Positions 1 through 64,000 of a DNA stretch of 64,000 bases are shown here, piece after piece. Origin of the DNA: an uncultured Thermomicrobiaceae bacterium (GTDB lineage: Bacteria > Chloroflexota > Chloroflexia > Thermomicrobiales > Thermomicrobiaceae). The notes under the pieces are model-generated. The model was not told the DNA's origin, did no database searches, and worked only from the letters and a program-made list of their open reading frames with translations. A program made the position numbers and the translations under genes. Numbering within the stretch: position 1 is the first letter of the stretch; the number at the start of each line of letters is the position of its first letter. Location: contig CALKCJ010000044.1 of assembly GCA_938082375.1 (NCBI GenBank), positions 1 through 64,000 of the forward strand. Reading direction: 5' to 3'.

Positions 1-1
1 A

Positions 2-166
2 CTGGATACCGACGTGCTGGCCGGGCAGCGCGCCGGCTTCCGGACCGCGCTCGTCCTCACGGGCGTCGCCACACTAGCCGACGTAGGGGGCGCTGAGCCG
101 GTTCCCGACCTCGTGCTCCCTGACCTCGGGCCGCTCCTTGAATACTACCGCGAGGCATGTCGATGA
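2..166 (+). CDS. HAD-superfamily hydrolase, C-terminal fragment (5' end outside window)
   Basis: Open frame from window edge: LDTDVLAGQRAGFRTALVLTGVATLADVGGAEPVPDLVLPDLGPLLEYYREACR*; 'DTD-AG--AG--T-LVLTGV' is typical of NagD/GPH-like HAD C-termini. Confidence 0.75.
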   Translation: MDTDVLAGQRAGFRTALVLTGVATLADVGGAEPVPDLVLPDLGPLLEYYREACR

Positions 167-972
167 GGCAGGTTGGCCGGTACCACGTTGAAGACCCGGC
201 CAAAATCCAGGGCCGGGACGACGTCTGGCCATCCGAGCGCAGCCCCGGCGGCCTGCGGCTGCTATACGCCCTCGGGGCGCTCGAACGGGTTGGCGGACGC
301 GTCCTGATCCCCGGCTGTGGCGCCGGCCGTTACGTGCGCGCCATCGCCCGAGCCCGCCCTGACCTTCAGCTCGCCGGTGGCGACCTGAGCCTCACCGCCC
401 TCCGCGAGGCCTCCCGGCGGCACCCGGGGGGATGTTACCTCGCGCTCGACGCGGCCCGGCTGCCTTTCAGTGACTGCGCGTTCTCTGCGGTCGTCTTCTT
501 CGATCTCTTAGAGCACGTGCCGGACTACCGGGGCATGCTGGCCGAGATTGCTCGCGTGCTCCGGCCCGGCGGCATTTTTCACGCCTATGTGCCGCTCGAG
601 GCGCAGCCGGCGACGATCTATCGCCTGCTGGAGCGCAGCCAACGTTTCCCGATCCACCGCTGGAAGCGTGACCACGTCGGCCACATCAACCGGTTCGACG
701 ACGAGACGGTGGTTCGGCTAGTGTGGGAGGCTGGCCTGGAAGTCCGCTGGCTGGCGTACAGCTTTCACCTGGTTGGGCAACTACACGACCTGGTGGACTA
801 CTGGCAGCGCGAGCGCCAGGCCGGTGGGCCAGGTTGGTTGCCACTCCCCGTCGTGCGCTTGCTCACGCGGGCTGTCTTCGCCGTCACCTGGCGCCTCGCC
901 TATCTTGAAGACCGGGCCTATCCTGGTCGAGCGCTCGCCTCCGGGCTACACCTGACGGCGGTTAAGCGCTGA
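157..972 (+). CDS. class I SAM-dependent methyltransferase
   Basis: ORF; VLIPGCGAGRY motif I, DLLEHVPDYRGMLAEIARVLRPGG typical of Methyltransf_11. Overlaps end of the HAD gene. Confidence 0.8.
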   Translation: MSMRQVGRYHVEDPAKIQGRDDVWPSERSPGGLRLLYALGALERVGGRVLIPGCGAGRYVRAIARARPDLQLAGGDLSLTALREASRRHPGGCYLALDAARLPFSDCAFSAVVFFDLLEHVPDYRGMLAEIARVLRPGGIFHAYVPLEAQPATIYRLLERSQRFPIHRWKRDHVGHINRFDDETVVRLVWEAGLEVRWLAYSFHLVGQLHDLVDYWQRERQAGGPGWLPLPVVRLLTRAVFAVTWRLAYLEDRAYPGRALASGLHLTAVKR

Positions 973-1045
973 CCCGCCTTGCCTGTTCTCCCCTGGCCCA
1001 CTACCATGCGCGCGGTAAGGAGTGGAGAGTCAGGGAGGAGAAGCG

Positions 1046-2026
1046 ATGTCGACACACGCGCCCGCGCCCCTTCTCGTAATCGACGGGCACACCGACTACG
1101 TGCTCTCGCTGCTCGAGACCGGGCGCAGCTTCCTCGAAGAGAGCTCGGTCGGACACGTCGACCTCCCGCGGGCACGCCGCGGGGGCATCGGCGCTATGCT
1201 GACAGCGATCTTCGTGCGCAATGAGCACCTGCCCCAGCGCGCCCTGCTCCAGACTCTGCGCGGCGTCGACCTCCTCAAGCGCACCGTCGCCGCCTCCAAC
1301 GGTCAGATGGAGCTCGTTACCAGTTACTTGCACCTCCTCGGCTGCCTCGAGCGGGATGTCTTCGGCGCGATCCTGCACTACGAAGGGGCAGAGGCGATCG
1401 ACCCGGAGTTTGCACTGCTCCGGCTCTCCTACGAGCTCGGCCTGCGCTCCCTGGGGCTCGTGTGGAGCCGACCCAACATCTTCGCTGAAGGCGTCGGGCC
1501 GGAGAACCGCAACCGCGGCCTGACCGGATTGGGGAAGCAGTTAGTGCGTGAGTGCAACCGCCTGGGAATCCTGATCGATGTCTCCCACCTCAACGACGCT
1601 GGTTTCTGGGACGTGCTGGAGACGAGCGAGCGGCCGATCGTGGCCAGCCACTCGAACGCCCGCGCCCTCTGCCACGTCGACCGCAACCTGACCGATGACC
1701 AGATCCGCGCACTGGCCCAGAACGGCGGGCTGATGGGCATCAACTTCCACGTCGGCTTCCTAGTTGAGGGGGCGACGAGTGGTGCCGACGTCTCCCTCTC
1801 GGCGCTGGTCGATCATATCGACCACATAGCCGGGCTGGTCGGCGTCGATCACGTGGCCCTCGGATCTGACTTCGACGGAGCGACGATGCCGGAACAGCTC
1901 CGTGACGCGGCGCATCTCGGCAACCTCATCGAGGAGCTTCAGCGACGCGGTTACGACGACCAGGCCATCGCCAAGATCTGCCGCGACAACTGGCTCCGCG
2001 TGCTCCAGGCCGTGTGGCGGGAGTGA
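1046..2026 (+). CDS. membrane dipeptidase (peptidase M19 family)
   Basis: ORF; VIDGHTDYVLSL, LGILIDVSHLNDAGFWDVL, PIVASHSNARALC, DHVALGSDFDG motifs of renal dipeptidase family. Confidence 0.88.
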   Translation: MSTHAPAPLLVIDGHTDYVLSLLETGRSFLEESSVGHVDLPRARRGGIGAMLTAIFVRNEHLPQRALLQTLRGVDLLKRTVAASNGQMELVTSYLHLLGCLERDVFGAILHYEGAEAIDPEFALLRLSYELGLRSLGLVWSRPNIFAEGVGPENRNRGLTGLGKQLVRECNRLGILIDVSHLNDAGFWDVLETSERPIVASHSNARALCHVDRNLTDDQIRALAQNGGLMGINFHVGFLVEGATSGADVSLSALVDHIDHIAGLVGVDHVALGSDFDGATMPEQLRDAAHLGNLIEELQRRGYDDQAIAKICRDNWLRVLQAVWRE

Positions 2027-2079
2027 CGCTCGACCAGCCACGAGAGCACAGAACCGGGCCAGAATTCGATCCCCTCCAG

Positions 2080-2126
2080 TATACTTAACGTGCGGAGGCG
2101 CCGCGCCAGCCGGTGGCGGCGCCTCC
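2080..2126 (+). promoter_or_regulatory. -10-like TATACT followed by an 11-bp perfect stem-loop in the ftsY leader
   Basis: TATACT 2080-2085; GGAGGCGCCGC (2094-2104) / GCGGCGCCTCC (2116-2126), 11-nt loop. Confidence 0.5.
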
Positions 2127-2160
2127 CTTCGGAGCGCAATTCCCAAGGTGAGGACGAGAC

Positions 2161-3126
2161 GTGATCTTCAGCCGATTCTTTCGACGGCAGACTCAGCCGG
2201 AGCCTAAACTCGAGGCCGGGCTCAAAAAGAGCCGCCGTGGCGTCTTCCGCGAGATCGCCGCGCTCTTCGAACGGAGCGAGGTCAACGAGAAGCTGTTCGA
2301 CGACCTCGAGGCCTTGTTGATCCAGGCCGACCTCGGCGTCGAGACCACGCTGGCGCTGCTCGACAACCTGCGCCAGCGAGTCCGGCGCGAGGGGATCAAA
2401 GACCCCGCCGAGGCCCGCGAAGCGCTCCGCGACGAGATGGTCACCCTGCTCGAGGAGGCGACCCGTCACCGCACGGTGAAGATCTACCAGCGCGGTGTAC
2501 CCTTCGTGACGCTGGTCGTCGGCGTTAATGGCACCGGCAAGACGACCACCATCGCCAAGCTGGCCCGATACCACCAGAACCAGGGCCGCTCGGTGATGCT
2601 CGTCGCCGCAGACACCTTCCGGGCCGCTGCCATCGACCAGTTGAAGGTCTGGGGCGAGCGCCTCGGTGTGCCAGTGATCAGTCACGCCCCCGGCGCCGAC
2701 CCGGGAGCCGTGGTGTTCGACGGTATGCAGGCCGCCTTCAACCGCGGCGTTGACATCCTCCTCATCGACACTGCCGGGCGGCTCCACACCAAGTACAACC
2801 TGATGGAAGAGCTGAAGAAGATCCGGCGGGTCATCCAGCGACACGTGCCCGAGGCGCCACAAGAAGTGCTTTTGGTCATCGACGCGACGACCGGGCAAAA
2901 TGGACTCGTGCAGGCACGCATGTTCACCGAGGCGGCCGGCGTCACCGATATCGCCATCGCGAAGCTGGACGGCACCGCTAAGGGCGGCATTGCCTTCGCG
3001 ATCGCTCGCGAGTTGGGCACGCCGATCAGCTATGTCGGCACCGGCGAGAACGTGACCGATCTGGCCGAGTTCGATCCCGAGACCTATGTCGACGCCCTCT
3101 TCTTCGGCGATGACGAGGAGGCCTGA
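2161..3126 (+). CDS. ftsY: signal recognition particle receptor FtsY
   Basis: GVNGTGKTTTIAKLARY, DTFRAAAIDQLKVW, IDTAGRLHTKYNLMEEL, TKLDGTAKGG SRP-GTPase motifs. Confidence 0.95.
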   Translation: MIFSRFFRRQTQPEPKLEAGLKKSRRGVFREIAALFERSEVNEKLFDDLEALLIQADLGVETTLALLDNLRQRVRREGIKDPAEAREALRDEMVTLLEEATRHRTVKIYQRGVPFVTLVVGVNGTGKTTTIAKLARYHQNQGRSVMLVAADTFRAAAIDQLKVWGERLGVPVISHAPGADPGAVVFDGMQAAFNRGVDILLIDTAGRLHTKYNLMEELKKIRRVIQRHVPEAPQEVLLVIDATTGQNGLVQARMFTEAAGVTDIAIAKLDGTAKGGIAFAIARELGTPISYVGTGENVTDLAEFDPETYVDALFFGDDEEA

Positions 3127-3128
3127 AC

Positions 3129-4637
<1,509 letters not shown>

Positions 4638-4676
4638 GGTTGACCGAGCCGCTGCTCCTCGGCTCGGCGGACGAGG

Positions 4677-5813
4677 ATGCCCGGAGTGCGCCTGATGACG
4701 AGTTCCCGACCCCGAACCCTGGTCTCCACCTGGAGCCGCCGCCTGCTCGGCCTCCCTATTTTCTACAAGGTGCTGATCGCCAACTCGGCGATCGTGGTCG
4801 GGGGCGCGGTCGTCGGCACCACGCTCACGCTGCTCAGCACCGGCAACACCGAGCACCTGCCAGAACTCGTCGCCCTGTTCGCCGCCACCGGCACGCTGCT
4901 GAGCGTCGTCATCAACTGGATCGTGCTGCGCGCTGCCTTCCAGCCGATCGCCGCGCTCGAGGAGACCGCCGACCAGGTACGGCAGGGCAACTTCCAGGTG
5001 CGCGCGCCGAGCGTGGCCCTCAGCGATCCGGATCTCGACGCGCTGACCGCGACCTTCAACGCGATGCTCGATACCGTTGTCGCCTACCAGAACCGGCTGC
5101 GCGAACTCTCACTGCGCGTCCTGACTGCGCAGGAGGAGGAGCGACGCCGTATTGCTCGCGAGCTGCACGATGAGACGGCCCAGAGCTTGACCGCCCAGCT
5201 CCTCTGGCTGAAGACGCTCGAAGATCGCGGCGGAGTGGCCGACAAACAGGCACTGGCCGAGATGATCGGCCACACCGCGACCACGCTGGAGTCGATCCGG
5301 GCGATCGCGCACGAGCTGCGGCCGCCCGCCCTCGACGACCTCGGCCTCCCGGCTGCGCTCGAGGGACTGGCAGCCCAGCAGCGCCAGCGCTTCGGCTTGC
5401 CTGTCTCCGTGGTCATCCGCGGCCACCGTCGGCGGCTTGACCCCGATTTGCAGCTCGCGCTCTACCGGATCGCCCAGGAGGCACTGAACAACGTCGCGAA
5501 ACACGCCCAGGCCGGCCAGGCCCACCTCCAGCTCTCCTTTGACGACGGCCAGGTCACGCTGGAGATCCGGGACGACGGCCGGGGCTTCGATGTCGGCCAA
5601 CTGCCGTCCCGCCATGGTGGGTTAGGGCTGTTCAGCATGCGCGAGCGGGCCCAACTCGTCGGCGCCGAGCTGATCCTTTCCTCGGCTCCCGGCCAGGGGA
5701 CGCTCGTCCGGGTCACGGCGCCGCTCCAGCCCCAGCCGGCTGGCAGCCAGAGGGATCAGTCGGCGGTTCGAACTGCTTCCGGAGTGGCAGGCGTCGCGGA
5801 GGCACACCGATGA
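4677..5813 (+). CDS. sensor histidine kinase (NarX/DegS-type, HAMP + HisKA_3 + HATPase)
   Basis: N-terminal TM/HAMP, RRRIARELHDETAQSLTAQ H-box, NNVAKHA N-box, DDGRGFD and GGLGLFSMRERA G boxes. Confidence 0.9.
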   Translation: MPGVRLMTSSRPRTLVSTWSRRLLGLPIFYKVLIANSAIVVGGAVVGTTLTLLSTGNTEHLPELVALFAATGTLLSVVINWIVLRAAFQPIAALEETADQVRQGNFQVRAPSVALSDPDLDALTATFNAMLDTVVAYQNRLRELSLRVLTAQEEERRRIARELHDETAQSLTAQLLWLKTLEDRGGVADKQALAEMIGHTATTLESIRAIAHELRPPALDDLGLPAALEGLAAQQRQRFGLPVSVVIRGHRRRLDPDLQLALYRIAQEALNNVAKHAQAGQAHLQLSFDDGQVTLEIRDDGRGFDVGQLPSRHGGLGLFSMRERAQLVGAELILSSAPGQGTLVRVTAPLQPQPAGSQRDQSAVRTASGVAGVAEAHR

Positions 5814-6481
5814 GCAACGCATGCCGGCCAATTCGCGTCGTCCTGGCCGACGATCACCCAATCGTCCGGGCCGGCCTGCGCGCGCTGCTCGAGGCCCAGC
5901 CCGACATCACGGTCGTCGGTGAAGCAGGGAGCGCCGCTGAGGCCGTCGAGCTCGTGACGCGCGAGCGGCCCGACGTCGCGATCCTCGACATCTCCATGCC
6001 AGGCGGCGGACTTGAAGCAGTCCACGCGATCGCTGCGCTCGCATTACCTACTCGCGTCCTGATCCTGACCGTGCATGCCGAAGAGCGCTATCTGCTCCCA
6101 GTCCTCCAGGCCGGTGGGTCGGGCTACGTGCGCAAGTCGAGCCTGCACACCGACTTAATCGAGGCGATCTACACCGTGACGCGCGGCGAGGTTTTCGTCG
6201 ATCCGGAGGCAGCCCGGATGTTGCTCCGGGGCTACCTCGACCAGGCCCAGGCCGGTACAGTGCAGGATCCAGCCCAGCTCCTGTCTGAGCGTGAGCGCGA
6301 GGTGCTGCGGCTGACCGCAGCCGGCTACACGGCCCAGGAGATCGCCGACCAGCTCTACCTGTCACCCAAGACGGTCGAGACTTACCGGCACCGGGTCATG
6401 CAAAAGCTTGGCTTCAGCCGGCGTTCGGAGCTGGTACGCTTCGCCCTGCGCGCCGGCCTGCTCGACCCGGCGGCCGAGTGA
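5810..6481 (+). CDS. LuxR/NarL-family response regulator
   Basis: REC domain (VVLADDHPIVRAGLRALL...VAILDISMPG) plus LSEREREVLRLTAAGYTAQEIADQLYLSPKTVETYRHRVMQKLG HTH; start overlaps kinase stop. Confidence 0.92.
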   Translation: MSNACRPIRVVLADDHPIVRAGLRALLEAQPDITVVGEAGSAAEAVELVTRERPDVAILDISMPGGGLEAVHAIAALALPTRVLILTVHAEERYLLPVLQAGGSGYVRKSSLHTDLIEAIYTVTRGEVFVDPEAARMLLRGYLDQAQAGTVQDPAQLLSEREREVLRLTAAGYTAQEIADQLYLSPKTVETYRHRVMQKLGFSRRSELVRFALRAGLLDPAAE

Positions 6482-6543
6482 ACCTCGCTGGTGCGCCAGC
6501 GTGCCCGCGGGCTTGCCCTGGTACGGAAGTGATCGCCTCCGCC

Positions 6544-7626
6544 TCAAGCGAGGGGAATGAGCACGGTGGCCTGGCTCACGTCATCGCTGGCTCCCTCGAC
6601 GGACAGGCTCGCACCGAGCCGCTCCAGTCGCGCCTGGAAGCCGCTGTCCAGGCTCACATCCACCAGACGGGATCGCTGCCCAACACCTGCCCCCTGTGCC
6701 TCCACCCGTGCCACCACCTGTGCCGGCTCGTAGCGGAGGTCGACGCTCACCCGGCGCACACGTTCGTCGGAGGCGGCTGCCCCGGCCAGCTCTTGCAGCA
6801 TGCGGTACAGCGCGAGTTGGACTGCCTGCGGCAACTCATCGCTGTCCGGCCCCGTGATGTCGACCTGGATCCCGTAGAGCCGGGCGAGCTCGGTCAGGTA
6901 GCGACGCAGCGTCGCCGTCACGCCGATCTCAGTCAGCACGGTAGGGCGCAACTCATAGAGCATCCGCCGCACATCGAGCAAGGCTCGCGAGGCCGTCGCG
7001 CGTAGGCTGTTCAGACCCTCGCCGAGCTGCTCCGGACGCCTGGCCAGGAGTTGCTCGCAGATCTCGAGTTCCAAAAGAACGTTGCTCAGCGCCTGGGCCG
7101 GCCCCTCGACGAGCTGCCGCCCTATCCGACCTCGCTCTCCCTCTTCGGCCAGAATCACCTCCTCCAGCGGGATACTCACCGTCTCCGCGGTTGGCCGGTG
7201 GAGCGCTCGAGTGCGCCCCTCCCCCGCGCGGGCGCGCTCCGCCTCGTGCTCGAGCTGTGCCTCAGCTAGCTCGAGCAGTTCGCGCAGCCGCTCCTGGTAG
7301 CGCCGCAGGCTCTCCCGTCGCTCCTGGAGCTGCTCCGCCTGGCTCCGCATCATGAACAGCCGCAGGGTGACCTCGTGCGCTGCGCGGTACGCGTCGCGGA
7401 TCTCGGCGCGCGGGTACGACTCCAAGTTGGCATCGATATCCCGCAAGCGGTTGCTCACCTGGATCTCCCGCTGGTGCAGGCGCTCCACCTCAGTAGTGGT
7501 CTGATTGAGCAGCAGTTCGATCTCCTGCAGCGAGCGGCCGGTCTCGGCCAGCTCAGTTCGGCAGCCCCCGACGATCTGGCGGAGTCGCTCAGTGAACTCG
7601 CGCGTCTGTGGTTTGGGCAGAGGCAT
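6544..7626 (-). CDS. DegS-like histidine-kinase-related protein with degenerate catalytic motifs
   Basis: Coiled-coil N-terminus and HisKA_3-like RGRIGRQLVEGPAQAL; expected phospho-acceptor His replaced, N-box and G1 box absent. Confidence 0.7.
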   Translation of the reverse strand: MPLPKPQTREFTERLRQIVGGCRTELAETGRSLQEIELLLNQTTTEVERLHQREIQVSNRLRDIDANLESYPRAEIRDAYRAAHEVTLRLFMMRSQAEQLQERRESLRRYQERLRELLELAEAQLEHEAERARAGEGRTRALHRPTAETVSIPLEEVILAEEGERGRIGRQLVEGPAQALSNVLLELEICEQLLARRPEQLGEGLNSLRATASRALLDVRRMLYELRPTVLTEIGVTATLRRYLTELARLYGIQVDITGPDSDELPQAVQLALYRMLQELAGAAASDERVRRVSVDLRYEPAQVVARVEAQGAGVGQRSRLVDVSLDSGFQARLERLGASLSVEGASDDVSQATVLIPLA

Positions 7627-7778
7627 CGCGCTGTCCCCTTCGTCTGTCCCGGATGCTCAAAAGAAGATACTGGCTACCCGTGCCGGACGCAATGGTACCC
7701 GCGTCCCGATCCATCTCGCATCGTACACGAGGAGAAGCGATCGCTTGCAGCTGCGAGGTATCTCAGCGGAAGGAAGGC

Positions 7779-7800
7779 CGGTGACACACCAGTGTCACCG
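7779..7800. promoter_or_regulatory. 22-bp palindrome CGGTGACAC-ACCA-GTGTCACCG in divergent intergenic region
   Basis: Perfect 9-bp arms, 4-nt centre, between a minus-strand start (7626) and a plus-strand start (7984). Confidence 0.45.
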
Positions 7801-7910
7801 AGCGTTTCTGGTGGCCTGAGGTACGGTCCACAGCCCGATTGGGGTCCACGACCTAGCTGTCTCCAGCGGCCAGCCCTCGCCAGCATGGCAGATGCTGGTT
7901 CACGCAGCCG

Positions 7911-7939
7911 TTGACGAGCTTCCTCTTCCAGTCTATGAT
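7911..7939 (+). promoter_or_regulatory. sigma70-like promoter
   Basis: TTGACG (7911-7916), 17-bp spacer, TATGAT (7934-7939), 44 bp before the ATG at 7984. Confidence 0.55.
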
Positions 7940-7983
7940 GGGACATGCACCAACTTCCCCGACGACGGCTCGTGAGGTGAGCC

Positions 7984-8658
7984 ATGACAGGCCATGATAT
8001 CGCTGCGCTCTGGCGGGACATCGGCAGCAGTATCCGCGACCCCGCCGTCAACCGAGCGATCGGTGAGCTTGGTATCATCCGTCATGTCGAACTCGAGAGC
8101 GGCCGGCTGCAGGTTCGGCTCCGCCCCTGTACGCCCGAGTGCTGGCCACTGGCGATGGCCGGGATCGTCCGCGCCATACGGCGCTATGCAGAAGAACGCG
8201 GCTGGCGCGCCGAGGTGGAGGTCGAGCCGACCATGTTGATCCCCCCGGAGAGTATGGACAGCGTTATCCGGGACGTGGAGCGACGTCCCGAGCGCCTGCG
8301 CGAGTTCTGGGAACGCAGCTACACCGTCAGCCTGGCCCACGTAGTCGGCGCGCTCCAGGTCACCGGACTCGACCCGTCGCGTCTGGCGAACCTAACCGTC
8401 GCCGAAGTCGAGCGGCTCATCCCCGAGTCCGGTCGTGACGCGCTGGAGGTCTGGCGAACCTGGCGGCGCCAGCTGGGGCTGCCCGATGGCGGGCTCTTCC
8501 TGCTGGCGGCCGATGGCCGCCCGATTGCCGACCTGGACGCCTGGGCTCGGCGCGCACGACTGGCGCAGGTCACCCAGCGCACGTACGCCGCGATCTGCAG
8601 AGAGACTGCTGACGCGTATCACGCGTCGGAGGGAGGTGGATCGGGAAGCACTGGGTAA
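7984..8658 (+). CDS. conserved hypothetical protein, possible DUF59/MIP18-like N-terminal domain
   Basis: ORF with promoter; IRDPAVNRAIGELGIIRHVELESGRLQVRLRPCTPECWP resembles Fe-S assembly DUF59 proteins. Confidence 0.5.
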   Translation: MTGHDIAALWRDIGSSIRDPAVNRAIGELGIIRHVELESGRLQVRLRPCTPECWPLAMAGIVRAIRRYAEERGWRAEVEVEPTMLIPPESMDSVIRDVERRPERLREFWERSYTVSLAHVVGALQVTGLDPSRLANLTVAEVERLIPESGRDALEVWRTWRRQLGLPDGGLFLLAADGRPIADLDAWARRARLAQVTQRTYAAICRETADAYHASEGGGSGSTG

Positions 8659-8691
8659 GCAGTATCGGCCTGAGCGGAGAGGAGAGGAGCG

Positions 8692-9690
8692 ATGCGGCGG
8701 GGCTATCTCGTTATCGACAACCATATCCACTTCTGGGACGCGAGCCCGGACAACTGCAACGACTACGGTCACCGCTGGATCACGTGCTTCCATGCGTATC
8801 ACAAGGCGATGACGCCAGCAGACGAGTACCTCTGGAGTCTCGAGTTCTTCCGTAAGGTTCCCGAGGACTGGTGGCTACGGACGCTCTTCGACGAGAGCGG
8901 CGTCGACATCGGCATTCTCCAGCCGACACACCTGATGGACTTCTTCCACCGGGGGTTCAACACCGTCGAGCAGAATGCCGAGGTCTGGCGCAAGGCGCCC
9001 GACCGGCTCATCCTTAACGGCCGGGTCGATCCGCGCGACGGTGCAGCGGCCATCGAGGAGCTGCACCGTCAGAAGGAACAGTACGGCATTCGAGGGCTGA
9101 AGCTCTACACCGCCGAATGGCACGAGGGTGTACCGGAGGGCTGGCGCGCCGATAGCCCGGAGGCGATGCGCCTCTACGAGGAGTGCGAGAAGCTCGGGAT
9201 TAAAAACCTGCACTTCCACAAGGGGCCGGGGATCGATCCGCTGACCCTCGATGGGTTCGACGTCGGAGACATCGACGGCGCAGCCATCGCCTTCCCCGAC
9301 CTCAACTTCATCGTTGACCACGTGGGGCTTCCCAATCTCGATAAGTTCTGCTGGATCGCGGTCAAGCAGCCGAACGTCTACGCCGGCCTCTCGGTTGCGG
9401 TCGCGTTCGGCGGCAAGCGCAAGCGCTACTTCGCCGAGACGATGGCCAACCTGCTCTACTGGCTGGGTGAAGACCGGATCATGTTCGGCTCCGACTTCTC
9501 TATCTGGCACCCGAAGTGGGAGATCGACGTGATCATCGACTTCCAGATGCCCGAAGATCTAACCCAGGAGTACGGCGTCACCGTCACCGAGGCGACCAAG
9601 CGCAAGATCCTAGCCGAGAACTCGGCGCGGCTTTACGGGATCGACCTGGAGCCGATCCGTCAGCGAACAGCCGAGACACTCGCGGCCTGA
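8692..9690 (+). CDS. amidohydrolase family 2 (metal-dependent hydrolase)
   Basis: YLVIDNHIHFWDASP, NFIVDHVGLPNLD, DRIMFGSDFSIWHP motifs. Confidence 0.85.
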   Translation: MRRGYLVIDNHIHFWDASPDNCNDYGHRWITCFHAYHKAMTPADEYLWSLEFFRKVPEDWWLRTLFDESGVDIGILQPTHLMDFFHRGFNTVEQNAEVWRKAPDRLILNGRVDPRDGAAAIEELHRQKEQYGIRGLKLYTAEWHEGVPEGWRADSPEAMRLYEECEKLGIKNLHFHKGPGIDPLTLDGFDVGDIDGAAIAFPDLNFIVDHVGLPNLDKFCWIAVKQPNVYAGLSVAVAFGGKRKRYFAETMANLLYWLGEDRIMFGSDFSIWHPKWEIDVIIDFQMPEDLTQEYGVTVTEATKRKILAENSARLYGIDLEPIRQRTAETLAA

Positions 9691-9728
9691 CCACTCGGAA
9701 AGCAGGCGGAGACAAACGCGCCCCCGGG

Positions 9729-10109
9729 CTAGCTCCTGCCCTGCCCCTCGTGTCGCCAGAGGATCGGGCGGCGGTGAAACCGGCGCGCTTCCTCCTGCCA
9801 GCCGGCGAGCACGCCGAGCGCCATGGCGGCGACGACACCGCTCAGCAAGAGCGCCAGCGGCTCCGAGAGCGTAAGCTCGCCCACCAGGCGTGCGCGCAGC
9901 GGCGGCAGCCAGCTCAACCAGAGCACGGCCGGCTCGGTCATCCGGCGCAGGAACGACGCCCATTCCAGTCGTGTTGGAACGAGCAAGAGAACGGTGCGAG
10001 CGAGCAGCACCGTCCAGTACAGGGCGACTGCGTCGATGACCAGCCGGGACAGGAGCGGGCCAAGCGGTCGCTGCCTAGCCCGCTGGCGGCGTGGCCGGGG
10101 CGGTTCCAT
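9729..10109 (-). CDS. small membrane protein, possibly YggT-like
   Basis: Hydrophobic ORF downstream of and overlapping the coaBC stop; start set at MEPPRPRRQ within the longer ORF. Confidence 0.4.
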   Translation of the reverse strand: MEPPRPRRQRARQRPLGPLLSRLVIDAVALYWTVLLARTVLLLVPTRLEWASFLRRMTEPAVLWLSWLPPLRARLVGELTLSEPLALLLSGVVAAMALGVLAGWQEEARRFHRRPILWRHEGQGRS

Positions 10110-11322
10110 TGGACCCCTCGGTGCTCGACAGCCGCGCGCGGACGAGCCTCGCCACCCGGTCGACGATAATCTCAGCCAACACGGTCTTAGGCAGCCGCGG
10201 CAGCGCCTCTGGCTCCCGATCGGGAGCCAGGAGATAGGCCTGCGATTCCTCGCTGCCCATCGCCTCTCGCGCGTCGTTCGCCACCAGCAGGTCGAGGCGC
10301 TTGGCCTCCAGCTTGGCCCGCGCGTGTTCGAGCAGCCGCTCGGTCTCGGCCGCGAAGCCAACCTTGATGAGCCCTGGCCGCTGTACGCTGGCCAGGATGT
10401 CACGCGTCCGCTCGAGCGGCAGGCTGAGCTGTTCCTCCGTCTTCTTGACCTTCTCCGGCGCGACCCGACTTGGCCGGTAGTCCGCCACAGCCGCGGACAT
10501 GATCAGCGCATCAGCGGTGTCCACGGCCGCCCGTACGGCCTGCGCCATCTCAGCAGCCGTCTGCACGCGGATCACCTCGACTTCGAACGGTGGGCGCAGT
10601 TCGGTCGGGCCGCTGATCAGGGTGACCCGGGCACCGGCATCGCGCGCCGCTTCGGCCAGCGCATAGCCCATGCGCCCGCTGGAGTGGTTGCTGACAAAGC
10701 GGATCGGGTCGATCGGCTCGCGGGTCGGCCCGGCGGTCACGACCACGTGGGTGCCAGCAAGTGGGCCGTGTCTCCCCAAGGTGGCCCGAATGACTGCCAG
10801 CAGGCAATCCGGTTCGACCAGGCGCCCCTCACCGACCATCCCGGAGGCGAGCGGCCCCGACTCGGGGCCAACGATCACCGCACCACGCTCGCGCAGGACG
10901 CGGAGGTTCGCCAAGGTGGCCGGGTGGTGGTACATGTGGTGATCCATCGCCGGAGCGATGACCAGCGGTGCCGGGCAGGCCAGCGCCGTCACCGTCAGCA
11001 GGTCGTCGGCCAGCCCGTGTGCCAGCTTGGCAATCACGTTGGCTGTCGCTGGCGCGACCACCATGAGGTCGGCCTCGGCGCCCAGCGTCACGTGTCCGGC
11101 CGAGCGGACGTCCCAGGCCTCGAAGACTGTGGTGTGTACCGGGCGACGGGTCAATGTCTGGAAGGTGAGTGGGGTCACGAACTGGAGCGCGGCCTCAGTC
11201 AGCACGACGTCCACCAGTGCCCCACCCTGTGTGAGCACGCGTGCCAGCTCGATGCACTTGTAGGCCGCGATCCCGCCAGAAATCCCCAGCACAATGCGCC
11301 GGTCGCGCAGTACCTTGACCAT
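10075..11322 (-). CDS. coaBC: bifunctional phosphopantothenoylcysteine decarboxylase / phosphopantothenate-cysteine ligase
   Basis: RRIVLGISGGIAAYKCIELAR, APAMDHHMYHHPATLANL, VVTAGPTREPIDPIRFVSNHSSGRMGYALAEAA. Confidence 0.93.
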   Translation of the reverse strand: MVKVLRDRRIVLGISGGIAAYKCIELARVLTQGGALVDVVLTEAALQFVTPLTFQTLTRRPVHTTVFEAWDVRSAGHVTLGAEADLMVVAPATANVIAKLAHGLADDLLTVTALACPAPLVIAPAMDHHMYHHPATLANLRVLRERGAVIVGPESGPLASGMVGEGRLVEPDCLLAVIRATLGRHGPLAGTHVVVTAGPTREPIDPIRFVSNHSSGRMGYALAEAARDAGARVTLISGPTELRPPFEVEVIRVQTAAEMAQAVRAAVDTADALIMSAAVADYRPSRVAPEKVKKTEEQLSLPLERTRDILASVQRPGLIKVGFAAETERLLEHARAKLEAKRLDLLVANDAREAMGSEESQAYLLAPDREPEALPRLPKTVLAEIIVDRVARLVRARLSSTEGSNGTAPATPPAG

Positions 11323-11327
11323 CGCCT

Positions 11328-11975
11328 CTACCGGGAGACGAGCGGCTGCGCCCGACCCTCGCGCGCCAGCCGGTCGAAACGCTCCTCCAGCACGCCTCGG
11401 ATCTCGGCGAAGCCCTGCTCTAGCCGCGGAAAGACAACCCAGACCGTGGCGAGTGCGAAGAGTGCTCCGGTAACGACACGGAGTTCCCAGGTACTCTCGC
11501 GCAAGCCAAACAGCTGGGTAAAGCCATCGATCGCCATCGGCAGGGCCAGCACCGCAGCCCAGCGTAAGTGAAGCGGCCTCACACGATGGCGAACGAGCCC
11601 ATACAGCAGCCCGAGCGCGAGCACTCCGCTGTAGATCGCGAGATCGCGCTGACAATAGGCTACCTGATAGCCGAAGAGGAAAAAGCTGCGCTCCGGCATC
11701 TGGTGGCAGACGAGGCTGAAGAGGCGGTAAATGATCCCAGCGAGCGTCTGGTGGCCGGTCGCCATCAGGAACGGCGCGAGGAGCGGAGGGATCACCATCA
11801 AGGCCCCCGCAGAGTTAGCGACCCACAGCCAGCGCCGGGCCACCCGGTAGATGAACCGGTCGACGGCCAGGATCAGGCGTGCCTCACGGCTGAGGGGAGC
11901 AGGGACAACACTGGATTGGGCATCGGATGCCACCCGGACGTCGAACGACGGCGTAACCGGTTGGTTCACAGGCAC
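11328..11975 (-). CDS. DUF2085 family membrane protein
   Basis: RLFSLVCHQMPERSFFLFGYQVAYCQRDLAIYSG...MAIDGFTQLFGLRESTWELRVVTG; start approximate (GTG). Confidence 0.75.
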   Translation of the reverse strand: MPVNQPVTPSFDVRVASDAQSSVVPAPLSREARLILAVDRFIYRVARRWLWVANSAGALMVIPPLLAPFLMATGHQTLAGIIYRLFSLVCHQMPERSFFLFGYQVAYCQRDLAIYSGVLALGLLYGLVRHRVRPLHLRWAAVLALPMAIDGFTQLFGLRESTWELRVVTGALFALATVWVVFPRLEQGFAEIRGVLEERFDRLAREGRAQPLVSR

Positions 11976-12151
11976 GCTCCCCGGGTCAGATCGCCTGATC
12001 CCGCCTTGGCAGAATAGTACCGCAAACGCTCGCGCTCGACGAGAAGCGGTGGTGAACGTGCAGCCGTCTCCGAACAGACCGACACCACGCCAGACGATGA
12101 CTCGGGCGGATCGCGTCGACGCGTGTGCGATGCTAGCAGCGGTGCACAAGA

Positions 12152-12177
12152 CGATCCTCACCGAACAATGAGGATCG
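12152..12177 (-). terminator. stem-loop downstream of narK
   Basis: CGATCCTCA / TGAGGATCG 9-bp arms, 8-nt loop, just past the narK stop; short T-rich tail on minus strand. Confidence 0.5.
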
Positions 12178-12206
12178 CGGCTCTCCCGGAGGAAGAGCGC
12201 TACGGG

Positions 12207-13565
12207 TTAACGCTGGGCTGGCGCTTCCTCACGCGTGTATTTGAGAATCCAGACGGCAGTCAGCGCGAGCAACGCGAGCACGACGAAGGTGATGAACCCG
12301 AGCGGATATCCGATCTGCCCCTCGCGTCGCACGGCGAAGCCCATGATCGGGGGGATCACAAAGCCACCCAGTGCGCCCAGCCCACCGACCCAGCCAGACG
12401 CTCCGCCAACAGCCTGGGGAACCTCTTCGGGAACCATCTTGAAGACGGCCGCATTGCAGATCCCCATGCCGATGGCCATGAGGAGTATCCCCGGAACTGC
12501 GACCTGGAAGAGATTCGTCACCGTCATCAGCACAGCGCCGTTGAGCATGATCAAGAGGGCCAGAACGGCGGTGTTCTCGCCCCCACGCCGCAATTGGTCG
12601 GACATCACGCCGCCCAGAATCCGAATGCCAGATGTCGCAATCGAATACACTGCGGTGAGGGCACCCGCTGCGATAACGGAAAGCCCGAAATAGGAGACCC
12701 AGTAAGTCGGAAGCCAGGCTGTAAGCGCGACGAATCCGCCGAATGTGGTGAAGTAGAGCAAGACGAGCGCCCAGGTTCGCCAGAGGCGAGCGGCGGTTCC
12801 CAGCCCTTCGATCAGGCCACCCGCCGGAAAGAGTTCCTGTCCACAAGCGCTCGCCCGTCGCTTGGCTTCCTCTACGGAGAGCCCCCGGCGGCGCAACTGG
12901 AAGTACCACGCGTCTCGCCCGAAGGCGAAATACCACCCGGTGCCTACAGCAAGGAGGCCGAGCCAGAGGAGATAGGTGCTCCCGAGGCCCCCTCTCGCGA
13001 GAACCGCAGGAAGTATGAGTGAGAAAACGCCAGGAGCCAGGTTGCCCACGCCCGCGTAGACCGCGAGCGCCCTTCCCTGTTCGGCACGGGGAAACCAGTA
13101 GGCGACTTGCGTCACCCCGACAGAGAACGTTGCAATGCCGCAACCGCACAATATACCGAGGGCGAGAAAGAGCGGATACAGGTCGTCTCGGAGTTCGTGT
13201 GCGGGGACGACGTTGATCACGAGCGTCAGCGCTGCCATTCCCAGGAGAGAGAGCAAGAGAAGCACCAGAAACGGCCGCCGTCCGCCGTTGGTATCGGCCC
13301 ACGCCGAAAACGGAATGCGTAAGAGCGCGCCGGAGAGCGCCGGGATCGCCACAAGGAAGCTGACCTGGAACGCGCTGAGTTCCATCGCCTCCCTGAAGGC
13401 CTGGGCAGTCGGCCCGAACAGCGCCACAGCGGCGAATCCGAAGAAGAACCCCACAGTGGCCCCGGCGAGCGCCTGTCGAGGGGATCCCGCGAGGCCCTCC
13501 GCCTGCGCGGTGAGCTGCGGCTTAGGGATGAGCGCTTGGTGCGTCGAAGGCTCCGCTGGAGTCAT
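12207..13565 (-). CDS. narK: MFS nitrate/nitrite transporter (NarK-like)
   Basis: 12-TM ORF; FKMVPEEVPQAVGGASGWVGGLGALGGFVIPP signature; directly downstream of narGHJI. Confidence 0.85.
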   Translation of the reverse strand: MTPAEPSTHQALIPKPQLTAQAEGLAGSPRQALAGATVGFFFGFAAVALFGPTAQAFREAMELSAFQVSFLVAIPALSGALLRIPFSAWADTNGGRRPFLVLLLLSLLGMAALTLVINVVPAHELRDDLYPLFLALGILCGCGIATFSVGVTQVAYWFPRAEQGRALAVYAGVGNLAPGVFSLILPAVLARGGLGSTYLLWLGLLAVGTGWYFAFGRDAWYFQLRRRGLSVEEAKRRASACGQELFPAGGLIEGLGTAARLWRTWALVLLYFTTFGGFVALTAWLPTYWVSYFGLSVIAAGALTAVYSIATSGIRILGGVMSDQLRRGGENTAVLALLIMLNGAVLMTVTNLFQVAVPGILLMAIGMGICNAAVFKMVPEEVPQAVGGASGWVGGLGALGGFVIPPIMGFAVRREGQIGYPLGFITFVVLALLALTAVWILKYTREEAPAQR

Positions 13566-13807
13566 ACCGACATCTCCACTGGCGCCCGATACGCGTCCGC
13601 ACCACGCGAGGTGACGCAATGCGAGTCCGGCTCCGCGATCCTCGGCCTGCCTGACCGCCTCCAGGCCCAGGCTCATCGCTCCTGCTAGGGCAGCCCGACT
13701 CGCCCGATGCTGGATGCCGCTCCACCCCGTCCAGGGAGGCGAGAACTCGACGCGTGCACCCATGTACCGGAGACGGAGCTCGTGTGGCCATCACGTCGCT
13801 CCAGGCG

Positions 13808-14491
13808 TCAGGAGGTCGCGCGCCGCCGCGCGTACCAGATGACGACCTGATACGGCCGCCAGAGATAGGTAATCGGAAACGCGATCAGGTGTACCAGCCG
13901 CGTAAACGGGAAAAGGGCGGTGAGGACAAAGCCCCCGAGCATGTGCAGCTTGACGATCCACGGCAGCGACGCGATGTAGCTCACCTGTGGACTGAACGTC
14001 GCCAGCGAGACGAGCCAGGGCACGGCCGTGTACATGTACCAGAGCGAACCCCACCGGTAGAAGAGCGCCACCCAGACCCCGAGGCTGACCTGCGTCATCA
14101 ACGTGACGATGAGGAGCCAGTCAAGGACCGTGGTGGTCGTCCGAATCCGTGGATTGAGCAGCCTCCGCAAGGCGAGAATCGCCAGGGCGACGACGGTCGA
14201 AATTCCCAGCGCTACGCCCAGCCCCTCGAGCGTATAGAGCCTGGTCGGGTTGGCTATGAACGCCGCCCAGGCATCTGTGAACAGCAAGGCGATAATGTGG
14301 GCAAGGAGGATAATCAGCAAGGCGTAGTGCCAGATCCCCGAGCCGAAGAAGAGCGCCCGGTTCTCGAGGAACTGTGAGGAAAAACTCGAGTAGGAGAACC
14401 GGTCGACGACGTAGCGGTAGATTCCGACGATCACGGCGAGCACTACGGCGACGTATGGGAAGACAGCGAACAGGATAATGTCGAGCGTCAT
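13808..14491 (-). CDS. narI: respiratory nitrate reductase gamma subunit
   Basis: Membrane protein with heme-binding His regions; operon position after narJ. Confidence 0.9.
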   Translation of the reverse strand: MTLDIILFAVFPYVAVVLAVIVGIYRYVVDRFSYSSFSSQFLENRALFFGSGIWHYALLIILLAHIIALLFTDAWAAFIANPTRLYTLEGLGVALGISTVVALAILALRRLLNPRIRTTTTVLDWLLIVTLMTQVSLGVWVALFYRWGSLWYMYTAVPWLVSLATFSPQVSYIASLPWIVKLHMLGGFVLTALFPFTRLVHLIAFPITYLWRPYQVVIWYARRRATS

Positions 14492-14497
14492 CGGCAG

Positions 14498-15226
14498 CTA
14501 TCCCCTCTCCTCTTCTGCTGGCGTCGTCTCACCCTGCGCCACGCCTGCCCCTCTGGCGTTCCACAAGGCGTCGAGGAGGAGCAGCGCAGCGTAGAGCAGG
14601 CACTCGTAGGCCGCGCGCCCGGAGCTTGCGGAGACCACGCTCCCGCCTTCGGTAAGGGCGAGAAGAAACCCTCCCTTCAGAATCTCCCCGTGGCTGTGTC
14701 CCTCGAGCTGGTGACTCTGATGCGCGTCTGCTGGAGCCGCCTCCGGCGACTCTCCGGCGACCTCCTCCGGGTTGCGCAGTACGCGCCGGAGCGCCGGGAT
14801 CAATGCTTCGCACACGATGACATCGGCCTCCTCGTCGTGCTCCGCGGCGAAACGGAGCAGCACCGCGAGCCGATCGGGCAGCTCCGGCGCAGCCAGCTCG
14901 AACCCTCGCTCACGGTAGCGCTCCTTTAAGGTCAGCAGGAAAAGGCTTCGGCGATACGTCTCTCCGAACAACTGGTATCCGGCGTACGGGTAGAACACCG
15001 GATTGAGATCGAAGAGCGCGCTATAGATCTCTTCGAGCCGCCCGTGCGGAGTTCGTTCAGCGAACTCCTTAAACGACCGGAAGTAGGGCACAGCAGCCGG
15101 TTCAGCGCTCTGCGCGATCCGCTCTGCTGCCTCGGCCCGCCCTGCCAAGTCGCCACGGGGGTAATCGAGCAGGTCTGCCAGCAACTCAAGCGCTTGCTGC
15201 CGCAACGTCGTCATTGTCGTCACCAC
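14498..15226 (-). CDS. narJ: nitrate reductase molybdenum cofactor assembly chaperone
   Basis: TorD/NarJ family features (LLDYPRGDLAGRAE, YVDLFDLNPVFYPYAGYQLFGETYRR-type region); operon context. Confidence 0.85.
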   Translation of the reverse strand: MVTTMTTLRQQALELLADLLDYPRGDLAGRAEAAERIAQSAEPAAVPYFRSFKEFAERTPHGRLEEIYSALFDLNPVFYPYAGYQLFGETYRRSLFLLTLKERYRERGFELAAPELPDRLAVLLRFAAEHDEEADVIVCEALIPALRRVLRNPEEVAGESPEAAPADAHQSHQLEGHSHGEILKGGFLLALTEGGSVVSASSGRAAYECLLYAALLLLDALWNARGAGVAQGETTPAEEERG

Positions 15227-16761
15227 CGTCGTGCCGGCTCCTTACGAAAACCGAAGCCGACCTCACCCTTGCGCGTCGGGTAGTTGCGTGACACCGGGTC
15301 GAGGCTCGGGAACTGCGTCTCCATCGCCTCCTCGCGGCCGAGCGGCGGCACCACGAAGCGCTCGTCGAAAGTTGGCAGCGCCGTGAGGCGGAAGATCGCT
15401 TCGGCTTCATCCGGATCAGTGTTGCCGAGCCGGAGCGCTTCCCGCACCTCCGGCTCGGGGACATCGCCGACTTTCTGCAGCCGCATGTAGATGCGCACCG
15501 CGATCAGCTTGCGATACACCTCCTTGACGATCTCCACGTTACCGGCGGTAAACAGGCGAGCGAAGTAACGCAGCGGCAAGCGCGCCTGCTCGAGGGCGCT
15601 CAGCATCGGCGCGAGCCCCTCGCTCCCGGTTTGGATAATCTCATAGGTGCCGTTATGCATCGTCGCCTGCACCGGTTGGAGCGGCGGCACATAAAACAGC
15701 ATGGGGAGCGTGCGGAACTCCGGGTGCAGTGGAAGAGCGATCTTCCAGAGCTTAAAGAACTTGTACACCGGCGAGCGCTGGGCATACGCAATCATCAGAT
15801 CCGAGATACCGTTCGCTTTCGCGCGCCGGATCACGACCGGATCGAACGGATCGAGGACGATCGAACGCTGTGCCTCGACGAGCTGCGCGTCCGGCACCGA
15901 GGCGGCTTCGACGATCCGGTCGGCGTCATAGAGAACCAGGCCAAGATACCGGATGCGTCCCACGCAGGAGTGGAAGCAGGCTGGCGGCTGGCCCGTCTCC
16001 AGCCGCGGGTAGCACAGGATACATTTCTCTGATTTCCCGGTATACCAGTTGTAGTACACCTTCTTGTACGGGCAGCCCGAGATGCACATCCGCCAGGCGC
16101 GACACTTCTCCTGGCTGATGAGCACGATGCCGTCCTCGCCGCGCTTGTAGATCGCCCCAGCGGGGCAGGCAGCGACGCACCCCGGGTTCAGGCAGTGATT
16201 GCAGATGCGCGGCAGGTAGAAGAACGTCAACCGCCCGATCTCCCGCAGCTGCCGCCGCTCTTCCTCGGAGAACCCCGTTAGGTTCGGATCGTTGTCGGCG
16301 TAGACCGGCGAACCGCCGAGGTCATCGTCCCAATTGGGGCCAGCTTCGATCGTGTCCATGTACTGGCCAGTGATCATCGAGACGGCGCGCGCAGTCGGCT
16401 GGTCGTCTCCTTCCGGGGTATCGAAGAGGTGCTGGTAATCGTACGTCCATGGCTCGAAATAGTCGTCGATACGCGGGAGATAGGGGTTGTAGAAGATGTT
16501 GCCGAGCGTCCCCCACTTTCCCTGAAGCTTCAGGCGAAGCTTCCCAGTGCGGCTATCGCGCTCCCAGCCGCCACGGTACTGCTCCTGGTCTTCCCACAGC
16601 GTGGGGTAGCCAGTTCCCGGCTTCGTTTCGACGTTGTTCCAGAACATGTACTCAGCGCCCTTGCGGTCTGTCCAGATGTTCTTGCACGCGATGGTGCACG
16701 TATGACAACCGATGCACTTATCGAGGTGGAACACCATCGAGACCTGTGCGCGGACGTCCAT
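15220..16761 (-). CDS. narH: respiratory nitrate reductase beta subunit
   Basis: VFHLDKCIGCHTCTIACKNIWTDRKGAEYMFWNNVETKPGTGYP; multiple CxxCxxC clusters. Confidence 0.95.
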   Translation of the reverse strand: MDVRAQVSMVFHLDKCIGCHTCTIACKNIWTDRKGAEYMFWNNVETKPGTGYPTLWEDQEQYRGGWERDSRTGKLRLKLQGKWGTLGNIFYNPYLPRIDDYFEPWTYDYQHLFDTPEGDDQPTARAVSMITGQYMDTIEAGPNWDDDLGGSPVYADNDPNLTGFSEEERRQLREIGRLTFFYLPRICNHCLNPGCVAACPAGAIYKRGEDGIVLISQEKCRAWRMCISGCPYKKVYYNWYTGKSEKCILCYPRLETGQPPACFHSCVGRIRYLGLVLYDADRIVEAASVPDAQLVEAQRSIVLDPFDPVVIRRAKANGISDLMIAYAQRSPVYKFFKLWKIALPLHPEFRTLPMLFYVPPLQPVQATMHNGTYEIIQTGSEGLAPMLSALEQARLPLRYFARLFTAGNVEIVKEVYRKLIAVRIYMRLQKVGDVPEPEVREALRLGNTDPDEAEAIFRLTALPTFDERFVVPPLGREEAMETQFPSLDPVSRNYPTRKGEVGFGFRKEPARRW

Positions 16762-16776
16762 CGGCTCTTCCTCTCG

Positions 16777-17325
16777 TCAGTCACGATCTGTCGACCTCGA
16801 CGCTGGTACACGCCCCTTGCCATGAGGGCGCGGTCGGGCAAGCGCTGCGGGCTCTCGGAGGCGCAGGAGGTCGTCGGGCGTGGGGTCACGCACCTCGACC
16901 ACGTCGATCTCGAATTCCAGTTCCAGGCCGGCCAGCGGATGGTTGGCGTCCAACAACACTGTCTGTCCCTCGCGGTCGATCTCGACGACGGTGAGGAATT
17001 CCCTCCAGGTTCCGTCTTCGCCGAGTGCCTCGAGGATCATGCCCTCCTCCAGCGAGCCGAGATTGGCCAGCGCCTCGAGCGGCAGGCGCTGCTGCAGCGA
17101 GCGATCGCGCTCGCCGTACGCCTCGGCTGGCGGCACCAGGGCGTGGACGTGCTCACCCACCCGCCGACCCTCGAGCGCGCGCTCCAGGCCGGGGATCAGT
17201 TGGCCCGCCCCGTGCACGTAGACGAGCGGCGGATCGCCCATCAGGGGCGAGCGGATCGACCGGGCCACCCCCCAGGCCTTCAGGACGTAGTAGATGGCGA
17301 CGACCTTGCCTGGCTCGACTACCAC
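16777..17325 (-). CDS. FKBP-type (SlyD-like) peptidyl-prolyl cis-trans isomerase
   Basis: [69 protein letters not shown]; overlaps narG stop. Confidence 0.85.
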
Positions 17326-20300
17326 TCGAGCTTCTCCAGCTTCCGCACGACGCAGTAGGTGTCGCGCGTGCTGACACCGATCGGTCCCCAGTAGTTGAAG
17401 CCGTAGGTGAACTGCGCATAGCCACCGGCGAGTTCCACCGGGTTCAGCCGCGTGCGGGTAAGGCTGTTGTGCGCCCCAGCGCGGCGCCCGCCGCGCTCCT
17501 GCGACTTCGGGATGTAGATGGTGCGTTCCACCGCGTGATAGTAGAGGCAGGTACCGGGCTGGACACGCCGGCTGACGCAGGCACGGGTCACGACGACGCC
17601 GTTGTCGTTATAGACCTCGACCCAATCGTTGTCCTTGATCCCGATACGCTCGGCGTCCTCATCGTTGATCCAGAGTGGATCCATGCCGCGCGAGAGTGTC
17701 AGCATTCGGTGGTTGTCCTTGTATGTCGAGTGGATATTCCACTTCCCGTGCGGGGTGATGTAGTTGAGAACCAAAGACCGATCATCCACCCGGCTCCGCA
17801 GGATATCCCCTGTCTTGCGCCAGTCGAACTTCGGCTTGTACGTCGGCAGGTGCTCGCCGAAGTCGAGATACCACTGGTGGTCGAGATAGAAGGTCTGGCG
17901 CCCTGTCAGCGTGCGCCAGGGCACAAGCCGCTCGACGTTCAGGCACCAGGCCGCGTACGCCCTGTTCTCGAGCGGCAGCCCCGTCCAGCACGGGCTGACG
18001 AGTGTGCGGCGCGGCTGGCGAGTAAGGTCACCGAAGGTCATGCGCACATCTTGGACGCCCTCGGCGAGGTCGGCCAGCGGCACGCCGGTACGCTCCTCCT
18101 CGTGCCGGAAGGCCAGGTAGCTCACCTTGCCGTTCGTTTCTGGCGCAAGTTGCAGGAGCACGTTCGCCGCGTCCAAGGCGTCCTCGAGCGCCGGGTACTT
18201 CCGGCCGCCCCACGCCACGCAGCGGGTACGCCAGGGGTCAGGCGTGCCGCCCACCGGATGCTGGAGCAGCTCGTTGTAGACCTCGGCGACCGGCACGTGC
18301 ACACCGTTGCCGGAGACGCCGTCTTGCCGGATGAGCGGCCCAAGCGAAATGAAGCGCTGGTATAGGTTGACGTAGTCCCGCTCGACGACCCTCAAGTGGG
18401 GCATGGTGCGCCCGGGAACCGGCTCGCACTCTCCCTCGGCCCAGTCGCGCACGTCTGGCTGGGCGAGCTCGTCCGGCGTATCGTGCATCAGCGGCATCAT
18501 CACCAGATCGTGCACTGGCTGCGGGAAGACGGCGGGCGCGAGCTCGCTGACCTTCTGGGCGATCGATTTGAAGATGTCCCAGTCGCTACGGGTCTCCCAG
18601 ACCGGCGGCACCGCCTCACCGAGCGGGTGGACGAAGGAGTGGAGGTCAGTCGTATTGAGGTCATTCTTCTCGTACCAGAAGGCCGTCGGCAGGATGATGT
18701 CGGAGTAGAGCGCCGACGAGTCCATCCGGAAGTTGATATCGACGACGAGATCCATCTTGCCGCGCGGTGCCGGCTCACGAAACTGGACGGTTCGCACCGC
18801 GCTCTGCGCCCGTTCCGGGGCGATCGCGTTGTCGTGCGTGCCGAGGTAGTGGCGCAAGAAGAACTCGTGCCCCTTCGCGCTGGAGGCGATGGCGTTGCCG
18901 CGCCAGATGAACCAGACGCGCGGCCAGTTCTCCGGAGCGTCCGGATCCTCGGCGGCGAAGCGGAGTTGCCCGTCCCGGAGCTGCGCGACCACGCGCTGGA
19001 CGATCTCCGCCTCGTTGCGCGCGCCGGCCTCGACGGCGTTGCGCACGACCTCGAGTGGGTTGCGGTGGAACTGCGGATAGAACGGCATCCACCCCAAGCG
19101 GACTGCCTTGGCGACGGCGTCGGCTGCATGTCCCCTGGCCCAGCGGGCGTCGGGGGGCAGCGCGACATACTGGCCCAGCTCGCTGTCGTATCGCCACTGG
19201 TCACTGTGGATGTAGTGCCAGAGCGGCGACTGCTGTCGCCGGGGAGGCTTCACCCAGTCCAGCGCGAATGCCAGGCTCGTCCAGGGCGCGACCAGCGTCA
19301 ACTTCTCCTGCCCCACGTAGTGGTTCATGCCTCCGCCGTTGCGCCCGCAGCAGCCACAGAGGAGCAGGGCAGTGATGGCCGCGCGATAGATCAAGTTGTT
19401 GTGGAACCAGTGGTTGACACTGGCGCCGACGATGATCATCGACCGGCCTTGGGTCACTTCCGCGTTGTGGGCGAACTCGCGCGCCAGGCGGATCACCGTC
19501 TCGCGGCCGATACCCGTGAATTTCTCCTGCCAGGCGGGGGTAAACGGGAGATCGTCGTCGTAGCTCGCCGGATAATCACCTGGCTGGCCGCGCGAGAGGC
19601 CGAAGTTGGCCAGAAGGAGATCGAAGACCGTGGTCACCAGCACCGTACGACCTTCGAGCACGAGCTGCCGGGCGGGGACACCGCGTCGCAGCCCCTGGCC
19701 GGAGGCGAAGTCGTGAAACTGCACCGGGACGACGGCGTCGTGGCGGTCGAGGAGGCTCAAAGCCGGGTCGATCGGCGCGTCGTCGAGCCCGTCCTCCAGC
19801 TTGAGATTCCACTTGCCTTTCTCCGTCGACCAGCGGAAGCCGACCTGCCCCTTGGGCATCCGCGGCTCGCCGCTGTGCACATCCAAAACCAGCAGCTTCC
19901 AGTCGCCGTTCTCCACTGAAGCGTAGCGCTGCAGGCGGTTGGCGCGCAGGAGGCGGCCCGGACGGTACAACTCGCCGTCCGGCTCCAGCTCGACCAGGAA
20001 GGGGAGATCGGTGTACCGCTTGACGTAGTCGATGAAGTACGGCACCTGGCGGTCGACGTAGAACTCTTTGAGGATCACGTGGTTGGCCGCCATCCAGAAC
20101 GCGCCGTCCTGGCCGGCCTGGATGGGGATCCACCAGTCAGCATACTTGGCAACCTGGCTGAAGTCGGGAGCGATGACGACGAACTTGGCTCCTTCGTGAC
20201 GCGCCTCCGCGATAAAGTGGACGTCTGGCGTGCGCGTCATGTTCAGGTTGGAACCCATGGAGACGATGTACTTGCCGTTGTACCAGTCCGCGCTCTCGCA

Positions 20301-20963
20301 GACGTCCGTCTGGTCGCCCCAGACCTCCGGGAAGGCGTTCGGGAGATCGGCGTACCAGTCGTAGAAGCTCAAGTTGAACCCCCCGAAGAGCTGTAGGAAG
20401 CGCGAGCCGGCCGCGTAGGAGAGGTAGGACATGGCCGGAATGGGAGAGAAGCCGACCACGCGGTCGGGGCCCCAGCGGCGTGCCGTATGGAGACAGGCGG
20501 CGGCGATGATTTCGAGTACCTCGTCCCAGGACGCGCGGCGGAACCCTCCCTTGCCGCGCGCCTGCTGGATGCGCTGGCGCTTTTGCTCGTCCTCCATGAC
20601 CGCTGCCCAGGCGTCGACCGGATGGGCGAAGCGCGCTCGCGCCTCACGCCAGAAGTCGAGCAAGGCGCCACGCGCGTACGGGTATTTCACCCGGATCGGG
20701 CTGTAGACGTACCACGACGCAGAGATGCCACGCTGGCACCCACGTGGCTCGTAGGGGGGCAAATTCGAGCCAATGTGTGGGTAATCCGTCTGCTGCATCT
20801 CCCACGTGATGATCCCGTCCTTGACGTAGACGGCCCACGAGCACCCGCCGGTGCAGTTCACCCCGTGTGTGCTGCGCACGATGCGGTCGTGCGCCCACCG
20901 GTTGCGATAGAACTCCTCCCAGCGCCGCGCCTTCGGATTGGCCAGGTCTTGGATCCATCCCAT
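17319..20963 (-). CDS. narG: respiratory nitrate reductase alpha subunit
   Basis: [64 protein letters not shown]; 1214 aa. Confidence 0.95.
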
Positions 20964-21004
20964 CGGTCAACTCTCCCATCCCAAAAGGAGCACGTTTCAG
21001 AGCG

Positions 21005-21655
21005 CTACTGGCTCCGTCCCGCGGTGACGGCCACAACCAGCGGGCGGCGCACCTCGCGCAGCCGGCGCCGCCAGATAACGAGCGCAAGACCCCAGAAGGC
21101 GAGCGAGCCCACCACCGCGATAGCCAGCAAGATCAGCACCACGCCGGTCGGTCGCCGTCCGATCGCCGCTTGAGTAAGAAAGGCGACGACGTCGGCGCGC
21201 TCCTGGTCAGTCAACGGATGCTGTCCCCAGACTGCCTGCATTGTCGGGCGTCCGGTAAAGTCAGTCAGAATCTGGATCACGGCTTGCTGGCCAGCCAGGG
21301 TCTGCGCAGCCAGGCCGATCGCCGTCAGGTCAGGGCCGAGCTGGCCGCCGCCCAGCGCGCCGATCCCGCCGACGCTGTGACATGCCAGGCACGGTGGCCC
21401 ACCTTTCTGGAACCGCGCTACCCCCGTGAACAGCTCCTTGCCCCGCACTGGATCACCAGGCAACAGTTGTCCGACCTGGCCGGTGGACGTCGCTTCAGGC
21501 GCTCGGCTCGCCGTAATCGCTGTCCGCGGTGCGAGAAGGAACGCAATGGCCACTGCAAGCGAAGCGAAGGTGAGAGAAACCGCCAGCATCCAGATTCCGG
21601 CGACCACGCCCCCGCGACGACATCGTGACTTCCATGAAATTGCTCGCTTCCCCAT
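21005..21655 (-). CDS. membrane-anchored cytochrome c
   Basis: Single CLACH heme motif (GGPPCLACHSVGGIGALGGGQLGPDLTAIG), N- and C-terminal TM segments; upstream of narG on same strand. Confidence 0.75.
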   Translation of the reverse strand: MGKRAISWKSRCRRGGVVAGIWMLAVSLTFASLAVAIAFLLAPRTAITASRAPEATSTGQVGQLLPGDPVRGKELFTGVARFQKGGPPCLACHSVGGIGALGGGQLGPDLTAIGLAAQTLAGQQAVIQILTDFTGRPTMQAVWGQHPLTDQERADVVAFLTQAAIGRRPTGVVLILLAIAVVGSLAFWGLALVIWRRRLREVRRPLVVAVTAGRSQ

Positions 21656-22011
21656 CCTCACACCAACCGCCTCCGTCAGCGACGTTCGCACAAGCGCGCC
21701 CGGTGCAGAGACCAACAAGCACTCGCTCAAGCACGGCCCGGCGGAACCCGCAGTGCACCGGGCTGCTGATTCCACACCCTAGGCTAATGTGGCGCTCTTC
21801 CAGATGACTTCCATGCCAGCCTTTTTACGGAAGAAAGCTGGAACCGTGCCGCTGCCGCGACTGCACCCGACAGCAGTTCAAATTGCCGGTCAGGAAAACA
21901 GCACGACCTCGCTCAGGGTGCTGAGGGGGTACGGGATGGCTGGGTGTGGCGTAGGCGCAAGGAAGGCTCGTCGGAGCCGCTCAGCGAGACGAGAGGGGAG
22001 AGCAAAACTGC

Positions 22012-24168
22012 TTACTCTTGTACCTCCGATATCCCTACCTGGGCCCTGATCCGGAGTGCCAGCTTCACCGTCTCGACCGAGGGTGCAATGCCGAGTTCGT
22101 CGGCAAGCGCGCGCACGCAGGCAGCGTACTGCCTCATCGCTTGGTCTCGTCGCCCGGACGCCCAGTAGGTAACCATCAGCTCACGGTGCAGCTCTTCATC
22201 GAGATCGTCGAGGGAGAGGGCGCGGAGCAGCACTTCGGTGCTCTGCTCCCACATCCGCGCCTCGCGGTAGAGCACAGCCAAGCGGCGTAACGCGTCGATA
22301 TACCGGCGGCGAAGCTGTGCCCGACGGGCAACGCACCAGGACGCAGACGCCTCGTCTTCGAGGTAATCTCCACGATAGAGCGCTATTGCGCGCTGGTATG
22401 CCAGCATAGCCTCCTGCCGATCGCCCGCCTGCTCGCATCGGCAGGCTGCGTCGAGCAGGTGCTCGAACTGCTCAGCGTCGACCACGACCGAAGGCGACGA
22501 TGTGAGGGCATATCGGTCGTCGACCGCGACCACGACCTTCCAGTGGTGCCGTGCCCCTGCGGGTTCGAGGAGCCGCCGCAGTTCGTGGACGACGACATGG
22601 AACTGCGGCCGCTTTGTCTCAGGATCGCTCTCGGGCCAGAGCCATTCGATCAACCGGTCGCGTGGCAGGAAGTGCCCCCGGTAGGTCGTCAGGATCTTCA
22701 GCAGTGTCAAGACACGCTTGCGCGCGATGCTCGCGGCTGTTACGACCCGACCGCCAAGTTCGAGCTCGAAGCCATCGAAGCACCGAATGTGCACCTCGGC
22801 AGCACCGATCGCCTTTACCGGCGGCGCCGACAGCGTCAGTCGTGCACGGGTACGCTGGTTCAACTCCCGCAACGCTTCGCTCACCTCGGTCGTCGCCTCG
22901 CGCAAGAGGACGAGTGTACCGTGGGGAAGCAACCATCCGGGTAAGTGGTGTTTCACCCGGATGAGGCCGAGAACACGGTCGCCGTAAACCAGTGGAGCGC
23001 AACACCACAGCCCAAAGTCCTCGCGGGCCCGGCGAGGCGGCAGCAGCCACTGCGGGCAGGCCCCTTGTAGGACAACCCCTCGCTCGGTGGTCCATGCCGG
23101 GCACACCGCGAACGTCCCGCGTGCGAGGACTGAGCACTGCGGCACTGAGGCCGAATCCGTGGCGACCCGCTGCGCTGGGGCGCCGTTGGCCGGCAGATAG
23201 AATTCACCGCTCGTGGCACCGGTATAACGGATGACCTCGTCGAGCAGCGAGCGGACGGCACCAGTCAGGTCAGGACTCTCGCCCCACCGTGCGACACATG
23301 CCCGCGTGCTCTCGTGAAGCTGTGCCCGTGCCGCCTCGATTCTCAAGCCGAGCACCGCGCACACTGCAGTGATCACCGGCGTGAGGTGCTGGATCTCCGG
23401 CCTAGGGATCCGGAATGCCAATCCAATCCCTCCGTGGCAGCCGCTCGGCCCGATGATCGGTGCACTGATATATTGGCGGAACCCCTCACGCTTCACCGAA
23501 TCGCGGATGAATCTGGCCTCTCTCGACAGTTCACCGGAGATCAAGAGCGAGCCGGTCGCAAGGGTGAGGCCTGGAAACCCTTCACCTCTTCGAAAACGGG
23601 CCCGTTCCTGGGTGAAGGCCTGGCGTGCGTCGCCAATGTGACACACCAGTACCACCGCAGTACCCTCTGGTTCGACCAGGTAGAGCTCCGCTGCACTGGC
23701 CTGTGCTGCAGTGAGAAGATAGTCCAAGGCCTCAATGAACCCCTGCGGGAGTCCCTGGACTGCGAGACGCGTCGCGAGTGTCGCCAGCCCGGCCAAGCTA
23801 TAGACAAGGTTGTCACCACCAGGCATCTCCGGCTGCAGCACAGCAAGCGCACCGCCCGTCGGCAGTGCCGTGAGCCGGCATTGGACCAGGAGTTGGCCGT
23901 ACAGCGGCGAGCGAATAGTTAGAGTCGCGCTGCTGGTAATTCGCCCCTCCAGCAGCGCCGCCCTCAGAGGGCAAACCGGCGTACAGATGAGCTGGCCTTT
24001 GACGTCGGTACCGCCGACGAGCTGGTAACACAGGCGCCCGATCGCTTCGGAGCGGGATATCCCGACGAGTGGCGTGAGACTCTCGTCCCACTCGACCACA
24101 CGTCCGTCTGCGTCTAAGACGAGGTGTCCTCCCAGGAACGGCAGCGACGCAAGCATATGCACTTCCAC
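22012..24168 (-). CDS. PAS-GAF-GAF transcriptional regulator with winged-helix and BTAD (SARP-like) output
   Basis: PAS with ICTPVCPLRAAL motif, GAF-like regions, C-terminal FELELGGRVVTAASIARKRVLTLLKIL...PRDRLIEWLWPESDPE and BTAD TPR region. Confidence 0.75.
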   Translation of the reverse strand: MEVHMLASLPFLGGHLVLDADGRVVEWDESLTPLVGISRSEAIGRLCYQLVGGTDVKGQLICTPVCPLRAALLEGRITSSATLTIRSPLYGQLLVQCRLTALPTGGALAVLQPEMPGGDNLVYSLAGLATLATRLAVQGLPQGFIEALDYLLTAAQASAAELYLVEPEGTAVVLVCHIGDARQAFTQERARFRRGEGFPGLTLATGSLLISGELSREARFIRDSVKREGFRQYISAPIIGPSGCHGGIGLAFRIPRPEIQHLTPVITAVCAVLGLRIEAARAQLHESTRACVARWGESPDLTGAVRSLLDEVIRYTGATSGEFYLPANGAPAQRVATDSASVPQCSVLARGTFAVCPAWTTERGVVLQGACPQWLLPPRRAREDFGLWCCAPLVYGDRVLGLIRVKHHLPGWLLPHGTLVLLREATTEVSEALRELNQRTRARLTLSAPPVKAIGAAEVHIRCFDGFELELGGRVVTAASIARKRVLTLLKILTTYRGHFLPRDRLIEWLWPESDPETKRPQFHVVVHELRRLLEPAGARHHWKVVVAVDDRYALTSSPSVVVDAEQFEHLLDAACRCEQAGDRQEAMLAYQRAIALYRGDYLEDEASASWCVARRAQLRRRYIDALRRLAVLYREARMWEQSTEVLLRALSLDDLDEELHRELMVTYWASGRRDQAMRQYAACVRALADELGIAPSVETVKLALRIRAQVGISEVQE

Positions 24169-24398
24169 GCGAGGTTCGCCGACGAAGCTTACCCCCAGTG
24201 AGCCGTTCGGGGAGTTCCGCTACCTGGAGTCTAGTGCGCACGCACCCGGGTGTCAAACCAGGCTGGGGCGACCCATCGTCTCAGCCGCGCTCGGTTCACT
24301 TCCAGCTCGTTATTGCGCCTGCCGGCCTTCTGGCCGATACTGGGATCGCTGACTGGCTTGAGGTTGCGAGCCAGTGAACGATAGAAGATCTGCCCTAC

Positions 24399-25574
24399 TT
24401 GCGCCAGCGGAGGGAGCACCCGATGCATGTCTACCAGCGGCTCGGCCTGCGCCGTGTGATCAACGCCGACGCTCGCCTGACACGCCTGGGCGGCTCCATC
24501 ATGCCGCCCCAGGTGCTGGCCGCGATGGCCGAGGCGGCGCAGTGGTACGTAGATATCTTCGAGCTCCAGCGCGCTGTGGGCCGGCGTATCGCCGAACTGA
24601 CCCACAACGAGGCGGCCTATGTCTGTACCGGAGCCTCGGCCGGCCTCTTCCTCTCCACCCTCGCCTGTATGACCGGCTCCGACCTCAAGGCGATCAGCCG
24701 GCTCGTCGACGAGATGCCCGCCCCGACCCTGCCAAAAGACGAGGTGATCATCCACACTGCCCACCGCATCCCCTACGATCCGGCCATCCGGCTGGCCGGT
24801 GCTCGCCTCATCGAGATCGGCAACGTCCTGCAGACCTTTCCGTGGGAGCTGGAGGCGGCCATCACCGAACGTACCGCTGCCGTCGTCTACATGGCTGGCG
24901 AGCACCTGAGCCGAGGAGCACTCCCTTTGCCGCAGGTGATCGAGATCGCTCACGCGCACGGCGTACCGGTCATCGTCGATGCCGCCGCCCAGCTCCCGCC
25001 ACCAGAGAACCTCTGGCGCTTCACCCGCGACCTGGGGGCCGATCTCGCCATCTTCAGCGGCGGCAAGGATCTGCGTGGCCCCCAGGCCAGCGGGCTGATC
25101 CTCGGCCGAGCCGACCTGATCGAGGCCGTCTTCCACCACGGTGCGCCACACCAGCGGCTCGGCCGGCCGATGAAAGTGGGACGCGAGGAGATGGTCGGCC
25201 TGCTTACCGCGCTCGAGCTCTACCTGCACCAAGATCACGCGGCACGCATCGCCCGCTGCGAGGCCGTCGTCCAGGGCTGGGTCGAGCAGTTCAGTCGGTT
25301 ACCGGGAGCAGACGCGCGCCGCGACTTTCCGAACGAAGCAGGGCAGCCAGTGCCCCGACTCCGGCTCGAGCTCGACCCCCAGCAGGCAGGGCTGACCGGT
25401 GCCGAGCTGCGGCAACGGCTCTGGGAGGGTGATCCGCGCATCGCGGTGGCGCCGGCCGGCGCGCACGGCATCTACATCACACCCGATACGATCGAGCCGG
25501 GAGAAGAGGAACTAATCGCCGAGCGCGTCATAGCGATCGTCCAGGCGGCTGCTGGGAGAGCCGTCGCAGGCTGA
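24399..25574 (+). CDS. PLP-dependent SelA-like / DgaE-type aminotransferase-fold enzyme
   Basis: GGSIMPPQVLAAMAEAA, YVCTGASAGLFLSTLACMTG, DLAIFSGGKDLRGPQASGLILGR (PLP Lys region). Confidence 0.75.
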   Translation: MRQRREHPMHVYQRLGLRRVINADARLTRLGGSIMPPQVLAAMAEAAQWYVDIFELQRAVGRRIAELTHNEAAYVCTGASAGLFLSTLACMTGSDLKAISRLVDEMPAPTLPKDEVIIHTAHRIPYDPAIRLAGARLIEIGNVLQTFPWELEAAITERTAAVVYMAGEHLSRGALPLPQVIEIAHAHGVPVIVDAAAQLPPPENLWRFTRDLGADLAIFSGGKDLRGPQASGLILGRADLIEAVFHHGAPHQRLGRPMKVGREEMVGLLTALELYLHQDHAARIARCEAVVQGWVEQFSRLPGADARRDFPNEAGQPVPRLRLELDPQQAGLTGAELRQRLWEGDPRIAVAPAGAHGIYITPDTIEPGEEELIAERVIAIVQAAAGRAVAG

Positions 25575-25590
25575 CTATGCTTCAGCCTGC
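25566..25590. terminator. bidirectional stem-loop containing both convergent stop codons
   Basis: GCAGGCTGA / TCAGCCTGC 9-bp arms, 7-nt loop; TGA (25572-25574) of plus gene abuts CTA (25575-25577) of minus gene. Confidence 0.6.
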
Positions 25591-26369
25591 CCTTCTAACT
25601 CCAGGGTCATGCGGTAACTGCCAGCCAGCAGGCCACCATCAACGACCAGGAGAGCGCCGGTGATCCAGGCCGCCTCGTCCGAGGCGAGGAACAGCGCCGC
25701 GTTGGCGATGTCCTCCGGCTCGCCGACCCGCCCCAGTGGGTACCACTTGGCCAGCCGTTCGAAGATCTGCGGATCGTGCTCGACACGTGGCCCCCAGATC
25801 GGCGTGCGGACGGTGCCAGGACAGATGGCGTTGACCCGGATGCCGAAGCGCCCATACTTGACCGCCATGTTCTTGGTCAACACGTTCATCCCGGCCTTGG
25901 CGGCGCTGTACGCTTCCTCGCCCAGGCCGACGATACCGTTGACCGACGAAATGTTGACGATCGCGCCGCGCCCGCGCTCAATCATCTGCGGCAGGACGGC
26001 ACGGGAGCACAGGTAGACGCTCTTCAGGACAACGGCCAGGTTCCAGTCCCAGGTCGCTTCGTCGAAGGTCAGGATATCGTCCCCGCGGGAGGCGCCCGCG
26101 TTGTTGACCAGGATATCGATCCGGCCGAAGGTGGCCAGCCCCTGCTCGACCAGCGCCTGAACCGCTGCGCTCTGCGATACGTCTGCCTGGATCGCCAGCA
26201 CCTCCCCACCGGCCGCCGCGATGCGCCGGGCTGTCTCCTCCGCGCGCTCACGGTAGAGGTCGTTGACGATTACCTTCGCCCCTTCACGGGCAAAGCGGTC
26301 GGCGATAGCTTGCCCGATGCCCGAGCCACTGCCCGTCACCAGCGCTACCTTGTCGGCGAGCCGCATCAC
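25575..26369 (-). CDS. SDR-family oxidoreductase (3-oxoacyl-ACP reductase/glucose dehydrogenase-like)
   Basis: ALVTGSGSGIGQAIA, NNAG, YSAAKAGMNVLTKNMA, VRVNAICPG. Confidence 0.92.
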   Translation of the reverse strand: MMRLADKVALVTGSGSGIGQAIADRFAREGAKVIVNDLYRERAEETARRIAAAGGEVLAIQADVSQSAAVQALVEQGLATFGRIDILVNNAGASRGDDILTFDEATWDWNLAVVLKSVYLCSRAVLPQMIERGRGAIVNISSVNGIVGLGEEAYSAAKAGMNVLTKNMAVKYGRFGIRVNAICPGTVRTPIWGPRVEHDPQIFERLAKWYPLGRVGEPEDIANAALFLASDEAAWITGALLVVDGGLLAGSYRMTLELEGQAEA

Positions 26370-26403
26370 TCCCTCCTCTCACGTCGCTCCGGAACAGCCG
26401 AAG

Positions 26404-26455
26404 GGCGCACTCCTGCCTTGCCTCGTCAGGGTCGCTGCACGCGCAGGAGTGCGCC
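26404..26455. repeat. 13-bp perfect inverted repeat with 26-nt loop
   Basis: GGCGCACTCCTGC (26404-26416) / GCAGGAGTGCGCC (26443-26455), between ABC ATPase stop and SDR start. Confidence 0.55.
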
Positions 26456-26478
26456 TCGTGGACGAACCTGGAATCGGC

Positions 26479-27576
26479 TCAGAAAATGGCTGCTTCCGTC
26501 TGTGGATCGAAGGTGTGCAGGTGCTCGGTGCGAACCCGAACCGTGACCACATCTCCTGGATTGAGACGGATACGCGGCTCGCCTTGGGCGATCAGTGTTC
26601 CGGCCGGGCCGCGCAGGTGTACCAGCGTCTCGGCACCGAGCGGTTCGATCAGCTCGACCGGCAACCGCACGGTATCGCCCCTCTGGGCCTCGTTGCTCAC
26701 CGCGACCTCAAGGTCTTCGGGCCGGATACCGAGCAATACCTCACGGCCGACGTAGTCGGCCAGCCGGCTGCGATGGCTCGGCGGCACCTCAAGCGTGACC
26801 TCCCCAGCGATCAGCCGGTACGCTCCGTCTCCGCTGACCACCTTAACGGGGAAGATGTTCATGGCCGGGCTGCCGATGAAGGTGGCGACGAACAGGTTCG
26901 CCGGGCGGTCGTAGAGGTTCTCCGGCGTGTCGAGCTGCTGGAGGACACCCTGGTTCATGACGGCGATGCGGTGCCCCATCGTCATGGCCTCGACCTGGTC
27001 GTGGGTAACGTAGATCGTCGTTACCCCGAGACGGCGCTGCAGCTTGATCAGTTCGCCGCGGGTCTGCACCCGAAGCTTCGCGTCGAGGTTAGAGAGCGGC
27101 TCGTCCATCAAGAAGACTTGTGGCTCGCGGACGATCGCGCGGCCCAGCGCCACGCGCTGCCGCTGGCCACCGGAAAGCTGCCGCGGCTTGCGATTCAAGA
27201 GCTCCTGGATGCCCAGGATCTCGGCCGCCTCCTTGACCCGGCGGTCGATCTCCTGCTTGGGCACCTTGCGCAGCTTGAGGCCGAAGGCCATGTTGTCGTA
27301 GACCGTCATGTGGGGGTAGAGAGCATAGTTCTGGAAGACCATCGCGATGTCGCGATCCTTGGGCGGGATGTGCGTCACCACGCGGTCGCCGATGAGGATG
27401 TCGCCGCTAGTGACCTCCTCAAGCCCGGCGAGACAGCGCAGCGCTGTCGTCTTGCCGCACCCAGACGGCCCAACGAGGACGAGGAACTCGCCGTCCTTCA
27501 CCTCGAGCGTGAGGTCGTTGACCGCTACCACGCTGTCGAAGCGCTTGGTGACGTGGTCGTAGATCACTTCAGCCAT
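26479..27576 (-). CDS. sugar ABC transporter ATP-binding protein (UgpC/MsmK family)
   Basis: GPSGCGKTTALRCLAGLE, LSGGQRQRVALGRAIVREPQVFLMDEPLSNLDAKLR, C-terminal TOBE region. Confidence 0.94.
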   Translation of the reverse strand: MAEVIYDHVTKRFDSVVAVNDLTLEVKDGEFLVLVGPSGCGKTTALRCLAGLEEVTSGDILIGDRVVTHIPPKDRDIAMVFQNYALYPHMTVYDNMAFGLKLRKVPKQEIDRRVKEAAEILGIQELLNRKPRQLSGGQRQRVALGRAIVREPQVFLMDEPLSNLDAKLRVQTRGELIKLQRRLGVTTIYVTHDQVEAMTMGHRIAVMNQGVLQQLDTPENLYDRPANLFVATFIGSPAMNIFPVKVVSGDGAYRLIAGEVTLEVPPSHRSRLADYVGREVLLGIRPEDLEVAVSNEAQRGDTVRLPVELIEPLGAETLVHLRGPAGTLIAQGEPRIRLNPGDVVTVRVRTEHLHTFDPQTEAAIF

Positions 27577-27674
27577 CTCAACCCTCCGCTGCGCTTGCTC
27601 GCTCCTGACCTCGCTCAGAACTACTCCGCTCGAGTCTCACCGGCTCAGGGACTGTTGCCAGAGCTAGCACTATC

Positions 27675-28520
27675 CTACCCTTTCACCGCGCCGGCCGTCA
27701 TCCCGGAGACGTAGTGGTCGACGAAGAACATATAGACGATCGCCACCGGAACCGAGCCGAGCACGGCCGCCGCCATCAATGGCCCCCACTGGAAGACGTC
27801 CGCGCGGATGAGGTCGTTCACTGTGCCCACCGGTATCGTCTTCATCTGTCCTGAGCCCATGAAGACGAGCGCGTAGAGGAACTCGTTCCAGGAGAGCGTG
27901 AACGAGAAGATCGCTGCCGAGAGCACACCAGGGAGCGCCAGCGGCATGACAATGCGCCACATCGCCTGAAGCCGACTGGCGCCGTCGATCATGGCACACT
28001 CTTCCAGCTCGCGCGGGATGGTTCGGAAGTATCCCATCAGCAGCCAGCTCGCAAACGGGATGAGGAAAGTCGGGTACGTCAGGATCAGGGCCCAGTACTG
28101 GTTGTAGATCCCGAAGCGAACGACCACCTGGCTCAGTGGGATGAAGAGGAGGGTGGGTGGGATCAGGTAGGCGAGGAAGACGGCCGTCCCTACGAGGTTC
28201 CCGCCCCTGAAGCGGAAGCGCCCCAGCGCGTAGCCCATCAGGATGCTACAGGTGAGCGAGAGCAGCGTGGCACCGAAGGTCACGACTGCGGTGTTCCACG
28301 CCCAGCGAGGGAACTCGGTGTTTTCGAACAGGTAGCGGTAGTGCCGCAGCGTGAACTCGGTCAGATAGAGCGGATTGACCTTCGTGTTCAGTAAAAGGCT
28401 GTTCGGCTTGAGCGAGATAATGAGCATCCAGTAAAAGGGGAAGAGCAGGAAGATCGTGAACAGCGCCAGCGGCACGTAGAGAAAGAGGATTCGGCTGCTC
28501 AAGCGATTGCTGCCGACCAT
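27675..28520 (-). CDS. carbohydrate ABC transporter permease (MalG-like)
   Basis: TM protein with EECAMIDGASRLQAMWRIVMPLALPGVLSA EAA loop. Confidence 0.9.
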   Translation of the reverse strand: MVGSNRLSSRILFLYVPLALFTIFLLFPFYWMLIISLKPNSLLLNTKVNPLYLTEFTLRHYRYLFENTEFPRWAWNTAVVTFGATLLSLTCSILMGYALGRFRFRGGNLVGTAVFLAYLIPPTLLFIPLSQVVVRFGIYNQYWALILTYPTFLIPFASWLLMGYFRTIPRELEECAMIDGASRLQAMWRIVMPLALPGVLSAAIFSFTLSWNEFLYALVFMGSGQMKTIPVGTVNDLIRADVFQWGPLMAAAVLGSVPVAIVYMFFVDHYVSGMTAGAVKG

Positions 28521-28521
28521 C

Positions 28522-29466
28522 TCACGTCTCCTGGGAACGCACGTAGCGGAGCAGGATCGCCGAGAGGGCGGCGAGGATCGGGAACATGTAGAGCGAGACA
28601 GCCGCGCCCATGCCCAACTTCCCGGCACCGCCGATCCCCTCTTGCCAGGCAAAGGTGCCGAAGATGTGGGTCGAGTTGGCCGGGCCGCCCTTCGTCAGTA
28701 CGTAGACGAGCTGGAAATCGGCGAACGTCCAGATGATCGAGAACAACGTGGTGATAACCACAATCCCCCTGATCACCGGGAGCGTCACCGCGAAGAAGCG
28801 CTGGATAGCGTTCGCTCCCTCGATGGCAGCGGCCTCGTGCAGCTCGTGCGGGACAGCCTGTAACCCGGCCAGGATTGCCACCGCAAAAAACGGGGTGCCT
28901 CGCCAGATGTTGGCCACGCACAGCGAGACAATGGCGTTGACCCGGCTACCGAGAAAGGCGATGCTCCCCTCGACCACCCCCCAGTCCTTCAACAGCCAGG
29001 AGAATGGGCTCAGCACCGGGTCGTAGAGCATCAGCCAGGCGAGGCTGCTCAGCGCGGTCGGCACGATCCACGGCAGGAGCAGTGCGGCACGCAGCACATT
29101 GCGCAACCGGAACGCCTGGTTCAAGAGGAGCGCCAGGAGGAGCCCGAGCAACAGTTTGAACGGCACGGTGACAAACCCGTAGATGAACGTGTTCAGTACC
29201 GTGAGTCGGAAGACACCGTCGCGTAGCAGGTCACGGTAATTGCGCAGGCCGACGAACTCACCCGTCGGCAACCCGACCGTTCGGTCGGTGAGGGAGATCC
29301 AGATGCCGAGGAAGAACGGGTAGCTCATGAAGAGGAGCAGGATCAGCCAGCCAGGGCTCATGAACAAGTAGGCGAGCACCGGCTCGCTCTCGATCCACAG
29401 CCGGATCCGCTGTCTGAGCGGGAGCGGCATCCCCGGGGCAATGGTGCGCACTGGCGTCGTCGTCAT
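28522..29466 (-). CDS. carbohydrate ABC transporter permease (MalF-like)
   Basis: TM protein with ELHEAAAIEGANAIQRFFAVTLPVIRG EAA loop. Confidence 0.9.
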   Translation of the reverse strand: MTTTPVRTIAPGMPLPLRQRIRLWIESEPVLAYLFMSPGWLILLLFMSYPFFLGIWISLTDRTVGLPTGEFVGLRNYRDLLRDGVFRLTVLNTFIYGFVTVPFKLLLGLLLALLLNQAFRLRNVLRAALLLPWIVPTALSSLAWLMLYDPVLSPFSWLLKDWGVVEGSIAFLGSRVNAIVSLCVANIWRGTPFFAVAILAGLQAVPHELHEAAAIEGANAIQRFFAVTLPVIRGIVVITTLFSIIWTFADFQLVYVLTKGGPANSTHIFGTFAWQEGIGGAGKLGMGAAVSLYMFPILAALSAILLRYVRSQET

Positions 29467-29546
29467 GCTCTCCCTCACACCTTCCAGCCGCATCCCTCAC
29501 CAGGGGCAGGGGGCCGGGAGCCGTCCCAGCCCCCTGACAACTCGGG

Positions 29547-31042
29547 TCAGCCTCCGTAGATGCGCTCCAGCTCGCTCGCACCCCACTGGATCGCCTCGTC
29601 AGCGTTCCCGGACTGGATGGCGCGGGCGAACGTGTCGACGACGACGTACCGGGCGAACGCTTCGGCCGCCTTCTGGTTCGTGGGGCCGGCAAAGCCGATG
29701 TTGCGGCCGTACTTCCCGACTTCGGCGTACGGCTTCAGCTTCGGATCCTGCGTGTAATAGGGATCCTCGATGTAAAACGGCGTCGGAGCGAGCTGGTAGC
29801 CCTTCTGGATCTCGAGCCAGCGCCGGAACTGCTCGGGCGACCGCCACCACTCGAGGAACGCCTTCGCCCCTTCGATGTTCTTGGAGTACTTCAGGATCCC
29901 GGCCGACTGGCTCCCCAGGTTATAAAAGCGGCCGGCCGGCCCCTGCGGGAAGATATGGTGCATGATGTCCGCGGCGATGTCGGGTGCGTCCTTCTGCGCC
30001 GCGATGTAAATGCTGCTCCCGTTGAACGTCCAGGCGATCTGGCCCGCGAGGAAGGCACGGTTATTGGTCGCATCGTCCCACGACAGCCCAGTCTCGTCGA
30101 AGGCCTGCTTCCAGTAGCTCAGCAGCAGCTTCATGCCGTCCACGAACTGGGGCTTGTTGAACGCGACTGTCTTACCGTCCTCCTCGACCTCCATGGCTCC
30201 ATAGGCCCACATGAAGGGATAGGCAAAGGAGGGGGGATCGCCGGTGCTGTGGCCGAACGCCTGGCCGAGCGGCGTGCCTCGCTTTTTCAGCTCCACGCCG
30301 ATCTTGAAGATCTCTTCCCAGGTATTCGGCGGCTTGTTGACCGGATCATCCCAGCCGGCTTCTTGAAAGAAGCTGATCCGGTAGACTTGCGCGCTGGTGG
30401 AGGTGCCGATCGGGATGCTGAGCCAGGTATCCTCGACCTTCACTGTCTTCTTGGCCCAGTCAAAATAGTCACCCTCGGCCTTGGCGACCTTCTCCGCCAG
30501 ATCATTGACCTCGACGAGCGCGTCCCTGTAGAGGTACGCCCAGCCCGGCCAGAACTGGACGATGTCCGGCCCGGCGCCGGCCTGTACCGCCGCGCTGATC
30601 TTCGGCTGCAGATCGGGCCAGTTGACGAAGTCGATCGCGGTCTGGACGCCGTTCTCCTTCCCCCCGCCTCGAGCTGCTGCTTCATGAGATCCTGCGTCTC
30701 GGGCACGAAGAACGTCCCGAACAGCACCGTGAGCTGGGTACCCCTGAGCACAGCGGGAGCAGTCGGTGTCGCCGCTGCCGCCGGGGCCGGTGTGGCAGCC
30801 GCTGCCGCTGTCGGCGTCGCCGCAGTGGCCGGCGTCGGCGAGGCGGCCGGTGCGGCAGGTGCTGTCGTCGGCGTCGCCCCGCCACCAGCGCACGCGGTCA
30901 AGAGCGCGCTGATCGCCGGGAGCGAGAGGCCGAGCACGACCGCCCGGCGCACGATCTGGCGGCGAGAGTAGCGCAAACGCAGAAGCTCCCCTTTCGCTGC
31001 CTGCAACCCGGCGCTCAGGGTCTCACGATCTCGCTCGTCCAT
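29547..31042 (-). pseudogene. extracellular solute-binding lipoprotein split by a frameshift at ~30660-30665
   Basis: N-terminal frame: lipobox LLTACAGGG, Ala/Thr/Pro linker, LTVLFGTFFVPETQDLMKQQLEAGG; C-terminal frame: KENGVQTAIDFVNWPDLQPKISAAVQAGAGPDIVQF. Frames meet at a run of six C/G. May be a sequencing error. Confidence 0.75.
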
Positions 31043-31380
31043 CGCGTCCCTCCTCCTCCACTGTCCGCGGTGCCAACAGCACACCGCGTCACGACCGGTA
31101 AGCCCGCTCTGGACACTGTCTTTCGCCCCGCCTCCTTTCGCGACACCGACGCCGCCAGCTCGGGTACGCCCGCGCCAGAAAACAAAAACCGCAAAACGAA
31201 GCGACCATCTCATATGACCACGACGGCACTCGCTGCCAGCCTGTTGTCAAGCTCTCCGTCCCGTGAGGCTCGACCTCCAGCCGACCACACAGCTCAGCGC
31301 GTCACCAGCAAGACAAGTGAGGACGACGTATCATTTCGGCCGCGAGGTACGGGCCACCCTAGAGTAGCGAGGGCCGCGCG

Positions 31381-31968
31381 ATGAGCTTCGATGTCCGGGA
31401 TATCCGGGCCGGCATGGATGTCTACAGCGCCGACAACGTGTATCTCGGGGCAGTGCGACGGGTGGTAACCGGCCCGGCTGCCCGGCACGAGCGTGTTCCC
31501 CAAGAGTTCCAGGCCAGCCTGCTCCCAGGCGAGCTGCTCGGCCCCATGCCCACGGCGACCATCGGCAACCCAGGCCCCTCGACCCAGTCGGCTCGACGGC
31601 GCTTCGCGAGCCTGCCCGACGGGGCAGAGGCGATCGGGCACGGCCGGATCATCTTCGGCCGAGTGCCACTCCCGCTTGGCTGGCGCGAGGTCACACTCGA
31701 CGACGTACTGGCTGTCTCTCTCGAACGTGTCGTCCTGGGGCGTACAGCAGCCGAGCTCGTCGGCGCGGGCGGGCGTGGCCGAAAGGTCGCTGCCGCCCAT
31801 CGGGTCACCGCCAGCCAAGCCGAGCAGGGTCAATCCGCCTCGAGCTCGACGATGGGAGGCTCCGGCGGTGGCATGAGGCCCAGCATGAGGGCCACGTGCA
31901 AGAGCAGTCGATGCTCCGGATTGTTGAGATCGCGACCGGTAAGCTGGCTGATCCGGTTCAGGCGGTAA
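31381..31968 (+). CDS. DUF2171-like protein; C-terminal tail antisense to pucR-like gene
   Basis: MSFDVRDIRAGMDVYSADNVYLGAVRRVV...WREVTLDDVLAVSLERVVLG; overlap with opposite-strand CDS. Confidence 0.5.
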   Translation: MSFDVRDIRAGMDVYSADNVYLGAVRRVVTGPAARHERVPQEFQASLLPGELLGPMPTATIGNPGPSTQSARRRFASLPDGAEAIGHGRIIFGRVPLPLGWREVTLDDVLAVSLERVVLGRTAAELVGAGGRGRKVAAAHRVTASQAEQGQSASSSTMGGSGGGMRPSMRATCKSSRCSGLLRSRPVSWLIRFRR

Positions 31969-33392
31969 CTCACGGTATTGCGGTGAAGGGACAACCGCGC
32001 GGCGACTTCTCCAGCACTCCCCAGCGTCAGGTACGCGCGCAGCGTCTCAATCAGCTCCGCCATCCGACCGCTGCCATCAGCAAGCGGCCCGAGTACCTGG
32101 CGACGGAACGCCTCCCCGGCCTCGTGGCCCCAGAGGTAGTACAGGAGCCCATACAACCCGACATCCTCGACCGACTCGAACCGTAGCATTGGCCCCGGTA
32201 ATGCGCCGCTTCGCCACAACGCCAGGGTGAAGCGTGCCTGCCGCAGCCCCTCGGGCGCTTCCCGGATCCTGGGCAGACAGGCGCTCAGGGCCACCGCCCA
32301 GCGCAGCTCCCCTCCGGAGCGGGCGAGAGACCGGAACATCTCGGCAGCGCTCGCGAGCTCGACCTCCAGCAACAGGAACGCGATTTCGTCACCGAGATCG
32401 ACCCACCGCTGGCGCGCGAGGCGGCTGGTGGCGCGTCGCAGGAGTTCCAATCCGTGTGGCTGGTCGCGCGGCACGCTGAGCACGCCGACCGTTACCGGAG
32501 AACGGGGATCGAGCCCGAGACGCGACGCGCGCGACAGCACCGCCGCCTCGCCCCGCGCCCGGCCCAACAAGAGGTCGGCGAGCAACTCGCCAGCCGACTG
32601 CGCTCGGCCGGCGCGACGCGGATCGCGCGCGAGCAGTGTGGCACAGACGCCAGCGGTGATCGAGAGCACCAGCCGGTCGCGCTCGGTCAGGCCACCAGAT
32701 CCGGAGTAGAGGGTCAGGTATGCCGGTCGCTCGCCGGGCGTGATCGTCGTAATCAGCAGCTCGCCACCGGATGGCAACGGCAGCAGGGCCGCGGCCGGAT
32801 ACGGACGTGCTCGGCCCAGCACCGCTGGCGAGACGGGCGCCTGCTCCGGACCAGCCTGGGCCAATACCTGCCCTTCGGTATCCTGAATCAGGAGCGAGCG
32901 GCCACTCGCCAGCGCCGCCACCCGCAGCACGGCCTCCAGCCCGCCGCCTCCCACCGCGGCGCGTGAGAGATCGCGCGACAGCTCGGTGCTGACGCGGTAG
33001 AGGAGGCTACGCTGCTCCGTGAGCAGGCGGTTGAGGGTGAACTCGAGGTCGAGCGGCAGGGGCCCGGGCAGCAAGAGCAGCGGCAGCGAGCCGATCGGCC
33101 CCGGGAAGAGTCCCGTCTCGGTCACGAGCGCTGTCACTGGGGCCTGGCTGATCCGCACCAGCAGCTCGTGGCGCGTCAACGAGCCGGCCGACTCGATCTC
33201 CTGCAAGACGCGTCCGGAGAGGACGATGAGCTCGTCGCCGCGTAGCGGCGGCAGGTGCGGCGCCGCGACGCGCACGGAGACGGCCCAGGAGATCGACCGT
33301 TCGAGGACGGTTTCCTCCGGCACGCCGGACGGCCCGACGAGCGTGAAGCGCCGATCCCAGCGACAGAGATCGCGCAGCATGATTTCCGACAT
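31830..33392 (-). CDS. PucR/CdaR-family transcriptional regulator
   Basis: N-terminal PucR-like region and C-terminal LIETLRAYLTLGSAGEVAARLSLHRNTVSYRLNRISQLTGRDL HTH. Confidence 0.88.
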   Translation of the reverse strand: MSEIMLRDLCRWDRRFTLVGPSGVPEETVLERSISWAVSVRVAAPHLPPLRGDELIVLSGRVLQEIESAGSLTRHELLVRISQAPVTALVTETGLFPGPIGSLPLLLLPGPLPLDLEFTLNRLLTEQRSLLYRVSTELSRDLSRAAVGGGGLEAVLRVAALASGRSLLIQDTEGQVLAQAGPEQAPVSPAVLGRARPYPAAALLPLPSGGELLITTITPGERPAYLTLYSGSGGLTERDRLVLSITAGVCATLLARDPRRAGRAQSAGELLADLLLGRARGEAAVLSRASRLGLDPRSPVTVGVLSVPRDQPHGLELLRRATSRLARQRWVDLGDEIAFLLLEVELASAAEMFRSLARSGGELRWAVALSACLPRIREAPEGLRQARFTLALWRSGALPGPMLRFESVEDVGLYGLLYYLWGHEAGEAFRRQVLGPLADGSGRMAELIETLRAYLTLGSAGEVAARLSLHRNTVSYRLNRISQLTGRDLNNPEHRLLLHVALMLGLMPPPEPPIVELEAD

Positions 33393-33580
33393 GCGTCCTC
33401 CCGCCCCGGCTCATGCCTCCCCATCGCGAAGCCCATGACGTGAGTATACGGAAGCCTTCGAGACATCCAAAAGGGCAATATTGGCTGGCTTGGCCGTCTG
33501 ACCTGGGTCACAATTGGCTCTTGCCGGGGCCGTTAGAGCCAGGTAGGCTGTATGTCGGATGCATCCAATCGGGAGGGCCT

Positions 33581-35095
33581 ATGCTGATCGAGCTCGACCG
33601 TACCAGCAGCGTCCCCCTCTACCGCCAGATTGCCGACCAGCTCCGCGCGCGGATCACCAGCGGCGAGTTGGTCCCCGGGACCCGCCTGCCGCCAGAGCGC
33701 CGGCTGGCGGCTGTGCTCGGCGTCAACCGAACCACGATCGTGAACGCCTACCGCGAGCTGGCTGCCGATGGGCTCATCGTGGGCCACGTCGGCCGCGGCA
33801 CCGTGGTGGCCGATGCCGGCCGGCTCTACGAACCAGGAGCTTCCGCCAGCGGCATTCCCTGGTCTCAGCTCTTCACGTCAGCCACCGACGTCATGAACGA
33901 TCCGCTGTTGCACGACACTATGCTGGTGTCGTCACGGCCTGACGTCATCACCTTCGCGACCGGCATGCCGGCACCAGAACTCTACCCGATCGCCACCATG
34001 CGCCAGCTTCTCGACGAGGCGCTCCACCAGGCCGGACAAAGCCTTCTCCAGTACTGCCCAGCCGAAGGTTACCCGCCGCTACGCGAGGCGTTAGCCGGCT
34101 GGACAGCGCGCTGCGGCATGCACTGCGGGCCGGACGAGATCCTCATCGTCGCTGGCTCGCAGCAAGGGCTCTACTTGCTGGCCCGTACCCTGCTTGACCC
34201 AGGTGACCTCGTGGCGATCGAGTCGCCCACCTACCTGGGCGCACTCCAGGTCTTCCGCGCAGTCGGTGCCCGGCTCCTGCCGATCCCCGTTGACCAACAC
34301 GGCATGCGCGTCGGAGTGCTCGAAGACGTCGTCACTAGGCGACGGCCCAAGCTCATCTACACACTCCCCACCTTCCAGAACCCGACCGGGACGACGCTGA
34401 GCCGCGATCGCCGCGAGCGACTCCTCGCACTCGCGGCGCGCTATCAGATCCCGATCATCGAGGACGACCCTTATGGTGCACTGCGCTATGCCGGCGAACC
34501 GATTCCGCCGCTGGCCGCGCTCGACCACCACGATGTCGTGGTCTACCTGAGCACCGTCTCGAAGATCCTGTTCCCGGGTTTCCGGATCGGCTGGATCGCC
34601 GCCCCGCGGCTGGTCATCGAGCGCTTGGCAGTGCTCAAGCAGATCGTCGACCTGGATACCAACGCCCTCGCGCAGTGGGCAGTCTGGGCCTTCATCAGCC
34701 GGGGATTGCTCGATTCCCACCTCCAGCAGCTCCGGCGGCACTATCCAGGGCGGCTCGACCGGATGCTGAGCGCCCTGGAACAGTACGCACTAGGACTGCT
34801 CGAGTGGACACGACCAGCCGGAGGCTTCTACGTCTGGTGCCGCTTGACCGACGGGCTACGCGCCCGGGATCTCTTGCCAGAGGCAGCCCGGCGCGGCGTC
34901 GCCTTCGCGCCGGGCGAGAGCTTTCACCCGGACGATGCTGGAGCCAGTACGCTTCGCCTCAACTTCACGTTCCCGCCAGAGACGGCCATCGAACCAGGGA
35001 TCGCCCGGCTGGCCGAGGCAGTGCGGGCGCTCCGAAGCACCCGCTTGAACGGCGACGGCGGTCGGCGAGCCCGCCTGGCGGCGCCGATCGTCTAG
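33581..35095 (+). CDS. pdxR: MocR/PdxR-type GntR regulator with aminotransferase domain
   Basis: [48 protein letters not shown] plus class-I aminotransferase domain ([15 protein letters not shown]); upstream of pdxST. Confidence 0.88.
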
Positions 35096-35180
35096 TCACG
35101 CTCAGCGGGCTGGTGAGACAGACAGTGCCTGGGGACACCACCGAAGCGTGGGAGCTTGGATGAACAGGGAGGACGCGGGC

Positions 35181-36062
35181 ATGGAGAAGTCGACCTGGAC
35201 GACGAAGGTTGGCTTAGCACAGATGCTCAAGGGCGGGGTGATTATGGACGTGGTCACCCCAGAGCAGGCACAGATCGCCGAGGAAGCTGGCGCTGTCGCG
35301 GTCATGGCGCTCGAGCGGGTGCCGGCCGACATTCGCCGGGAGGGCGGAGTCGCCCGGATGAGCGACCCGGAGCTGATCCTCCGGATCAAAGAGGCCGTCA
35401 CCATCCCGGTGATGGCCAAGGTGCGGATCGGGCACTTCGTCGAGGCACAGATCCTGGAGGCGATCGGCATAGACTACATCGACGAGAGCGAGGTGCTCAC
35501 TCCAGCGGACGACCGTTTCCATATCGACAAGCACCAGTTCACGGTTCCCTTCGTCTGCGGTGCTCGCGACCTGGGCGAGGCGCTGCGCCGCATCGGCGAG
35601 GGCGCGGCGATGATCCGCAGCAAGGGCGAGGCCGGCACCGGCAACATCGTCGAGGCCGTCCGCCACCTGCGCGATATCCTCGACGGCCTCCGCCGGCTCC
35701 AGGCACTGCCTTGCGAAGAGTTGATGACGGCGGCCAAAGAGCTGGGCGCGCCCTACGAGCTCGTCTGTGAAGTGGCGGCAACCGGTCGGCTACCGGTCGT
35801 ACTCTTCTGCGCTGGCGGCGTCGCGACGCCGGCCGACGCCGCGCTGGTCATGCAGCTCGGCGCCGAGGGCGTCTTCGTGGGCTCGGGCATCTTCAAATCA
35901 GAGAACCCCCGCGCCCGGGCGCGGGCGATCGTCGAGGCGGTGACGCACTATCGCAACCCGCAGATCCTGGCCGAAGTCAGCCGCGGCCTCGGCGAGCCGA
36001 TGCGCGGGCTGGAGCTGGAGGCGATCCCGGCCGGGCAGCGCCTGGCGCCGCGTGGCTGGTGA
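35181..36062 (+). CDS. pdxS: pyridoxal 5'-phosphate synthase subunit PdxS
   Basis: [53 protein letters not shown]. Confidence 0.97.
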
Positions 36063-36712
36063 GCGGAGGGCTGCGCATGGAGCCACGCATCGGCGTCCTC
36101 GCCCTGCAAGGCGACTTCCAGGAACACCTGGCTGCGCTGGCGCGGCTGGGTATTGCGAGACGCGAGGTCAAGCTACCACACGACCTAGTCGACCTCGACG
36201 GGCTCATCCTCCCCGGCGGCGAGAGCACGACGATTGGCCGTCTGATCCATCGGTTCGGCCTGCGCGAACCGATCCTGGAGTTCGCCCGCTCAGGGCGGCC
36301 GATCTGGGGTACCTGCGCCGGGATGATCGTCCTCGCTCGCGAAGTCGACCCAGAGACGCGTGCCCGTACTCAGCATCTCCTCGGTCTCCTCGACGTCGTC
36401 GTGCGGCGTAACGCCTTTGGGCCGCAGATCGAGAGCTTCGAGACGGAGCTGGAGATCCCAGCGGTCGGAAGCGAGCCGGTGCGCGCGGTCTTCATCCGCG
36501 CACCGGTCGTCTGCGAACTCGGGCCGGCCGTGGAGCCGCTCGCCCGGCTGCCGGACGGCACAGTCGTCGCCGTCCGGCAGGACAACCTGATCGGCACCGC
36601 GTTTCACCCCGAGCTGACGGGCGACGACCGCTTCCACGCCTGGTTCTGCCGCCAGGCCAGGGCAGCGAGAGCTTGCACCTCACCAGAACAGGCGAGCTGC
36701 CCCGCTGAATAG
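36059..36712 (+). CDS. pdxT: pyridoxal 5'-phosphate synthase glutaminase subunit PdxT
   Basis: [43 protein letters not shown]. Confidence 0.95.
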
Positions 36713-36800
36713 GACAGCGTCTTGCCTGGGCGCTGTCCGCAGCCGGCGAAGCCTTGCCAGCGAGGCACAGCCCTGCTACGATAGTTGGTGTACGTACGCG

Positions 36801-37085
36801 ATGGCGAGTGAGAGGCACAGGGGGAGACGCATGCTGGCGAGCGGGCTTCGACGGGGGCTGACCACGCAGGAGGCGGCACAGCTTCTGCAGTTCCACCCGG
36901 AGGCCATACGGTACTGGCTCCGGGTCGGCGAGCTGCGTGGCACTCGTCTTGACTCGACAGACGAGTGGCTGGTCGAACCGGAGGATCTCCTGGCCTTCCT
37001 CCGCCAGAACGACGAGCTCTTGCCCTGGTCGGTGCCGGTGGCCGGTTCCGGCGCGGGGGCCACTGCAGTCGGCCCCACCAGCTAG
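36801..37085 (+). CDS. small helix-turn-helix (excisionase/MerR-like) protein
   Basis: GLTTQEAAQLLQFHPEAIRYWLRVGELRGTRLDSTDEWLVEPEDLLAFLRQ. Confidence 0.7.
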   Translation: MASERHRGRRMLASGLRRGLTTQEAAQLLQFHPEAIRYWLRVGELRGTRLDSTDEWLVEPEDLLAFLRQNDELLPWSVPVAGSGAGATAVGPTS

Positions 37086-38224
37086 ACGGGCTTGAAGCCA
37101 ACGCGTCGTCGATGGACGAGCACGCTCTGGAGCAAGCCCAGGCTGGCGAGCAGCGTCCACAGCGAGCTGCCGCCAAAACTGATGAAGGGGAGCGGTAGAC
37201 CCGTCACCGGCATGATCCCGACGTTCATCCCCATGTTCACGAACGCCTGAAAGAAGATCATCACAGTGATCCCGACGGCCAGCAACCGACCGAACAGGTC
37301 GGGGGCGACCACCGCCACATGGCTCGTGCGCCACAAGAGGAGCAGGTACGCCACCACCAGCGCGACACCGCCGATAAAGCCGAACATGCCCATGGCGTGG
37401 GCGAAGATGAAATCAGTCGTGCGCACGCGGAGCAGGTCGAGCTGACTTTGCATACTGCCGGCTAGCCCGTTGCCGTACCAGCCGCCGGTGCCGATGGTAA
37501 TCTGCGCTTGGATAATGTTGAAGCCGGCTCCGAAATAGTCTCGCTCCGGCTCGAACGAAATGAGCAAACGCTCCCGCATGTAGTCGTGCAGGACGTACTT
37601 CCACGCGAACAGTGCCGCAAGTGGCGAGGCCAGCACCACCCCGACCACGTACAGCAAACGAGTGGGGCTGAAGAGCATCATCGCCAGCCAGATGGCGGCG
37701 AAGACGCCAGCGGTGCCGAGGTCGGGCTGCTGGTACACGAGGAGGGCTGGTACCCCGACGAGCAGGCCACCCAGCGCGAAGTTCCGCAGGCGGGCCATCT
37801 CGCGACCCCGGTTGGCGCTGAAGGCCGCCAGCGCCACGATGACCCCCAGCTTGGCCGGCTCCGAGGGCTGGATCGTCAACGGCCCCAGTTCGATCCACCG
37901 CACCGAGCCACCGATGCTGGTGCCGACCAGCAGCAGGAGTAGGAGCAGCGTCACCGCCAGGCCGTAAATCGGCCAGGCCAACGACTTGACGTACCGGTAA
38001 TCGACCCACGTCAGACCGAGCAACAGCGGTAGTCCGACCGCTGTATAGATGAGCTGGCGTACCGCAAGGCTGTCGAGCCGGAGCGGCCCGCCGCCCTCGG
38101 CGCTCCAGATCACCACCAGCCCGAAGCCGATCAGCACGAGCGTCGTGACCAGCATGTATGGGTCAAGCGCCGCCCAGCTCGCTGACCGCCGTTGGACTTG
38201 CAGCGAGGTGACCACCAATCCCAT
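37082..38224 (-). CDS. rodA: rod shape-determining protein RodA (SEDS family)
   Basis: FtsW/RodA/SpoVE motifs: QPDLGTA, LPVTGLPLPFISFGGSSLWTLLASLGLLQSV. Confidence 0.9.
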   Translation of the reverse strand: MGLVVTSLQVQRRSASWAALDPYMLVTTLVLIGFGLVVIWSAEGGGPLRLDSLAVRQLIYTAVGLPLLLGLTWVDYRYVKSLAWPIYGLAVTLLLLLLLVGTSIGGSVRWIELGPLTIQPSEPAKLGVIVALAAFSANRGREMARLRNFALGGLLVGVPALLVYQQPDLGTAGVFAAIWLAMMLFSPTRLLYVVGVVLASPLAALFAWKYVLHDYMRERLLISFEPERDYFGAGFNIIQAQITIGTGGWYGNGLAGSMQSQLDLLRVRTTDFIFAHAMGMFGFIGGVALVVAYLLLLWRTSHVAVVAPDLFGRLLAVGITVMIFFQAFVNMGMNVGIMPVTGLPLPFISFGGSSLWTLLASLGLLQSVLVHRRRVGFKPV

Positions 38225-38227
38225 GGC

Positions 38228-38998
38228 CTACAGCAGCTCCACGCCGTTGATGTTAATGTGGAAGGCACAGCCCAACAACTCGGCAGCCCGCGCGCTCATC
38301 AGCATCCGCGGCAGGAAAATCTCGAAGTAGTGCATCACTGGCGCGATCGTCGTGTCGATCGTCAGCTCCAACGTGATCGACTTCTCAGCTGGGTTGACGC
38401 GCAGGAAGGACGAGACCGCCGCATAGTTGACCCGGTCGTGCTGATCGAACTTGTTATGATCCGGGTTCTGCACCCGGCTCCGATGGACGTCTGACTTGTC
38501 GGCCAGGATCAAGGCGGCCGACACCGCGTGGATCGGCTCGCCGAGCCGCTGCGTGTCATCGCCGTGGCTGCCGATTGCGCCCATCACAATGGCAATGTCC
38601 TCCGCAGCCACACCGTAGCGACGCAGGATATCGCGCGCCAGCAGCGCCCCGGTCAGACTATGGTCGTAGCGGCTGATCGCGTTGCCAATGTCGTGTAGAT
38701 AGCCAGCGATGGCCGCTAGCTCCTGCTCTCGCTGGTCGTAGCCCAGCCGCCGCAGCACGTTGCGGGCGATATGCGAGACCAGGTTGGCGTGACGTAGGCC
38801 GTGCTCGGTAAAGCCGATCACAGCTAAGTTCGCGTTGCCTGCCTCGATGTAGGCCCGCACCTCCGGATCCTTCTCCAGGTCAGCGACAGTGATCGGCAGC
38901 GCCACTACCGCCGGGCGAGCGGCCGCTTCCGGCTTGGTGGCCCGCACCGCAGCCGCCTCGCCGATGATCTCCGGGATCGACTCACCATTGGTGCTCAT
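38228..38998 (-). CDS. HD-domain phosphohydrolase
   Basis: GLRHANLVSHIARNVL...LAAIAGYLHDIGNAISRYDHSLTGALLA. Confidence 0.85.
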   Translation of the reverse strand: MSTNGESIPEIIGEAAAVRATKPEAAARPAVVALPITVADLEKDPEVRAYIEAGNANLAVIGFTEHGLRHANLVSHIARNVLRRLGYDQREQELAAIAGYLHDIGNAISRYDHSLTGALLARDILRRYGVAAEDIAIVMGAIGSHGDDTQRLGEPIHAVSAALILADKSDVHRSRVQNPDHNKFDQHDRVNYAAVSSFLRVNPAEKSITLELTIDTTIAPVMHYFEIFLPRMLMSARAAELLGCAFHININGVELL

Positions 38999-39070
38999 GA
39001 CGCTACCCTCTCCATGATGACCCGGGGCTCAAGTATAGCCGCTTCTGCCCCAAGTCTCCGGTGGGTAGGC

Positions 39071-39102
39071 AGGTAGGGGCGAATGATTCCTCGCCCCTAC
39101 CT
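39071..39102. repeat. 12-bp perfect stem-loop AGGTAGGGGCGA-ATGATTCC-TCGCCCCTACCT
   Basis: Perfect inverted repeat in the intergenic region downstream of a minus-strand CDS. Confidence 0.65.
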
Positions 39103-39116
39103 CATGAAATGTCAAA

Positions 39117-40370
39117 CTAGGAGCCGAAGCGTAGGGGCGAGAGCGCGTCGAGCGGGAGACTCGGGCGCCCCATCGTGATCAGCTCGGCGATCAGCTCACC
39201 GATCGTGGGAGCCAGCGCGAACCCGTGCCCGGAGAAGCCACCGGCGAAGACGAACCCCTCGAGCTCACCCGCCGCCCCCAGGATCGGAACCCCGTCCGCT
39301 GCGACTGCCTCGATGCCAACCCATCCGCGCACCAGTCGGGCGCGTTCGAGCAGCGGATACACCGCGCTCGCGTCACGAGCGCTTCCGGCGATGCTCGCCG
39401 GCAGCAGCCGCGTGCGCCGCGTCACGAGGTCGAGCCGGCCAGGCCAGCCCCCACCGATCAGGTACGCGCCACCCGGTAACTGCTTAAGGCTAAGCCGGCG
39501 ATTCGCGCTCCCCAACACCGGTCGTAGCCGGGACGGCATCGGCTCGGTCACCAGCATCTGGAGCGCCCACGGCTCGAGCGGGATGCTGAGCCCGATCATC
39601 CGAGCGATCTCGGCGCTCCAGGCGCCGGCCGCGTTCACGACCCAGCGGCAAGAGATCTCGCCCCGCGTCGTCGTCACGCCGGCCACCCGGTCACGGTGCA
39701 GAGTGATGCCGATCACCCGCGTCTGTTGAAGGATACGGGCCCTGAGGCGGGCCGCAGCCCGAGCGAAGGCATGGGTCACCAGTGTCGGCATCGCGTAGCC
39801 ATCGCTCGGGCACCAGCTCGCCGCAAGTACCGAAGGGGCAATGCCCGGCACCAGCTCGCGCAACTCGGCCCGGCCAATCATCTGGACGTCCAGCCCGTGA
39901 GCCCGCTCCTCAGCTACCCGGCGCTCCAGTACGGCGACGTCTTCCGGCCGCTCGGCTAGCATCAGGTTGCCGTCCTGCCGGTAGTGCAGTTCCGCGCTCA
40001 GTTCCACCGCCAGGTGGGGCCAGCGCCGAATGGCGCGCAGGGCGATCGGCAGCTCGCGCGGGTCACGGCCTTGCTGCCGCACCCCGCCGGCACTGGCACC
40101 CGAAGCTCCCGCTGCGATCGTCGCTGCCTCGACCAGCGCCACGGTCACTTCTCGTCGGGCGAGCTCATAGGCGACCGCGCAGCCGATGACGCCCCCGCCG
40201 ATGACTACGACCTCGGCTGTCGCGCGCTCGCCCACCCGCTGGCTCCCTGCCCGCCCATCCACCTGCGCACGGCTAGTATCGGCCGGATCGCACCCCCGAG
40301 CAAGGCCGGGGCGAGGTACTCGATGAAAAGTATCCTTTACTGAGAAGCGGGTGGCGCGGCACCACGCCAC
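39117..40370 (-). CDS. FAD-dependent oxidoreductase (DadA/glycine-sarcosine oxidase family)
   Basis: EVVVIGGGVIGCAVAYELARREVTVALVEA, VVNAAGAWSAEIARMIG, FVFAGGFSGHGFALAPTIGELIAEL; true start probably inside the ORF. Confidence 0.88.
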   Translation of the reverse strand: MAWCRATRFSVKDTFHRVPRPGLARGCDPADTSRAQVDGRAGSQRVGERATAEVVVIGGGVIGCAVAYELARREVTVALVEAATIAAGASGASAGGVRQQGRDPRELPIALRAIRRWPHLAVELSAELHYRQDGNLMLAERPEDVAVLERRVAEERAHGLDVQMIGRAELRELVPGIAPSVLAASWCPSDGYAMPTLVTHAFARAAARLRARILQQTRVIGITLHRDRVAGVTTTRGEISCRWVVNAAGAWSAEIARMIGLSIPLEPWALQMLVTEPMPSRLRPVLGSANRRLSLKQLPGGAYLIGGGWPGRLDLVTRRTRLLPASIAGSARDASAVYPLLERARLVRGWVGIEAVAADGVPILGAAGELEGFVFAGGFSGHGFALAPTIGELIAELITMGRPSLPLDALSPLRFGS

Positions 40371-40390
40371 CCCCCGAGCACGCCGGTCGG

Positions 40391-41590
40391 CTAGGCCTCC
40401 ATCTGCGGCTTGAGCACGACTTTGATGTAACCATCCACTCTCTTATCGAACTTTTCGTACGCCATCGGAGCTTCCTCTAGGCGATGTCGATGCGAGACCA
40501 CGAAGGAGGGCTTAGCACGGCCGGCGATGATCAGGTCGCGCAGGTACTGGTTATATCGCTTGACGTTGCACTGGCCGGTTCCAAGCCGGATCCCCTTCTC
40601 GAAGAGCCGCCCGATCGCCAGCCGCAGGCGTCCCTGCTTTGCTTCCTCGTCAGGCGCGCCGGGATCGGCGGGGACATAGAGCCCTGGCACGCCGATCGCG
40701 CCCGTCGGCCGCACGACCTCGATCAGGGTGTTGAGAACGATAGCGGGATCTTCGCGCGCTGCGCCGCGCACGTGTGCTTGGTAGCCAACAGCGTCGATTC
40801 CCTTGTCGACGCCGGCAAACGCCTTATTGGGTACCGAGCCGGTGGCCAGCCGGTCGCCGGGCGACTGCTCCTTGATGAACTCGACCGGGTTGACCTCGTC
40901 GAAATTGACCGGAATGCAGCCGATCTCCCGTGCCTTGTCAAGCCGCTCCTTGATACGGTCCACTACGAAGACCTTCGAGGCGCCGCGCAGCAGGCAGCTA
41001 TAGGCCGCCATCAAGCCAACCGGCCCAGCGCCGAAGACTGCCACACTTTCCCCTGGCCGGACATCGGCCAGCTCGGCACCGTGGTAGCCGGTCGGGAAGA
41101 TATCGGCGAGCAGGATGAAGTCGTCTTCGAACTCGGTACCCTCAGGCAGCTTCAGGCAGTTGAAGTCGGCGTACGGTACGCGAAGATACTCAGCTTGTCC
41201 ACCGGTATACGGCCCCATGGCGACGTAGCCATAAGCGCCGCCGGCGAAGCCAGGCTCCGGGTTCACAGTGAGGCAGAACCCAGTATACCCGCGCTGGCAG
41301 TTGATACAGAAGCCACAGGCTACGTTGAAGGGCATGACCACGCGGTCACCCTTGCGGAGCGAGGTCACGGCCGGCCCCACCTCCTCGATGATGCCCAGAT
41401 TCTCGTGGCCGAAGACGATACCGGGCTGGGCCGCGGTTCGCCCCTCGTACATGTGGAGGTCGCTGCCGCAGATGGCTGTGGAGGTGATGCGGACGATGAC
41501 ATCGTTGGGGTGCTCGATGCGGGGATCGGATACCTCTTCGACAGCTACCTGGAACGGGCCTTTGTAGACGACGGCCTTCATCGCTTTCAC
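40391..41590 (-). CDS. zinc-dependent alcohol dehydrogenase, glutathione-independent formaldehyde dehydrogenase-like
   Basis: MKAVVYKGPFQVAVEEV, ICGSDLHMYEG, GHENLGIIEEVG, GFCINCQRGYTGFC. Confidence 0.9.
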   Translation of the reverse strand: MKAMKAVVYKGPFQVAVEEVSDPRIEHPNDVIVRITSTAICGSDLHMYEGRTAAQPGIVFGHENLGIIEEVGPAVTSLRKGDRVVMPFNVACGFCINCQRGYTGFCLTVNPEPGFAGGAYGYVAMGPYTGGQAEYLRVPYADFNCLKLPEGTEFEDDFILLADIFPTGYHGAELADVRPGESVAVFGAGPVGLMAAYSCLLRGASKVFVVDRIKERLDKAREIGCIPVNFDEVNPVEFIKEQSPGDRLATGSVPNKAFAGVDKGIDAVGYQAHVRGAAREDPAIVLNTLIEVVRPTGAIGVPGLYVPADPGAPDEEAKQGRLRLAIGRLFEKGIRLGTGQCNVKRYNQYLRDLIIAGRAKPSFVVSHRHRLEEAPMAYEKFDKRVDGYIKVVLKPQMEA

Positions 41591-41840
41591 TCCCTCCCAC
41601 CGTTCGATGGGCCATCATTCGCGCCTTAGCGCTCCGGCTCGGCTCGGTGCGCGTCTCCGCCGAATCACCTCCTCTCGCCGAACTGTGGAGAACGAGCTGC
41701 AAGCCGAGCGGAGAGAACAGCGCCGCTTCTGCATCGGAGACAGTGCGAACGCTGGAGCTTGATAAGGTCCTGGGTGCGCGTCCTGCTGCTGGTTCCAGGG
41801 GTAGCGCCGCGTAATCACGCATTACGTCAGGTTCACCTCT

Positions 41841-41870
41841 ATGATAATCCGGTTACCGAAAGCAAGTCAA
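41841..41870 (-). promoter_or_regulatory. candidate sigma70-like promoter upstream of the dehydrogenase
   Basis: Minus strand TTGACT (41870-41865), 18 bp, TATCAT (41846-41841); implies a ~240-nt leader. Confidence 0.35.
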
Positions 41871-42016
41871 GGTCCAACTTTTCGTTAGACGAGAAGAACA
41901 TATGGTACGCGGAAGTGTTATCAATGGAGCGGTAGCGAGTAGCGAATACGCCTGATATGCTCGGCGCGTTCGCACAGATGGTCGGTTGCGACGCTGGGGC
42001 GAACCGGGAAGGGGGA

Positions 42017-43021
42017 CTACAGCTCCTCGAGGCTATCCCGGATGACGTCGAAGTATTCGAGCGCCAGACCCGTGCCGATGGCTACGCAGCTCAGCGGGTC
42101 GTCAGCCACGTAGCAGGGTACGCCGGTCACCTCGGTGAGCAACCGGTCGAGGTTGCGGAGTAGCGCTCCGCCGCCGGTCAGCACCATGCCTTTGTCGATG
42201 ATGTCCGAGGCCAGCTCCGGCGGCGTCTCTTCGAGCACAGCCCTCACCGTACTGATGATCGCCTCCAGCGGCTCGGTGATCGCCTCCACGACCTCATTCG
42301 CATGAAGCTGGATGGTGCGCGGGAGGCCCGTGATCTCGTCGCGGCCCCGCACTTCCATAAGAAGGTCTTCCTCGACCGGCAGCGCCGAGCCGATCGCGAT
42401 CTTCACCTCTTCCGCCGTCCGCTCACCGATCCGGAGGTTATGCTTGCGCTTCACATAGGTCGCGATGGCATCGTCGATATGGTTGCCCCCCTTGCGGATC
42501 GAGTGCGCGACCACGATGCCGTTCAGCGAGATCACGGCGACCTCGGTCGTTCCGCCGCCGATATCGATCACCAGGTTGCCACTTGGGTCAGCGATCGGCA
42601 CCTTCGCCCCGATAGCCGCTGCCAGCGGCTCGGCAATGAGGTACGCGCGCCGGGCCCCGGCGTTGAGGGCCGCATCCCGCACCGCCCGACGCTCGACACT
42701 CGTCACCCCGGCAGGAACACAGATCATGACCTCGGGCCGGATCAACGAGAAGCGACCGACCGCCTTGTTGATGAAGTAGCGCAGCATCTCCTGGGTGACC
42801 ATATAGTCGGCGATCACGCCGTTGCGCATCGGACGGATGACCTCGATCGTGTCGCGCGGTTCCCGGCCCAACATGTTCCGCGCCTCGACGCCGACCGCTT
42901 TCACCCTGCCGTCTTTAGCCGAGATAGCGACCACCGACGGCTCGTTGATCACGATGCCTCGTCCGCGGACATAGACGAGGACGTTGGCGGTTCCGAGATC
43001 GATGCCGAGTTGCTTAGCCAC
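42017..43021 (-). CDS. mreB: rod shape-determining protein MreB
   Basis: [51 protein letters not shown] extends to 43096, start approximate. Confidence 0.94.
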
Positions 43022-43151
43022 GCCCGCTACTCCCAGTCGGTTTGCCCAATCCGTGACAGAACGAAGCCGTCCACTCGACCGAGTGTGCCGTGCCAACGCG
43101 AGATTGTAGCAGAACGCAGCGGTGTCCGATCCGGCAGGCCGGCCGCGTTGG

Positions 43152-44000
43152 TCAGCCGGGATCGACCCCCTTGGCGCGCAGCGCCGCGATCTCCGACTCG
43201 ACGTCGGCGAGCTGGCGGCGGATCACCGGCAGGCGATCGCGCACCCGTTGCAGGTCTGCCAGTGTCGCGTCCCGCTCCCCGCGCAGTCGTCGCACGTCGG
43301 CGTGGAGCTGCTGTCGCCGCCAGGCGAGCCGGGCGCACACCGGGCAGCGACCCCGGAGATCCTGCCAGCCACCGCATCCCGAGCACGGCCGAGCCAAGTC
43401 GGCGAGGGTGAGAGACGGTGCTGGCTTCGCTTCACGGAGTGCCGCCAACACGTCCTCTGCGAGCTGGTCCAGGCTGGAGCCCAGGCACTCGACGAGCTGC
43501 GCGCGTGAGGCGTCCGACGGTCCCTCCGAGACCAGCGACGCCGTTTGGCCCTGGTACCGGACTAGTCGTGGCGGGGCAAGCTGATGACCACGCTCCGCCC
43601 AATCGATCTCCTCACGCCAGGCGTAGCTCGCGTCCCCGATCCTGAGCACGACCTGAGCCGGCGGGCCGGCGGAAACCCCAACCACCTCTACGGGAACCGG
43701 AGGCAGCGGGGGCGGCAGATCGCGGGGTCGTGGCGGTTTCAGCGCCACGAGATCGGACTCGGCTTGCTCGATCGCCGCATTGAGCTGAGCGAGACGCTCC
43801 GTCCACCGGTTCGTGGCCTGCCAGGCACGTTCAGACTGCTCGAGGTCGTAGGACAGCTCAGCTCGGCGTTGCAGCAGGCGAAGCAACCGCCGACGCTCGG
43901 CCTCACGAATGGAGGGCTGAGGCGTCACCTCGTCGGATACGGCGGGACGCCCGGCCGCCGGCCGCCGGACAATTCGACGGTACAGTCTCCACCAGGCCAT
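43152..44000 (-). CDS. hypothetical coiled-coil protein with zinc ribbon
   Basis: [20 protein letters not shown] and flanking coiled-coil segments. Confidence 0.5.
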
Positions 44001-44017
44001 GCCGCCTCCTCTCGAGG

Positions 44018-45019
44018 CTAGCCATCGCCTGCCTGCTCGGCAAGTGCGGGCCAGTGGTCGACGGCCTGCATCAGCCGCCTCAGCACACTGGCGAGATCCT
44101 CCGGCGCGAGTGGCCGGTCAAGGACACCGAGGTGCTGACGCAGTCGAAAGCCCGGCGCGTTCTGGTCGATCAGTTCCGCACGCAGCTCGAGCACGCCCTT
44201 TTCAGGAACCATGACCGCTTCGATCCATCGGTTCATGCCGCCGCTCTCCCAGCGAAGCACCACTCCTGCATGCTCGGGCCCGACTCCTGTCACCGCCTCG
44301 ACCGGGTGAGCCCAGCCGCCAGCGACCCGTTCAGCCGCCTCGGCGAGGTGCAGAGCCAACATCCGGCGTTGGCCAGCCGTTAGCCGCCGTGACCAGCGGA
44401 CGCCGGTGCGCACTTCGACGAGTTTCCGGAAACGATCGCTGTGCCAAGCTGCAACTCCCAACGCGACCAGGCCGGCGTGGACTGCAGCAGTCGCCGCCTT
44501 CAGCAGGGGTGGAGCAGAGCGATAGATCGTTGTCCAGTCACCATGCAGGTCACTGGCCAAGTCGATCAGCGGATAGAAGAGCAAGGCGGTGCCAAGCTCC
44601 AGGCCACCGAAGACCAGGAGCAGCCAGTTGAGCGCGCGGTTCAAACTGCCGAAGAGGGCGGCGAACACGGCAGCGAGGCCCAGCAGCAGGCTCACCAGGT
44701 TCCCCGAGAGCGCGATCCAGAAGAGCTCCCCGGAGCCGTACTCTCCGGTATGCTCCACCCATCCGAGGAAAAAGAGAAAGCCGAAGCCGACGATCTGGCC
44801 GCCCACCAGCCGGACCGCCACCACGTGCCCCAGCTCGTGCAGCAGCACGCCCAGCGGCAGCAAGAGGAAAAACGCCACTTCGGCGAGCTGCTGACGGTCA
44901 CCGGGGGTGAGCGTCTCGTCGAACAGGGTTCGCTGCAACCGGATGGTCGTCACCAGCACGCGGATCGAGACGAGAGCGAGCAGCAGGCTAGCGAGCTGCA
45001 AGAGCAGGAACGTCGACAC
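44018..45019 (-). CDS. M50-type metallopeptidase-like membrane protein
   Basis: LLLPLGVLLHELGHVVAVRLVGG (HExxH) in a TM context. Confidence 0.7.
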   Translation of the reverse strand: MSTFLLLQLASLLLALVSIRVLVTTIRLQRTLFDETLTPGDRQQLAEVAFFLLLPLGVLLHELGHVVAVRLVGGQIVGFGFLFFLGWVEHTGEYGSGELFWIALSGNLVSLLLGLAAVFAALFGSLNRALNWLLLVFGGLELGTALLFYPLIDLASDLHGDWTTIYRSAPPLLKAATAAVHAGLVALGVAAWHSDRFRKLVEVRTGVRWSRRLTAGQRRMLALHLAEAAERVAGGWAHPVEAVTGVGPEHAGVVLRWESGGMNRWIEAVMVPEKGVLELRAELIDQNAPGFRLRQHLGVLDRPLAPEDLASVLRRLMQAVDHWPALAEQAGDG

Positions 45020-45170
45020 CGGCGACCCCCTCAGCCTCTCCTGTCGATTGTAGCAGCCAGCGTGACCCGAGCTTCCGGCGAGGTCGTGCTACACTGCGCC
45101 AGGTAGAAAGCTGTGCCGCGCCAATGGCTCGCTGGCTGCGCCCATCGTGGATCGACAGGGAGGGAACTCG

Positions 45171-45560
45171 ATGCCGGAGATCATCGACCTACGAGGTGAC
45201 TGGGCCGCGCCCCCGACAGCGGCGATGCGCCGGGCAATGGCCGAAGCCGAGGTAGGCGATGACAATTCGCATGAGGATCCGAGTGTCATCCGGCTGGAGG
45301 AGCTCTCGGCCGAGCGGATGGGCAAGGAGGCTGGCCTCTTCGTGCCCAGTGGCACGATGGGCAACCTGGTGAGCGTCCTAGCGCTGGCTGAGCACGGAAC
45401 CGAGATCATCCTGGGCGACAAGTCGCATGCCTACCTCTCGGAAGCCGGCGGGGCCGCCGTCATTGGCGGCCATCCCTTCCGCACCGTGCCCAACGATCGT
45501 TTTGGCCTGCTCGACCCCGCAGCCGTCGAAGCGGCGATTAACCCGCCCGATATCCACTGG
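45171..45560 (+). pseudogene. threonine aldolase, N-terminal fragment truncated at an insertion/recombination junction
   Basis: IDLRGDWAAPPTAAMRRAMAEAEVGDDNSHEDPSVIRLEELSAERMGKEAGLFVPSGTMGNLVSVLAL...INPPDIH; then continues into unrelated sequence. Confidence 0.85.
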
Positions 45561-45571
45561 AGGGGGAAGGA

Positions 45572-45986
45572 GATGCGGATGTCGCTGACGGAGAAGACGA
45601 TTACCGTCCGAGAAGTCGGCACCGGCAAGCTGGTGGCGGAAGACGGGAAGACGTTCTACCTCTCCCGCTTCGCCCGCTTGCCCCGGCCCGGCGAACGGGT
45701 CACCGTCAAGCTGGACAAGCGCGAGTTCGTCCGGGACATCGTGTTCCCCAACGGGAACGCAAACCAGCAGGACGATGACGACGACGAGGAACTGAAGGCG
45801 TTCATGCAGGAGCTCCGGGAGGCCAATGAGCACGAGGAGCGGATGAAGGAGCAGGCGGTTCCCGGTGCCCGAAACCCGGAGCTATTGTTCCGCATCCTCG
45901 AACTTGCCGTCTACCACGACCGGAACGGCGACCCGCTCCGGACCGCTGACAAGTTCCTGAACTGGATCGAGGAGCGGATGTCCTGA
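45572..45986 (+). CDS. hypothetical protein, mobile-element/phage-like
   Basis: Own Shine-Dalgarno-like GGAGGGGGAAGGAG directly before ATGCGGATGTCGCTGACG; acidic Asp-rich stretch; immediately precedes the helicase ORF. Confidence 0.6.
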
Positions 45987-47552
45987 ATGCCGATCCACTG
46001 GTACTACCAGAACCTGCACGTCCCGGTAGACCGGGACAAGGTCGACGAGCCTTTTGCCCTGTCCGAGGACGGGCGCTACTGGCTGTCCTCGAATATCCGC
46101 TGTTACGCGGCGAACTGGCGGTATTCGAACCAGATCGTCCTGAAGGGGACACAGGCCTGGGGCGTCAGCCACTCGCCCTTCGAACTCATGGTCCCGGTCG
46201 AGTACACCAACTGGCTCGACTGGTTCGCCCGCCAGCTCCGCTTCCGCTTCAACGGCTACGACCCGGAACAGGAGGTCCCGCCGGACGGTCCGTTCGAGGT
46301 ACCGGGACTGGTCCGCCAGCCGTACCCGTACCAGCTCGACGCCGTCCGCTTCTTCGCCCGTAACCGCCGGGGCATCCTGGCCGACGAGCAGGGACTGGGC
46401 AAGACCGTCTCCGCCATCGCCACCATCCAGTGGCTCAACTTCTACCCGGCCCTGGTCGTCTGTCCCGCCTCGATGGTCGGGACCTGGCAGGAGACCTGGC
46501 ACGCCTGGACCGGAGGCACGCGCTCGGTCGGTCCCTACGTACCCGACGGTCAGCAGTGGCCAGACGTAATGGTCATGTCCTGGGACGCCTTCCGGGAGAC
46601 GGTCGGGGAGATCGGCTGGACGCCCAGCCTGGTCCTGGACGAAGCCCACTTCGCCAAGAACGCCGACGCCCAGCGTACCCAGGCCGTCCACACCGCGTCC
46701 GTCTATCCGATCCTGGTCATGGCCCTGACCGGCACGCCCATCGTCAACCGGCCCGAGGAACTCCTGACCCTGCTCGAAGCGATCCGCTGCGTCTGGCCGG
46801 GTAGCTACAAGCCGACCAAGCCGCACGCCGAGAAACTGGTCCGGGAGTGGGTCCTGCGCCGCACCAAGGCCGAGACGCTTCACTTACCGGAAAAGCGGCG
46901 CGTCCCGGTCGAGCTTCCGGTCCCGGAGCCGGAGCGGGTCGACCAGGCGGTCGTATCCCTCTACCAGTGGTGGCGGGAGCGGCACCCGGACGTGTCCGAC
47001 CTCCCGCTCCTGGACGCGCTCGACGCCATCGAACGGTACGAGAGGTCCGAAGGCCTGCTCCGGATCGGACGGGGCTTCGACGAGCTTTCGGAACAGAAGC
47101 TCCCCTTCGTCCTGGACTGGGTCGAGTGGTTCCTGGAGACGAACCCGGAGCGGAAACTGGTCGTCTTCGGCAGGCGGCTCGCCTCGCTCCAGGCCGTCGC
47201 TCAGGAGTTCGGCGGCCTGCTCCTCACCGGTGAGACGGCACAGGCCGAACGGGACCGGATGGTACGACGCTTCCAGGACGGAGACGCCCGCCTCTTCGTC
47301 CTCTCGTACCGGGCGGGCGGCGTCGGGCTCACCCTGACCGCCGCTGCCGACGCCGCCCTCATCGACCTGCCCTGGACCGCAGCCGAGGTCGCGCAGGCCG
47401 AAGACCGTTTGCACCGGATCGGCCAGCAGAACGACGTGACGATCTATCAACTGCTGGCGGACTACCCGTTCGAGCGCGCCCTGCTCGAACGGATCGAACG
47501 GAAGGCGAGACTCGTAACGGAGACCTTGAATGATCGGATGCCCGTACTGTAA
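45987..47552 (+). CDS. SNF2-family DEAD/DEAH helicase (phage/mobile-element type)
   Basis: GILADEQGLGKTVSAIATIQWL, LVLDEAHFAKN, ALTGTPIVNRPEELLTLLEAI, AEDRLHRIGQQNDVTIYQLL. Confidence 0.88.
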   Translation: MPIHWYYQNLHVPVDRDKVDEPFALSEDGRYWLSSNIRCYAANWRYSNQIVLKGTQAWGVSHSPFELMVPVEYTNWLDWFARQLRFRFNGYDPEQEVPPDGPFEVPGLVRQPYPYQLDAVRFFARNRRGILADEQGLGKTVSAIATIQWLNFYPALVVCPASMVGTWQETWHAWTGGTRSVGPYVPDGQQWPDVMVMSWDAFRETVGEIGWTPSLVLDEAHFAKNADAQRTQAVHTASVYPILVMALTGTPIVNRPEELLTLLEAIRCVWPGSYKPTKPHAEKLVREWVLRRTKAETLHLPEKRRVPVELPVPEPERVDQAVVSLYQWWRERHPDVSDLPLLDALDAIERYERSEGLLRIGRGFDELSEQKLPFVLDWVEWFLETNPERKLVVFGRRLASLQAVAQEFGGLLLTGETAQAERDRMVRRFQDGDARLFVLSYRAGGVGLTLTAAADAALIDLPWTAAEVAQAEDRLHRIGQQNDVTIYQLLADYPFERALLERIERKARLVTETLNDRMPVL

Positions 47553-47735
47553 GGAAACTGGGGTCGACTCCGATACCGGCGAACCGTGCCCCCTCTGTCT
47601 CGGGCACGGCGTCCTCGCCTCGAAGGGGAAGCCGTGCCAGACCTGCAACGGGCACGGCGTCCGCTACAACCGTGCCTGCACCTCGTGCGAAGGGACGGGA
47701 CGGAACCTGGCGAACGGCTACTACAACGTCCACCT
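47530..47735 (+). CDS. DnaJ-type zinc-finger ORF, likely truncated at its 3' end
   Basis: CPYCKETGVDSDTGEPCPLCLGHGVLASKGKPCQTCNGHGVRYNRACTSCEGTG repeated CxxCxGxG; ORF then runs antisense into the cysteine desulfurase gene. Confidence 0.55.
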
Positions 47736-47819
47736 CAGATCAGCATTCACTTACCCATTCGTCAGTGAGAGCTGCGATGGTTGTATCTCTTCGAGTCTTC
47801 GGGCGTGCTACTCGTCACG

Positions 47820-48980
47820 TCATTGGGCTGCTGTCACGAGGCGCTTCCATGCGGCCGGGATGAGTTCAGCAGCGATCTCAATCTCTGCTTTCGTTGTGAA
47901 TCTCCCAAGGCCAACCCTGATCGTCGCGTCGGCCTCCTCTCGTGACAGACCGATCGCGGTGAGAACGTGAGAAGGTTCCAACGTGCCAGAGGTACAGGCT
48001 GAGCCTGTGCTGAGAGCAAGTTCGGGCAGATTCAGGATGAGGACATCAGCTTCGATATTTGGAAAGGTGAGGCTGCTATTACCTGGTAATCGGTTCGAAC
48101 GGTTCCCGTTGATTCGCAAACCAGGAATCAAAACCGTGAGCTGACTCTCGAGGAAATCTCGGAGCGCTGCGATCCGAAGGGCTTCCTCATTCATTGAGGC
48201 CAAAGCGAGTCGGCAAGCTTCACCAAATCCAACAATACCGGGAACGTTTGGCGTACCCGACCGTAGATTGAATTCTTGGCCGCCTCCGCGTAGAAGTGGA
48301 GCAAGCTGCCTTCGGAGGCTGGTTCTGATATAAAGAGCGCCAATGCCCTTCGGCCCATAGAGCTTGTGACCGCTAATCGAGGCAAAGTCAATGCCAAGCT
48401 TGCGGACATCGAAGGGAATCTTGCCCACAGCCTGCGCGGCATCCGTATGGACCAGCGCCCCCCGCCGCCGAGCTAGTTCGACAATCGCTTCTAGCGGCTG
48501 AATCGTTCCAATCTCGTTGTTCGCTGCCTGAACCGTAACTAACAGCGTGTCATCGGTTATCGCATCTTCAGCAGCCACAAGGTCGACGGTCCCGTCGCGC
48601 TCTACTGGCAAGACGACTACCTGGTACCCTCGTTCAGTTAGCGCTCGACATGGTTCTAGAACGGCTTTGTGTTCGACTGCGGTGGTCACGATACGGCGTC
48701 GAGGACTTGCTAACTGAGTCAGTCCGAAGATCACGAGGTTATTGCTCTCGGTAGCCCCACTCGTAAAGACGACCTCGTGAGGGTTTGCGTCGATAAGGGC
48801 AGCAACCTGTTCGCGAGCAACCTCGACAGCTTGCGCAGCCCGGCGTCCATAGATGTGGAGCCCGCTTGCCGGATTGCCGAAGTCACGTGAGAAGTACGGG
48901 AGCATCGCCTCGACAACACGCGGATCACACGGCGTTGTTGCGTGATAATCGAGATAGATGGGAGTCTGCATAGTCATCAT
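47820..48980 (-). CDS. cysteine desulfurase (IscS/DndA/SspA-like) in defence operon
   Basis: IYLDYHATTPCDPRVVEAMLPYF, FTSGATESNNLVIFG, SGHKLYGPKGIGALYIR, catalytic loop STGSACTSGTLEPSHVL; 4-bp overlap with upstream gene. Confidence 0.93.
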   Translation of the reverse strand: MMTMQTPIYLDYHATTPCDPRVVEAMLPYFSRDFGNPASGLHIYGRRAAQAVEVAREQVAALIDANPHEVVFTSGATESNNLVIFGLTQLASPRRRIVTTAVEHKAVLEPCRALTERGYQVVVLPVERDGTVDLVAAEDAITDDTLLVTVQAANNEIGTIQPLEAIVELARRRGALVHTDAAQAVGKIPFDVRKLGIDFASISGHKLYGPKGIGALYIRTSLRRQLAPLLRGGGQEFNLRSGTPNVPGIVGFGEACRLALASMNEEALRIAALRDFLESQLTVLIPGLRINGNRSNRLPGNSSLTFPNIEADVLILNLPELALSTGSACTSGTLEPSHVLTAIGLSREEADATIRVGLGRFTTKAEIEIAAELIPAAWKRLVTAAQ

Positions 48981-50416
48981 ATCTTAAGGATCTCATACTC
49001 AATCTGGCGGTCCCACTGCCGATACTCAGCATCAAGCTGATATAGTTCATCCCATATCAGCTGGCGCAGATCGACGGCGGGTCTCACACAATAGTGTTCA
49101 AACTCCCAGTCAGTCAGATCCCCATGCGGGAAGAGGACTTTCATCATGCCACTGGCAAGAGACTGAATGGCTATCTCATTCCGCGCATAGGGGCGTACTC
49201 CACGAACTCGGATTCTACGTGCACAGTACTGATCAATCTCGAGATCTTCACGTAGTGCAAGGAGCGCATCACCGAAGAAGTCAGCCTTCAGCCCAACTGA
49301 GTTTGCGAAGGCCTCCTTGCTCAGCTTGCGGATACGCCAACCTGGCAAGAGTCCCTTTATACGGTCCAAGAACGCTGTCTCTCGCATGAAGGAGGGAAGA
49401 TGTTCCACGAGGGAACTGCTGACAATCGGCTGCTGATTTTCATCGAGCTGGATGTTTGCCAGCAGGACAAAGCTACAATCGCTCGAGGTCTCATAAAGGC
49501 CACCACGCGTTAGCTTCCCATTGGCAAGGTAACCCTTGAGCCCTCCAACAATCTCCTCGGGCTTCTCAAACTTCAGCGTCTGTACCTCGTCAAGGACGAC
49601 GACTGCAAAGCGGGCTAGCAACCCCCATTGTCCGGTTGCGTTGTTCACGAAGAGGACAGCCGGCGTCACGTTTCCGCCGCTCACCAAACGTACGCGGGAA
49701 CTAATGTTCTCAAAGAGGTAACTCTTGCCTGTAGCCTTAGGAGCAAGCTCAATAAGATGCAAGTTCTTTTGGACTAACGGAAGGAGGCGCACGAGCAAGA
49801 GAAGTTGCTCAGGTGCGGTAAAAAACTCGGGTGCATAGCCCATCGAAAGAAGCATTAACCTCAGCCACTCATCGAGTGTAAATGCACTTCGCGCCTCCTT
49901 ATACAGGCGTATATTGACCGTCGCCTGCATCGGGCGGAACGATTGAATTGCGACGCCATCCCCTGTGCTGAGAAGCTCGACCACCCCCCACATCCCCTGT
50001 CTCAGCAAATCCGGATAGATGGATGGCAACTCGTCAGAAATAGCGGCACTGTCGATCCCGAGCAAACTCAACTTCGCGTAGCGCGTCCCACGATTCAGGT
50101 TAACCTCCACCTGAACTGGGGTGAGTACCTTGATCGTTTCTCCCTGAAGTAGACGGTGCTTAATGACCTGTTGATCGTTCGGCCCCGGTACGTACTTGGC
50201 GGCCCAGTCGCGAACCTTTTGCGCTTCCTCGCTCGTAAGTTCGCCTCGGCCAGGAACCAAGGTATCGAGCAGCCACTCGCCGACATACGCAGGCACGCCC
50301 CGCTTTTGAAGCTGGCTCGCTGGCAACCGGCGCTTATCAATCACGAGTCCTCGGAAGACCCGCTCAACCTTGTCCGCGAGGGACTCGGTGTCCTGTATCA
50401 CCCGCACACCCGTCAT
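48977..50416 (-). CDS. brxL: BrxL-like AAA+ protein, short form without Lon protease domain
   Basis: IELAPKATGKSYLFENISS (Walker A-like), LARFAVVVLDEVQTLKF (Walker B), MRETAFLDRIKGLLPGWRIRKLSKE; 479 aa ending after the AAA+ region. Confidence 0.82.
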   Translation of the reverse strand: MTGVRVIQDTESLADKVERVFRGLVIDKRRLPASQLQKRGVPAYVGEWLLDTLVPGRGELTSEEAQKVRDWAAKYVPGPNDQQVIKHRLLQGETIKVLTPVQVEVNLNRGTRYAKLSLLGIDSAAISDELPSIYPDLLRQGMWGVVELLSTGDGVAIQSFRPMQATVNIRLYKEARSAFTLDEWLRLMLLSMGYAPEFFTAPEQLLLLVRLLPLVQKNLHLIELAPKATGKSYLFENISSRVRLVSGGNVTPAVLFVNNATGQWGLLARFAVVVLDEVQTLKFEKPEEIVGGLKGYLANGKLTRGGLYETSSDCSFVLLANIQLDENQQPIVSSSLVEHLPSFMRETAFLDRIKGLLPGWRIRKLSKEAFANSVGLKADFFGDALLALREDLEIDQYCARRIRVRGVRPYARNEIAIQSLASGMMKVLFPHGDLTDWEFEHYCVRPAVDLRQLIWDELYQLDAEYRQWDRQIEYEILKI

Positions 50417-52596
50417 GGCAGGTCCTCCAGGATGGTCGTCTTCTCGTATAGGGCCTCACTACGGATGTCGACATCGGCCACCCGGCTCGTCCGGCGATCG
50501 CCGCTTGGAAGCCGGTAACCAAGTGTGGCCGTTGCGTGCCGGCATGCTTCTGGAGTGGGCCACTCATCGAGTTCTCGCGAGACGCTTGCTTGCGTCCGTG
50601 CACCGACTTCCTGATCGAGTCGAATCTGCTGTACCTTACCGCTGAGAGATATCTCTACCCATTCAAGGAAGACGGGGAAATCGTTCTCGTTGATCACCCT
50701 GAGCGTGAGTTCGCCAGGCTGACCTGCACGACCAGTACCAAGAACCGAAGTCTTCGGTTCACGAATCATCGCATCGCGAAGCAGTTCAACCCAAGGCACG
50801 AAAAGCTCCTCAGGAAAGAGGCCACCATGTGGAAACCAATCCTCCCCACCACGTCCATCGTTCGTGACAAACGATCGGTCGGAAAGCACAATGTGATACG
50901 TCATGCCCGTTGGAAGATCATAGGATCGGGCGTCGAGGATCGCGATATCATCCTTAAGGAGGAAGCCTTCCTCACGCGTCGAAAGCTCAGGTGGCCCCCA
51001 GGCTGCTCGCCCGTGTGCGAGGCAACCCGGAGGCACCGGAAGCTCGCGCGAAGACTTGCCCAGCAGCCGACCATGATCTGAAGTCAGCACGATACGCAGC
51101 TTAACCTCAGGCGGCACCCGTTCGACGATCTCTCGCAACCAATATGCCACCGAGCTTAGCTGGCTTTCGACATTCGTCAACAGCTCGTCCCAATCGTGTG
51201 ACTGGTGATACGTTCGGTCAGGCTCGACGAGACGCCACGCAATGACAGCCCCCGGCGGTGCGCTCCGCAGTGCATTGATCACTGCCGACATGCGGCTCAC
51301 GACATCACCAGCATGCTCATCGAATTGGGTCTGATCTGGTGGCAATCCGCGGAGCAGTGCGTCCTTCGCAAACTCGGTAACCGTCGGTATCGGCGCCAAG
51401 ACCACATCTTCCGCGAGAACCATGAGCCGGTCTGATGCAAGGCGAATTCGCTGGAGCAAATAACGAAGATCACGCATCCCTAACCCATCGAAGACGACAA
51501 GCAAGGTAACGGGACCTGCGCGTTCACTCCTAAGCTTGCTGACACGAGCCCAACCGAACCAATTAATTCCAGCTTCACTGCTTCGCAAGGAATGATAGAG
51601 GCGGAGATACCATTCACCGAACTTCTGACCGATCTCCCTTGCCCGCTTCAGCACCTCTGGATCTTGAGAAATGACCGTCCATTCTCGCCAAGGCAGGTAG
51701 CTGTCCCGAAACCAGTCAGGAACAAGCTCAAAGCTTTCAGGCGGAAAACCCGGGTCAGGTGGCGGGCAGAGCCGTTGCAGCTCGTCTACGTCCTTTATGG
51801 GTAGATAACGTCGAAGAACCTCGAATTTCTCGCGGTTCAGATGCTTCGGATGCGCACGGAAATGCGCTGCTGCCTCTTGGGCAAGGAGATTCCACGCTTC
51901 GGGCCGCAAACCATACCGAGCCCACTTATCGAAGGCCTGTCCATCGCTCTCGATGAGGCGCTTGCGGATCCTCTCGATGAGTGCACGCGCTACCTCTGTA
52001 GGCATCGGCGACAGCGAGAACTCCATCCAGAACGAGAGATGTGCCGGATTTGCAAACCCGCACGCTTCTTCGAGAACGCCGAGCGCCTTCTCGCGTGTCA
52101 CCGCCTCATAGCAGCGGGCTGTAAGGCCTTCAGTCTTAGCGCGCCACTGCGCAGCGACCGAGCCCGCGAGCACACTCTCGGCATCGTGTGGATCATGAAC
52201 GATCAACCAGTACAGCCAGCGAATCGCGTGGTCCCGACTCGGCTCCTGCAGCCAGAGATCACCGCCCCAGAGCGCATCGGCGAGAACTCGGGGGTCGAGT
52301 GGCCTTGGGAGATCCCATACTCTTGCACCAAGTCGCTCAGCGATTTCTTGGGCCTGCCTCTCCGTCATGCCCCGGCACACCTCTTGGAGCTCATCGCCCG
52401 GCGCCCGAACGTCACGTATATCCCACTTGCGGGCATCTGCAACCGCCCTAGCCCACTCACAGAGTTTGCGTCCGCGTACCAGCAGTGTCGTACTCGATGA
52501 GACCGCGTGCAAGAAGGACACATCGTCCTCAATCAGGCAGGCGTCTGGCCTAGAGGGATATTGAGAATGCTCGTCGAGCCAGACAAGCCGTGTCAT
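50413..52596 (-). CDS. pglZ: PglZ-domain alkaline-phosphatase-fold protein
   Basis: VTLLVVFDGLGMRDLRYLL, PIPTVTEFAKDALLRGLPP, KLRIVLTSDHGRLLG; adjacent to BrxL and BrxC-like genes with 4-bp overlaps. Confidence 0.88.
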   Translation of the reverse strand: MTRLVWLDEHSQYPSRPDACLIEDDVSFLHAVSSSTTLLVRGRKLCEWARAVADARKWDIRDVRAPGDELQEVCRGMTERQAQEIAERLGARVWDLPRPLDPRVLADALWGGDLWLQEPSRDHAIRWLYWLIVHDPHDAESVLAGSVAAQWRAKTEGLTARCYEAVTREKALGVLEEACGFANPAHLSFWMEFSLSPMPTEVARALIERIRKRLIESDGQAFDKWARYGLRPEAWNLLAQEAAAHFRAHPKHLNREKFEVLRRYLPIKDVDELQRLCPPPDPGFPPESFELVPDWFRDSYLPWREWTVISQDPEVLKRAREIGQKFGEWYLRLYHSLRSSEAGINWFGWARVSKLRSERAGPVTLLVVFDGLGMRDLRYLLQRIRLASDRLMVLAEDVVLAPIPTVTEFAKDALLRGLPPDQTQFDEHAGDVVSRMSAVINALRSAPPGAVIAWRLVEPDRTYHQSHDWDELLTNVESQLSSVAYWLREIVERVPPEVKLRIVLTSDHGRLLGKSSRELPVPPGCLAHGRAAWGPPELSTREEGFLLKDDIAILDARSYDLPTGMTYHIVLSDRSFVTNDGRGGEDWFPHGGLFPEELFVPWVELLRDAMIREPKTSVLGTGRAGQPGELTLRVINENDFPVFLEWVEISLSGKVQQIRLDQEVGARTQASVSRELDEWPTPEACRHATATLGYRLPSGDRRTSRVADVDIRSEALYEKTTILEDLP

Positions 52597-55500
52597 GGTT
52601 GCGCGACGCCTCCAACAAGCTGCATCAGCCGATCCAGAAGCGCACGCCGCCGCTGCGGATCACGAATCCGCTGGAAGTAGTGTTCGACTTGTCGCTCTGC
52701 GTCCTCCTCGAGCGCCTGCTCAACACGTCGTCGTAGCTCAGCGAGGCGAGGGGATTGGTCAGGAGGGAGGAATGGCGGTGGACGATCAACCACGTCCTTT
52801 AGCGCCAGTAACTCCTCGGGGCGGCTGAGCCGGCCTTCTAGCTTCGTTAGCCAGTCAAGCGCTGCTTGCACCCGCTTGTTGGCTTGCTCCTGGATATGCT
52901 TGATCGCGTTTTCTATGGCTGTTCGTTGGACCTCACTGAGCTCGGCGAATGTGACGCCGAGCTCGCGAAGACGCCGACAGCCCTCGTCGACATCCTCAGG
53001 TCGTTCGAGCGGCCGACTTCGCAGATTGGCTACCTCAGTGAACAGCTGCTCGAGGCTCTCGGCCCGCGTAAGTATCCCTTCAATCACTTGTGCCTCAGGA
53101 GTCTCCTCGAAGAGGCGGCGCTCTTGCAACAAGCGATCGCGCACTTGTCGGACACTCGGGACCTCAGCAGCCTGCTGGAGCTGCTGCTGAAGTTGGCCAA
53201 TAAGATGCTCTAGTGTGGTAATCCGCGCACTGATCTCTTGGCGCTTGGACTTCCATTCCTCCTTGACCGTCCCTGTTTGTGGCTGCATCGACTCGAGCTT
53301 CTCGCGATAGCGACGAAGCGTCGCGAGATCGGTGCTCGGACGCACAGTCATCGCGGCCATCTCTGCCTGGATAGCTCGATCATGCTCGCGAGCCCGCTCG
53401 TCCTGCTCTAATCGCTCGCGAACGGTAGCCAAGCGCTGGATCGCCGATCCTACTTCGGTCGCTAACCCATCGAGACCTCGGCTTTGGAGCTTCTCGCGAA
53501 GCGTCGTGAGAGCCGCTGCATGCCGATTATAATCTGCCAATACCGTTAGCTGCTCGTACTGTGAATAGATACTCCTGGTGAGCTTCTGGATGTGAGCTAG
53601 CAGCAACGCACTGAGGTGCTGTTTCGACGGGCCACTTGCCTGCACAAAGCCGTTATAATCACCGAGTCGTCCGCGCCGTTCCCACCCTTCAAGTAGCTTG
53701 TCGAGGTCTTCACTGGTAAGGGCCAGTTGCTGAAGCTCGTGGATCTGGCGGTCATACTCCCGTGCAGCGGCGAGTTCCTTCTCCAGACGTGCCTTCGCCG
53801 TGGCGAAGTCGCGATATTGATCACCGTCCAACTCCAGGTTCTCAAGTGCGCTCTGCAACGTCTGGATATCCTGCTCTGCCTGTTGCTGCGAGATTGCCTC
53901 GCGCCGAGCGATGCGCTCTACAATCTCGCGTGCCTTGCTCTCGAGTTCCGATGGATTTCGCCTCGTGATCGTCGAGCGCGCGAGCTTCGCGATGACGTCC
54001 TGAGGTCTGGCCAGTCCTCTGCTTCCGCCTTCAAACAGCGTCTCGAGTGCGCGAAGTTGGCCGTCTACGCTGAGATCCAACTCTCTGCGGTTGTATCCAC
54101 ACCAGGCACTAAATAGCAGCGTTAGCGTCTGAGAGTCGTATCCATAGGGCGGGTTCAAGAGCTCGACAAGAATTCCCTTAAGCTGGACTCCCTTTGCTCC
54201 GCGCTGAATCCGCTCCTCCAAGAGCTGCCAACCATGGGTAATCGGGCTAGTTGATGGTGGAGGCTGAATCGAGTGCGAGTCTGTCAGAAGTTTCCATTTC
54301 CCAGATAATGCGAGGAACCTGTCTATAAGGTCTTTAGCGACCGGATCCAAGCGCAGGGTCGAGTAGGCCGTCACAAGGCCATCTTTGGACAGCGCATGCG
54401 CAACCACCGATACCGCTTTTGTCAGTTTCGAGCTTTGGGCACCATATTGGGTGAAGAATTCACGCGGACCGCTGTAATAGGCTCGGTCGAAGAGTTCCCG
54501 CATGAGCTGATCTAATGATGGGACTCGTGAGAAAGCTATGAGGCTACGAAATCGTTCGGGCATAATCGGGTCAGATATACGCTCGAGATTCTTCAGAATT
54601 CTCGATGCCTGCTGTGCCTCATTCCTTCGCATGGCTTCATAAGCGTCTGGTCCGCATTCCTGAATCTCACTGTGGGTAAATTCTAGTAGAGCAGCAAGTC
54701 GTTTCAGCGAGTTCAGAAGCTCAGGGCTTGGCTGCCGAGGTCGCATCAGTACCACGGGCAAGTTGGGATATCCCACAGCTTTAGCCACTGTATCGAGAAG
54801 TTGATGCCCCTGCTCTCGAAAGTATCGTACGTCCTCTTCCGTCTCTACTAAGGGCCAGATGACTAAGCCGCGAGCGCTGATCGGTGCTCCAGGCTGCGCA
54901 AGGATGCCCTGCACGAGTCCTCGAACGACACTTTCGGAGAACTCGCTTCGGACCACAAACGCATGTCTAGCCTGCCAATCCTGTGGAGAACCCCAGGGGA
55001 TGCTCACAGTAATCGAGCTAATCGCTCCTTGTTCCCCAAGGTCATTCACCACCTTCCGCAATGTCCTCCCCTCCAAGGCCAACTTCACCAGCTTGTCCCG
55101 AATCAAGGGCTCAACTTTGATCGGGCCGCGACTTCCCCAGAACAGGTAGCGATTATCGGCCGCATCGTGTCGCAGCACCAATCGCCGCACGAGTTCCTCG
55201 AGTGCCTCCTTGACCCGTCGATGGTCGAGCCCACAGAATTGAGCGATCACTCTGGCTGGATCGGCTGACTTCGTGGGCACATCGCCGACCTGCAGGAGAA
55301 GGACTGCTTTGAGCACCGTCTTGAGAATCGGATCGGCGTCCGGTCCTACATCCTGAATGGCTTGACGGTAATCCTCTCGAGCGCGATCGGGTAGCATGTC
55401 TTCGAACCAATCGACGAGCTCGATCGGCAGTATCCAGTTCACTTGGCCATCATCGCGGAAGACCGGCTCAGATTGCTTTGCACGCACGCGTTCGAAGAGA

Positions 55501-56798
55501 AAGCGGAGCACCGAGCGGGGCTGCGTCGGCTGACCGTAACTGATCGACGAGAACAGCGCCGTCGTCGCTGGGTGCAGAGGGAAGCAACCCTGTACAACCT
55601 TGTCGCGGAACTGGTCTGGAGACCAGCGCAGCCCCTCGATGTATCGTCGCTTGAAGATGCCGAGGGTGAGACTAATTGCTTCGTCTACCTGCCTCCGGAA
55701 CTCAGGCTGTAGGCTCAAATTACGCCAGACACCCTCATCCTGGGAGAGATAAGAGTCGACTACCTCTTCCAGAACAGACTTCAACGTGAACCGTTGATCC
55801 AGCCGATCAAGCTCCTTCTGGACACTTGTCAGCTTCGACTCGTACGCGCCTGACTGTTCTACCACAGTGCGTGGGTCATGTTGGGCAAATGCCACGAAGG
55901 TCACCCGCCCTCGGTGTCGCTCAACGCCACTCAGCAAGTCCTGGAGGGGAGCTCCTTCGCCGACCAAGTCGCCGCGGGCATAGTTATGCACGAACGTGCT
56001 GAACTCATCGAACAGAATCAGCGCTCCAGCGAACGGCTTGCCTTCTCCAGCCAACTCATCAGCTGTCCACTCGACCATCTCACGAAGGCTCGACTCTCCA
56101 AAGGACGGATACACGCCATACAGAAATTTGAAGAGTTCCCGACAGGGGCCATACGCCGTCATGCTCCGATCTCGAACTTGCCCCTCAAGTACCGCGAGAT
56201 CGAGCCCGTATTGGCGGAGAAACTCATCCGCTTCTGCACGGCGCTCCTCCTTCGCTCGCCGCAGGAATTCCTCGGCATCGGAGAACCACCACCGTGGGCG
56301 GGTATTTCTCGTAGCCTCGTGTGCCTGCAAGGCTGCCTCGAGCGCACGCCCGAACTTCGACGAGAGATAGATCGGCGGCTCATCACCGCGGAGCAGGACT
56401 ATCAGGAAAGGCTTTCGGCTGGCTCTGAAGCTCTCAAATCTTTGCATCTGAGAACTGTTGCCAAGGACGTGTCGAAGCTGACTCAGTATGGCTTTATACG
56501 CTGGGCAATCCGTTGGCTGCCCGAAGTAATTGGCGGCCGCCACGGCAAAGTGACTCTTGCCGTGGCCGTAGTTCGCGATGACTACGAGGCGGTTAGAGGT
56601 AGAACCAGGAATGAAGGTCTCACACAGCGTCCACAGCAGCTCCACGGAACCCAGCTCATAGCCCTGCTCGCTGCTGGTGAAGATGTAGCTCTTCGCCAAC
56701 TGCAGGTTGCGCTCTTCGTCCCAATACGAGTCGAGTTGGACGTCCGGATGGAAGTCCCCATGCACGTTGATTCGAACCAGGTCACCAATGCGCGTCAT
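52593..56798 (-). CDS. BrxC/PglY-like giant P-loop ATPase (~1400 aa)
   Basis: LVVIANYGHGKSHFAVAAANYFG Walker A, GALILFDEFSTFVHNY Walker B, long coiled-coil C-terminus; overlaps pglZ start. ORF opens at 56822. Confidence 0.85.
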   Translation of the reverse strand: MTRIGDLVRINVHGDFHPDVQLDSYWDEERNLQLAKSYIFTSSEQGYELGSVELLWTLCETFIPGSTSNRLVVIANYGHGKSHFAVAAANYFGQPTDCPAYKAILSQLRHVLGNSSQMQRFESFRASRKPFLIVLLRGDEPPIYLSSKFGRALEAALQAHEATRNTRPRWWFSDAEEFLRRAKEERRAEADEFLRQYGLDLAVLEGQVRDRSMTAYGPCRELFKFLYGVYPSFGESSLREMVEWTADELAGEGKPFAGALILFDEFSTFVHNYARGDLVGEGAPLQDLLSGVERHRGRVTFVAFAQHDPRTVVEQSGAYESKLTSVQKELDRLDQRFTLKSVLEEVVDSYLSQDEGVWRNLSLQPEFRRQVDEAISLTLGIFKRRYIEGLRWSPDQFRDKVVQGCFPLHPATTALFSSISYGQPTQPRSVLRFLFERVRAKQSEPVFRDDGQVNWILPIELVDWFEDMLPDRAREDYRQAIQDVGPDADPILKTVLKAVLLLQVGDVPTKSADPARVIAQFCGLDHRRVKEALEELVRRLVLRHDAADNRYLFWGSRGPIKVEPLIRDKLVKLALEGRTLRKVVNDLGEQGAISSITVSIPWGSPQDWQARHAFVVRSEFSESVVRGLVQGILAQPGAPISARGLVIWPLVETEEDVRYFREQGHQLLDTVAKAVGYPNLPVVLMRPRQPSPELLNSLKRLAALLEFTHSEIQECGPDAYEAMRRNEAQQASRILKNLERISDPIMPERFRSLIAFSRVPSLDQLMRELFDRAYYSGPREFFTQYGAQSSKLTKAVSVVAHALSKDGLVTAYSTLRLDPVAKDLIDRFLALSGKWKLLTDSHSIQPPPSTSPITHGWQLLEERIQRGAKGVQLKGILVELLNPPYGYDSQTLTLLFSAWCGYNRRELDLSVDGQLRALETLFEGGSRGLARPQDVIAKLARSTITRRNPSELESKAREIVERIARREAISQQQAEQDIQTLQSALENLELDGDQYRDFATAKARLEKELAAAREYDRQIHELQQLALTSEDLDKLLEGWERRGRLGDYNGFVQASGPSKQHLSALLLAHIQKLTRSIYSQYEQLTVLADYNRHAAALTTLREKLQSRGLDGLATEVGSAIQRLATVRERLEQDERAREHDRAIQAEMAAMTVRPSTDLATLRRYREKLESMQPQTGTVKEEWKSKRQEISARITTLEHLIGQLQQQLQQAAEVPSVRQVRDRLLQERRLFEETPEAQVIEGILTRAESLEQLFTEVANLRSRPLERPEDVDEGCRRLRELGVTFAELSEVQRTAIENAIKHIQEQANKRVQAALDWLTKLEGRLSRPEELLALKDVVDRPPPFLPPDQSPRLAELRRRVEQALEEDAERQVEHYFQRIRDPQRRRALLDRLMQLVGGVAQP

Positions 56799-57285
56799 CA
56801 TTGTCGCTCCCTCCCGGGCCATTGTCGGAAATGTCAGCGACCCTACCAGCCTGTTGCCAGCGGCCTCGCTGTGTCATCGGAAAGAGGTGGAAGGCATCCC
56901 GTGGTAGAACGAGGATCAGGGCGTTCCGCCGGCGCTTAAATGAGTCAAAGAGAAACATCCACACAGCGTCGCGCTCATGCGGGCTGAGACGAGCCAAGGG
57001 GATATCGGCGTTGGCTAGCAGGATGCATCCCGTGGGGGCATCCTGATTCGCGATCGATTCTAGATCAAGAAGGACTTGGTCCCGATCCAGGCCGATAAAG
57101 CGCTGCTCAGGCTTGATTCGTTCCAATTTCCACATAAGGTAGTCGACATAGTCGATCCCGTGCTGTGCGGCGATATCCGGGCCGCGAGCGAGCTCGTCCA
57201 CCGGCACGAGCGCCACCGCGGTGCGTACCAGGAGCGATGTCTGACGAAGCTGGTGGACGACGTGCCAGAGGCTAGTGGATGGCAT
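56782..57285 (-). CDS. small BrxF-like protein lacking a P-loop
   Basis: MPSTSLWHVVHQLRQ...GCILLANADIPLARLSPHERDAVWMFLFDSFKRRRNALILVLPRDAFHLFP; Walker-B-like strand but no Walker A; overlaps neighbours on both sides. Confidence 0.5.
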   Translation of the reverse strand: MPSTSLWHVVHQLRQTSLLVRTAVALVPVDELARGPDIAAQHGIDYVDYLMWKLERIKPEQRFIGLDRDQVLLDLESIANQDAPTGCILLANADIPLARLSPHERDAVWMFLFDSFKRRRNALILVLPRDAFHLFPMTQRGRWQQAGRVADISDNGPGGSDNDDAHW

Positions 57286-58108
57286 AAGCGCGCTCCAGGA
57301 TCGAGCGAGGGGCATCTGGACCCCACTTGCGTACAAGTTGATATGGGGGTGCCACACGATAGAGGTCGATGAGATTCTCCTGGCGCAGAGCGACAAGGAG
57401 ATTTTCAACCATTGGAGCATCGAGGAGGAAAATGCTCGGAAGACTACCAGGCTCGAAGAGATCTGACAGGTTCACTGTGGCGCGATCACCCCATTGATGG
57501 GTCCAATAGTCGACGAGCGCGTACGCGAAGGCCCACACCGGCACTGGCTCAGGTTGAGTGACAGCAAACTGCCCACTCCCTACCTTCCTGAGGAGACGTA
57601 GTTGATGGAGTCCTTCCGTCTTTGCGTATGATCCGATGAAAACGGTCGCTGCGCTTCGTATCGTGCGCTCTCTAAGTTGCTTTCCCTCGCGGTCCCGGAG
57701 TGCCTGCGCGATCTTCTCGGCAAGGTCGCGAGGAGTGATTTGCTGACCAACGCGCAGGACACGCGTGACCAGATAATGCCAAAACCATGGCCCCGGACCA
57801 TGCGGCGCACTCAGATGATAGTGCATTAGCCACTGTGTAGTTAGTGTGGAAAGGCTAGAATCTTTACTGCTGACAATATTACCGAAGATAGTAAATTGCC
57901 CATCCTCATCAATTAGGCCAGATCTGTACACATAGCGACGATATGCTTCAACCTGTATAGTACCCAAATTTGTAGATCTTCGAAGATTATCGGACGATAT
58001 CGTGTTACCTTCCATTAGGGCTTGGATTACTTCCCAAAGAGCAGCTCGACGAAGTGCAAACGTGCGATGGAAGGATATGCCGAAATGATCAACTTTATCG
58101 GCCCGCAT
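57272..58108 (-). CDS. divergent DUF4007-like protein (second copy)
   Basis: HFGISFHRTFALRRAALWEVIQALMEGN and C-terminal FLLDAPMVENLLVALRQENLIDLYR resemble the layout of the DUF4007 protein at 62306-63226. Confidence 0.55.
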   Translation of the reverse strand: MRADKVDHFGISFHRTFALRRAALWEVIQALMEGNTISSDNLRRSTNLGTIQVEAYRRYVYRSGLIDEDGQFTIFGNIVSSKDSSLSTLTTQWLMHYHLSAPHGPGPWFWHYLVTRVLRVGQQITPRDLAEKIAQALRDREGKQLRERTIRSAATVFIGSYAKTEGLHQLRLLRKVGSGQFAVTQPEPVPVWAFAYALVDYWTHQWGDRATVNLSDLFEPGSLPSIFLLDAPMVENLLVALRQENLIDLYRVAPPYQLVRKWGPDAPRSILERAYAIH

Positions 58109-58133
58109 ATCCCCTCCTCTTGCTGGTCCTCGT

Positions 58134-58952
58134 CTAGAGATGGCAAATAAGGCAGCCTATGGCCTCATCGGAATCATCAAGTAGGATGTCCATGAGGGAG
58201 CCGGAGCTGTTCCAGTTATCCATCCGCGCGCACCTACGACCATGTTGTTCACGAATCTCGGCGATACGCTCTGGTCGCGCCAGTTCAGTGAGGCTCTCGC
58301 GGCTATTCCAGGTGTAGCGTTCGCCTGTGAGCTCATCTACTCGTTCGAAACTCGCAGCCTTCCAGAAAAGGTCCGGGTGATTCTCCAGTAATCCAACCCA
58401 TTCGATTCGCTGCTGGAAGAAACAGAAATAGCAGCCAGAACGAGAACGCCAGCGATAATAATCTGGCAACCCTAAGCCACTTTCCTTAAGTATCCGGATC
58501 ACATCATCTTTACCGATATTATCCTCGACAAAAGGATATCGTGGAATTATGTTTGGCTTCTTTGATATATATCCCTTGCGATGCGCTTCGTCTGCCCGAA
58601 TAGCGATGTAATTGAACGCCTTGTCATCGCCGACATATTCTTCAAATGGCTTGATCTTTAGGTATTCAGTACACCACCGAACAGCTGGCGATGGCAGAAA
58701 ACCGCGCCGTGCGGCCAAGAGATCCTTGAAGGTATGCCCCTTTGCTCGCAGCCTTTCAATCCTTCTCCCCAGATATACCTCTAATCGATCAAGGTATTCA
58801 TAAGTCTCTGGCAGCTCTTCGCCGGTGTCGCAAAAGACGTATTCGAGGTCCGGGGTGCGGTCACGAAGGTAGATGGCAAGGGCAGTGCTGTCCTTGCCGC
58901 CGGAGAGCGAGAGGATATGCCGAACACGGCCTGTGTCGTCACCCATACGCAT
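58134..58952 (-). CDS. PAPS-reductase/DndC-like ATP-pyrophosphatase (SspD/BrxP-like)
   Basis: LSLSGGKDSTALAIYLRD PP-loop, VRWCTEYLKIKPFEEY, RSRSGCYFCFFQQRIEW, C-terminal CLICHL; Cys arrangement fits a 4Fe-4S cluster. Confidence 0.88.
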   Translation of the reverse strand: MRMGDDTGRVRHILSLSGGKDSTALAIYLRDRTPDLEYVFCDTGEELPETYEYLDRLEVYLGRRIERLRAKGHTFKDLLAARRGFLPSPAVRWCTEYLKIKPFEEYVGDDKAFNYIAIRADEAHRKGYISKKPNIIPRYPFVEDNIGKDDVIRILKESGLGLPDYYRWRSRSGCYFCFFQQRIEWVGLLENHPDLFWKAASFERVDELTGERYTWNSRESLTELARPERIAEIREQHGRRCARMDNWNSSGSLMDILLDDSDEAIGCLICHL

Positions 58953-58976
58953 GTCCTTGTCCAGACTAATGATACA

Positions 58977-61900
58977 TCAGGTCGCGTCACGAAGCAAGCG
59001 CAGTAGGGCGGCTCGCAGCACATGTCGAGGGACATCAGCGGGCAGGAGCTCGCGGAGCTGTCCCACGATCGCCTCACAGACGGTCTCCTCATCGGGAGCG
59101 AGAATCTCGTGAGCGGCCGCGATCTCCCGGAACCGTTCGCCGATAACGGTAGCCTGCATCTCAAAGCGTTCCACGTCGGCATCGGCCCAGGCACGCGGCG
59201 GGCGGTTAGCTACCAGCGCAAGCACGCTCTCCACGGTGGTTGCATCATCCTGCTCCGAGCTAAGCCGTCTGAGAAACGGTTCCAGCATCGGCACATTGGT
59301 CACGCAGTTCAATTCCCGGGCGGTATCACGGAGCTGTCTCCAGCCTGACATCCCCGCCGGCAGTCCACATGCCTGGAGCAGTGCATCTCGCGATTCCGCA
59401 ATAAGGCGCGGCGTCGCCTGGCCTAACTCTGCAAGCGCCCAGTTAAGCCGATCGAAGAAGCGAGCGATCCGCTCAGGGTCGTCCTCTGTGTCCGCGAAAG
59501 GTATATCGCCGAGCGCCACCGGGAGATCGTAGAAGAGGAAACGCTCCGGCGCGCGAGCTGTTGCGCAGGCCTCCCGCACTTGGATCACCTCTGGGGGAAG
59601 CTGGCGCGTACGCCATGCATGCTCGGGCAGCGATCGAACCATGCGGAGCAGCGCTCGCACCACCGGAAGAACGGCCGGTTCAACGTTCAACCCGCGTGCT
59701 AGCCGCTCAATGACGGCTTGGCGTGCTCCGGTGAGACGCACGCCACCGACAGCGAAAAGTTCCGGTCGTCGCATGAGAACCTCGAAGTCCGCCACGCTGG
59801 GCTCCGGTACGAATGTTCCTTCTCGGTAGAGGCTGACAGCGTTGCGATGCACCTGGAGGAATGCGCAGAGAAGGATGGGAAGGACACCTTCCATGGCTCC
59901 GTAGGGGGGAACCGTGAGCTGGGAGAAGAGCCGGTCAACGGCGATCGGCTCCTCGATCGCAGCGAAGACTAATCGCTCCATCTCTCTCCAGACTGGTGCC
60001 ACTCGTGCTCGATGTTCATCGTCGCCCGGGGGCTGGAACGACCAGCGGCCAGTCGTGTCGGGACGATGAAGCCCAGTAGCGTGAAGCACCGATTCGTAGA
60101 TGGCACGTTCAGGCGGGAACCCCGCAATTCCGAGCCTTGCCTGTTCGGGGAAGGTGAGCATACGTTCGATCAAGTTGCGCCTGGCTGCAGCAGCGGCGGA
60201 TGAGAGCGCTCGTCGATTAATGAGCTCATTGCGAATGCGCGGGCAGCGCGCATAGACTCGATCCATAGCATCCGAGAGCAGCGCAGCGACAGCGCGCGGA
60301 TGCGTAACCTCCTGCCTTTGTCCGAGCCAATACCACGCACAGTTTGTGCCTATAGGGGATGGGCGAGGATCGAGAAGACGCTCGATGAGCTGCGAGATTT
60401 CTCTCTCGACATCGGCCATTCGCAGGTCAAGTTCCCTGCGAGCAATGCGATCATCACGTAAACTGGGTGTGTTCTCGCGGGCCCAGTTAAGTGCGATAAG
60501 CTCTGCCGCTGCCTCCTGAAGCTGGCCAAGCTGTTCGGGCAAGGCAACGATGATGTCGGCGCGCGTTGCCGGTTCGCCTGTGCTGGCCCACTGTCGGAAC
60601 GCTTCGAACTGTGCTTGGTTGGGCGGAAGGCAGCAGGCGATCACGCCATCACCCTCGCGCGGACGAAGCTTCCCCGGAGTAGGAGGCTCGTCCAGATACC
60701 AGACCTCGAAGAAGCGCAGAGCACCGGTCTCGTAGCTATGGCGCCGTGCAACTTGGGGGCGAGGTGGCAAGTACCGGCGCAGTGCTTCGGCTAAACGGTA
60801 TTGCCCCGCAGTCTTGCTGCGCGCTTCGTCAACGCGCGCGGCGATATCAACATCACTCCCTTCCCATACGCGGTAGCTGCGGTTGAACCGCCGGTAGACA
60901 AGCACCGATCGCTTGGTGAGTTCATCGAGGGCGGTAGCGACAGCGGCGTCATCAAAGCTATCGGTTAATGCGAAGCTGATGAGCTGCGGCGTCGCGCGCA
61001 GATGGCTTCCCTCAGCCAGGACGTCGAGGACGCCGACCGTCTTGATTATCGCCACCTCGCGCGCGCTGAGATCCGGATGCTCCTCCAACTTCTGGACGAC
61101 CTCGAGCCAACGCTGCAAGAGCGAGTGGCGTTGCACGCTCCCGGCAAGGTTCGCTGCAACATAGTCGAAGAGATCAGGGATGCGCACCCAACTCCCAGGA
61201 TACTGCTTGATCCTGTCCTGGACGCCAAACGGCTCCTGCCCGAGCAGGTATGTAAAGAGGGATCGCTCATTTTGGGCGAATCGACGAAAGAGGTAGGGAA
61301 GCACAACCAAGACAACAGGGTGTAACGGAGCAGCACGCGCGGCAAGGGAAGCGAATGATGCATGATCGATGGTACGCGGACGGAGCCCGAGATCTGCTGA
61401 GGCGGCGGATTCTACAACTGCTGCGATTGACGCTTCGCTCGGTCCGACAAGCGCATCGCTGTCCGCGATAGCATCAGCGGCCAACCGAATAAGCTGTTCA
61501 GGAGGTTCAATAAAGGCAACATCGGCATAGCGCCCCTGTACCTTGGCCCACTCACGCCGCATCAGGGTATCGAGGTGTCGAGCGTACTGGTCGAAAGCTT
61601 GATGCAGCACGCCGAGCACCAGAACCGGCCTCTCACCGCTTCTGCTGGCATACTCAGCCAGCTCTTGGAGAAGGAAGATGTCACCGCGGTAGGGATCCCG
61701 AGCCGCGTACTCGAGGATCTTGCCCAGCTCATCGATGACAACGACGATCCCATGATAGCCAGCCTCTTGGATGGATCTCATGAGACTCTCGAGTGTCGCT
61801 AAGATCTCACGCGGGTCCGAAACGGTCTCAATGCCTGAGGCAATAAGCCCCTCGATCCTGGAGCGCAGGCGCTCGATATCGGGCGATGCGGGAAGACGCA

Positions 61901-62303
61901 TGAGTGCCTCAGCCACGGCCGTGAGCAAACAGCGGGTGAGGGACGTCCGGCGGGCAGTGATCGGAAGGGGGAAGAGCCGGCGTCCCTTGAGGCTCCTCAT
62001 CAGATCCTGGGCGAGGAGTACATCATGCTGGCGAAGCAGATGCCATGCCTCGCTGTTCGCGGTGTCTCGATCACCGAACAGGTGCAGAGCAAAGAGCGCG
62101 AAAGCGGATTTCCCCGTCCCATAGGGGCCGGTGATCGTCCAGGCACGCTCGGTAGAGGAACTTGACAGCGCATCTGCGAGGCGCCTGAGTATCTGCTGAA
62201 CCTGCGGCGTCAGCACGTAATGCGAGAGAGCGCGGGGATCCTGCCAATCGCGCTCGAGCTGCACGGACCTGAGAAAACGTTGTCCAATGGTTCCCTGAGT
62301 CAT
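58977..62303 (-). CDS. large P-loop ATPase, SspC-like
   Basis: TITGPYGTGKSAFALFALHLFG Walker A, IVVVIDELGKILEYA Walker B; 1108 aa; located between DndC-like and DUF4007 genes. Confidence 0.75.
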   Translation of the reverse strand: MTQGTIGQRFLRSVQLERDWQDPRALSHYVLTPQVQQILRRLADALSSSSTERAWTITGPYGTGKSAFALFALHLFGDRDTANSEAWHLLRQHDVLLAQDLMRSLKGRRLFPLPITARRTSLTRCLLTAVAEALMRLPASPDIERLRSRIEGLIASGIETVSDPREILATLESLMRSIQEAGYHGIVVVIDELGKILEYAARDPYRGDIFLLQELAEYASRSGERPVLVLGVLHQAFDQYARHLDTLMRREWAKVQGRYADVAFIEPPEQLIRLAADAIADSDALVGPSEASIAAVVESAASADLGLRPRTIDHASFASLAARAAPLHPVVLVVLPYLFRRFAQNERSLFTYLLGQEPFGVQDRIKQYPGSWVRIPDLFDYVAANLAGSVQRHSLLQRWLEVVQKLEEHPDLSAREVAIIKTVGVLDVLAEGSHLRATPQLISFALTDSFDDAAVATALDELTKRSVLVYRRFNRSYRVWEGSDVDIAARVDEARSKTAGQYRLAEALRRYLPPRPQVARRHSYETGALRFFEVWYLDEPPTPGKLRPREGDGVIACCLPPNQAQFEAFRQWASTGEPATRADIIVALPEQLGQLQEAAAELIALNWARENTPSLRDDRIARRELDLRMADVEREISQLIERLLDPRPSPIGTNCAWYWLGQRQEVTHPRAVAALLSDAMDRVYARCPRIRNELINRRALSSAAAAARRNLIERMLTFPEQARLGIAGFPPERAIYESVLHATGLHRPDTTGRWSFQPPGDDEHRARVAPVWREMERLVFAAIEEPIAVDRLFSQLTVPPYGAMEGVLPILLCAFLQVHRNAVSLYREGTFVPEPSVADFEVLMRRPELFAVGGVRLTGARQAVIERLARGLNVEPAVLPVVRALLRMVRSLPEHAWRTRQLPPEVIQVREACATARAPERFLFYDLPVALGDIPFADTEDDPERIARFFDRLNWALAELGQATPRLIAESRDALLQACGLPAGMSGWRQLRDTARELNCVTNVPMLEPFLRRLSSEQDDATTVESVLALVANRPPRAWADADVERFEMQATVIGERFREIAAAHEILAPDEETVCEAIVGQLRELLPADVPRHVLRAALLRLLRDAT

Positions 62304-62305
62304 GA

Positions 62306-63226
62306 CTACGCTCGCGCTCGGAAATACTGCTCTAACAGACCCTTCCCGTCTATAGGGCGACGCACGTAGAGTTGCTGCAAACCGGCGGTCTCATCGACAG
62401 TCAGATCCCCGGCCGTTAACGACTCCAGTTCTTCGACGTAGTCCATGAGCGATGCCTCGTCGAGCTTGAAGACCTGACCAGGACTGAGCGGCTGGTAAAG
62501 GCACTCATGGACGCTCAGGGTCCGGCGAGTGCCTCCGATCTGGTCGAAGAAGGATAAGAGGACAACAGCTACGATCTCAACCGGTAGCGTTGGCTTCGGC
62601 CCAATTGCGAACTGATAGGTGATGCCGTCGGGCTGAAGTTGCAAGAGCCCAAGCTCGACGAGGGGACAATTGAAGGTATCCTCGAGGACTTGACGTTCGC
62701 TCAAGCGCGAGGGCGTATAGGTGCGCACGAAGCAATCGATGTCCCGTCGGATGGTGCCGGGATTGGCCCGAAGGCGAGAGCGCTCGACGAATCCCAGCAC
62801 GAAGTTCGCTAACGTCTCCTTCCGAAAATCCGGGTACGGATAGTGGTTGAACACGAGGCACCAGGTTGCGGCCTTAGCGGGGTTGCTAACCAAAAGCCAA
62901 TGGAGAAGCCAGAGAGAACCAGGATCTTCGAGATAGGGATCGCAGCCATCCAGGAATAGCAGCTTGCCCCACTCAGAGATATACAGCCCTTGTATTTGGT
63001 CCGACTCTCTCAAGATCTGGGTGGCGAGTCCCCAATGACGAATGCTCTCGACCATATTCTTCCCAACGCCAAGGGTGACGAGGGCATCATCGCGGCGGAA
63101 GACGTTCCCATCGTCGTAGACCGCATCTACGGCCTTCTTCAACCAGCCGTATCGAAATGGAAACGTTTGATGGCCAGAGAAGCCGTATCGACCCTCAGCG
63201 CTAGGTCTTCCAAGAGAGTCGGTCAT
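62306..63226 (-). CDS. DUF4007 protein (SspB-like)
   Basis: YGFSGHQTFPFRYGWLKKAVDAVYDDGNVFRRDDALVTLGVGKNMVESIRHWGLA is a DUF4007 signature; first gene of the operon. Confidence 0.82.
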   Translation of the reverse strand: MTDSLGRPSAEGRYGFSGHQTFPFRYGWLKKAVDAVYDDGNVFRRDDALVTLGVGKNMVESIRHWGLATQILRESDQIQGLYISEWGKLLFLDGCDPYLEDPGSLWLLHWLLVSNPAKAATWCLVFNHYPYPDFRKETLANFVLGFVERSRLRANPGTIRRDIDCFVRTYTPSRLSERQVLEDTFNCPLVELGLLQLQPDGITYQFAIGPKPTLPVEIVAVVLLSFFDQIGGTRRTLSVHECLYQPLSPGQVFKLDEASLMDYVEELESLTAGDLTVDETAGLQQLYVRRPIDGKGLLEQYFRARA

Positions 63227-63854
63227 AATCCTATGCTGGCTTACGGTTTGTGCCTCACCCCGTCTCACAAATTCCTCACCCTTCACCGATGCACGAAAGC
63301 GGCCGAGATACGAGACCGAGTAGCTCGATGCACAAGACGACGGGATGGTCAACCAGTCAATAGGCTAGGTGGTCGCGTACGTACTCCTATATCACCTTAG
63401 CATGCGCTGGAACAAGATGCAACAAGTATGTTGGTGGAAGGCGACGAGCAAGGCGGTAATCCCTTGGTGATCAATCCGTCGGCATGAGCAGCCAGCGAAA
63501 CTGGCCCGTACGGAGCCCACCGGCGGCATCTAGCCAGCGCGGCGCGCAGCGGCCCTCGACCAGCCGAGGTGCTCCTCGTGCGGGGCTACCACCGCGGGTG
63601 GGTCAGCCCTGCACCGCGAGGCCCCCGTGGTCGCAGGCCGAGCCAGTAGGACACTCAGGTTCACACAGCGGCTGCTCGAAGATATCAAGTGGCGGAGCGG
63701 AAACTGCTGTGCCACTTCGAACTCGGCCGATCGTGAGCGGGGCACGCAAAGGCACAGCGGCACCGGATCCCGCGCCAGCGGCGGTACGTGCTGCGCAGGC
63801 TCCCTGAGAGCGCGCTGGTTGCCCGTGGATGTTATGCTCTCCCCCTCATATGGC

Positions 63855-64000
63855 CTATGCCAGCTTGGCCCAAGCCGTCTCGATCAGTCGACTAACCTTC
63901 CCGCGGTGGAGCCTGCGCTCTACAAGCACTACAGGCTGAGCTGTCTGGGAGCTCTTCCCTACCAGAGTGATGGCGCACTCGCCGATGTCGAGCGGCGGCG
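63855..64000 (-). CDS. C-terminal fragment of an unidentified CDS (5' end outside window)
   Basis: Open minus frame from window edge to TAG at 63857-63855: PPLDIGECAITLVGKSSQTAQPVVLVERRLHRGKVSRLIETAWAKLA*. Confidence 0.4.
   Translation of the reverse strand, partial: PPLDIGECAITLVGKSSQTAQPVVLVERRLHRGKVSRLIETAWAKLA

Follow-up and report, generated by a model that had tools for sequence, protein, structure and literature searches.

The window analysed here, a 64,000-nucleotide stretch of DNA from an uncultured Thermomicrobiaceae bacterium taken at its full length, carries nine genes, all on the minus strand, that cover positions 47820-63226. Our reading of the open reading frames bore out the nine co-directional genes and the order described in the initial annotation, and the products, which fall into a phosphorothioate (PT) writer of the SspABCD type and a BREX-type half, are as follows in the order SspB, SspC, SspD, DUF4007-2, F, BrxC, PglZ, BrxL, SspA:

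62306..63226, minus strand: SspB (DUF4007), DNA-binding/nicking component of the PT writer (Pfam DUF4007, 4.7e-82; PADLOC SspB, 9.8e-92)
58977..62303, minus strand: SspC, ORC/Cdc6-type ATPase of the PT writer (PADLOC SspC, 1181 bits, residues 3-1052 of 1054)
58134..58952, minus strand: SspD, PP-loop sulfurtransferase of the PAPS-reductase family (PADLOC SspD, 4.8e-107)
57272..58108, minus strand: DUF4007-2, second DUF4007 protein, SspB paralogue by sequence (Pfam DUF4007, 4.8e-17)
56782..57285, minus strand: protein F, 167 aa, AAA+-like five-stranded fold without a Walker A motif (structure model, pLDDT 91.8)
52593..56801, minus strand: BrxC-fold ATPase, 1402 aa (Foldseek, residues 1-600)
50413..52596, minus strand: PglZ, putative nuclease of the alkaline-phosphatase superfamily (PADLOC PDLC02549, 1.1e-209, residues 2-725 of 726)
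48977..50416, minus strand: BrxL, short form (NCBIfam TIGR02688, 568 bits, cut-off 329)
47820..48980, minus strand: SspA/DndA-type cysteine desulfurase (PADLOC DndA, 5.3e-154; SspA, 7.2e-153)

Eight of the nine proteins have a family or fold match, protein F being the exception; none appears truncated when compared with its own family, and all of the catalytic motifs that we checked are intact. With homology-guided starts, the gaps are 2 bp (SspB to SspC), 24 bp (SspC to SspD) and 25 bp (SspD to DUF4007-2), DUF4007-2 overlaps F by 14 bp and F overlaps BrxC by 20 bp, and the BrxC-PglZ, PglZ-BrxL and BrxL-SspA junctions are each 4-bp overlaps. Since two of the overlaps are this long, the spacing given earlier, 4-bp overlaps or gaps of 2 to 25 bp, fits only six of the eight junctions. 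SspB starts with an ATG at 63226, and a search for a promoter-like site upstream of it found none.

The operon sits within an island of approximately 40.5 kb that interrupts a threonine aldolase gene (window 45559/contig C44:86043), which is intact in a sister genome with 91 to 96% identity. The target duplication at the island ends is at most 1 bp, and no integrase was seen. An SNF2-type helicase ORF (45987-47549), convergent with the operon, resembles the helicase domains of ZorD/DpdE. This flanking SNF2 protein, the tail of the truncated aldolase and a zinc-finger ORF were rejected as members of the system, as they stand beside no other copy.

Proteins of the writer and of the BREX half

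All four components of an Ssp writer were identified. In the family and structure searches, the PP-loop protein proved to be SspD and the first DUF4007 protein SspB, the latter also matching solved SspB structures (PDB 6juf/6lb9, 8.8e-41). The SGGKDS, RWC, CxxC and C-terminal CxxC residues of SspD, as well as the pyridoxal phosphate lysine and catalytic cysteine of SspA, are 100% conserved in the homologue alignments, and the Walker A and B motifs of SspC are intact. The complete SspA/B/C/D set that had been claimed to share an operon with BREX genes is thus confirmed by PADLOC, Pfam and motif conservation. Neither SspE nor SspFGH adjoins the operon according to PADLOC, the neighbors being BREX genes, and none of the nine proteins was matched to a methyltransferase by Pfam or PADLOC. 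The genome itself yielded a single DUF262 protein, which is HEC-05-like, lies on another contig (C33) and was rejected as SspE; HEC-05 is a candidate defence family, and this DUF262-type relative is at locus L110.

The presence of PglZ, BrxL and a BrxC-like ATPase, also part of the initial annotation, likewise held (PADLOC, TIGR02688 and Foldseek, respectively), and these three proteins, BrxC by the fold of residues 1-600, place the operon within BREX in general. For BrxC residues 1-600 (model pLDDT 87.0), the best five Foldseek matches are all BrxC structures, with a top E value of 2.5e-10, while the curated BrxC models of PADLOC and NCBIfam do not match the 1402-aa ATPase; its Walker A glycine-lysine and Walker B DE are 96 to 100% conserved in the homologue alignment. 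The DG, YH and DHG motifs of PglZ are invariant in 38 to 40 homologues. BrxL matches a solved BrxL (PDB 8emc, 3.4e-50), and its Walker residues are 100% conserved in the homologue alignment.

Two further relationships connect the halves. DUF4007-2 matches the SspB profile with 99.6% probability (E value, 1.1e-23), which by profile comparison makes it a divergent SspB paralogue, and it is probably the DNA reader of the BREX half. The 1402-aa BrxC in turn matches SspC at 99.7% in profile comparison, and SspC also matches the BrxC cluster PDLC02478 in PADLOC with 1606 bits. Judged by these relationships, a predicted reader-motor pair is present twice, as SspB with SspC and as DUF4007-2 with BrxC.

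The label "BrxF-like," which had been given to protein F, could not be upheld. Pfam, PADLOC and NCBIfam returned no family match for the protein, its alignment lacks a Walker A motif, the structure model has weak fold matches to AAA+, RFC and ORC proteins, and no BrxF was matched in the genome itself. Profile comparison with both BrxF and BrxB gave less than 1% probability, the same as the negative controls, and both identities were rejected; the label therefore describes position and fold class only, not sequence. In Acinetobacter BREX, BrxC, BrxB and PglZ form a complex (title of PDB 9zll), and because protein F occupies the corresponding position and its distances track those of BrxC and PglZ at 0.83, it is a good BrxB candidate, probably acting as an adaptor. 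Like the operon, this type I BREX (PDB 9zll, 9zn5) has the BrxC fold and a small-protein gene adjoining BrxC and PglZ; unlike the operon, it is methylation based, and no sequence similarity between BrxB and protein F was detected.

Recurrence in other genomes

An alignment search of genome contigs with BrxL found 38 loci, 2 of them in records shared with the phylum search, mostly in Chloroflexota, with the remainder in Armatimonadota, Acidobacteriota, Myxococcota and Bacteroidota; PglZ as a single-sequence query against the genome contigs gave no match. Among these BrxL-selected loci, the order SspC-SspD-DUF4007-2-F-BrxC-PglZ-BrxL is kept wherever the contig reaches, and SspA is usually last. 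Two DUF4007 genes were present in 20 of the 25 records searched and a strong SspB match in 23, and the combined results give all nine genes in order in at least 15 records besides the window, from several phyla. Of the 400 genomes in the phylum sample, 5 had the PglZ cluster and 2 had BrxP. The family and fold matches of all but the 167-aa protein, together with an order that recurs in many unrelated genomes, indicate that the nine-gene arrangement is not due to chance.

A plasmid of Thermomicrobium roseum DSM 5159 carries the nine genes in an order identical to that of the window (TRD_RS09730-TRD_RS09770), with identities of 63% for SspC, 85% for BrxL and 49% for BrxC. On the megaplasmid, this copy (L069) has a type III-B CRISPR cluster as its neighbor. 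Two loci, L047 and L065, are apparently damaged, lacking SspD, DUF4007-2 and F, and have a fragmented SspC or PglZ. A divergent copy on a Pseudanabaena galeata plasmid (L079) has been invaded by an Uma2-type gene and a toxin-antitoxin pair of the PemK type, and its SspB has a putative methyltransferase, PT-associated, as a neighbor. The view that this copy lacks SspB and SspC was rejected, both genes being farther upstream, behind the toxin-antitoxin insertion.

A two-module reading and its alternatives

The two halves of the operon can be separated, as in locus L032 the SspBCD part and the BREX part are on opposite strands. Elsewhere, plasmid-borne SspBCD is found not with BREX but with SspFGH-type genes or with a DndB/helicase/HerA-like/PLD set. 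Within the set F, BrxC, PglZ and BrxL, pairwise distances show correlations of 0.77 to 0.91, and those of SspC, SspD and SspA correlate with any other gene at only 0.53 to 0.67; the BREX-linked SspD of Pseudanabaena clusters with cyanobacterial PLD-linked SspDs with a support of 100/100. The operon is thus made up of a BREX core whose genes coevolve and a writer that is exchanged more freely, and DUF4007-2 with BrxC accordingly parallels SspB with SspC as a second predicted reader-motor pair.

We propose, with a probability of roughly 0.78, that the operon is a self-contained, two-module PT defence in which sulfur placed by SspABCD labels the cell's own DNA and the BREX core shuts out DNA without this label. 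In this scenario, SspA would take sulfur from cysteine, SspD, with its PP-loop and Fe-S-type cysteines, would transfer it, and the SspB-SspC reader-motor complex would put it on one strand of the host DNA. The BREX core, comprising DUF4007-2 as the reader, BrxC as the AAA+ motor, F as a Walker-less adaptor, PglZ as a metal-dependent nuclease, and BrxL, would scan DNA and block or damage that without the host mark. For this operon, we infer PT chemistry, a target motif, gating by self/non-self and the exclusion of phages; a literature search found no PT measurement for any strain carrying it in the open literature. The gating may instead consist of PT-stimulated attack, as with SspE, and SspD and DndC relatives could modify something else.

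The literature already describes PT-coupled BREX under the name BREX type 4 (PMC12839542; PMC11931770), and brxPCZL has been named as a PT writer family (PMC11931770). The claim of a PT-BREX coupling that includes the desulfurase was therefore overstated, even though the complete set is indeed found in one operon. With type 4, the operon shares a PT-type writer in place of a methyltransferase, as judged from the sequence, BrxC, PglZ and BrxL, and a desulfurase, which type 4 often has. Unlike type 4, it has separate SspB, SspC and SspD proteins rather than the PAPS reductase-DUF4007 fusion BrxP, a second DUF4007 protein, a second ATPase and a standalone small AAA+-like protein. The PADLOC BrxP model gives 30.6 bits on SspD and 16 bits on DUF4007-2, compared with 850 bits on the BrxP of a canonical type 4 locus (L072), and the type 4 PglZ model NF033445 reaches 18.7 bits on the operon PglZ, below its cut-off of 140. 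In L072, the canonical type 4 BrxC is represented by two overlapping ORFs (4339-8515), a split gene or a frameshift.

These comparisons bear on the possibility that the operon represents a standard BREX type 4 whose BrxP has come apart into SspD and DUF4007-2. SspB and SspC would then be redundant, and a single motor, BrxC, would drive writing as well as exclusion, just as it does in canonical type 4. SspD does align to the PAPS half of the BrxP model and DUF4007-2, weakly, to its C-terminal half, and a desulfurase is found in the type 4 loci of 56% of taxa (PMC12839542). We nevertheless regard this explanation as unlikely: nearly all copies on a sufficiently long contig keep SspB and SspC, PADLOC assigns canonical type 4 BrxC, PglZ and BrxL to clusters other than those of the operon, and profile comparison does not convincingly match the DUF4007 half of BrxP to either of the two DUF4007 proteins. 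Lacking BrxP, falling into other PADLOC clusters and having a doubled reader-motor pair, the operon is not a canonical type 4. Of the description as a "BREX-4-like/Ssp hybrid," the joining of SspABCD to a BREX core stands, and the type 4 likeness is less apt. "SspABCD writer plus BREX effector core" is a better fit, because SspBCD elsewhere has other effectors in the same position. Systems of SspABCD with SspFGH or SspE (PMC8092258, PMC9646914) similarly combine the complete SspABCD set with an effector cassette, which in our operon, unlike in those systems, is the BREX core.

Slightly less probable still is that two independent neighbors in a defence island have been taken for one system, SspABCD having an undetected effector elsewhere; the only moderate distance correlations between writer and BREX core, the opposite strands in L032 and the different origin of the Pseudanabaena writer would fit, yet DUF4007-2 and the BREX core are constantly interleaved between SspD and SspA in a tight operon across many phyla, and the genome's one DUF262 protein is the HEC-05-like one on another contig.

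The proposed two-module defence matters for genetic dissection. Canonical PT-BREX has to rely on a single reader and a single ATPase for marking as well as exclusion, so that genetics can hardly tell the two roles apart. In the operon, marking and exclusion each seem to be served by a separate reader-motor pair, and single-gene deletions could therefore assign the two roles. The components are known to defence databases, as PADLOC models closely match several of the nine proteins. We found no description of the nine-gene layout, or of the standalone sulfur reader within it described below, in the open literature that was searched; the layout in several phyla and the swappable sulfur-reader gene of sister copies appear to be undescribed.

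SspD and the standalone sulfur-binding-domain gene

In 9 of 28 operons (L011, L030, L040, L043, L048, L049, L059, L060 and L062), a standalone sulfur-binding-domain (SBD) gene of approximately 155 codons is located exactly between SspD and DUF4007-2. Its product matches the solved SBDHga1 (8h0l, 1.4e-23) and, weakly, an NCBIfam PT-DNA restriction family. The sulfur cavity of ScoMcrA is formed by H116, R117 and P165 (PMC6224610), and the equivalents of these residues, a lysine in the case of R117, are kept in every SBD sequence covering those positions. The window has no SBD gene, its SspD-DUF4007-2 gap being just 25 bp, and a search of its genome, run without a positive control, gave no match.

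SBD gene presence follows SspD alone among the operon genes. On the SspD tree, it requires two to three changes, compared with six to eight in shuffles, none of which was that low; on the SspC, DUF4007-2, F, BrxC, PglZ, BrxL and SspA trees, it requires six to eight, the same as the shuffles. Within SspD, a 34-residue block beside RWC (residues 67-100 in window numbering), delimited by inspecting the data themselves, gives two changes alone, the sequence outside it six, and the region to its right, with a weaker SBD signal, four. The SBD-linked version of the block reads Y.GVLPDARTRWCT and the other R.GFLPSP.VRWCT. Among seven independent pairs on the BrxC tree that differ in SBD, the block type differs in the same way in six to seven and in the opposite way in none (sign test, p 0.016-0.031; 0.031-0.0625 on the PglZ tree). 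SspD and the SBD gene are neighbors, so joint transfer can explain part of this covariation.

The segment of SspD before RWCT seems to be effector specific across L074-L085 and the window, reading GGMLPSNHRRWCT with SspFGH and DGLLPSPQMRWCT with the PLD set; BREX-linked SspDs have GFLPSP.VRWCT or GVLPDARTRWCT there.

The T. roseum SspD has the SBD-type block, that is, the other type than the window's, with no SBD gene found adjoining. SspC, BrxC, PglZ and BrxL place the window operon beside L062 and T. roseum, whereas the window SspD falls in the SBD-less group, and the AU test rejects its joining L062/T. roseum (p 0.0009). SspD therefore looks to have been exchanged in the lineage of the window.

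This opens the way for a further, tentative hypothesis, which we consider possible though rather doubtful. SspD would exist in two versions that differ in the 34-residue block, one accompanied by a standalone sulfur reader and the other without it, and recombination would swap the writer-reader cassette, changing the PT motif and the matching reader together. With the two SspD versions, the determinant of the PT motif can be tested directly, and T. roseum, Levilinea saccharolytica, Anaerolinea thermolimosa and Hymenobacter are cultured hosts with natural versions; L. saccharolytica KIBI-1 lacks the SBD gene, and A. thermolimosa IMO-1 carries it. If the hypothesis is true, PT-BREX systems that are otherwise stable could change their epigenetic password, the PT motif, through cassette swapping.
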